Source of the DNA: a virus
Length of the DNA stretch: 33,583 nucleotides
Direction: 5' to 3' (one strand)
IMG/VR virus record: IMGVR_UViG_3300031857_022564
Span: 1 to 33,583 of that record
The stretch's first letter is position 1. The number at the start of each line of letters is the position of its first letter. Below, piece after piece: positions 1 through 33,583 of the stretch. Under the pieces are notes generated by a model, which did not search any database, was not told the DNA's origin, and saw only the letters and a program-made list of their open reading frames with translations. The position numbers were made by a program, and so were the translations under genes.

Positions 1-90
1 ACGTTTATTAAATTTTTTACCATGTATTCTACTTTTTCTATAACGTTTAGATAAAGAATTAGACTTATGTTTTTTTAATATCTCACTCAT
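1..90 (-). CDS. Partial small basic protein, C-terminus off the window
   Basis: Thirty codons are visible from an ATG at 90 to the window edge without a stop, so the C-terminus is missing. The translation starts MSEILKKHKSNSL and is very rich in Lys, Arg and Ser (about 40 percent basic), suggesting a nucleic-acid-binding or structural small protein. It starts three bases after the stop of another small basic gene (94..249), so the two are probably co-transcribed. I recognise no family. The reading frame is supported only by absence of stops, tight spacing and composition. Confidence 0.5.
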   Translation of the reverse strand, partial: MSEILKKHKSNSLSKRYRKSRIHGKKFNKR

Positions 91-93
91 AAT

Positions 94-249
94 TTACCCT
101 TGACCTACATTTACTTTAACATAGTTTTTAGAGCCTTTATTTTTAGACATTTTAGTCTTTGCATGGATACCTTTTCTAGATTTTTTAGGTTTTTCTTTGT
201 AAAGCGATGAAGCGCTTATTGATGTTTTTTTAGATTTTGCTGCTGCCAT
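94..249 (-). CDS. Small basic conserved-type phage protein (51 aa)
   Basis: An ATG at 249 opens a 51-codon frame ending in TAA at 94-96. The protein begins MAAAKSKKTSIS and ends KNYVKVNVGQG, with a Lys-rich middle (KPKKSRKGIHAKTKMSKNKG). The pattern 'KGxHxKTKxSKxKxSKxY...GQG' is one I associate with very short basic proteins common in Bacteroidota phages; that link is from memory. Function is unknown; charge suggests nucleic-acid contact or packing. It lies 18 bases downstream of the lytic transglycosylase gene in the same transcription direction. Confidence 0.6.
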   Translation of the reverse strand: MAAAKSKKTSISASSLYKEKPKKSRKGIHAKTKMSKNKGSKNYVKVNVGQG

Positions 250-267
250 GCTGATACATACGGCAAC

Positions 268-801
268 TTATTCATAAATTCGATCCCACTTTTCTTTATA
301 ATCCTTATTAGTAGTAGCGTAAACAGCATAATCATTTCTAATAGGCCGTCCTGAATTATATGCACCACAAGCTAATGTCCAATCATGATGAATTGAATAC
401 CATTTGCGAAGCATTTTCATACTAATCATAACATTCAAATCAATATTGTTACGTAATTCTTTTGCAGTAACGCGTTTCTTAGTGTATGGTTGAGCCCATC
501 TTGTAATAATTTGCATAGGCCCTACAGCACCAGCAGATGATGTTTTGCGATGTTCATAATCAAAATCAAATGGACCTTGGTAACGTGTTTCTAAATAAGC
601 AACATTGTAAGCAATATGTTTAGGGATATTGAAACTATCACTCCAGTGTTCAATTGACTCATACATCTGGAGTGATGTTGTTCCAGCAGCTAAATCTAAT
701 TTGTCTTCAAAATCATCCATTCTTCTATTAATATTATAGAACATAGCTATAATAATACCTAGAATAATAATCAAATACCAACTTTTCAATTTAGCAAACA
801 T
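268..801 (-). CDS. Membrane-anchored lytic transglycosylase (SLT fold)
   Basis: A 177-residue peptidoglycan-cleaving enzyme of the soluble lytic transglycosylase / lysozyme-like superfamily. Residues about 8-24 form one hydrophobic segment (WYLIIILGIIIAMF), a membrane anchor or signal-arrest sequence. The catalytic region follows: a likely catalytic Glu in YLETRYQG (about residue 71), then the SSAGAVGPMQI motif (about 88-98) and LACGAYNSG (about 143-151), the standard order in SLT domains. It would cut glycan strands either as the lysis enzyme or as an ejection-associated muralytic protein. The neighbouring 103-aa membrane protein upstream may be its lysis partner. Family assignment is firm; the lysis versus entry role is inferred. 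Confidence 0.88.
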   Translation of the reverse strand: MFAKLKSWYLIIILGIIIAMFYNINRRMDDFEDKLDLAAGTTSLQMYESIEHWSDSFNIPKHIAYNVAYLETRYQGPFDFDYEHRKTSSAGAVGPMQIITRWAQPYTKKRVTAKELRNNIDLNVMISMKMLRKWYSIHHDWTLACGAYNSGRPIRNDYAVYATTNKDYKEKWDRIYE

Positions 802-808
802 ATTTTAA

Positions 809-1120
809 TTAGTTAATAGGATTAACAATTTTAGAAGCATACATTTTAAAAATAATTTGACCTATTGAATCACTATAGATAGTATAGCCTCCAGTTTTAC
901 GGTCCATCATAATCAATTTGTTTTCTGAGTCAATAGCGATTCTAACTTCTTTGTTAAGAATAGTTTCATTAACTGATTTAGGTTTCATTTTTAACTCATT
1001 AAAGTAATAACCTAGACCAAAACCAGCAATCAAAGTTGATGCTACAATAGTAATGTTCATAAAGCGAGCAAATGCTGCTTTGAATTTTTCTTTGAACTCT
1101 TCTGTGATTAAATTTTTCAT
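809..1120 (-). CDS. Small single-span membrane protein next to the lysin
   Basis: A 103-residue protein with an amphipathic, charged N-terminus (MKNLITEEFKEKFK), one hydrophobic segment at about residues 22-40 (NITIVASTLIAGFGLGYYF) and a soluble C-terminal domain of about 60 residues. Its position seven bases upstream of the lytic transglycosylase makes a lysis accessory (holin- or spanin-like) role possible, but it has no lipobox and only one clear membrane segment, so this is a guess. No recognised family. The start at 1120 is preceded by an A/T-only leader with no Shine-Dalgarno sequence. Confidence 0.6.
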   Translation of the reverse strand: MKNLITEEFKEKFKAAFARFMNITIVASTLIAGFGLGYYFNELKMKPKSVNETILNKEVRIAIDSENKLIMMDRKTGGYTIYSDSIGQIIFKMYASKIVNPIN

Positions 1121-1151
1121 AACATTTATTTTTGTTTTAAATATAATAATA

Positions 1152-1167
1152 AGGCTTTAAATAGCCT
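1152..1167 (-). terminator. Weak hairpin between two genes, possible terminator
   Basis: Reading the minus strand, AGGCT-ATTTAA-AGCCT forms a 5-bp stem with a 6-base loop, followed by TTATTATTATATTT. It lies in one of the few real gaps in the window (1121-1174), just after the stop of the 110-aa gene. The stem is short, so this is a candidate only. Confidence 0.3.
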
Positions 1168-1174
1168 AACTAAA

Positions 1175-1507
1175 TTAAGATTTCTTTGGTCTACCTCTTT
1201 GCTTAACAACAGGATTTTTTAACTCATCAATTGTTCTTACAATACGACTACAATCCTCATACTGTTCTTCCCTAATATAATAAGGTAAATTTTCTTCTAA
1301 TGTTTCAGCAAAGTGTTTACGTTCAACAGTAATATCATATATCTCTCCTTCTTCAAGACAAGTAATAGATAAAACATGAACATGTTTTTTCTTTGACTTA
1401 ACATTATCTAAAATACCTTCTACAATTGCTTTAGATATTCTAAAATCTTTTTGGTCTACCAATTCTTGAAATTCATCTGAATTGTTTACTGTAATTTCTG
1501 CTACCAT
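1175..1507 (-). CDS. Hypothetical acidic protein with AT-hook-like tail
   Basis: A 110-residue protein of unknown family. The body is mixed alpha/beta in appearance (for example KHVHVLSITCLEEG and YDITVERKHF) and acidic. The final residues, KQRGRPKKS, contain the GRP core with flanking Lys/Arg of an AT-hook, which binds the minor groove of AT-rich DNA. That would suit a DNA-associated protein in this AT-rich genome, but a single short motif is weak evidence. The gene lies two bases downstream of a 61-aa basic protein and is followed by a possible hairpin terminator. Confidence 0.55.
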   Translation of the reverse strand: MVAEITVNNSDEFQELVDQKDFRISKAIVEGILDNVKSKKKHVHVLSITCLEEGEIYDITVERKHFAETLEENLPYYIREEQYEDCSRIVRTIDELKNPVVKQRGRPKKS

Positions 1508-1509
1508 AG

Positions 1510-1695
1510 TTAAAATAATTTAAAAAAATCTGTTTTGATGTTCTTTTCCTTTAATCTACTAAGCTTTTCTTGCTCAGCCAAGCTTTTTGTTGCTAATTTT
1601 TCAAGTTGTTTGTTCTTTTGACTTTCAAAGTCATTAACAATAGCATCATGTTTTTTATGCTTACTTTTTTTAAGCAATGGTATTTTTTTAACCAT
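1510..1695 (-). CDS. Hypothetical small basic, helical protein (61 aa)
   Basis: Sixty-one residues, beginning MVKKIPLLKKSKHKKHD and rich in Lys, Glu, Gln and Leu. The central part (SQKNKQLEKLATKSLAEQEKLSRLKEKN, residues about 25-52) has the spacing of a single long amphipathic helix or short coiled coil. No recognised family and no catalytic motif. It is tightly packed between the HNH-like gene (11 bases upstream) and the 110-aa gene (2 bases downstream), which supports it as a real gene. Confidence 0.5.
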   Translation of the reverse strand: MVKKIPLLKKSKHKKHDAIVNDFESQKNKQLEKLATKSLAEQEKLSRLKEKNIKTDFFKLF

Positions 1696-1706
1696 GATTA
1701 TAAATA

Positions 1707-2348
1707 TTAAAGACGAGAAATAAATTCAGAACCATCATCAACAGGTTTAGAATCATATAAACCTAATTCTTTAAGTCGTTGTTGAGTGTAATCATCTACT
1801 TCCCAATCCACTTTAGATTCATTTTTAGATATATGGTCTTCCATTCCCTCAATTTGTTTACCAGTAAATAAGTCTCCAATCTGAAGGTAATAGCAATTAT
1901 AACATAATAATTGAATATTATCTAATCTGTAATGTTGTTTATTGCCATCCCTAAAATTCATTATTAAGGGCATTTTATAATCTAATACTCTACGTTCATG
2001 GAAACCACATGAAGTACATTCCTCCTTTAAATATCCTTCTTGTATAAGTCTATATTTAATTTTAGCTGGATTAAATGATGATGGATCGATTCTACCTTCA
2101 ATTAAATCTAATAATGCAAAATCCTTTCTAGGGTTACCATTACTTAAGAATTTGGGAATACCTTTACCTGATTGGTTTTTATGCTTATCAAATAATACTT
2201 CACCTGTTACAGCATCTTGATAAAGTTTAGCCCATTTCTTATAGTGAATATAAGATACATTTAAGTAACGAGCGGCGGCTTTATTTGACTTAGTTTTATT
2301 CATTGCCGCCACTATCATTTCTTTAGATAGTGGTTTAGCTTTAGGCAT
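1707..2348 (-). CDS. HTH plus HNH-like zinc protein lacking catalytic histidines
   Basis: A 213-residue protein with an N-terminal helix-turn-helix-like segment (about 9-43; KSNKAAARYLNVSYIHYKKWAK) and a zinc-bound HNH-type fold at about 106-155. The zinc ligands C111/C114 (CTSC) and C149/C152 (CYNC) are intact, and the DGN...RLDNIQLLC framework is typical of HNH endonucleases. The expected catalytic histidines are absent: where families read HH or DH before DGN this protein has MNFRDGN, and the final His after the second CxxC is Tyr. It is therefore probably a DNA-binding relative rather than an active nuclease. It overlaps the upstream zinc-finger gene by 8 bases. Confidence 0.65.
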   Translation of the reverse strand: MPKAKPLSKEMIVAAMNKTKSNKAAARYLNVSYIHYKKWAKLYQDAVTGEVLFDKHKNQSGKGIPKFLSNGNPRKDFALLDLIEGRIDPSSFNPAKIKYRLIQEGYLKEECTSCGFHERRVLDYKMPLIMNFRDGNKQHYRLDNIQLLCYNCYYLQIGDLFTGKQIEGMEDHISKNESKVDWEVDDYTQQRLKELGLYDSKPVDDGSEFISRL

Positions 2349-2637
2349 CTATGTCTTTATCTAATTTAGTTTCACTAAATCCAAACGGTACTTCTGGTTC
2401 TGTAGGAGCATCTAATTCTGAAATGTGTTTAATTTTCTTTTCTGCTTCCATATATTTTACAAAATCATCATGTTCCAAATGGATTGTTTCAATCCAAGTA
2501 TGGTCACCTTCACCCTTCATAATGGTTACTGCTCCTTTTTTCTGTACTGTTGAGCACGCTACACAACGAGTTGTGTTAGGCATAATTTCTAATCGTTTTG
2601 GGTGAATTGGTTCACCACATCCTGTACAATTTCTCAT
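2341..2637 (-). CDS. DksA/TraR-type C4 zinc-finger protein
   Basis: A 98-residue protein whose N-terminus carries the four-cysteine finger of the DksA/TraR family: C4, C7, C25 and C28 in CTGCGEPI...RLEIMP...TRCVAC. Residues GEPI, RLE and the xPxxTRCxxC part are diagnostic. In cellular DksA this finger ends a coiled-coil protein that enters the RNA polymerase secondary channel; here there is no N-terminal coiled coil, and an acidic 70-residue tail follows instead. It could modulate host RNA polymerase or act as a simple zinc-binding adaptor. Family of the finger is clear; function is not. Confidence 0.7.
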   Translation of the reverse strand: MRNCTGCGEPIHPKRLEIMPNTTRCVACSTVQKKGAVTIMKGEGDHTWIETIHLEHDDFVKYMEAEKKIKHISELDAPTEPEVPFGFSETKLDKDIDA

Positions 2638-2640
2638 AAC

Positions 2641-3021
2641 TTATTTACTTTCTAATTTATCAATTCGTTTTAAAAATGACCATAATTGTTCTGCTGTTTC
2701 AACAACAACTGATTCTTTGGAATTAGTGTCATGATCGTTTAATTCAATAGGCATTATTTCACCTTCAGGCCCAAATCTATCATACACCCACCATAATATA
2801 ATATCGGTTTTCCACTCACCATAATGTATATAAAGCAAGTTCTCAATCATTAAATAGAAGGCCTCATCATAACTAGAAATACCCATCATATACGTTTCCT
2901 CTAAATCATCAGTACGTTGATTACATTCATCAAAAACATTTATAATATCTATAAATAATTCTTTTTCACTTAAACCTTTTTTCTTAGGTTCTATTTTTAA
3001 ATTTTTACCAAAGTTTTTCAT
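2641..3021 (-). CDS. Hypothetical acidic phage protein (126 aa)
   Basis: A 126-residue soluble protein. After a basic N-terminus (MKNFGKNLKIEPKKKG) it is mostly acidic and helical, with a striking aromatic stretch (IHYGEWKTDIILWWVYDRFG, about residues 65-84). The length, helical pattern and position suggest a small phage accessory protein; I do not recognise the family. It starts by an ATGA overlap with the 52-aa gene upstream, which supports translational coupling and this start codon. Confidence 0.5.
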   Translation of the reverse strand: MKNFGKNLKIEPKKKGLSEKELFIDIINVFDECNQRTDDLEETYMMGISSYDEAFYLMIENLLYIHYGEWKTDIILWWVYDRFGPEGEIMPIELNDHDTNSKESVVVETAEQLWSFLKRIDKLESK

Positions 3022-3176
3022 AGGATAGTTGTTACACCAAATATTTTTAAAAATTCTTTTAAGGGTAATTGTTTACGTTCAGCAAACATTTTAGCTGCTT
3101 GTAACCTTGAGGTGGTAACCACACGACCAATTGTTTCTTGGTTTTTATCATATCGATTATAAAACTTAAATATCAT
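3018..3176 (-). CDS. Hypothetical small phage protein (52 aa)
   Basis: A short frame from ATG at 3176 to TGA at 3018-3020. The protein begins MIFKFYNRYDKNQETIG and continues with an Ala/Lys-rich helix (TTSRLQAAKMFAERKQLP) and LKEFLKIFGV. The shape, strand-strand-helix-helix ending in F/L-K-x-F-x-V, resembles small phage proteins with a substrate-recognition look, but no function is known. The stop overlaps the next start as ATGA, it fills the gap between the genes at 3188 and 3021, and its codon use matches its neighbours. Confidence 0.6.
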   Translation of the reverse strand: MIFKFYNRYDKNQETIGRVVTTSRLQAAKMFAERKQLPLKEFLKIFGVTTIL

Positions 3177-3187
3177 AATAATAAGTA

Positions 3188-4909
3188 TTAAATAGTTTCA
3201 TATTCAATTTCAACATTTGAAAAACCCCAAGTGTCAGCGTTGCGGGAAAACATAATATGTTCATGATCTAAATACTTATCAAATGTTTCTACCCAATCCC
3301 AAGCATCATTATAAACTTGTTTTGAAGGGGATGAACCATCATTTTCCATTCCTTTATGAGACATATGATATAAAGGAACATCATATACAGGAATTAAATT
3401 AAATCCATACAACACTGCTTTCTTTTGAGCATTAGTATCTACAAAACAAGCATACAACATCATCTCCTCATATCCTCTAATTTTATACCATAAGTTTTTA
3501 GTTGCTAATTGAAAATCACCACAACAATTAAAAATACTATAATTATCGTTAGGTGTAACTTTAGCTGGGAAGTAACGAGGTTCTGTTGTTTGGTCTAAAT
3601 GTTTTCTATATTCATCTAATTTGTCTAGATTATCTGTTACCCCACTATACTCAATATCTCTTCTACTAAAGGAGTACATTGAATTTTTATCCGCTTTAGA
3701 TATAAATTCATCCATTAGTTCTTTTCTTGGAGGGATAATATCAGTTGTTGATAATACTATCCATTCAGCATCTGTTCTCCTAATTCCAATATTAAAAGCT
3801 AAAACAGTATTACATACTTGAGCTTTAGGATCATCCATAGTCATTAATTTAGCGTATTCAGGAGGAATTACAATATGTTTTAAACGACCTTCATGCTTAA
3901 TTTTATCCATAACATCATACAAGAAACTATGTGTTGGTGAATTCCAATCAACATATACTACCTCATCAAAAGTTTCTAACATTGTGTTAATATGAATAAC
4001 AAATCTTTCATCTTCTTTATACCCATCATTTCTTCCAAACACAACAACTGCTGTTTTACCTGGAGTAGTTATTGGTAAATTATATTTATGTATATCATCT
4101 TTATGGAAGCAAAAGAAGTTACCATTATCAACAACACGACGAATATAATGAGCTATTTCTTCCTTAGTGATAGGACCAGTACAATCATTTTTATTATCTA
4201 AAGGAGAAACATCATAAAGTTCATATCCAAAAGATTTTATAGTATTATAAAAGTCATCAATTTCTTCATCAGTTAAAGCTCTAAAGGCTTCAACCATTAG
4301 TACAGGTCTGTTTTTTTCAATAATAGGTTTAAGTGTTTTAAGAACTTCCTTATCAAATCCTTCTGTATCTGTTTTAATGAAATTAATTTTATCTACTAAT
4401 TGAGGATGGTTTTTAATAACAAAATCATAAACATTTACTCCAGTTACATCTACTTCATATGAATGAAATTGTTTTATTTCATCACCTTTTTCAATACCAT
4501 CAAAAAACCCTCCGTTTGTTCCAATCCCATAAACATTAGGATCTGAATAATGAAATTTGAAGTTTCCATCTTTATGGGTACAAGCTAAATTATAAGGTAT
4601 AATACTAAAATCAGGATTAGCATCAGCATTTTGTTTTAAAACTTCAAATGTTTTTGAGTTTGGTTCAAATGCTAATACATTACCTAATTTACCTACACAA
4701 CTACCAAATACCATAGCAAAAGATCCAACATGAGCTCCAATGTCTAGAACTGTAGATCCTTCTGGGATTAATTCAGAAAAGTTATTGTATCTGAAGATAA
4801 ATGATTCATCATCAAAGTCGGTATGATAAGATACTTTACCGACTTGGTCTATATTTTTTGTTATTATATTGTTGCTACTCCTTGTTTTTGTACTACTGCT
4901 GTTGCACAT
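3188..4909 (-). CDS. FkbM methyltransferase fused to a glycosyltransferase-like domain
   Basis: A 573-residue two-domain protein. The first half (about 40-275) is an FkbM-type SAM-dependent methyltransferase: SAM motif I VLDIGAHVG (54-62), acidic loop AFEPNSKTFEVL, and the family signature FIKTDTEGFDKEVL (about 178-191). The second half (about 285-573) begins TAVVVFGRNDGYKEDER and looks like a GT-A glycosyltransferase, with EWIVLSTTDIIPP at the usual position of the metal-binding acidic motif. It probably methylates and extends a glycan. The ATG at 4909 overlaps the sugar-kinase gene by 46 bases, unusually long here; the first 20-25 residues (MCNSSSTKTR...) look unlike a domain, so the true start may be a non-ATG codon nearer 4863. 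Confidence 0.75.
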   Translation of the reverse strand: MCNSSSTKTRSSNNIITKNIDQVGKVSYHTDFDDESFIFRYNNFSELIPEGSTVLDIGAHVGSFAMVFGSCVGKLGNVLAFEPNSKTFEVLKQNADANPDFSIIPYNLACTHKDGNFKFHYSDPNVYGIGTNGGFFDGIEKGDEIKQFHSYEVDVTGVNVYDFVIKNHPQLVDKINFIKTDTEGFDKEVLKTLKPIIEKNRPVLMVEAFRALTDEEIDDFYNTIKSFGYELYDVSPLDNKNDCTGPITKEEIAHYIRRVVDNGNFFCFHKDDIHKYNLPITTPGKTAVVVFGRNDGYKEDERFVIHINTMLETFDEVVYVDWNSPTHSFLYDVMDKIKHEGRLKHIVIPPEYAKLMTMDDPKAQVCNTVLAFNIGIRRTDAEWIVLSTTDIIPPRKELMDEFISKADKNSMYSFSRRDIEYSGVTDNLDKLDEYRKHLDQTTEPRYFPAKVTPNDNYSIFNCCGDFQLATKNLWYKIRGYEEMMLYACFVDTNAQKKAVLYGFNLIPVYDVPLYHMSHKGMENDGSSPSKQVYNDAWDWVETFDKYLDHEHIMFSRNADTWGFSNVEIEYETI

Positions 4910-5646
4910 TCTTGTGCAAATAAAATTGCTTTTTCTATATCTTTAGTTAAAATATATTCGGCTACTAACCCAGATAAAAATGTATCTCCAGCACCTGAAA
5001 CGTCTTTTACTTTAACTTTTTTTACAGGAAATAGTTTTCCTTTATATTGGCATCCTTTATTAGATAATGTGACTACTAATTTATCTTCAATATTTAAATG
5101 GTTTAAAGTATATTCAGTACGTTCATATTCAACATGGTTAATTTTAATAAATGAAGCATTAAAACACCATTTATCTAATATTTTTTTAGTATCAATAAAC
5201 ACATTAGTATTATTTTCACAAATAAATCGGATATCTTCTTCATCCAAAAATCCTTTATCATAATCACTTATAATAATAGCATCTATTTTTAGAAACATAT
5301 ACTTATTTCCTTTAATTCCTTCAAGTATTTGTTTTGATATTCTATTAACTTTATCGTTTTTATCTACGCGGAGTAATATTTGACCTGATCTATCATCAAC
5401 ATATCTAGTTTTTACTACATTCTCATTATTGTATATAAAATGAGTATTAATACCTAGTGCTTGTAAATTAGCTACTACATTACCTGCCATCCCATTATTT
5501 GTTTCTGTATAGACAGGATTAAATACTGGTACTGGTGCTTCAGGAGCTAATCTAAATGCTGAACCATATATAAATTCATCAATACAAGTATCTCCTATAA
5601 CTAAAATATTAAATTGTTTAAATTCTTCTTTTTTAAGATTACTCAT
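4864..5646 (-). CDS. PfkB-family sugar kinase, HldE/RfaE-like kinase domain
   Basis: A carbohydrate kinase of the PfkB/ribokinase family. The N-terminal block VIGDTCIDEFIYG...RLAPEAPVPVF matches the D-glycero-beta-D-manno-heptose-7-phosphate kinase domain of HldE (RfaE), followed by a Gly-rich substrate motif (NNGMAGNVVANL). The ATP-site/catalytic motif DVSGAGDTFLSG lies near residue 220. The nucleotidyltransferase domain of bacterial HldE is absent, so only the phosphorylation step is encoded. I chose the start at 5646 (260 aa): ATGAGTAA overlaps the upstream stop by 8 bases and the protein then begins MSNLKKEEF; a start at 5676 would add ten basic residues. Heptose is likely, but another sugar phosphate is possible. 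Confidence 0.83.
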   Translation of the reverse strand: MSNLKKEEFKQFNILVIGDTCIDEFIYGSAFRLAPEAPVPVFNPVYTETNNGMAGNVVANLQALGINTHFIYNNENVVKTRYVDDRSGQILLRVDKNDKVNRISKQILEGIKGNKYMFLKIDAIIISDYDKGFLDEEDIRFICENNTNVFIDTKKILDKWCFNASFIKINHVEYERTEYTLNHLNIEDKLVVTLSNKGCQYKGKLFPVKKVKVKDVSGAGDTFLSGLVAEYILTKDIEKAILFAQECATAVVQKQGVATI

Positions 5647-6373
5647 AAATTTCTTGTTTAATTTGTTTTTTATCAAAACCCATAGCCATTAAATTAGCTC
5701 TAGCTTCCTTAACCATATCCTTCCATCCACAAATATAGAATACACAATCTAAATCATTGTATTTACCTTCTTCCATTTGTTTAAAATAATCATTCATTAC
5801 TTCAGTGTATACTTTATGAACATATCCTTGTTTACCATTTATTTCTTCACGAGATAAAATAGGTAAATATTTCATTTGAGGTAAACTTTCTTCCAATTTC
5901 AACATATCATCAACATAAAGCATACTTTGTTTATCACGAGTACCAAATACCATAATTAAATCACCTGTAGGAAGGTTGTTGTTATGAATGTCCCAAAGCA
6001 TACTTCTAAATGGACCAATACCTGTACCAGTACAAATAAAGATATGATTTTTTACTTTATTTTCATCCATAACCATAATGCCTGAAGGTCCAGTGAATGG
6101 TATTTCAACACCAAGTTCTTGTTTCCATAACCATTCTGTACCTGCTCCACCTTCTTTTTTAACAATTACTACTTCAAATAAATTATTATTATTTGGGTAG
6201 CTAGCAATTGAAAAATGTCTTACTCGCTTTGATTGTTTTTCATGAATTGGAAACTCAAATGAAATAAATTGACCTGGAATGAAGTTTAGTTTTTCTAAAT
6301 CAATAGCTTCAAAAAAGAAACGTTTGGTTGTAGGTGTTTCATCTAAAATATGATATAATTTAGCAGTCGGCAT
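5639..6373 (-). CDS. Ferredoxin-NADP reductase-like flavoprotein
   Basis: A 244-residue FAD/NAD(P)-binding reductase of the FNR family. The FAD-binding motif RHFSIAS lies at 52-58 (RxYS in the family, here RxFS), the pyridine-nucleotide motif CTGTGIGPFRSML starts at about 114, and the C-terminal FYICGWKDMVKEA helix plus terminal QEIYE are typical. It lacks a fused [2Fe-2S] ferredoxin domain, so it needs a separate electron acceptor. Within this glycan island it could play the role that E3-type reductases play beside PMP-dependent sugar 3-dehydratases, or it could reduce the radical-SAM clusters; both are inference. It overlaps its neighbours by 8 and 14 bases. Confidence 0.87.
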   Translation of the reverse strand: MPTAKLYHILDETPTTKRFFFEAIDLEKLNFIPGQFISFEFPIHEKQSKRVRHFSIASYPNNNNLFEVVIVKKEGGAGTEWLWKQELGVEIPFTGPSGIMVMDENKVKNHIFICTGTGIGPFRSMLWDIHNNNLPTGDLIMVFGTRDKQSMLYVDDMLKLEESLPQMKYLPILSREEINGKQGYVHKVYTEVMNDYFKQMEEGKYNDLDCVFYICGWKDMVKEARANLMAMGFDKKQIKQEIYE

Positions 6374-6923
6374 TCAATATTTCTTTTACTTTGTCAAAAC
6401 CAATTTTACAATTTTCTTCCCAACTCACATCACCCCCATTATCTGAAACCCATTTATATGCTTTGAATTTGATATTAAAACGTTTAGCTACTTTAGCAAT
6501 AGCAAAACATTCCATATCAAAACAATCACACCTATGTATCATACTAATATAAGATGGTGAATATTTTTCTAATTGTTGTAAATCTACGAAATAATCTGTG
6601 GTAAAACAAGTTAAATCAGAAAGACGGTTTGCAATAATTTGATAAGAGTTTGATTCAAAAGGCGTATGACCATAATTACTTAATGGAGTAGCATCAATAT
6701 CTTGATAAACTAACCCAACATTAATTATATCACCACGTTCAAGTTTTAATGAACCACATGAGCCAATATTAATTATTTCATCATATCCTTCAGTAAATGC
6801 TTTATAAGCAGCTATTGTAGCATTAATTTTACCAACACCACTATAAATTATAGGGTATCCATTTACATCATTTGCTAAACCTGTTTCTAAAGGTGAAGCA
6901 ACAATAATTACTTTTTTACTCAT
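6360..6923 (-). CDS. Nucleoside phosphorylase/hydrolase, MTA/SAH nucleosidase-like
   Basis: A 187-residue member of the PNP/UDP superfamily, short for the family (about 230). Features match 5'-methylthioadenosine/S-adenosylhomocysteine nucleosidase: an early Glu (ASPLETG), SGVGKINAT, NIGSCGSLK, the ribose-contacting DMECFAIA, and an Asp in KWVSDNGG. These correspond to the catalytic Glu-Glu/Asp set of MTAN. The likely reaction releases adenine from SAH, MTA or 5'-deoxyadenosine. The next gene is adenine phosphoribosyltransferase, so adenine would be recycled to AMP. Substrate is inferred from motifs and neighbour. Confidence 0.78.
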   Translation of the reverse strand: MSKKVIIVASPLETGLANDVNGYPIIYSGVGKINATIAAYKAFTEGYDEIINIGSCGSLKLERGDIINVGLVYQDIDATPLSNYGHTPFESNSYQIIANRLSDLTCFTTDYFVDLQQLEKYSPSYISMIHRCDCFDMECFAIAKVAKRFNIKFKAYKWVSDNGGDVSWEENCKIGFDKVKEILNADC

Positions 6924-7395
6924 ATTGAATTAGACTTTTAACATTGTTAGGTTCATGAAGGTATTTTAAATCAATTAATACTAATTTATCAATTACTTCA
7001 TAACCGGCTTTAATACACAGCTGTTCTACAGCATTCATTGTACCACCAGTAGCATATACATCATCTACAATTACTACTTTACCTGTTCCAGGTTGTATTT
7101 CTAAAGTATCTTCTCCATATTCTAAAGAATATGTTTGACTCATTACTGGAGGTGGTAATTTGCCTTTTTTACGACACATTATAAATCCACCACCATTAGA
7201 AGCAGCAATTGCTGAAGCGAATATAAATCCTCTTGAATCAATTCCTATCCAATAATCAGGATGTTTAACTAGTCCTTTCATATTGTGGATAGCATAAGGT
7301 AACCAAGTTGATTTTAATAAAGGAGATATATCCTTAAAAGAGACCCCTGGCTTAGGAAAGTCAGGAATCTCATTTACATATTTTTTAAAGTCCAT
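6916..7395 (-). CDS. apt: Adenine phosphoribosyltransferase
   Basis: A 159-residue APRT when read from the ATG at 7395. It begins MDFKKYVNEIPDFPKPGVSFKDISPLL, the classic N-terminus of Apt (xxIPDFPxPGIxFxDIxPLL). The PRPP-binding motif VVIVDDVYATGGT lies at about 107-119, and the flexible loop (KKGKLPPPVMSQTYSLEYG) is intact. It converts adenine plus PRPP to AMP. An upstream ATG at 7443 would add 16 hydrophobic residues (MNGLLIILYYL) inside the neighbouring gene and is rejected. It overlaps the nucleosidase gene by 8 bases, suggesting the two work in sequence. Confidence 0.93.
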   Translation of the reverse strand: MDFKKYVNEIPDFPKPGVSFKDISPLLKSTWLPYAIHNMKGLVKHPDYWIGIDSRGFIFASAIAASNGGGFIMCRKKGKLPPPVMSQTYSLEYGEDTLEIQPGTGKVVIVDDVYATGGTMNAVEQLCIKAGYEVIDKLVLIDLKYLHEPNNVKSLIQYE

Positions 7396-7891
7396 AATGT
7401 TTATCTCTTTTAGATAGTATAGGATTATCAATAGGCCATTCAATTCCTAAATTAGAATCTTGCCAATTTAAACTAAATTGATCTTCTACATCAGGATATT
7501 TACCTGAATAAGCCCATTTGTAATGGAATATAGAAAAATCACTCATAACTAAAAAGCCATTTCCAAATCCTGGAGGTAATAATACAGATTGTCTAGTTTT
7601 GTCTGATAACATCATACTTGTCCAGTTACCATAGTTACGTGAATCCGGTCTATTATCAACTACTACAAAATATAATTCACCATACAAACATTCTACTAAT
7701 TTCCATGACTTATAATCCCCATGAATTCCTCTTAAAACATGTTTTCTAGAGGTTGATATTTTATCATGATTAAATTTTAAATCAGTTCTTGGAAATTCAT
7801 CTTCTTTCCATATAGTCCATAATTCACCTCTATAATCATAATGGACATTATGTTTATAAACCCCAACATCCGGTAATACTTGTACTCTCAT
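7385..7891 (-). CDS. RmlC-like NDP-4-keto-sugar 3,5-epimerase (cupin)
   Basis: A 168-residue cupin of the dTDP-4-dehydrorhamnose 3,5-epimerase family. Diagnostic parts are YDYRGELWTIW (normally DxRGxxxE/xW), SRKHVLRGIHGD (the LRGxH block carrying the catalytic His), GELYFVVVDNRPDS, and VLLPPGFGNGFLVMSD. These enzymes epimerise C3 and/or C5 of nucleotide-linked 4-keto-6-deoxy sugars. Its place beside the ColD-like dehydratase suggests it acts on a 4-keto deoxysugar of the same pathway. Whether it is a 3,5-, 3- or 5-epimerase cannot be decided. Confidence 0.85.
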   Translation of the reverse strand: MRVQVLPDVGVYKHNVHYDYRGELWTIWKEDEFPRTDLKFNHDKISTSRKHVLRGIHGDYKSWKLVECLYGELYFVVVDNRPDSRNYGNWTSMMLSDKTRQSVLLPPGFGNGFLVMSDFSIFHYKWAYSGKYPDVEDQFSLNWQDSNLGIEWPIDNPILSKRDKHYGL

Positions 7892-9067
7892 TTATAATGA
7901 ATTTAATACATTAATTAAAGTATCAATTTTTTCTCTTTCTAATGAAGGATAGTTTCCAACATACCAACCAAAGTGATGAACATGATCCATATTTGGGAAT
8001 TGAGAATGATCAATATTATAGTGTTTTTTAAACCAAGGCTGTCTTAATTGATTACCTCCACCAGATAAACCACGTCTGAATTCAATTCCGTTTTCACGTA
8101 ATGTTGATTCTACTTTATTTCTAAATTCAAAATCACCATCTTTTAATACAACTATGAAAGCGTAATTACATTGTCCATCCATTTCAATATCAGTATGATA
8201 TTTAGTTGAATCTAAATGTTCCATAAAGTACTTAAAATTATCAACACGATGTAAATTATTTGAATCTAGTTTTTTAATTTGAGATAAACCAATAACAGCA
8301 TTCAATTCAGTACTTCTGAAGTTGTGAGCAGGGCGAATAAAAATAAAGTCAGGATTCAAATCAGGGTTAGCATCAATGATTTCTTGTTTCATTTCATTAT
8401 TAGTCATTTCCCTCATCATACCATGAGAACGTAAAGCTCTACATACTTGATAGAATTTTTCATCATTAGTACAAATCATTCCGCCTTCAATAGTAGACAT
8501 ATGATGAGCAAAATAGAAACTAAAATTACTTGCAAACCCATAAGTACCTACTTTTTGTCCTTTAAATGTTGTACCATGAGATTCACAAACGTCTTCAATT
8601 AATAAAATGTTATTTTCATTACATAATTGAATTAATTCGTCTGTCAACCCATTAACACCAAGTACGTGAGTTAAAAATATTGCTCTTGTATTTGGAGTAA
8701 TAACTTGTTTTAATTTCTCAATATCAAATGAAAAATTCTTTAAATTAATATCACAAAATACAGGTTTCATTCCACTAAAGACAACAGATGAAATATCTGA
8801 AATCCAAGTAAGTGGTGGAACAATAATTTCACCTTCACCATGAATGTAATTCAAGGCCAACATAGTTAACTCGTTTGCTGATGCTCCGGAGTTAACCATT
8901 AAGTTATATTTAGTACCTAACCATTCACCCCAAGCATTTTCAAACTCAATAACTTTAGGTCCATTAGTTAGTTTAGGAATTTGGTCTTGACTTAAAAAGT
9001 CAATTAATGCGTTAACATCTTCCTTATCAATGTTATCGCTCATCAGCGGTAAATAAAAATTACTCAT
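7892..9067 (-). CDS. PLP/PMP-dependent NDP-sugar 3-dehydratase, ColD-like
   Basis: A 391-residue DegT/DnrJ/EryC1-family protein. The region where sugar aminotransferases carry the PLP-binding Lys reads FSFYFAHHMSTIEGGM (about 182-197), with His188/His189 instead of Lys. This is the hallmark of PMP-dependent C3 dehydratases (ColD, and E1/RfbH of the ascarylose and 3,6-dideoxyhexose pathways), which remove the 3-hydroxyl. The cofactor Asp lies in LLIEDVCESHG. I see no four-Cys [2Fe-2S] motif, so ColD is a better match than E1. The start at 9067 gives TAAT-ATG spacing after the upstream stop; an ATG at 9100 would add 11 residues inside the neighbouring gene. Confidence 0.87.
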   Translation of the reverse strand: MSNFYLPLMSDNIDKEDVNALIDFLSQDQIPKLTNGPKVIEFENAWGEWLGTKYNLMVNSGASANELTMLALNYIHGEGEIIVPPLTWISDISSVVFSGMKPVFCDINLKNFSFDIEKLKQVITPNTRAIFLTHVLGVNGLTDELIQLCNENNILLIEDVCESHGTTFKGQKVGTYGFASNFSFYFAHHMSTIEGGMICTNDEKFYQVCRALRSHGMMREMTNNEMKQEIIDANPDLNPDFIFIRPAHNFRSTELNAVIGLSQIKKLDSNNLHRVDNFKYFMEHLDSTKYHTDIEMDGQCNYAFIVVLKDGDFEFRNKVESTLRENGIEFRRGLSGGGNQLRQPWFKKHYNIDHSQFPNMDHVHHFGWYVGNYPSLEREKIDTLINVLNSL

Positions 9068-9068
9068 A

Positions 9069-9605
9069 TTATTTTTCTCCATAATAGTCTCCCCACTCAA
9101 CTAATACTGTTGGTCGGTTATCTGTTCTTTCATAAGCATATTGGAATGCTTCAAATATTTGATAAGGTTCATCTAAACGAATGATATCAACCCAGTCACA
9201 CATAGCTTTAAAACCAGAAGTAAAATCAGCTATATGTTGATGCTGAGGATGTAATGGGCGTTGAGATCCAATTGATGTTCTAATAATCACTTTAGGAGTA
9301 TAACCACCATTAGACATAATTTTAATTTTATCTAAATGGTTAACCAATTGGTTAGCTGCTAGTAATAAAAAGTTCCAACGTGGGTAAATTGAAATAGGTA
9401 CAGTTCCATTTAAAGCCATTCCTATTGTTATCCCCATCTGCATATCTTCATTTACAGGCATTTCTAACATTTTGTTTCTATCAACATCTTTTAAAGTGTT
9501 GGTAATAGCAGTTCCAGCATACTCAACTGCTTGTCCTAAAAACAAGGTATCTGATTTGGTGTTTAACCAATCCATTGACCTTTTTAATTCATCAAAGTAT
9601 TTCAT
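9069..9605 (-). CDS. Short TPP-enzyme pyrimidine-domain subunit (E1-beta/transketolase-like)
   Basis: A 178-residue protein corresponding to the Pyr domain of 2-oxoacid dehydrogenase E1-beta or transketolase. It carries LEMPVNEDMQMGITIGMAL (about 47-65), in which the conserved Glu that activates the TPP aminopyrimidine sits, and the SIYPRWNFLLLAANQLVNHLDK helix. The usual C-terminal transketolase domain (about 130 residues) is missing. It lies next to a PP-domain partner (9609..10217), so the two would form a split TPP-dependent enzyme. In the sugar cluster it most plausibly transfers a two-carbon unit; the real donor and acceptor are unknown. Confidence 0.77.
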   Translation of the reverse strand: MKYFDELKRSMDWLNTKSDTLFLGQAVEYAGTAITNTLKDVDRNKMLEMPVNEDMQMGITIGMALNGTVPISIYPRWNFLLLAANQLVNHLDKIKIMSNGGYTPKVIIRTSIGSQRPLHPQHQHIADFTSGFKAMCDWVDIIRLDEPYQIFEAFQYAYERTDNRPTVLVEWGDYYGEK

Positions 9606-9608
9606 TTT

Positions 9609-10217
9609 TTAAAATTGAATTCGTTGTCCAGCACCAGCATGAGGATATTTAGTTTCATATTGGTAATAAATTATTTTTCTTGTTTCATTTGCAAAACTTA
9701 GTTCTTCTATGTTCCAAACACTTCTTGTTTCAGTGCAAACTGATTTACCATTATCTTCAATAATAAAAGTAATGGGCAAATCATGATTAACAGCATATTT
9801 CCAATTTTCATAGAATGTACCTGTTTCAGAAGTCATATCACCTACAAAACACCAAACATGGTTTGTACCTCCTTTACGTTTAATATCTAAAGCAGTACCT
9901 GTTGCAATAGGAATATTTCCAGTTACAATAGCAGATGAATAAATATTATACTCAGGATAACATAATGTAATAGATTTACCATCTAAAATATCTTGTTTAA
10001 TTTGTTCTTGAGGTACTCCTTTCAATAAACATTGATAGTGAGATCTCCAAGTACAAAAAATCCAATCATCAGATTGTACATTTTTAAAAATATCTATCAT
10101 TTGTTCCTCATTTCCATAGTACAAATGAACGGGGGATTTAATCATAGCGTTGTTAAAACAATCAGCAATATGATCTTCAAAAGCAATTAATTGTTCTTTA
10201 GTTAGAAGATTTTCCAT
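9609..10217 (-). CDS. Short TPP-binding PP-domain subunit (E1-alpha-like)
   Basis: A 202-residue partner of the preceding protein. The TPP diphosphate/Mg motif is GDMTSETGTF...FIIEDNG, starting near residue 124, with the spacing of the GDGx(24-27)NN motif; the Gly of GDG is Met and the last pair is DN. The block TWRSHYQCLLKGVP resembles the E1-alpha segment FRxHxxxLxxG, and GNIPIATGTALDIKRKG matches the conserved helix before GDG. Family E1-alpha proteins are normally 320-370 residues, so this is a minimal version. It overlaps the radical-SAM gene by 20 bases. Confidence 0.77.
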   Translation of the reverse strand: MENLLTKEQLIAFEDHIADCFNNAMIKSPVHLYYGNEEQMIDIFKNVQSDDWIFCTWRSHYQCLLKGVPQEQIKQDILDGKSITLCYPEYNIYSSAIVTGNIPIATGTALDIKRKGGTNHVWCFVGDMTSETGTFYENWKYAVNHDLPITFIIEDNGKSVCTETRSVWNIEELSFANETRKIIYYQYETKYPHAGAGQRIQF

Positions 10218-11745
10218 TTTCTATAATTTTGCGTTTTAATTTTACTTTAAGCATTTCATTAATATTATCAACAGCTATTTGTCCAAATTTATTTTTTACT
10301 TTTTCTAAAAATGGAGGATATGAATGATATTCATCAAATGCTTTATCTCTAAATTCTAATACTTCAGCCGCTGAAAGTGTTTCTGTAGGTAAAGGTAATG
10401 TTTCATATCCATGAAATGAATAACCTTCATAACTATTAGGAAGTGGAGTTCCATTCATAACAGCATCTTTATATAATTTACTACCAGGTAAAGCCATAGC
10501 CGCGTAAGCGTTCCATCCAAAAGTACATAATTCTTTTGATAAATCCAAAGTTTTTTGCATACTTTCTTTAGTATCACCAGGCAATCCAAAAATATAATTT
10601 GCCATTACTTCAATATCCGCCTCATGTACTTGTTCAATAACTTTATTAATATCAACATCCTCAAACTTCCCTTTAGATACTTCTAATCTAACTGTTTTAT
10701 CACCACTTTCAATACCTAAAGCTAACCATTTAATACCAGCTTCACGAACCAGTTTTAATAAATCAGGGCGGCGGACTGTATCTACTCTTGAATAAGCCCA
10801 CATTCTAAGAAATTTACCATAACCTCTATCTCTTAACAACTCACAAAAAGGTACATAATATTTTCTATTAAGTAAAAACATTTCATCAGTAATTTTAATA
10901 GTGTAAACACCCAATTCAACTAATTTATCAAATTCTTTAATAATAAATTCAGGTGACCAATATCTCATAGCACTATAATTTCCTGCTACTCCAATTTCAT
11001 CATCATCATCTCTATTTAAAATATTAATCATACAAAAATCACACCCAAATTGACAACCTAAAGAAGTTTGAATAGCAGCGTAAGGTGAACGTTTATTTTG
11101 ATCATATTCTGCATGCCACATAGGCGCTCTATATAAATCTAAAGGACTTTCTTTCATTGGAAGTAAATCCCAAGCATAACCTGGAAGGTCAATGTCCATT
11201 CTATCATTAGGTACTACTTTTTCAGTTGGATTGATTTTAGGTATTCCATTTTCTCTCCAAACTAAGCCTTTAATATGTCCTAAATCATCAACATTAATAT
11301 TCTCTTGAGCTAATACATTAAGTAAAGCATAAACTCCTTCATTGGTAAAACCGAAATCAATTGATGGTTCATCTTTTAATGCTTTAACAGGTACTGCTTG
11401 AATATAAGATCCAAGATAAGATATAGGAGTTTTAATCCCGCATTCTTTTAAATACTCAGATAAATAAACAGCACCACTCATACTTACTGTTCCGGCATTT
11501 ACATTCTGTCCATAAACAACAAAACAAATAAGGCGAGGATTTAATAATTGAACTCGTTCTAATACTTGTTCTCTATTTAATTGCTCAGCATTAGCATCTA
11601 TAAGTCCTACAGTATATCCTTTAGAACGACAAGATTCAGCTAATAGTAAAGCCCAAGTTGGAGGTTCAATCGCTGAATAATCATTAGCTAGCCCCTGGTA
11701 AACACCAGTGGCGTTTCCAGGAGCTATAAATAGTACATCTATCAT
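10198..11745 (-). CDS. Radical SAM enzyme with N-terminal B12-binding-like domain
   Basis: A 515-residue radical SAM protein. The 4Fe-4S motif is CQFGCDFC (CxxxCxxC) about residues 230-237, with the SAM-binding region KITDEMFLLN and EAGIKWLALGIESGD typical of the BchE/HpnP-like class. The first 140 residues are a Rossmann-like domain as in cobalamin-binding radical SAM enzymes, but I see no clear DxHxxG motif, so B12 may be bound base-off without His or not at all. Such enzymes methylate or rearrange unreactive carbons; within the sugar cluster it may build a branched or methylated sugar. It overlaps the SDR gene by ATGA. Confidence 0.82.
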   Translation of the reverse strand: MIDVLFIAPGNATGVYQGLANDYSAIEPPTWALLLAESCRSKGYTVGLIDANAEQLNREQVLERVQLLNPRLICFVVYGQNVNAGTVSMSGAVYLSEYLKECGIKTPISYLGSYIQAVPVKALKDEPSIDFGFTNEGVYALLNVLAQENINVDDLGHIKGLVWRENGIPKINPTEKVVPNDRMDIDLPGYAWDLLPMKESPLDLYRAPMWHAEYDQNKRSPYAAIQTSLGCQFGCDFCMINILNRDDDDEIGVAGNYSAMRYWSPEFIIKEFDKLVELGVYTIKITDEMFLLNRKYYVPFCELLRDRGYGKFLRMWAYSRVDTVRRPDLLKLVREAGIKWLALGIESGDKTVRLEVSKGKFEDVDINKVIEQVHEADIEVMANYIFGLPGDTKESMQKTLDLSKELCTFGWNAYAAMALPGSKLYKDAVMNGTPLPNSYEGYSFHGYETLPLPTETLSAAEVLEFRDKAFDEYHSYPPFLEKVKNKFGQIAVDNINEMLKVKLKRKIIENGKSSN

Positions 11746-12680
11746 AAGTTGGTAAAATCTTTATCTTTAAATTTTCTAATTAGTTGGTATCCTTTAATCA
11801 ATTCTTGAATTCCATCTTCAAGTGTAAATGTAGGTATCCATCCTTGGGATTCCAATTTAGAGTTAGAAACCATATAATTTCTTTGATCAAAATCTTGCTT
11901 AAAGTTATTTTCTACAATTACTAAATCAGGAACATATAATTTAATAGTTTCTGCTAATTCTAATTTAGTACAATTTGCTGATGTTAAACCAACATTAAAA
12001 GCATTGTTATTGCATTTTTCATAATTTTCAATCATGAATAAAAAAGCATTAGCTATATCCCTAATGTGTATATAATTACGGATAAAATGAGACTCGAACA
12101 ATACTAAATAACCATCTGTAACTGCTTTATAAACGAAGTCTTGCACTAATAAATCCATTCTCATACGGTATGACATACCAAACACAGTAGCTAGTCTTAA
12201 CGCGATTCCATTACCTGAGTCTAGCACTGCTTTTTCAGCATTACATTTAGTTTCAGCATAAAGTGATAATGGTTTGAATGGAGAATCTTCAGTAATAATT
12301 TCAGTTGATGATCCATATTGACTATTTGTGTTTGGAATAATTACTTTTTGATCTTTAGTAATCCATTTAGTAATATTTTTTACTTGTTCATAATTTACTT
12401 TTACAGTCAATTCAGGTTGTGCTTTACAAGCAGGCATTCCTACAATTGCTGCTAAGGGAATAATTACATCATTTTTTTCTACTAATGATTTAAGTAAAGA
12501 TTCATTAGTAACATCTCCTAAAATAAAATCAAAATTAGGATGATAAGAAAAAGGTGCTACTGATGTTTGTTTGTAACTTAAATTGTCTAATACGGTAACT
12601 ACGTATCCTTTATTTAGTAAAACCTCTGTTAAAACGGAGCCTAGATATCCAGCTCCTCCTGTTATTAAAACTTTTTTCAT
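11742..12680 (-). CDS. SDR-family NDP-sugar epimerase/reductase
   Basis: A 312-residue extended short-chain dehydrogenase. NAD(P) motif GGAGYLG lies at 8-14, followed by an acidic residue in VLDNLSY that favours NAD. The catalytic YAETK (YxxxK) is near residue 142, and the preceding block is NTNSQYG, with Ser/Thr rather than the Asp-Glu pair of 4,6-dehydratases, so it is more likely an epimerase or 4-ketoreductase. Substrate-binding RNYIHIRDIANAF and AFNVGL are typical of nucleotide-sugar members. It probably acts before or after the dehydratase in the island. Confidence 0.87.
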   Translation of the reverse strand: MKKVLITGGAGYLGSVLTEVLLNKGYVVTVLDNLSYKQTSVAPFSYHPNFDFILGDVTNESLLKSLVEKNDVIIPLAAIVGMPACKAQPELTVKVNYEQVKNITKWITKDQKVIIPNTNSQYGSSTEIITEDSPFKPLSLYAETKCNAEKAVLDSGNGIALRLATVFGMSYRMRMDLLVQDFVYKAVTDGYLVLFESHFIRNYIHIRDIANAFLFMIENYEKCNNNAFNVGLTSANCTKLELAETIKLYVPDLVIVENNFKQDFDQRNYMVSNSKLESQGWIPTFTLEDGIQELIKGYQLIRKFKDKDFTNL

Positions 12681-13549
12681 ATATTGTTTAAATCTATTAT
12701 TTGTTGAATTAAATTATCTAATGTATAAGGAAAAAATGAGTTTTTAACTAACTCATAATTTTTGTTAATGTATGGTAATCTAGAATAATAATCATCAGGA
12801 GTTAAATTATTTATAATATTAAGTAATTCTTCTTTAGTTTCAAAACTAATAATTCCTCTTTTATCAAAATGTTCTCCTATATTTGGACAACCCCAATAAA
12901 TAGGAAGTGTTTTAGAAGCAAAAGCATCCCCAATTTTCTCAGTATACCAATTATTTGATTTAATATTTTCAACAGCGACATGAAACATATTTTCATTATA
13001 ACAGATTCGTTTAGGAATATTATTAAAAGTAGCACTTTCAGGTCTAGTACTTCTTCCTATACCTCCTTTATTATAATCGTCCCAATTGAAATCATCTAAA
13101 ACATAATACCATCGGTTTGGGGTTTGTATTTGATCTTTTAATTTATAAATTTCTTGTCTGAATCTATGACCTTCTACTAATGTTTTTGCTCCTGATAGAA
13201 ATGTTGTTTCAAATTTTTTATCCACAACAGTTTCAAAAGTATTGAGCCACTCATCTCCCTCACTCCTAGCACCATGATCAAATAATATAGCATTATCACA
13301 ATTATTTAATATATTTTCACTCCAAGTGAATATACCACTAAATAAATTATGATTTTGAATAACCCAATTATGCATTCCAAAAAATTCATTAGGTTCATGA
13401 ATGATTAGAAAATTATAAGGGTTGTGTTGTAAGTCACTATGATTTTGGGGAATGTAGTCGTTGAATATAGTTATTGGTTTATCACTATATTTTGAAAACA
13501 AAAACTCAAAATCGTTACTTGTTTTAAAATTAGTAAATATTTTTAACAT
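12677..13549 (-). CDS. GT10-like glycosyltransferase (fucosyltransferase family)
   Basis: A 290-residue protein with the C-terminal donor-binding signature of family 10 alpha-1,3/1,4-fucosyltransferases: VAVENIKSNNWYTEKIGDAFASKTLPIYWGCPNIGEHF (about 191-228, with the TEKIxDAF and PIYWGxPNI blocks). The N-terminal half is less conserved, as usual for the acceptor domain. It would transfer a 6-deoxyhexose (fucose or a related sugar) from a GDP-sugar. Since the nearby dehydratase is ColD-like (GDP-4-keto-6-deoxymannose 3-dehydratase in known systems), a GDP-3,6-dideoxyhexose is a reasonable donor, by inference. It overlaps neighbours by ATGA and TAATG. Confidence 0.8.
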   Translation of the reverse strand: MLKIFTNFKTSNDFEFLFSKYSDKPITIFNDYIPQNHSDLQHNPYNFLIIHEPNEFFGMHNWVIQNHNLFSGIFTWSENILNNCDNAILFDHGARSEGDEWLNTFETVVDKKFETTFLSGAKTLVEGHRFRQEIYKLKDQIQTPNRWYYVLDDFNWDDYNKGGIGRSTRPESATFNNIPKRICYNENMFHVAVENIKSNNWYTEKIGDAFASKTLPIYWGCPNIGEHFDKRGIISFETKEELLNIINNLTPDDYYSRLPYINKNYELVKNSFFPYTLDNLIQQIIDLNNI

Positions 13550-14262
13550 TATATACTAACTTTTTCAAACAACATATACCAGTTCCAACTTTGTATCATT
13601 TCATCAGGTAGTAAAGATTCACTATCTAATTTAGGATGATAAGGACACATTAGGTTAGATCTATATTCACCTAAAAATTTAAAATTATGATATTCCATAA
13701 ATAATAACCAGTTATCATAATCAAATAATCCTCTATAAATCCAGTTATGACCCATTCTCCAGTTAGGAACACTTACAAAAAACAAACCTCCATCTACTAA
13801 TAATTTATGAGATTGTCTCATAATATGTGAAGGGTTGAAAATATGTTCTAGAAAATCATTAGCCATAACCATATGGTACTCTTCATCTAACCCTTCAATA
13901 TCTAAACCTTCAGACATATCTTTAACAAAGAATTTACCTTTATAATTTCTTTCATTAAATACTTTTTCTGCTACTGGTTTATCAATTAAATGGTAATCTA
14001 ATTCATGTTTTGATTTTTTATGAATATATTGTGCTAATACTCCTGGGCCTGGGCCTAGTTCTAAGATTTTAGATACTCCTGTCTCATTTATTATATTACT
14101 AATAATATCTGATTCATGCTCATATCTATCAACCCATGCTTGTTCTTCTAATCGACTTACTGTGTAATTGTGTTCATTTTCCTCAGCCCATTCTGTCATA
14201 TCTTTAGTATCTGCTGTATGAACTCGAGGTGCTTCTTCATTTGGATGTCTATATAGTCCCAT
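13549..14262 (-). CDS. Class I SAM-dependent methyltransferase
   Basis: A 237-residue methyltransferase. SAM motif I is ILELGPGPGVL (about 66-76), the acidic ribose-binding residue follows in YHLIDKP, and the post-motif region MVMANDFLEHIFNPSHIMRQSHKLLVDGGLFFVSVPN is typical of methyltransferase-11/23 members. The target is unknown; its place between two glycosyltransferase genes suggests an O-methylated sugar or lipid-linked glycan. It begins with a TAATG one-base overlap and contributes SAH, which the island's nucleosidase could remove. Confidence 0.83.
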   Translation of the reverse strand: MGLYRHPNEEAPRVHTADTKDMTEWAEENEHNYTVSRLEEQAWVDRYEHESDIISNIINETGVSKILELGPGPGVLAQYIHKKSKHELDYHLIDKPVAEKVFNERNYKGKFFVKDMSEGLDIEGLDEEYHMVMANDFLEHIFNPSHIMRQSHKLLVDGGLFFVSVPNWRMGHNWIYRGLFDYDNWLLFMEYHNFKFLGEYRSNLMCPYHPKLDSESLLPDEMIQSWNWYMLFEKVSI

Positions 14263-14265
14263 AAC

Positions 14266-14874
14266 TTATATTGTATTATAAAAATTGTTTTGTTTTTCTT
14301 GTTTTTCTATTGATTTATGATGAATTAAAGCTAACTCATCTACTGCTGGTAATACTGTAAATTGTTTATATCCTTCAATCACTTCATGAACTGCATTTTT
14401 CCATTTAACTTCTGGAGTGTTTCTGTAGATTCTAGTTTGATAGTCAGGCCAATTTACTCTTTCGTTTTCATATCTCCAACCCCATTTCTGTATATGTTCT
14501 GGAGTGATACCACTCACGGTATTAATTCTAGGAACATAATACAAATCTACTTCAGGATTTGACTTAAGAATTTGAGGAAGTAATTCTAACATTTCTAGAG
14601 TTATTAATTCATCGGCATCAATTTGGAATATGAATTCTCCTAAGCAGTGTTTTTTGAGTTCATTTTTATATGAAGCGAAATCTTTATTTAAAGGATAAAA
14701 CCAATGTTTTATTCCTCTATCAATCACAACACCTAATACTTCTTCAGTGTGGTTATCTTGGTCAATTTGTACTACGACTTCATACTCAGGTGATAGAGCA
14801 CGTTCTTGAAGATAATCAAGTAACGTCTCTAACTCCTGGTGTTCATTACAAACAGTAATTGCTATACTAATCAT
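14266..14874 (-). CDS. GT2 family glycosyltransferase
   Basis: A 202-residue GT-A-fold transferase. The N-terminus ISIAITVCNEHQELETLLDYL is the nucleotide-binding strand-loop of family 2, VVVQIDQDN continues it, and EFIFQIDADELI contains the metal-binding DxD-type motif. KNAVHEVIEGY near the C-terminus resembles the acceptor-side W/H motif seen in bacterial GT2 proteins. It is shorter than most (about 240-330) but no domain is obviously missing. The sugar and acceptor are unknown. Confidence 0.83.
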   Translation of the reverse strand: MISIAITVCNEHQELETLLDYLQERALSPEYEVVVQIDQDNHTEEVLGVVIDRGIKHWFYPLNKDFASYKNELKKHCLGEFIFQIDADELITLEMLELLPQILKSNPEVDLYYVPRINTVSGITPEHIQKWGWRYENERVNWPDYQTRIYRNTPEVKWKNAVHEVIEGYKQFTVLPAVDELALIHHKSIEKQEKQNNFYNTI

Positions 14875-15326
14875 TTTGGTAATACTCCAATATATGAAAG
14901 AGCTTCCATGTAATCATGTTCAGCAAAATAAGATATTGTAGTCATATCCATTCTCCACTCATAGTATTTACCTGGTTGGCCTGGGATTGGATATTTTTCT
15001 TTTTCTTCATCTGTTACAGAAACTGCTTTAACAGCACTCCACATCCAATTTTCAATATTATTTCCATTAGCAAAAACCATCCCTTGTTGAGGTAAATTTA
15101 TAGCAGATGGCATCCAAACTTTTCCTTCCTTATCAGTATAAAATAAATCTTTATACAATTCAGGTAAAACTTCTAATTGAGATTCAAAAAAAGCCTCACC
15201 TTCTTTCATTAATGAATTAGTTTGAAAACCACACCCATAACAAAAATAAGTTTTTATTTCATGGTTTACTTCATCAACGTAACAAGCATCTGAGTTACAT
15301 CTATTACATATAATTAAATTATCCAT
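14871..15326 (-). CDS. Hypothetical protein with N-terminal zinc ribbon
   Basis: A 151-residue protein. Residues 7-10 (CNRC) and about 29-32 (CYGC) make a four-Cys zinc ribbon. The rest is acidic and aromatic, with NGNNIENWMWSAVKAVSV and YYEWRMDMTTISYFAEHDYMEAL, and does not match a family I know. It sits between glycosyltransferase genes, overlapping the upstream one by 8 bases (ATGGATAA) and the downstream one by ATGA, so it is a real member of the island. Confidence 0.6.
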   Translation of the reverse strand: MDNLIICNRCNSDACYVDEVNHEIKTYFCYGCGFQTNSLMKEGEAFFESQLEVLPELYKDLFYTDKEGKVWMPSAINLPQQGMVFANGNNIENWMWSAVKAVSVTDEEKEKYPIPGQPGKYYEWRMDMTTISYFAEHDYMEALSYIGVLPK

Positions 15327-16635
15327 TTATTGTTTCTGGTTTTTTAGGAAGACTAATTTTATTTAAAGTAGGTAATTTAATTTGTACTTGCTTAGGAAAT
15401 TCAGGTACATACTGATCTAAATAACTACTAATCAATTCTTTCATTTTATCAAAACTAAACATTGTTTTACTTCTGAATGTTTGGCGTTTGGCTCCATCAA
15501 GATATTTTTTATAGTTATTAAAAGTATCATTTAAAGCATTAGCTATTTCCGGTTGGTTTGGAGAAAACCATTGTGATTCTTGAATTAAAAACTGATTTGC
15601 AGCACTTGGGTGTACATTTGTCAGTGTACCATTAATAGCATAAACAAATTCAGGATTCAAGAAATCCATATGTCCAGACCAATTTGAAACAATAATTGGT
15701 TTTTTAACTAAACTAAATTCAAGTAATGGACGACCAAAACCTTCACCTTTAGTTAAATTAATCATTGTTTTTACTTTAGGATGGTTATATAAATGATTCA
15801 TTTCTTCATCTGTAAATTCACCATGTAATAAATAAACATTTGGTAAATCCTGAGATTCAACTGTTTCTTTTATTAATCTGATTTTATGAAGAATATTTTC
15901 TCTATCATAATAAGATGAACCTGCTCCTGATGTTTTTAGAATTAATGCTGGTTTATTTTTCTTATTTTTAAATACTTCAAAAAATGCTTTAATCATTAAA
16001 CTAACATTTTTTCTATCTTCTCCCATATCACCTTGCATCCAATGTCCAACAAACAAATAAGCAAATGATTCAGGAATTTCATCTAAAGTACATATTAAGT
16101 CACTATCCGGTAATTCTTCATCAATCATTTCAAAATATTGACTCAAATTAGCTCCTTCAAATAACACTTCAACTGGTTTTTCTAATTTTAAAATCCCATC
16201 AACTTGTTTAGTTTGTTCATTTACTTGTTCAAATTGACTATTTTTTAATACATCTGCTGAATGTTTTGATGAAACTATATTCAGATTCATTTTATTACAT
16301 CCAACAATCCATTCAGGAATAGCAATTGTGGTTTCAATACCTGCTGTAAAGCCGATATTAAATTTTCCTATAGGTTGGAATTCATTAGGTACAGTTACTT
16401 GAGCCCAAATCTCAGGTTGTTTAGGTAACTGTGGTGAATTCAACATATGTTTTTCTAAGAATTTCCATTCTGGATTATCATTGATAAATCCCCAAGGACA
16501 CTCTCCCCAACGTTGAGGTAAAATTTTAACATCATACTTATCTAATTCGATAATAGATTTAACTAAATCACGAGAACGTGCTCCATACCCACTGTAGGTA
16601 TCAATAGGACAACTTATTACAAATAACGGTTTCAT
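15319..16635 (-). CDS. GT4-like glycosyltransferase
   Basis: A 438-residue GT-B-fold glycosyltransferase. The N-terminal half starts PLFVISCPIDTYSGYGARSRDLVKSI, a Gly-rich opening typical of GT4. The C-terminal donor domain has FVGHWMQGDMGEDRKNVSLMIKAF and ALILKTSGAG, then the EX7E motif in EGFGRPLLE (about residues 300-308). The final 40 residues are a basic, Pro-rich tail. It may add a sugar to a surface glycan or virion protein. It overlaps the next GT4 by a single base (TAATG), suggesting the two act together. Confidence 0.82.
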   Translation of the reverse strand: MKPLFVISCPIDTYSGYGARSRDLVKSIIELDKYDVKILPQRWGECPWGFINDNPEWKFLEKHMLNSPQLPKQPEIWAQVTVPNEFQPIGKFNIGFTAGIETTIAIPEWIVGCNKMNLNIVSSKHSADVLKNSQFEQVNEQTKQVDGILKLEKPVEVLFEGANLSQYFEMIDEELPDSDLICTLDEIPESFAYLFVGHWMQGDMGEDRKNVSLMIKAFFEVFKNKKNKPALILKTSGAGSSYYDRENILHKIRLIKETVESQDLPNVYLLHGEFTDEEMNHLYNHPKVKTMINLTKGEGFGRPLLEFSLVKKPIIVSNWSGHMDFLNPEFVYAINGTLTNVHPSAANQFLIQESQWFSPNQPEIANALNDTFNNYKKYLDGAKRQTFRSKTMFSFDKMKELISSYLDQYVPEFPKQVQIKLPTLNKISLPKKPETING

Positions 16636-18083
16636 TAATATATTAATTTATGTTTTAAAGTTCTAACAGGATATGTATTTGAATTAACAAATTCAAAATG
16701 TTTTCTAGGCTTCCAAGTTTCAAATAGTTTATCAAAACATTCAATAACTTTTTTACCTTGATGTTCTGATGTGAATCCGGCTTCATCACTTGTAGCCCAT
16801 TCTCTACCTTTCAAACCTTTTAATTGACGTTCTTCAGGAGTTAAATTATACACATTCATAATTTGTTCAGCTGCGTCTTCAGCCTCACATCTATCATCAA
16901 AAATATAAGGTGTTGGAGGAGAACCTACAATTGAACGTGATGTTGGATATACTGGAAACGCCCATTCACCATGTTTTTTAATTGTACCTCTATGGTTTGA
17001 TGGAAAGTTTTCATCAAAATCAATCCAAGTACCATCTTCAAATTCAAAACGCATTTGATCTTGCATACCACCTGTTACATTTGCAATAATAGGTAAACCA
17101 CACAACATAGCTTCTGTTAAACTTAATCCCCAACCTTCATTTGATGTTAATAAAATTTGAACATCAGACATATTATATAACAAACTCATTTCATGTGTAC
17201 TAGCATGCATGTTTGTAAATACAATATTGTGTTTATATTCTTCTTCAAAGAATAAATCAATAACAGCAGGCAAATCAGTACCATGTTCACTTACACGTTC
17301 AGTATGAAGCATTAAGAAACATTTTTTAGCTTTTTCTTTAGGTAATTTATCTAAAAATAATCTAAAAGCCATTAATGCATCTGGAATTTGTTTGCGACGG
17401 ATGTTTCTAGAGTTAAAGAAAACAATAAATTCAGGATCTAATTTACCAAAAATACGTTTTTTATATTTTTGTACTTCTTCCCATTCTTTATCATTTTTAG
17501 CAATAGGTTTAAAAATATCTTTATTTAAACCATGAGGAACATACTCAATCACTTTATTGTTTGCTTTTTCACCTAATACTAACTTATTAATATTAACTGT
17601 TTGTTTTGAAATACCCATCAACAAATCACAAGCTTCATAGAATGGAAGATTATACATTGGTGCTGGATAATCATCCCAAATGTTCAAATAAGTAATAGGA
17701 ATTTGTTTACGGATTTCATTTTCAATAGCAAATAACCAAACAAAATAACGTGGATCTGTAATCAACATAATAGCGTCTGGTTTTTCTATTTGGATGATTT
17801 GTCTTAAAACTGTAGTATCTCCATACCCATCAACAGGATATAAAAATACAGATGAATCTGTAATCCCAGCATTTTTATTTGTGTCTTCACACAAATCTAA
17901 TTTTTTACCTTTTTCAGGATGAGTAATAGCTCCCGCTAAATTCACCCAATTAAAGTGTTGAGCTGTTTGAATTACAATTTCTCTAGCAACAGTTGCGATA
18001 CCTGAATGGACTCTAATGTCATCGCAAATTAATAGAATTTTCTTCCTCTTATCAGGAGGTAAATAACTGAATTTATCTTTCAT
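16635..18083 (-). CDS. GT4 glycosyltransferase
   Basis: A 482-residue GT4 enzyme, the first gene of the glycan island in transcription order. The opening KKILLICDDIRVHSGIATVAREIVIQTAQ is the GT4 N-terminal Gly loop, FNSRNIRRKQIPDALMAFRLF begins the donor domain, and the EX7E motif is in NEGWGLSLTEAMLCGLPIIANVTGG. Sugar specificity is unknown. It lies 11 bases downstream of the ribbon-helix-helix regulator. The adjacent 438-aa protein is of the same class but not an obvious recent duplicate. Confidence 0.85.
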   Translation of the reverse strand: MKDKFSYLPPDKRKKILLICDDIRVHSGIATVAREIVIQTAQHFNWVNLAGAITHPEKGKKLDLCEDTNKNAGITDSSVFLYPVDGYGDTTVLRQIIQIEKPDAIMLITDPRYFVWLFAIENEIRKQIPITYLNIWDDYPAPMYNLPFYEACDLLMGISKQTVNINKLVLGEKANNKVIEYVPHGLNKDIFKPIAKNDKEWEEVQKYKKRIFGKLDPEFIVFFNSRNIRRKQIPDALMAFRLFLDKLPKEKAKKCFLMLHTERVSEHGTDLPAVIDLFFEEEYKHNIVFTNMHASTHEMSLLYNMSDVQILLTSNEGWGLSLTEAMLCGLPIIANVTGGMQDQMRFEFEDGTWIDFDENFPSNHRGTIKKHGEWAFPVYPTSRSIVGSPPTPYIFDDRCEAEDAAEQIMNVYNLTPEERQLKGLKGREWATSDEAGFTSEHQGKKVIECFDKLFETWKPRKHFEFVNSNTYPVRTLKHKLIY

Positions 18084-18094
18084 GTAACTTAATT

Positions 18095-18289
18095 TTAATT
18101 TTTAATTTCTAGGTTGTTGTGTGAATGAACTTTTTTTCTAAAATCTTCATCGGTAAGATACAGATGAATAGTGCGGTCAGCAAGCTTTTGTAAAGAAAAT
18201 TTGTACTTAACACATGCAATCTTAAAATCCTCGAATAACTCACTCTGTACTTTTACAGAGGTTAATGTCATATCCTTTTTATTTGTCAT
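18095..18289 (-). CDS. Ribbon-helix-helix DNA-binding protein
   Basis: A 64-residue protein with the RHH layout: a short strand (LTSVKVQSELF), helix A (EDFKIACVKYK) and helix B (SLQKLADRTIHLYLTDEDFRKKV). The same overall pattern (MTLTSVKV...LFEDFKxxC...LADRxxxLYLTDEDFR) is one I associate with small regulators in Bacteroidota phages. It would dimerise and bind operator DNA with the N-terminal strand. It is preceded by a 42-base AT-rich gap (18290-18331), one of the larger ones here, and stands at the replication/glycan boundary, so it may control the island. Target unknown. Confidence 0.72.
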   Translation of the reverse strand: MTNKKDMTLTSVKVQSELFEDFKIACVKYKFSLQKLADRTIHLYLTDEDFRKKVHSHNNLEIKN

Positions 18290-18331
18290 AGCTTTTATTT
18301 TTAATATCGTATATAAATATATTAGGATTCT

Positions 18332-19285
18332 TTAAGATATACTAGCGTTACAAAGTTCCTTTTTATTTTTAAAAGGACAATACATACAACTATATTTACT
18401 AGGATTAGGTTCAAATACTTTATTTTTATGTGAACCATCATGGTTAAATACTTCTTCTATAAATGAATTAATAGTGTTAGTTGCTTTACCCATCTTAATT
18501 TTACCACTAGCCGGAGTGTATTCTTGTATTCTAGATATTGGAAATGGTGATTCTTCCCATATTTTTCTTTTAACGATAAAAAATTCTATTTCAATATTGT
18601 CTTCAGGTACCCCAAATTGTTGACTATAAAACTTTTTATAAAGGACTAATTGGAGTTGTTTAGTTTCATCTTTTTTAGTTTTATCATCCCAACCACTTCT
18701 AGATGTTTTAATATCTATAATTTTAAAAGTATTAGTTGGTTCATGATACAAAACAACATCCAAGTAGCCCTTATATAAAATAGTTCTGAATTCGGGATGA
18801 GGGTTAAGTAATAGAGGTACTTCACAGCCTACTAAAAACCATCCTCGCTTACCAAAATACCCACTTCGTTTTTTCTTTACAAAATCTAAAATAGCTAACC
18901 CATCTTCATAAAACTCTCTCATTTCGACAGGATCAGAAAAATGAACATTTTTATTAGATTTGTAATCTTTTAAATATGTTTCTCTAAATCGATCTTCAAA
19001 ATATTCTTCTATATTAATTCGGTCCGCTTCAGCGCCACTAACATCATATATAGTTGTTATATAATGTTGTATAACCTCATGTAATGCAGTTCCGAATGTC
19101 ATATGAATAGACTGTTCAGATGTATAATAACCGTCTCTATATTGTAACGACCATTTACGTGGGCAAGACAAAAACATAGACATTTGACTATAGGAAATTG
19201 CTTTTTCAGTAGCGTAATTAATTTCCTTTAGAGTATGTTTTTTGATTTGTTTTACAATTGCAGGTATTTTTTTCTTTCTACTCAA
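18332..19285 (-). CDS. Cas4/RecB-like PD-(D/E)XK nuclease with Fe-S cysteines
   Basis: A 317-residue nuclease of the RecB/Cas4/AddB class. Motifs in order: SYSQMSMFLSCPRKW with C41, GTALHEVIQHY (H69), GYLDVVLYH (D176), the catalytic IIDIKTS (D191, K193) and QLQLVLY (QxxxY, about 210-216). C-terminal C300, C303 and C312 (CMYC...LC) with C41 form the four-Cys iron-sulfur site seen in Cas4 and AddB. It probably processes DNA ends during replication-recombination or packaging. No CRISPR array or cas gene is nearby, so it is not part of a CRISPR system. Confidence 0.87.
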   Translation of the reverse strand: MSRKKKIPAIVKQIKKHTLKEINYATEKAISYSQMSMFLSCPRKWSLQYRDGYYTSEQSIHMTFGTALHEVIQHYITTIYDVSGAEADRINIEEYFEDRFRETYLKDYKSNKNVHFSDPVEMREFYEDGLAILDFVKKKRSGYFGKRGWFLVGCEVPLLLNPHPEFRTILYKGYLDVVLYHEPTNTFKIIDIKTSRSGWDDKTKKDETKQLQLVLYKKFYSQQFGVPEDNIEIEFFIVKRKIWEESPFPISRIQEYTPASGKIKMGKATNTINSFIEEVFNHDGSHKNKVFEPNPSKYSCMYCPFKNKKELCNASIS

Positions 19286-19288
19286 AAC

Positions 19289-19552
19289 TTATTTTTTACC
19301 GTTCAGCATCTGAATTGTTTTCTCTAAGTAGAGAGCTAAATCCATTGCTTCTTCTTTGGCGTGTTGTAAATATTCTAATACAGATAAATCAGTTCTATCT
19401 AAAGTATTATTATATTTGTTTTTACCCATTTCTGCTCTTTTAATATACTCATCAATAACTGAGTCTACAATTGAGTCTGTTTTAGGAATGGTTCTTGTAT
19501 TTAAGTTTGGAGTGTCAAATGTGACTCCATAAACATCACTATTTTTTGTCAT
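19289..19552 (-). CDS. MazG-like small phage protein (putative NTP pyrophosphohydrolase fold)
   Basis: An 87-residue protein. The region YIKRAEMGKNKYNNTLDRTDLSVLEYLQHAKEEAMDLALYLEKTI (about 37-81) follows a phage motif I recall as R-x-x-K-x-G-x-x-x-Y-x-x-T-L-x-R-x-D-x-x-x-x-x-W-L-x-H-x-x-E-E-x-x-D, seen in small MazG-like or dATP/dGTP-diphosphohydrolase N-terminal proteins. The acidic EE..D pair could bind Mg. It may clean nucleotide pools or be a non-catalytic relative. It is packed between the nuclease gene (3 bases) and clamp-loader small subunit (ATGA overlap). Confidence 0.6.
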   Translation of the reverse strand: MTKNSDVYGVTFDTPNLNTRTIPKTDSIVDSVIDEYIKRAEMGKNKYNNTLDRTDLSVLEYLQHAKEEAMDLALYLEKTIQMLNGKK

Positions 19553-19968
19553 TTGATTTCTTTTAATAACTTTTTAATTTCCTTATCATCAACTCCTGAT
19601 TTTTCTAGAATATGTTCTATTCCTTCTTTTTTAAGAATATACAAATAATCTTCAGCTTCGCCTAATGATATTGTATAAAAATTAGCTACATACTGTAGCA
19701 ATGAATTACTAGGCTTCTTTTTAGAAGATTTAATGTACTTGAGGAAAACATTCTTTTTAGGTAACATAGAGCAATAGTATTTATAAGTTTTTTCTTTATC
19801 AGGATAAGGGATTCTTTGGCCCAAATTTGCAACCTCAGTGTATCCTTCATACATACTTACAAATCTATGAACCATGTAAGAATTGAATGATTCTCGCTGA
19901 TCCTCTGTAAAAGAAGCCCAGGACGTTTTGTTAGTAGTAATTTCTTTTAACCAATCAAATATCGTCAC
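19549..19968 (-). CDS. Clamp-loader small subunit, T4 gp62-like
   Basis: A 139-residue protein resembling the gp62 small clamp-loader subunit of T4-like phages. It begins MTIFDWLKEITTNK, has the 'F-x-x-Y-M-V-H-R-F-V-S' block (here FNSYMVHRFVSMYEG), then YYCSMLPKKNVFLKYIKS and a C-terminal helical part typical of marine gp62 homologues. gp62 combines with four gp44 ATPase subunits to load the gp45 clamp. The gp44-like gene lies 0.4 kb upstream and gp45/gp43 are in the same region, which supports the call. Similarity is to a divergent family recalled by eye. Confidence 0.72.
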   Translation of the reverse strand: MTIFDWLKEITTNKTSWASFTEDQRESFNSYMVHRFVSMYEGYTEVANLGQRIPYPDKEKTYKYYCSMLPKKNVFLKYIKSSKKKPSNSLLQYVANFYTISLGEAEDYLYILKKEGIEHILEKSGVDDKEIKKLLKEIK

Positions 19969-20197
19969 CGCCGTATTCTTTTCTCAATTCTTTAGGTAAA
20001 GTTTCAATTAGAATCTCTCCACTTTCCACATCATAAAATACAGGAATAGGAATAAGAGCATCTTCATCAGCACCAACTACAAAACGAGACACTTTACGAA
20101 GAATTACTCCTTGACTCCAAATTTTACCTCCTGATGGAGTTTCTACTGATGTTGTCTTTGACAAATCAAGATTAATGTTCATTTGATTATTTTTCAT
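19955..20197 (-). CDS. Conserved-type phage hypothetical protein (80 aa)
   Basis: An 80-residue protein, MKNNQMNINLDLSKTTSVETPSGG..., then WSQGVILRKVSRFVVGADEDALIPIPVFYDVESGEI. The block VxLRKVSRFVxGxxxDxLIPIPVF is one I recall from small proteins near the replication genes of many phages; relatives often have a CxxC pair at the beginning and end of the strand region, absent here. Function unknown. Start is uncertain: an ATG at 20182 (MNINLDLS) would give 75 residues and no overlap with the upstream gene. Confidence 0.6.
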   Translation of the reverse strand: MKNNQMNINLDLSKTTSVETPSGGKIWSQGVILRKVSRFVVGADEDALIPIPVFYDVESGEILIETLPKELRKEYGGDDI

Positions 20198-20384
20198 TTT
20201 CTTTATGTTTTTTCCATTCTAAATAAAATCCAACACCAACTAATAAATTCATACCTAATGATGCTGCTATTTCTTTTATATCTTCATACACATTCATAGT
20301 TAGGTGAACATGACCTACCATCCAAAAAGGTATAGATAAGTTACTTGCTACCCAAAGTATAAAAAAGTGTATGAATTTTTTCAT
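20187..20384 (-). CDS. Small membrane protein, likely two spans (65 aa)
   Basis: A 65-residue hydrophobic protein with a probable first span at residues 5-23 (IHFFILWVASNLSIPFWMV) and a second at about 42-55 (LGMNLLVGVGFYL), then a charged tail EWKKHKENEK. It begins with an ATGA overlap to the clamp-loader ATPase gene and ends overlapping the next gene by 11 bases, so it belongs to the replication operon. No known function; it may tie replication or lysis timing to the membrane, but that is speculation. Confidence 0.55.
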   Translation of the reverse strand: MKKFIHFFILWVASNLSIPFWMVGHVHLTMNVYEDIKEIAASLGMNLLVGVGFYLEWKKHKENEK

Positions 20385-21319
20385 ATTACTCTTTTACTTA
20401 AAGTTAATGATAAAATCCTAGAAAGCAAAGCCATTGCGTTTATTTCTTTATCAATCCTGAAGTTGGAATGGTATTGGTATTCTTCAATATAAATAATTAC
20501 TTCACCCATGCTAGTAGGAGCATATTTATCTATATTATCAAATAAAAATCTAAATAGATCCTCAAAATCATTAGCACCAGAATCAGCTATAATCTGTCTA
20601 ATGTTATTAAACGATTTAGATGTTGGTTTGCATAATTCCATGAGTATTTGATTTTTGTAGTTACTAGACACTAATATGTTTTTATCAATAACTACTTCAT
20701 CACCTGCTACACCCATTTGTAGTGTGTTAAGCATTTTACGTAGGTCAGGATAAAATTGATTAATAACTAATTTCAAATCATCAGCTCCCATTCCAACATC
20801 TTCTTTTTTAAGAATGTCTATGATATGGTAAGCAATATCTTGTTTAGATGGAGGTACAATTTTAAGTACCTGGCAACGTGATTGAAGAGGATCAATAATA
20901 CGCTCAACATAATTACAAGTCAAGATAAACCTTGTAGTGCGAGCAAATGTCTCAATAATGTTTCTTAATGATGCCTGCGCTTGGATTGTGAGAAAATCTG
21001 CTTCATCCAAGATAACAACTTTAAGAGGTTTAAATGATGCCACAGACGAGAAGCCCTGGACCTTATCCCTAATAGTATCAATACCACGTTCATCGGAAGC
21101 GTTAAGGAAGAGGTAATCACAATTAAGATTGTTAACAATAAGTTTAGCAAGAGTGGTTTTACCACAACCAGCAGGACCATAAAAGACCATATTAACAATA
21201 TCATTTTGGCTTAAAAATTTAGCTATAGTTTGTTTAATTTGTTCATTTCCTACAAAATTTTCTAATTTATTTGGTCTATAGATTTCATTCCATAGTGTAT
21301 GTTGTTTAGTAGTCGCCAT
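20381..21319 (-). CDS. Clamp-loader ATPase, T4 gp44-like
   Basis: A 312-residue AAA+ ATPase of the clamp-loader large-subunit family. It starts LWNEIYRPNKLENFVGNEQIK, the typical opening of RFC/gp44 proteins. Walker A is GPAGCGKTT (48-56), Walker B VVILDEAD (101-108), sensor 1 FILTCNY and the arginine-finger SRC motif at 147-149. It loads the gp45-like sliding clamp onto primer-template DNA with the small subunit encoded at 19549. It overlaps the upstream 86-aa gene by 14 bases. Confidence 0.93.
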   Translation of the reverse strand: MATTKQHTLWNEIYRPNKLENFVGNEQIKQTIAKFLSQNDIVNMVFYGPAGCGKTTLAKLIVNNLNCDYLFLNASDERGIDTIRDKVQGFSSVASFKPLKVVILDEADFLTIQAQASLRNIIETFARTTRFILTCNYVERIIDPLQSRCQVLKIVPPSKQDIAYHIIDILKKEDVGMGADDLKLVINQFYPDLRKMLNTLQMGVAGDEVVIDKNILVSSNYKNQILMELCKPTSKSFNNIRQIIADSGANDFEDLFRFLFDNIDKYAPTSMGEVIIYIEEYQYHSNFRIDKEINAMALLSRILSLTLSKRVI

Positions 21320-21566
21320 ATATGTTGTAACGTTTAGGTTCTGGTTCTTTAATTTCCACTTCTGTATTTAATATAGCATATAATTTACCCTCTTCCAAAT
21401 TTAGTCTGAAGGCTTTAGGTTTAATTCCTGATATTTGATAAGAAGCTTCTAAGGCGTCTGTTATAGATTTTTGAACCTCATTAACATTACTTACCTTCCA
21501 GTTATCACCTGGTGGTACACGATAAGCGATTTCAATTAGTTTTTCTCGTATTTCTGTTTTGCTCAT
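21306..21566 (-). CDS. Hypothetical protein (86 aa)
   Basis: An 86-residue, soluble, mixed-charge protein between the GroEL and clamp-loader genes. Segments include IREKLIEIAYRVPPGDNW, NEVQKSITDALEASYQ and a beta-like tail LYAILNTEVEIKEPEP. I recognise no family or motif. It is joined to the 67-aa gene by ATGA and overlaps the clamp-loader ATPase start by 14 bases, so it is expressed with the replication genes. Confidence 0.5.
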   Translation of the reverse strand: MSKTEIREKLIEIAYRVPPGDNWKVSNVNEVQKSITDALEASYQISGIKPKAFRLNLEEGKLYAILNTEVEIKEPEPKRYNIYGDY

Positions 21567-21766
21567 AACTTGATTGATTTTTTCATGTAAGGCAGTAGAC
21601 TATAATAAGGATAATTTACTGTTGTAGTTTCGTTGTGTTTAGATAATCCAAAATATAGATTATGATCATCACTAACAGCATCAGGTACAAAATATACTTT
21701 TACAATTGTATACTCTATAGCACCTATATAAATGGTTTTTCCTATTAAGTCTACTGCGTCTTGCAT
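21563..21766 (-). CDS. Hypothetical protein (67 aa)
   Basis: A 67-residue protein directly after GroEL. The sequence (MQDAVDLIGKTIYIGAIEYTIVKVYFVPD...) looks beta-rich, like a small barrel or OB-type strand set, but no motif identifies it. It begins ten bases after the groEL stop and ends in an ATGA overlap with the next gene. Confidence 0.45.
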   Translation of the reverse strand: MQDAVDLIGKTIYIGAIEYTIVKVYFVPDAVSDDHNLYFGLSKHNETTTVNYPYYSLLPYMKKSIKL

Positions 21767-21776
21767 AACTGTGAAC

Positions 21777-23390
21777 TTACATCATTCCCATCATACCTCC
21801 AAGCCCATCGTCATTCTTGTTTTCTTCGGGCTTGTCAACTACAACAGCTTCTGTTAATAAAATAGTACCTGCTACTGAAGCAGCATTTTCAAGTGCAGTA
21901 CGAGTTACTTTAGATGGATCAATGATGCCTAATTCTCTCATATCATCAAAATCTTCTTCCATTAAATTAAATCCATACCAATAATCACCTCCAGTTGCTC
22001 CAGACAATGCATTATAGATATCTTCTAATTCATAGCCAGCATTAGATAAAATTTTCTTAAATGGTTCAGCACAGGCATTATAAACAATCCTACCACCAAT
22101 ACTGTTAACATCAGTGATTCCATTTCTAGCATGTAACAAAGCCATTCCACCACCAGGTACAATTCCTTCTTCTAAAGCAGCTTTAGTAGCTTGTAAAGCA
22201 TCATCAACACGGTCTTTCTTTTCCTTCATTTCTGATTCAGTAAATCCACCTACATGTACAATTGCTACACCACCAATAAATTTAGCTAAACGTTCTTGTA
22301 ATTTTTCACGCTCATAAGGAGATTGTGCTTTATCAATTTGTGATTGTAATTCTTCAATACGGTTTGTAATTTTATCTGAATCACCATTACCATCAACAAT
22401 AGTTGTTTGGTCTTTATTTACTGTAATAACACGTGCTTGACCAAACCAATCCCAACTAAATTTATCAAGTTTCATACCTTTTTCAGTACTGAATACTTGT
22501 CCACCTGTCATGATAGCAATATCTTCAAGCAACAGTTTACGACGGTCTCCAAAATCAGGAGCTTTAATAGCAACTGTTTTCAAAATACCTCTTGCTTTGT
22601 TCACAATCAAAGTAGCTAATGCTTCACCATCTACATCTTCAGCAATAATAACCAATGGTTTATTTTGGTTAGATACAGCTTCTAAAATAGGCAACAATTC
22701 TTTTACAGTAGTAAACTTCTTATCAGCAATCAAAATATAAGGATCATTGATAGTAGTACTCATAGTGTTATTATCAGTTACAAAATAAGGTGATTTGTAA
22801 CCTCTATCAAACTGCATACCTTCTACTGTTTCAAGATATGTTTCTCCATTTTTAGATTCTTCAATAAACACAACACCTTCACGACCTACTTTTTCCATCG
22901 CTGTAGCAATCAATTCACCTACTTCAGGATCATTATTTGCTGAAATAGTAGCGATTTGTTTAAGTTGTTCTTCAGATGAAATATCTTCTTTGATATTATC
23001 ATGAATGTAGTTAATTACTTCTTTTACTGCTTTATCAATACTGCGTTTAATTTCAACAGCGTTTTCACCATGGTTAAGATACTTAAGACCTTGTTTAGCC
23101 ATTTCACGAGCCAACAAAGTTGAAGTAGTAGTACCATCACCAGCATTGTCTGCTGTTTTAATAGCTGCTTGTTTAACTAATTGTACACCTAATTCTTCAA
23201 TTGGATCTTCCAATGTGATTGACTTAGCTACTGTAACACCATCTTTAGTTGATTGAGGAATACCTCCGTTTGCAATAACCACATTACGTCCATTAGGACC
23301 AAGTGTTGCTGTTACAGCATCTGCTAACTTATCGATACCATCAATCATTTTTTTCCTTGCCTCAGGGCCGAATTCTATAATTTTGCTCAT
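21777..23390 (-). CDS. groEL: GroEL (chaperonin 60)
   Basis: A 537-residue chaperonin covering the whole cellular length (about 545). Key elements are [10 protein letters not shown] (normally GPKGRNV), the ATP-site [10 protein letters not shown], the apical YKSPYFVTD substrate/GroES-binding helix region, [23 protein letters not shown] (with the catalytic Asp), and a GGMMGMM tail. All catalytic positions I can align are intact, so the ring should be functional. It lies one base from groES. It may fold the phage's own capsid or enzymes when the host chaperonin does not suffice. Confidence 0.97.
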
Positions 23391-23391
23391 A

Positions 23392-23685
23392 TTAATCTTT
23401 ATTTACTTTTGCTAAAACTTGATTTTCAGGACCAATCCAATACTCTTCACCTTCATGTTCTAATTTAGAAAAACCCATTGTAGGTAATACTACAATATCT
23501 CCTTCTTGAACAACAGTATCAATCCAAGTTCCGGTCACTGAATAATATCCTTTACCTACTGTTACTACTTTTCCAAGTTTGTTTTTCTCATTTCCCAAAT
23601 CGGGAACAATAATACCACCATATGAAGTTTCTTCTGCTTCCATAGGTTTTACAATAATTGCGTTGTATAATGCTTCTAATTTCAT
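23392..23685 (-). CDS. groES: GroES (chaperonin 10)
   Basis: A 97-residue co-chaperonin, the usual length. The mobile loop that contacts GroEL is EETSYGGIIVPD (about 18-29), and the KLGKVVTVGKG, VQEGDIVVLP and HEGEEYWIGPENQVLAKV strands complete the Cpn10 fold. It lies next to groEL in the normal groES-groEL order. Its presence shows that this phage does not rely on host GroES alone, as T4 does when it replaces GroES with Gp31. Confidence 0.96.
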   Translation of the reverse strand: MKLEALYNAIIVKPMEAEETSYGGIIVPDLGNEKNKLGKVVTVGKGYYSVTGTWIDTVVQEGDIVVLPTMGFSKLEHEGEEYWIGPENQVLAKVNKD

Positions 23686-23688
23686 AAT

Positions 23689-23982
23689 TTAAAAATCAAA
23701 TTTATCTGTGAATGAATTAATTATATTGTTATATTCACTCATATATTCTTGTAATGAATCATATGATTTACTATTTGCTTTATCTTTGGCGATTGATTTT
23801 AAAGCACTTCCTAAATTGCTGTAGTGGCCTACTATTTTAGTGTATTCTTTACCAGAATCACTATATCGAGTATCAGGAGTAACTTTAATATTCACAGTCA
23901 TACAGTTGTCATCCATTGAAATGAAATAAGGTTCCATAACAGGATCATTAATAAAACGGGTATATTCTTTTTCGGTAGTCAT
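23689..23982 (-). CDS. Hypothetical phage protein (97 aa)
   Basis: A 97-residue protein starting MTTEKEYTRFINDPVMEPYFISMDDNCMTVNIKV, then GKEYTKIVGHYSNLGSALKSIAKDKA and SYDSLQEYMSEYNNIINSF. The 'EPYFIxMDDxCxTV...GKEYxxxxGYYxNLxSALK' pattern is, from memory, a small phage protein family of unknown function. It is the first gene of the groES-groEL block and its start is preceded by a perfect inverted repeat (23985-24001), so it may mark the beginning of a transcript. Confidence 0.57.
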   Translation of the reverse strand: MTTEKEYTRFINDPVMEPYFISMDDNCMTVNIKVTPDTRYSDSGKEYTKIVGHYSNLGSALKSIAKDKANSKSYDSLQEYMSEYNNIINSFTDKFDF

Positions 23983-23984
23983 AT

Positions 23985-24001
23985 AATGTTAATATAACAT
24001 T
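23985..24001. promoter_or_regulatory. Perfect inverted repeat AATGTTA-ATA-TAACATT
   Basis: A 7-bp perfect inverted repeat with a 3-base centre in the short gap between the genes at 24008 and 23982. Thirteen of its bases (TGTTAATATAACA, 23987-23999) recur exactly at 27583-27595 just upstream of the DNA polymerase gene. Its place directly before a start codon suggests an operator or RNA hairpin controlling initiation. Such AT-rich palindromes can also arise by chance. Confidence 0.35.
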
Positions 24002-24007
24002 TTTCTT

Positions 24008-24223
24008 TTAAGATTCCAAACTTTCTTCAATAAGTGGTTGTTCATCTTCAATAATTTGAGCCTCCTCTATTAAACGGACAAACCAAAACATTCCATCTTT
24101 TCTAAATACATTTGTTGTATTTGTATAACCTCTAAATAAATTAGTATCAATTCCAGTATGTTCAGGAATTACTCTAATAACATGATATAAATCATCTTTA
24201 ATAGTAATTAATTGAATATTCAT
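24008..24223 (-). CDS. Hypothetical protein (71 aa)
   Basis: A 71-residue protein read from ATG at 24223 (MNIQLITIKDDLYHVIRVIPEHTG...), with the clear stop-T-ATG spacing to the clamp gene that recurs in this genome. An earlier ATG at 24241 would add six residues inside the clamp gene and is less likely. It is mixed alpha/beta and ends in an acidic tail (IEDEQPLIEESLES). No family recognised. Confidence 0.5.
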   Translation of the reverse strand: MNIQLITIKDDLYHVIRVIPEHTGIDTNLFRGYTNTTNVFRKDGMFWFVRLIEEAQIIEDEQPLIEESLES

Positions 24224-24224
24224 A

Positions 24225-24965
24225 TTATAACTCTTTAGCAATTACATAGTATTCACTTTTAATACTTCCGTTATCAAAAGCAAGCCTCATAATTCCTTCT
24301 AAATTAATTCCCATAACACAATTAGCTACATCTTTATTACAATACATGATTTCTTTAATCAAGTTAGAATTATAATGAGCTTTGAATTCATTAGGCAAAT
24401 TGTTAGTAGTAATGTCTGGGAGGTAAAAAGATACTTTATTTGAGTATTCAATATTTCCTCCAAACAACATTTCTAATTGCAGATCACTATCAGCGTTTAT
24501 AAACGGTTTGAATACAACAGTATCAGTATCGGCGAGTGCAGATTTAGCCTTGATTATAGCGTTTATACTCTCGTTATCTAACGTGGCTTCAATATTGTAT
24601 ACACCATCACCAATATATTCTCCTGCTTTAGGAATAATCATATTATCAGCTAAAGCATAGTTTAGAGTAAATTGATTATCTGCTACAATAAGTTTAGTAA
24701 TTAGTTTATGTTGTTTTATATAACTTAATTCTAAATAACCATTTGTAATAGCTAATAATTTAAGTAATTGAGATGTATTACTAATAGCTACTTGTGAATC
24801 TTCTAATTCAAAGTTATCACATGTTACTGTTCCAATCATTGAATTGTCTGGAGAATTGAATTTAATGGTTAATTTGTTATCTTGAATGTCCCATTTAACT
24901 CGTTCATTCATTCCATTCAAGTAATACTTGGAAATAATCGAAACTAAATCTACTTTATTAATCAT
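24225..24965 (-). CDS. Sliding clamp, T4 gp45-like
   Basis: A 246-residue processivity clamp. The overall pattern fits gp45-type clamps: N-terminal MINKVDLVSIISKYYLNGMNERVKW, alternating strand repeats through the middle (SQVAISNTSQLLKLL, LIVADNQFTLNYALADNM), and the C-terminal block LEGIMRLAFDNGSIKSEYYVIAKEL, which matches gp45 ends. It forms a ring around DNA and tethers the polymerase. It lies 20 bases downstream of the DNA polymerase gene and upstream of clamp-loader genes in the same direction. Confidence 0.82.
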   Translation of the reverse strand: MINKVDLVSIISKYYLNGMNERVKWDIQDNKLTIKFNSPDNSMIGTVTCDNFELEDSQVAISNTSQLLKLLAITNGYLELSYIKQHKLITKLIVADNQFTLNYALADNMIIPKAGEYIGDGVYNIEATLDNESINAIIKAKSALADTDTVVFKPFINADSDLQLEMLFGGNIEYSNKVSFYLPDITTNNLPNEFKAHYNSNLIKEIMYCNKDVANCVMGINLEGIMRLAFDNGSIKSEYYVIAKEL

Positions 24966-24985
24966 AACTTATTTATTATATATAT

Positions 24986-27580
24986 TTAAAATTTAAAAAA
25001 TTTATTAATATTGTGATTAAGTACTACTGCACCCCATCCTAAATCTGAATATAATGATTCTAATTTGTTTTTCAAAACTGAATCAAACAAACCATCTCTA
25101 TCAATATATTTTTCTATAAACTCCATTAGTTCTGGAGGGTCATTAAACCCATTGAAACCGACAACATCAATTCGGTATGGATTATCTTTTAAATAAGCAA
25201 TATACATTTTATCACCTATTTGAAATGTTGGATATTTTTTATCTAGATTTTTAAATTTCAGAATGTCATTATAAAATATAGCTGCTTTAGTATTAATAGG
25301 ACATTTTGATCCTAATTTAGAAAATACCTCACCAGCACGTGGAGGAGAAGCTAAATACTCACTCATTTTCTTTAAACCAGTAGGTTTAAGAATTTTCCTC
25401 CAATCAATAGTTCTTAGTTCAGTTCTAAAATCTAATATTTGTTTATCAATATCAGTTTTAGGTTTACCAAACATAATTTCATTAATAATGTTTTCCCCAA
25501 ACTTTCTAAATAATGGTGGGAAATTAGATTTCATTAGATCTAAACCTTTAACATCCAACTCATCTACAGGTACACCTTCCTTGTTAACAATATGTTGGGC
25601 GTATCTCCTCTTACCTGCAAAATAACCTCTATCTAGTACAACCTCTTGTTTTAACTCAAAATAGTGAGTTGCTTTATCTCCTAAATTAAAAGCAGTTTTA
25701 GCAAAGTTACCAATAAAATCATTAGCCATTTTTTGCAACTCATTAGCTATAACTAATATTTTATTAATAACATCTTCTCTATTATTAAAATCAATATCCG
25801 GATGTCTTGCTATAAGTAAATCTTTACATTGGATAAATAGTGAGTCAGTATCACTAGTAACAATATAGTCTTTAGGAATTTCATTACCTAATTCTTTATT
25901 TAGGTATTCATTCATGTTCCTAATACTTTCTTGTAATAATCTTTGACCTGATAAAGTGATAGCTTTACTAATGAATTTATTTCCATCTGTGTATCTCCAA
26001 CCATTTTGAGCAAACACACCATAAACATCATTCAATTTAATTTTATAGGCATGTTGGCGTCTATCATAAAAGGCACCCATAACAGGATCATTATCTACCT
26101 TATATGCTTTTTTCATTAGTTTTTTATATTCCTGTCGTTTAGCAAACCAATCAGCTAAGATTTCACAAACCACACTTGATTTATCTTTCCTAAACAATAC
26201 ACCAGGAGCAGATACAATTAAATTATTTTTTTCAATAATATTGATAATTTCACTTACAGTTATTTCAGAACGAGCTAATGTTCTATCTTTTCTAACTTTT
26301 TCAATATAGATAATTTTATCAGGATTCATTGATTTAAGTTCCTGAAGTGACCATTGGTTATCATATTTGTCTTTATTTACAATTCTACCTACCAATGTTT
26401 CAATACCCATATTAAGTGATCTAATAATAGAAGGATACAGTGATGTAAAATCTAAATCAATAACCCACTCATATAAACCAGGTACAGGATCTTTTAGATA
26501 ACCACCAGCATATTCTTCCTCTAATGTTCTTAATGCTGGATTGTAAGTAGTAGGTTTATTAGGTGAAATAATACCTTTACGTTTTAGATAAGTTAAAATA
26601 GCACCTTCATTCAACATAGTTGAATAATAGATAGCTTCATATTCTGTATGACATAGATGACCAATTGTAACTGTTAACTCAATAAACTTCATTCTATTTT
26701 CAAGTTCAACAATAATCTCTACATCTCGTAAATTATATTCAATAAATGTATTAGGATCTTCTTTAAATAATTTATCAAGTGAACCTTGATATTCTATCTT
26801 TTCTAGTTTAGCATATTTTTTACCTATATCACCTAAACGATAAGATGGTTCTTGTTTCATAATATACTTTTTAAATAAAAGCATATAGTCAAGATGATTA
26901 ATACCTCCTAAATTAACTGGTTGGTCTGCAAATTGAGGGGTAAATTTAATTTTATTAATAGGAGATAAAGTAGCAGCTATTGTTTCACCTAATACTTTTT
27001 TAATACGATAATATAAATAAGGAATATCAAAGAAACCACTATTCCAACCTGTAATAATAGTAGGATCAAGTTCATACCATTTATCTAAGAATCCATGTAG
27101 TAATTCTTTTTCAGTAGAATAAGGTATAACTTCTTTATTTTCTCCTTTAATATCCTTAAGTGCTTTATCTTTATCTAAAATCATACAGTAGTATTTTTTA
27201 GAGTTATGATCATATAAAGCAACAGCTGTTATTTCACCCTTAGGATCTTTAATGTTTTCCTCAGTTAGTGCTCCAGCAACAACACACTCAATATCTAGAT
27301 AAACAATGTTGTGAGATTTAGGAGTGTCATCTGTTTCATAATAGTGGTCTACTAAAAAACGAGTTAATTTATCAACATCTTTTTCATAGTACTTAGGATC
27401 TTTCCAATCATCCATCTTTTTGATTGGTGTTACCTTAGTACCTTCTAATGTTTCAAATTCACCATCAGGATCAGCTTGATATAAAGTGGGCCAGTATTTA
27501 ACAGTTTTAAATCCAGTCCACCTATCATCTCTTAAATAATATTGTTTTTCGTCTTTATCGAAATATAGAGCTTGATACAT
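24986..27580 (-). CDS. Family B DNA polymerase, T4 gp43-like
   Basis: An 864-residue replicative polymerase with 3'-5' exonuclease. Exonuclease motifs: DIE (96-98), NSGFFD (180-185) and YNLRD (282-286). Polymerase motif A is DFTSLYPSII (377 onward), motif B KLNDVYG (515-521) and motif C SDTDS (576-580), so both metal Asp pairs are intact. The last residues, HNINKFFKF, end in the aromatic tail used by T4-type polymerases to bind the clamp. It is close to T4 gp43 (898 aa) in length. A terminator hairpin lies just upstream, so it probably begins a transcript. Confidence 0.96.
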   Translation of the reverse strand: MYQALYFDKDEKQYYLRDDRWTGFKTVKYWPTLYQADPDGEFETLEGTKVTPIKKMDDWKDPKYYEKDVDKLTRFLVDHYYETDDTPKSHNIVYLDIECVVAGALTEENIKDPKGEITAVALYDHNSKKYYCMILDKDKALKDIKGENKEVIPYSTEKELLHGFLDKWYELDPTIITGWNSGFFDIPYLYYRIKKVLGETIAATLSPINKIKFTPQFADQPVNLGGINHLDYMLLFKKYIMKQEPSYRLGDIGKKYAKLEKIEYQGSLDKLFKEDPNTFIEYNLRDVEIIVELENRMKFIELTVTIGHLCHTEYEAIYYSTMLNEGAILTYLKRKGIISPNKPTTYNPALRTLEEEYAGGYLKDPVPGLYEWVIDLDFTSLYPSIIRSLNMGIETLVGRIVNKDKYDNQWSLQELKSMNPDKIIYIEKVRKDRTLARSEITVSEIINIIEKNNLIVSAPGVLFRKDKSSVVCEILADWFAKRQEYKKLMKKAYKVDNDPVMGAFYDRRQHAYKIKLNDVYGVFAQNGWRYTDGNKFISKAITLSGQRLLQESIRNMNEYLNKELGNEIPKDYIVTSDTDSLFIQCKDLLIARHPDIDFNNREDVINKILVIANELQKMANDFIGNFAKTAFNLGDKATHYFELKQEVVLDRGYFAGKRRYAQHIVNKEGVPVDELDVKGLDLMKSNFPPLFRKFGENIINEIMFGKPKTDIDKQILDFRTELRTIDWRKILKPTGLKKMSEYLASPPRAGEVFSKLGSKCPINTKAAIFYNDILKFKNLDKKYPTFQIGDKMYIAYLKDNPYRIDVVGFNGFNDPPELMEFIEKYIDRDGLFDSVLKNKLESLYSDLGWGAVVLNHNINKFFKF

Positions 27581-27582
27581 AC

Positions 27583-27595
27583 TGTTAATATAACA
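27583..27595. promoter_or_regulatory. Palindromic TGTTATATTAACA leader motif
   Basis: Read on the minus strand, this 13-base sequence stands three to fifteen bases before the polymerase start codon and is identical to part of the inverted repeat at 23985-24001. It is symmetric (TGTTA-TAT-TAACA). Two exact copies in separate leaders suggest a shared regulatory site or promoter element, most likely for replication genes. Two copies only. Confidence 0.4.
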
Positions 27596-27620
27596 AGAAA
27601 GGCTTGGATAACCAAGCCTC
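27595..27620 (-). terminator. Rho-independent terminator before the polymerase gene
   Basis: On the minus strand, GGCTTGG-TTAT-CCAAGCC forms a perfect 7-bp stem with a 4-base loop (27601-27618), the strongest hairpin I found. It is followed by TTTCTTGTTATATT, a U-rich run. It lies between the dCTP-deaminase-fold gene (stop at 27642) and DNA polymerase (start 27580), separating the nucleotide-metabolism transcript from the replication one. Confidence 0.7.
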
Positions 27621-27641
27621 TCAATTCAAAAGTGTTTTAAA

Positions 27642-28139
27642 TTATTGTTTGTAAGCAGTGTTTAAACCTTGCCATTGGCCGTTATAAGTTTCTCCTACTT
27701 CTTCTACTCTCCAAAATGCAATTTGAGCAACCCTAGCATTCTTTTCAATTATAATATTACTATTTACAATCATTGTAGTATTCATTTGATCACAATAAAA
27801 TCCTGGATCCCACCAAGGTGATTCAATGATAGTTCCTGTACGATATAAAGATGAACGGTGAGTGATTTTAGCAGCACAATCATTAGGTACATTAATTCCT
27901 TCATTAAATGTAACTGAGTATATGCCTTTTTCTAGAATCCACAACTCAACATCATCAACATTGATTAGGGGAACTTCAACATAACCTGCAGGATCAATTT
28001 CAGTTTTGTCTCTACGAACAGTAGATCCTACATTAATTTGTTCAATTTTACAAACAGATAAGTCAATACCGATTTGAGCTCGTTTTGAAAAATCTGATTC
28101 TTTGATGTAATTTGATATTTGATTTGAATTTAATAACAT
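27642..28139 (-). CDS. dUTPase/dCTP deaminase-fold protein
   Basis: A 165-residue trimeric dCTP-deaminase/dUTPase-fold enzyme. It has KITHRSSLYRTG (about 92-102; the Ser/Arg motif), SPWWDPGFY (DPGF at 111-114) and a C-terminal ETYNGQWQGLN loop typical of the Dcd/archaeal dUTPase group. The general-base Glu expected a few residues after DPGF in dCTP deaminases (GxxxLEFxN) is not seen (QMNTTMIVN), so it may be a dUTPase or diverged. It would keep dUTP low or supply dUMP for phage DNA. Specific reaction not settled. Confidence 0.75.
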   Translation of the reverse strand: MLLNSNQISNYIKESDFSKRAQIGIDLSVCKIEQINVGSTVRRDKTEIDPAGYVEVPLINVDDVELWILEKGIYSVTFNEGINVPNDCAAKITHRSSLYRTGTIIESPWWDPGFYCDQMNTTMIVNSNIIIEKNARVAQIAFWRVEEVGETYNGQWQGLNTAYKQ

Positions 28140-28140
28140 A

Positions 28141-28311
28141 CTATTTTAATTTATTTAATATTTTGTCCCAAAACAAGTCTAACTTGTCTTTTCTTGCTTT
28201 ACATCCGCAATCATCATAGCCCATTTTTTTAGCTATGAATAATGCAGTTCGGTGGCCTTGTCCAAATGTAATAATATGAATTACAGTTTCAACAAAACCA
28301 CCTAGCTTCAT
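28141..28311 (-). CDS. Small phage protein with CGC motif (56 aa)
   Basis: A 56-residue protein from ATG at 28311 to TAG at 28141-28143. It starts MKLGGFVETVIHIITFGQG and contains DDCGCKARKDKLD. The 'FGQG...AxxxAxKxGYxDCGCxxRKxxL' pattern is, from memory, a small protein found across Bacteroidota phages, function unknown. The CGC pair may bind a metal or form a disulfide. The start overlaps the FolE stop (TAATG), and it fills the gap before the dUTPase/dCTP-deaminase gene. Confidence 0.65.
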   Translation of the reverse strand: MKLGGFVETVIHIITFGQGHRTALFIAKKMGYDDCGCKARKDKLDLFWDKILNKLK

Positions 28312-29000
28312 TAGATTTGATGTCCTCCGTTATTGATTTTAATTGAGTCAAAAAACTCTTTACGTGCTTGATTAGCATTATCCATAAATACTCCTGATGC
28401 TTTAGTAGTAACCATTGAAGCACCTTGATGTTTTACACCTCTACAGCTTACACAGTTGTGAGTAGCAACTACAGTTACAATAACACCTTTATTGTTTTCA
28501 CAAATCTTTTCTACTGCTTGATGAATAGCTGATGTAAGTTGTTCTTGAATAGCTCCTCGACGTCCAAAATGTTCTACAATACGATTCAATTTACTTAAAC
28601 CAATTACAGAACCACCTTCACCTACAATGTAACCAATATGAACTACACCTCCAATTGTTTGGTGGTGGTGTGAACACATTGATGTGAGAGGAATATTACG
28701 TTCAATAACAATACCATCATAACCATCACTTGGGAATGAAGTAATTTCAGACATAGCATCATAACGACCTTTCCATAAATCAAATACATAGGCTTTAGCT
28801 ACACGACGAGGTGTATCTGAACTATTAGGATCATTTTTCCAGTCACATCCTAGAGCATCTAAAAACTTACCATATGCTTCAGCAGCTTCATCCACCATTG
28901 CCCATTTTTCTTTTTCAGTGAATGGAAAACCAGGAGCAACCCCATTAGCATAACCCATTTTTACTACTTCTAAATCTAATTTAAATGTTTTATTATTCAT
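28311..29000 (-). CDS. folE: GTP cyclohydrolase I
   Basis: A 229-residue FolE-type enzyme making 7,8-dihydroneopterin triphosphate from GTP, the first step of preQ0 and folate synthesis. Zinc ligands are visible: CSHHH (C109, H111-H113) and CVSC (C183, C186). IPLTSMCSHHHQTIGG, HIGYIVGEGGSVIGLSKLNRIVEHF and the QEQLTSAIHQAV helix match FolE. With QueD, QueE and QueC nearby it completes the preQ0 route. The N-terminal 15 residues are extra; an ATG at residue 15 is an alternative start. HPRT lies upstream. Confidence 0.93.
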   Translation of the reverse strand: MNNKTFKLDLEVVKMGYANGVAPGFPFTEKEKWAMVDEAAEAYGKFLDALGCDWKNDPNSSDTPRRVAKAYVFDLWKGRYDAMSEITSFPSDGYDGIVIERNIPLTSMCSHHHQTIGGVVHIGYIVGEGGSVIGLSKLNRIVEHFGRRGAIQEQLTSAIHQAVEKICENNKGVIVTVVATHNCVSCRGVKHQGASMVTTKASGVFMDNANQARKEFFDSIKINNGGHQI

Positions 29001-29017
29001 AACTTTTTATTAATATA

Positions 29018-29521
29018 TTAATCTTCTGGTACGTAGCCAAGTATATGAGGAAGATTCCTTTTAGTCCCATCAGTAGCATCTAAACCATACCCTACTAACC
29101 AATGTTCATCTTTTAATTCAAAACCATAAACCAAACCATCTGTGTTTGAATAATGTTTTTTAAATAATGTTACTGGAGTAATAGAATTTGGATTGAGGTA
29201 TTGAAGGTGCTTAATTAAACGATTCATAGTGTTACCTGAGTCATAGATGTCATCTACAAGATATACATCTTTTCCTTCAATATCAATAGTAATTGATTTT
29301 AGGATTCGTATTTCACCTTGTTTGGTTTCATCATATGATTTAGCACTAATAAAATCAATATGGCACTCCCCTACTTGTTTTACTAAGTCTGTAAAAAACA
29401 TAAACGCTCCATTTAAAACACAAATGAATACTGGAGGTTGCTTATGTTGTTTCTTTTTAATGTTGTAAGCAATTTCGCCTACTTTGTTTTTAATTTCTCT
29501 TTCTGTAAATAAAGTTATCAT
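29018..29521 (-). CDS. hpt: Hypoxanthine(-guanine) phosphoribosyltransferase
   Basis: A 167-residue purine salvage enzyme converting hypoxanthine or guanine plus PRPP to IMP or GMP. The PRPP-binding motif YLVDDIYDSGNTM is at about 87-99, FICVLNGAFMFFTDL and the loop KSYDETKQGE match HPRT, and a C-terminal VGYGLDATDGTKRNLPHIL ends the fold as usual. It can increase the GMP/GTP pool that FolE consumes, and lies beside folE. It starts with ATGA overlap to the upstream thioredoxin-like gene. Confidence 0.93.
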   Translation of the reverse strand: MITLFTEREIKNKVGEIAYNIKKKQHKQPPVFICVLNGAFMFFTDLVKQVGECHIDFISAKSYDETKQGEIRILKSITIDIEGKDVYLVDDIYDSGNTMNRLIKHLQYLNPNSITPVTLFKKHYSNTDGLVYGFELKDEHWLVGYGLDATDGTKRNLPHILGYVPED

Positions 29522-29757
29522 AGAACTAATTTTTTCAAAACTTCTTTAATTTCTTCTGGTCCTTCAAACTTATGTTTGCCTTTTTGGTCTTCAATTACTA
29601 AAGTAGGAACCCATTGTACATCATAGGATTCAGTAAGAATTTCATCTTCATGGGTGTTAACCATCTCAATACCTAAAGCATTACTAAACTCAGAAATGAT
29701 AGGTTTTAAATCAGCGTATTTACCACACTCGTTGGTATAAAAAAAGGTTATATTCAT
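29518..29757 (-). CDS. Thioredoxin-fold protein with single active-site Cys
   Basis: A 79-residue thioredoxin/glutaredoxin-like protein. It begins MNITFFYTNECGKYADLKPIISEF, where the usual CxxC is CGKY, so only the first Cys remains. The cis-Pro part WVPTLVIEDQKGK and the C-terminal helix are conserved. It may act as a monothiol redoxin, a binding scaffold, or be inactive. A second thioredoxin with intact CVPC lies at 31995. ATGA overlaps on both sides place it in the nucleotide operon. Confidence 0.72.
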   Translation of the reverse strand: MNITFFYTNECGKYADLKPIISEFSNALGIEMVNTHEDEILTESYDVQWVPTLVIEDQKGKHKFEGPEEIKEVLKKLVL

Positions 29758-30329
29758 TTTATTAGATAGTTTCTAAAGTTACTTTGTGTTGGTGATACAT
29801 TTGGAAAATAATATTTTTCAACTTGATTTCCAAACTTAATTATTTTATAAAATCCATCAGGTACAGTTGCTCCTGTAGGTAGTTTTAAGGATGTTTTACT
29901 ATACACCATTCTGATTTCTACATTAACAGTGTTGGTTTTAGCAAGTTCACGCTCATATGACTCTAATAAACGCCATACACCACGATTTAAACGTTCATGC
30001 TGTAATACACAATTCACATAAGTGAATGTTTTATATAACATTTCTTTAGTACAGTTAAAATCAGCAGCGGGGGCACAATGTCCTTTATCATAAACGTTAG
30101 CAGCATAATCAGCATTATCTGAAGTAATTAATCCTGCTTGAACATAAAAATCCATTCCAGTACGAGGAGCAGTACCTGTAGGGCATTGTACTGTATAAGT
30201 AACCCATTTAGGTTGTTGTAACACCTCAGAATAAACAGATGTGAAAATATCTGTTTTAATGTAAACTGAATCTCTTTGAGCAAAGGCAACTAGAGGAAAT
30301 AAAAACAATAATAATAATAGCTTTTTCAT
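29754..30329 (-). CDS. Secreted DNA/RNA non-specific endonuclease
   Basis: A 191-residue nuclease of the NUC1/Serratia-type family when read from ATG at 30329. The N-terminus MKKLLLLLFLFPLVAFAQ is a strong signal peptide with cleavage after AFA. The catalytic motif is DKGHCAPAADF (DRGHLAPAADF in the family; His84 as base), followed by NCVLQHERLNRGVWRLLE with the metal-binding Asn. Four Cys in the mature part could form disulfides. It would act in the periplasm or outside. An upstream ATG (30416) would place 29 residues inside the thioesterase gene and hide the signal peptide, so I reject it. Confidence 0.87.
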   Translation of the reverse strand: MKKLLLLLFLFPLVAFAQRDSVYIKTDIFTSVYSEVLQQPKWVTYTVQCPTGTAPRTGMDFYVQAGLITSDNADYAANVYDKGHCAPAADFNCTKEMLYKTFTYVNCVLQHERLNRGVWRLLESYERELAKTNTVNVEIRMVYSKTSLKLPTGATVPDGFYKIIKFGNQVEKYYFPNVSPTQSNFRNYLIK

Positions 30330-30342
30330 ATTGTTATAAATA

Positions 30343-30744
30343 TTACAATTTTGAGGGTGGAGTATTAAATGCCTTTTTAACCTGTTCTGAGATGGGAATT
30401 GGTACTCCTTCTTCATCTACTCTAACAAAGGTCATATTTGTAGCTAATAAAACAACCTCATCACCTCTAAATACATTAAATCCTCTTGCTTCAATACTAA
30501 AAGTAGCAGATGTGTTTCCTACTTTTACCATTTCAGCATATATTTTAACAAGTTGTTTTTCTTTAGCAGGTTTTAGGAAAACACACTTATCCATAGCAAT
30601 AGTAATCATATTTTGGCTTCTGCATTTTTCCATTGCATAAGCAGCTACCGCGGCATCTATCCAGCTAAGCAATTTGCCGCCGAATAGATTACCGTGAAAG
30701 CCTAAATCTGATTTTTTAACGGGGTGGGTAGATAGTAAATCCAT
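30343..30744 (-). CDS. Acyl-CoA thioesterase, hotdog fold (YciA-like)
   Basis: A 133-residue hotdog thioesterase. It opens HPVKKSDLGFHGNLFGGKLLSWIDAAVAAYA, the YciA/ACOT motif in which GNLFGGxLLxWID carries the catalytic Asp, followed by the FLKPAKEKQLVKIYAEMVKVGNTSATFSIEARG strands. Such enzymes cut acyl-CoA to free acid and CoA. This is unusual for a phage; it may alter host lipid or CoA pools during infection or liberate acyl groups for envelope changes. It starts at TAATG overlap with queE and is followed by the secreted nuclease. Confidence 0.87.
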   Translation of the reverse strand: MDLLSTHPVKKSDLGFHGNLFGGKLLSWIDAAVAAYAMEKCRSQNMITIAMDKCVFLKPAKEKQLVKIYAEMVKVGNTSATFSIEARGFNVFRGDEVVLLATNMTFVRVDEEGVPIPISEQVKKAFNTPPSKL

Positions 30745-31535
30745 TATACAGCTCTCTTAGTATCGTAACTAATAATATGATCTCTACCGGTCCAATTATA
30801 ACCCATTTCAAATGCTTTTTCTAAACTGATAGGATATTGTTTAATTAATTCTTCTCTAGTATCACCTGCAGGCATTAACCATGTTTTGTTTTTAGGAATA
30901 TTCATTTCAACCCTAAATGCTTCAATTTCTTCTAATGTACCTTTATGTCCATCATAAACTGGTTTGTAATGATAGTCTGTATGGTAATCTAAAGTTTTAC
31001 GAATTGCCTCTTTATTCAAACGAAGTTTGTTATGCTGGTCAATCATTTTTTGATCCACGAGCTTACCCATTGGAGTGGTAACGTTAAGAGCAGGAACAGA
31101 ATTGGCAAACTTTGGAGATAAAGATACCAACCCAAACGGATAATCGGTTTCAATAAAGTGGCTACCTTCTGTTTCAATGGTTATACATATACCACGCTCG
31201 TTAGCAAAGTGAGTTAATTCATTACAAAGATCAGGCTGCATAGTAGGTGAACCACCAGTCAACATCATTTCTTTAATTTCAGGATTTTCATCGTAGATCT
31301 TAATAATGTCGTTAAATGTATAAATACCTTTTTCTGGGTGGATACTTGTGTACCAACTATCACACCAACCACCTTCACCAAACCAACATCTGTGAGTACA
31401 GCCTGTTGTTCTAATTGCTACTGTTGGTCTACCTTGTCTTGAACCTTCGCTTTGAATACAAGTGTAAACCTCAAGTACAGGTAATTTTTTATTATAGTCA
31501 GTAATACGACCTGGTTTTTTAGTTTCTGTTGTCAT
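30744..31535 (-). CDS. queE: 7-carboxy-7-deazaguanine synthase QueE, unusual cluster spacing
   Basis: A 263-residue radical SAM enzyme of the QueE family, turning 6-carboxy-tetrahydropterin into 7-carboxy-7-deazaguanine. The N-terminus LPVLEVYTCIQSEGSRQGRPTVAIRTTGC is typical. The cluster cysteines are C46, C50 and C58, a CX3CX7C arrangement instead of CX3CX2C, with WCDSWYT after the last Cys in the place of WCDTxYT. MLTGGSPTMQPDL and the C-terminal TWLMPAGDTREEL complete the match. It lies directly after queD and before the thioesterase. Confidence 0.88.
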   Translation of the reverse strand: MTTETKKPGRITDYNKKLPVLEVYTCIQSEGSRQGRPTVAIRTTGCTHRCWFGEGGWCDSWYTSIHPEKGIYTFNDIIKIYDENPEIKEMMLTGGSPTMQPDLCNELTHFANERGICITIETEGSHFIETDYPFGLVSLSPKFANSVPALNVTTPMGKLVDQKMIDQHNKLRLNKEAIRKTLDYHTDYHYKPVYDGHKGTLEEIEAFRVEMNIPKNKTWLMPAGDTREELIKQYPISLEKAFEMGYNWTGRDHIISYDTKRAV

Positions 31536-31537
31536 AA

Positions 31538-32002
31538 TTATCCTTTATAAAATGCTGTATTTTTTTCATGTTCCCTAAATTCAACTTGAACTACTTTTAC
31601 ACGACCATCAGTTTCAGCTACAATAAAATCATTTATTCTATGGTAAATGTATTCAGCAAATTTTTCTGCTCCTACTGCATTAATAATACGTAACTGGTAA
31701 ATGCCTTTTTCTTCACCTTGTTTAAAATACTCTAATTCAGGATCATTAAAAGATACAATTGTTGTGTGATCAAACATATAGTCCATCCATGCTTTAGGAT
31801 TCATACCATCAATAGTGCCTTTAGCACGTTTCATACCTCCAAAATCCCAAACCCAATTACGCTCATCAAGTTCACCTTCAAACCATATTTTAAATGATAC
31901 TCCATAACCATGAAGAAACTTACAATGAGTTCCTTCGGCTTTCCATTGACGGAAACAAGCTGAGTAACCGTCAAATACTTTTGTTGATCTAAAACTACCC
32001 AT
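31538..32002 (-). CDS. queD: 6-carboxytetrahydropterin synthase QueD (6-PTPS family), altered zinc site
   Basis: A 154-residue PTPS/QueD-family enzyme acting on dihydroneopterin triphosphate from FolE. The catalytic Cys is C27 in EGTHCKFLHGYG. Of the three zinc His expected, only H31 is plain: the first (AAHRL in QueD) is SACFRQ here and the third (LHGH) is LHGY. FDHTTIVSFND and the C-terminal VVQVEFREHEKNTAFY, with the conserved His/Glu, are as in the family. It may bind metal with other residues. It overlaps the thioredoxin gene by 8 bases. Confidence 0.85.
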   Translation of the reverse strand: MGSFRSTKVFDGYSACFRQWKAEGTHCKFLHGYGVSFKIWFEGELDERNWVWDFGGMKRAKGTIDGMNPKAWMDYMFDHTTIVSFNDPELEYFKQGEEKGIYQLRIINAVGAEKFAEYIYHRINDFIVAETDGRVKVVQVEFREHEKNTAFYKG

Positions 32003-32240
32003 TGATAAATTGCATTACATCTTGATAACTCCTTGCACCTGTAAACCTACGAACTTCTTGTTCATTTTCTACAAGTATTACTGTTGGTACTGATCTAACG
32101 TTTGCTCTTTGAGCTAAATCAGCTTCATAATCTATATTTACCTTAACAATAGGCATAACCGCACTTACTTGGTCCATAACAGGTCCAAAACTCTGGCATG
32201 GTACACACCATGGGGCAGAGTAATAATATAATCTTCTCAT
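31995..32240 (-). CDS. Thioredoxin
   Basis: An 81-residue compact thioredoxin with the active site APWCVPCQSFGP (CVPC, residues 12-15), the middle strand VKVNIDYEADLAQRANVRSVPT (cis-Pro in SVPT) and the final helix. Shorter than the usual 105 residues, the common phage form. It could reduce ribonucleotide reductase (not in this window) or maintain other thiols. It lies between queD and a small membrane protein, joined by ATGA. Confidence 0.9.
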   Translation of the reverse strand: MRRLYYYSAPWCVPCQSFGPVMDQVSAVMPIVKVNIDYEADLAQRANVRSVPTVILVENEQEVRRFTGARSYQDVMQFING

Positions 32241-32392
32241 ACTAATTCTTCTACAATTCCTATAATTTCACTAATAACTAAAATAGTTACTCCTAGCCCA
32301 ATACCAAAAGGTAAAGCTACATAACCTGTGATTCTAACAGCTGATTTTAAAAAGCTGACTAATTGATGTTGTTTTGGATCTGGATGGTTCAT
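32237..32392 (-). CDS. Small membrane protein, conserved-type (51 aa)
   Basis: A 51-residue frame from ATG at 32392 to TGA at 32237-32239. The N-terminus MNHPDPKQHQLVSFLKSAVRI is polar, and residues about 23-45 (GYVALPFGIGLGVTILVISEIIG) form a membrane span, ending in IVEELV. The 'HPDPKxHQ...SFxKSAxRIxGY' opening is a small family I recall from phages; function unknown. ATGA overlaps on both sides prove it belongs in this operon. Confidence 0.65.
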   Translation of the reverse strand: MNHPDPKQHQLVSFLKSAVRITGYVALPFGIGLGVTILVISEIIGIVEELV

Positions 32393-32604
32393 ATAATTTC
32401 TTCTTCTTTAATTAATTCTGCTCCAAAATTTTCCTCTAGGAGACGAGAGGTATTATCTTTTAATAATGGTTTAGCTTGAGACCAATCATAGGACCATTGA
32501 GTATATCCTTTAAGTAGACCAGTAAACACTTCACCATGTTTATTAACCACAACATACATTTGTGGGTACAGTTCTGATTTTTTATATCGTCTTTTTGTGA
32601 TCAT
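32389..32604 (-). CDS. Hypothetical protein (71 aa)
   Basis: A 71-residue protein: MITKRRYKKSELYPQMYVVVNKHGEVFTGLLKGYTQWSYDWSQAKPL followed by a helix and an acidic end. The middle resembles a small beta sheet with aromatic repeats (YTQWSYDWSQAKPL). No known family. It overlaps the queC end by 23 bases and the next start by ATGA. Confidence 0.5.
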   Translation of the reverse strand: MITKRRYKKSELYPQMYVVVNKHGEVFTGLLKGYTQWSYDWSQAKPLLKDNTSRLLEENFGAELIKEEEII

Positions 32605-33451
32605 CTAATACTGAAGATACGTATTCTTTTACATATTCCCAAGCTACTGGTCCAAATTCGTCAGCATATTGTACAGGGTCTTTTCTACCTAACTTAAGAA
32701 ATGCTTCTACTCGTTCAACAGATGATGCTGATTTGTAATCTGAAAACCATTCACTTGATCTTAATGTTTCACCATGTTCGTTTTCATAAAAAACTTCATG
32801 TTGCATTGGTTTATAAGATGTATTAGTACGTTTATAAACTTCATCAAAATCAATTCCTAATTGTTCACAACATTTTAAACCATCTTCTAAAATACTAAAT
32901 TTATCACCATGTAAATAAGGAGTATAATGTCTAACATATTCAGCATTCCAATTACCTAATTTAAAAGCCTCAAAATCAGCATCTCTAAATTCTTGACGAC
33001 AATCAGGATAAATTGAATGATCACCAGCATGAATACCCATAGCAATTTTACAATTTGTTCTTTTAGACTCAGCAATTGATAAAGCTACTGCTTGAATAAT
33101 TGAACTAAATATTTTATTACGATTAGGGACAACTGTTGCTTTCATATTTTCTTCAGCATAGTGACCTTCAGGAACATCTTCTCCACCAGTTACAAGTGAT
33201 GAATTAAGTAATTGAGCTAAACCATCAAGTTTAATTACTTGGTGTTTAATTACTCCATACTTATCTCCAACTTTATAAAGTTGAGCATTTAAATAACTAA
33301 CTAAATCTTTAGCTCGTTCTAATTCAACATTATGTTTTTGTCCATAATCAAAAGACAATGCTGTTACTTCATTTTCTTGAGCTAGTAGATGAAGTAATAG
33401 AGTGGAAGAATCCATTCCTCCACTTAGTGATAATACGGCTTGTTGCTTCAT
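32582..33451 (-). CDS. queC: 7-cyano-7-deazaguanine synthase QueC, zinc cysteines absent
   Basis: A 289-residue PP-loop ATPase of the QueC family, making preQ0 from 7-carboxy-7-deazaguanine, ammonia and ATP. The PP-loop is LSLSGGMDSSTLL (7-19); FDYGQKHNVELERA, VVPNRNKIF and GIHAGDHSIYPDCRQEF are family motifs. The C-terminal zinc knuckle of textbook QueC (C...CGxCxxC before ER) is replaced by SDYKSASSVERVEAF, so the four Cys are missing. The last 40 residues (LGRKDPVQYADEFGPVAWEYVKE) fit a long-form subfamily. It begins the nucleotide operon in this window. Confidence 0.9.
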   Translation of the reverse strand: MKQQAVLSLSGGMDSSTLLLHLLAQENEVTALSFDYGQKHNVELERAKDLVSYLNAQLYKVGDKYGVIKHQVIKLDGLAQLLNSSLVTGGEDVPEGHYAEENMKATVVPNRNKIFSSIIQAVALSIAESKRTNCKIAMGIHAGDHSIYPDCRQEFRDADFEAFKLGNWNAEYVRHYTPYLHGDKFSILEDGLKCCEQLGIDFDEVYKRTNTSYKPMQHEVFYENEHGETLRSSEWFSDYKSASSVERVEAFLKLGRKDPVQYADEFGPVAWEYVKEYVSSVLDDHKKTI

Positions 33452-33453
33452 TT

Positions 33454-33582
33454 TTATAATATAATTGTTCTTAATGTTTTAATAATAATATCTTCAGGTT
33501 CATATTCGCTTACTTCTGGATCTTTACTAGCCGCGTAATCAATACTTCCCTGAGTTTTGGTTTCTACCCATATTGTTTTAAT
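33454..33582 (-). CDS. Partial hypothetical protein, N-terminus off the window
   Basis: Forty-two C-terminal codons in an open frame to TAA at 33454-33456, immediately upstream of queC (two bases apart). The visible part reads IKTIWVETKTQGSIDYAASKDPEVSEYEPEDIIIKTLRTIIL. It is acidic, with no motif I recognise. The tight spacing and open frame support a gene, but its family is unknown because the N-terminus is missing. Confidence 0.45.
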   Translation of the reverse strand: MKTIWVETKTQGSIDYAASKDPEVSEYEPEDIIIKTLRTIIL

Positions 33583-33583
33583 T

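Follow-up and report, generated by a model that had tools for sequence, protein, structure and literature searches.

The nucleosidase Pfs cleaves SAH, MTA and 5'-deoxyadenosine, by-products which inhibit the enzymes that use SAM, and Escherichia coli needs Pfs against their inhibitory build-up (PMC10986504). The same article, in the passage which cites its reference 19, reports that E. coli Pfs is required for biotin synthase in vivo. Radical SAM enzymes in particular are inhibited by 5'-deoxyadenosine (PMC8102628). As for phages, the part of one article which deals with VP_139, a phage of Lake Baikal methylotrophs, describes its MTAN and its SAM synthetase as a SAM-cycle set (PMC7678222). In the literature that we searched, whose coverage is partial, we found no description of a phage pair made of an MTAN-like nucleosidase and an adenine phosphoribosyltransferase (APRT), which is the subject of the present analysis.

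We analysed a stretch of 33,583 bases, called the window in what follows, which is the entire IMG/VR virus record IMGVR_UViG_3300031857_022564, a linear fragment. Its main genes all lie on the minus strand, and the features discussed below are these:

3188-4909: FkbM-domain methyltransferase
4864..5676, minus strand: RfaE/HldE-like sugar kinase, downstream of the pair (TIGR02198 2.7e-37, under the cut-off); not an MtnK
5639..6373, minus strand: FAD/NAD reductase, directly downstream of the nucleosidase (NAD_binding_1 1.5e-17)
6360..6923, minus strand: MTAN-like nucleosidase, 187 aa (Pfam PNP_UDP_1 2e-12)
6916..6923, minus strand: 8-base overlap of the APRT and nucleosidase genes; coding strand ATGAGTAA, APRT stop and nucleosidase start
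6916..7395, minus strand: APRT, 159 aa (NF002636 4e-50, 169.7 bits, cut-off 125)
7385..7891, minus strand: RmlC-like sugar epimerase, directly upstream of APRT (dTDP_sugar_isom 4.7e-40)
7892..9064, minus strand: DegT/RfbH-like PLP enzyme (best NCBIfam match RfbH 8e-58, under the cut-off)
9069..10217, minus strand: split TPP-dependent E1 beta/alpha pair (E1_dh 6.8e-15, Transket_pyr 2.2e-09)
10198..11745, minus strand: B12-type radical SAM enzyme, 515 aa (Radical_SAM PF04055 1e-17, 64.8 bits, cut-off 29.5)
11742..12680, minus strand: NAD-dependent epimerase/dehydratase, 312 aa (Epimerase 2.5e-36)
13549-14262: UbiG-like methyltransferase
30744-31535: QueE, radical SAM

The original prediction, made from the letters of the window, started from the overlap of 8 bases between the nucleosidase and APRT genes, and we confirmed it: bases 6916-6923 are common to both ORFs. 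Its count of two radical SAM enzymes (the B12-type enzyme and QueE) is also correct, as is that of at least two methyltransferases (the FkbM domain of 3188-4909 and the UbiG-like protein). Overlaps are found at 26 of the 49 minus-strand junctions of the window, four of them being of exactly 8 bases; moreover, the nucleosidase gene overlaps the reductase gene by 14 bases and the APRT gene overlaps the RmlC-like gene by 11. This means that the 8-base overlap is in itself ordinary for this window. It is likewise present in 28 of 80 APRT-bearing phage loci. What goes beyond chance is that the pair is conserved, rather than that its genes overlap.

We observed this conservation in two scans of IMG/VR, which gave 528 contigs with relatives of the nucleosidase and 152 with relatives of APRT, 80 of each being kept. 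The nucleosidase gene lies directly downstream in 65 of the 80 APRT loci, further off in 3, and is missing from 12, while 46 of the 80 nucleosidase loci have no APRT within the stretch examined. When we retained the distinct phage loci in which both genes are at most 1.5 kb apart (87 loci after removal of duplicates), the order was APRT then nucleosidase, on the same strand, in every one of them. One Acinetobacter "phage" hit (H1) was excluded, being surrounded by bacterial housekeeping genes. The two genes also adjoin in 49 of 80 bacterial relatives; two Verrucomicrobiota (L435, L438) have the same tandem, with an APRT 73% and a nucleosidase 50-54% identical to those of the window. In quick trees of either protein these two Verrucomicrobiota fall among the phage relatives of the window, so that the module has passed either from phages to bacteria or from bacteria to phages. 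The distances between nucleosidases and those between APRTs are correlated (Mantel r 0.41 overall; 0.60, p 0.001, in the phages outside the window's group), as co-inheritance with some reshuffling would produce. Hence, we concluded that the APRT-nucleosidase pair is a real, conserved module.

The surroundings of the module vary between lineages. Of the 87 phage loci, 17 have a SAM synthetase gene at most 0.5 kb away from APRT and 20 have ThyX within 3 kb. The SAM synthetase, identified by PF02773 in L115, adjoins the pair in L115, L116, L120, L125, L127 and others among the 17 loci, and ThyX and a clamp-loader-like gene are often near; over 75 kb of the L120 record, a motif screen detected neither radical SAM nor DNA-methylase motifs. 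In phage C48C1 (OQ984149, Kyanoviridae), CDS0108-0109 are APRT then nucleosidase, beside ribonucleotide reductase. Genes resembling those around the window's pair are scarce in the pair loci of other lineages, where we found only distant matches to the B12-type radical SAM and RmlC proteins (L067/L068) and one RfaE-like kinase (L060). Three phage contigs of 38-80 kb (L061, L075 and L082; records G076, G086 and G089) carry 12-18 radical SAM genes each and a nucleosidase without APRT. Five other nucleosidase-bearing phage contigs (L021, L027, L031, L033, L034) have a gene of the IMP dehydrogenase/GMP reductase family nearby, that is, a second purine-recycling gene.

The AlphaFold model of the nucleosidase (pLDDT 93.3) has the fold of MTANs: its best VIA-align match is the H. 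pylori MTAN (Z 20.6), and all 50 matches listed for it are entries of the MTAN family. A profile built from 58 phage homologues and compared with the PDB has MTANs at its top (4e-27), the purine nucleoside phosphorylases reaching just 1e-6. The protein nevertheless stays under all the curated MTAN cut-offs (31.3 bits for 73.8 with TIGR01704, 41.6 for 169 with PRK05584, 52.2 for 129 with PRK05634). We mapped its residues onto E. coli MTAN, whose sequence was checked against the PDB. The catalytic residues are in place, and E13, M137, E138 and D161 correspond to E12, M173, E174 and D197 of the E. coli enzyme, and the equivalents of the catalytic E12, E174 and D197 are kept in 57, 58 and 58 of the 58 phage homologues. 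F151 and P113 (E. coli MTAN numbering) are retained too. In the same numbering, R193 is replaced by Lys in 58 of 58 homologues, F207 by Trp in 57 and E172 by Asp in 57. These substitutions make the 5' pocket unlike that of the textbook enzyme, so that substrate specificity is not readable from the residues. Taken together, sequence and model describe a compact and remote MTAN, for which we predict a release of adenine from 5'-deoxyadenosine and MTA, and possibly from SAH. Its partner passes the curated APRT cut-off (NF002636) and possesses the PRPP-binding loop VVIVDDVYATGGT, with a core kept across four aligned rows; it is predicted to convert adenine and PRPP into AMP.

The cassette which surrounds the pair appears to be devoted to a sugar or glycan. 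The B12-type radical SAM protein has a radical SAM domain and the CxxxCxxC motif, in the form CQFGCDFC, while the match of its N-terminus to the B12-binding family PF02310 is weak (3e-06, 27.5 bits for a cut-off of 32.1). In the DegT-family protein a His takes the place of the PLP Lys (FYFAHHMS), as in 3-dehydrases of the RfbH type. This His, the split TPP E1 pair and the B12-type radical SAM protein suggest an unusual deoxy or branched sugar. The epimerase has counterparts in most nucleosidase-bearing cassettes (85-95% identity), and the TPP E1 pair is exchangeable, being missing or replaced in L002, L003, L016, L017 and L243. The FAD/NAD reductase is optional (5 of 17 related loci); a role as electron donor is possible. 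It is directly 3' of the nucleosidase gene in two unrelated phages, at 5639-6373 in the window and at 10512-11279 in L075, where the copy lies within a gene cluster that includes 13 radical SAM genes. Elsewhere, the window encodes genes of the 7-deazaguanine (preQ0) pathway (FolE-like, QueE, QueD and QueC-like, 28311-33451) and a phage-encoded GroEL and GroES-like pair (21777-23685).

We examined the association between nucleosidase and radical SAM genes in 49 records, made of relatives found through the DNA polymerase and of large nucleosidase-bearing records. All 12 nucleosidase-positive records have a radical SAM gene of large size (511-533 aa frames, at least 65 bits), against 0 of 37 negative ones (Fisher p 1e-11), several of the twelve positives being near-duplicates, so that the independent events are fewer. 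With the positives from the DNA polymerase search alone, the counts are 4 of 4 against 0 of 37 (p 1e-5). The gene bordering the cassette slot is sequenced in 30 of the 37 negatives, none of which has the radical SAM gene; missing sequence therefore does not explain most of the negatives. The DegT gene behaves similarly: orthologues (72-98%) are found in all 12 nucleosidase-bearing records and in none of the others, a cousin at 43-47% being present in seven negatives. Three of these seven, read gene by gene, have the cousin in the same slot, along with RmlC, RfaE and TPP-enzyme genes, and are devoid of the radical SAM gene, of the nucleosidase and of APRT. Conversely, cassettes which lack APRT (L013, L016, L243) or have an exchanged TPP pair retain nucleosidase, radical SAM, DegT and epimerase genes. 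Among 17 related loci, the radical SAM gene was found in 15, the other two being L004, where the copy lies just beyond the end of the locus, and L011.

These comparisons separate the two members of the pair. In the window's phage group we observed no case of APRT without nucleosidase; since APRT can be lost while the nucleosidase is kept, it is the nucleosidase which is always there and APRT which is optional. Such a pattern would follow if getting rid of the by-product were more important than recovering adenine. We must note that nucleosidase, radical SAM, DegT and epimerase genes belong to one cassette, and that linkage or hitchhiking alone could produce their association.

Outside the window's group the picture is different. 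In 24 phage records, the distance between nucleosidase and radical SAM genes is no shorter than random (Fisher p 0.48). Among records of at least 50 kb, radical SAM genes are present in 18 of 22 nucleosidase-bearing ones and in 1 of 14 random ones (p 1.5e-5), an enrichment which lineage explains, as 7 of 8 T4-like relatives without nucleosidase also have radical SAM genes. Phage lineages well stocked with radical SAM genes, such as the T4-like phages, thus mostly do not carry the nucleosidase. In three records where a SAM synthetase adjoins the pair, radical SAM genes are missing. Relatives of UvsW were tried as a control set and rejected, being mostly short contigs. The common denominator of the pair across lineages is SAM metabolism, and the tie to radical SAM is specific to the window's group. 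The original prediction had proposed a comparison of phage genomes for co-occurrence with radical SAM genes, and the association which it anticipated exists within this group, a general link to radical SAM genes being unsupported. It had also derived a need from both radical SAM enzymes of the window. For the B12-type enzyme this has good support within the window's phage group; it does not extend to QueE, which we rejected as the driver because radical SAM genes of QueE size occur in many nucleosidase-free relatives, with no association.

We consider it rather probable that the pair is a unit for by-product disposal and adenine salvage serving the B12-type radical SAM enzyme of the sugar/glycan cassette. 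The nucleosidase would hydrolyse SAM-derived adenine nucleosides of the 5'-deoxy type to adenine. Its main substrate would most likely be 5'-deoxyadenosine from the B12-type enzyme, encoded 3 kb upstream; MTA may be cleaved as well and, less probably, SAH. APRT would join the released adenine to PRPP and so yield AMP, and the deoxyribose remainder would probably exit the cell; no MtnK was recognised in the window. The purpose of the unit would be to keep the phage radical SAM step from stalling through product inhibition.

Another part of the original prediction, in which SAH from methyltransferases contributes to the need, was not supported as the main reason for the nucleosidase. Disposal of SAH for the FkbM-type and UbiG-like methyltransferases would suit the MTAN fold and residues as well as the gene content of the window, and a B12 radical SAM methylase, if the window's enzyme is one, would itself produce SAH. 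However, FkbM-type genes are present in the nucleosidase-free L240-L242, and SahH is encoded in 19 of 20 bacterial genomes carrying this nucleosidase (hand-picked from among the relatives, some incomplete), so that SAH is less likely to be the main substrate. In about ten of these 20 genomes the nucleosidase is the sole protein of the PNP_UDP_1 superfamily, which fits a duty on MTA and 5'-deoxyadenosine; the genome comparison indirectly favours these two over SAH as the substrates handled routinely, and we regard SAH disposal as quite improbable. A general purine economy, in which adenine from the SAM by-products of host and phage goes into nucleotides and the place in the cassette is a chance acquisition with no special tie to radical SAM, is unlikely to a lesser degree. 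In bacteria the pair belongs to the housekeeping genes and, elsewhere, phages have it beside ThyX, SAM synthetase or ribonucleotide reductase, away from radical SAM genes. In the window's group, on the other hand, the nucleosidase outlasts APRT, which would be odd if AMP were the aim, and it occurs only alongside the B12-type radical SAM gene.

The two other explanations which we weighed seem to us very improbable, both to the same extent. Genes which rebuild nucleotides occur in phages, and APRT could in principle re-use adenine freed by ATP- or NAD-cleaving host defences in order to restore AMP. Against such a counter-defence, the nucleosidase produces adenine instead of removing it, APRT is always accompanied by the nucleosidase in the window's group, and PADLOC gave no relevant match, the match of APRT to ShosT (0.0075) being at the level of noise. 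The enzyme might also hydrolyse another adenine nucleoside: aminodeoxyfutalosine nucleosidases share the fold and are among the best structural matches, but the protein scores far under the cut-off of the futalosine hydrolase model TIGR03664 (24.6 of 124.7 bits) and no menaquinone genes were seen in the window.

Returning to the disposal of 5'-deoxyadenosine with salvage of its adenine, we advance a wider proposal tentatively, as somewhat more apt to be wrong than right: the pair may be a dedicated and transferable phage unit which clears 5'-deoxyadenosine for the phage's own radical SAM chemistry during infection and which, joined elsewhere to SAM synthetase, closes a phage-encoded loop from ATP through SAM and adenine to AMP. 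Radical SAM enzymes are known to be limited in cells by 5'-deoxyadenosine, the product which inhibits them, and phage annotations seldom count its disposal as part of the pathway. A conserved APRT-nucleosidase module, which accompanies a particular radical SAM enzyme in one group of phages and adjoins SAM synthetase in another, would make the handling of SAM by-products a recognisable phage function, and would provide a testable marker, the presence of the nucleosidase predicting an active, SAM-hungry phage enzyme. Such units are now easily missed, as neither the nucleosidase nor the APRT nor the B12-type radical SAM protein of the window matches any family in PHROGs v4.

Finally, the pair can be set against the known systems. 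With E. coli Pfs/MtnN (1JYS) the phage nucleosidase shares the fold, the catalytic Glu/Glu/Asp and the equivalents of Met173 and Phe151; it differs by its length (187 aa against 232 aa), by its Lys, Trp and Asp in place of R193, F207 and E172, and by falling under all curated cut-offs. VP_139, as far as the part of the article concerned with it goes, resembles the window in having a phage-borne MTAN, there accompanied by SAM synthetase, methyltransferases and radical SAM proteins and interpreted with them as a SAM cycle; the gene setting is another one, and no pairing with APRT is shown there (PMC7678222). In C48C1, as in the window, APRT precedes and overlaps the nucleosidase, both being annotated as hypothetical; the proteins are about 32-33% identical to ours, and the neighbour there is ribonucleotide reductase. 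There remain the small bacterial "nucleosidases" of the PRK05634 type, from Verrucomicrobiota, Burkholderiales and marine Gammaproteobacteria. In Burkholderiales the APRT and nucleosidase genes diverge and do not overlap, unlike the phage tandem, and the glycan cassette of the window is absent around the two verrucomicrobial tandems examined (L435, L438). In their length, their residues and their APRT neighbour, these bacterial proteins are nevertheless as in the phage.
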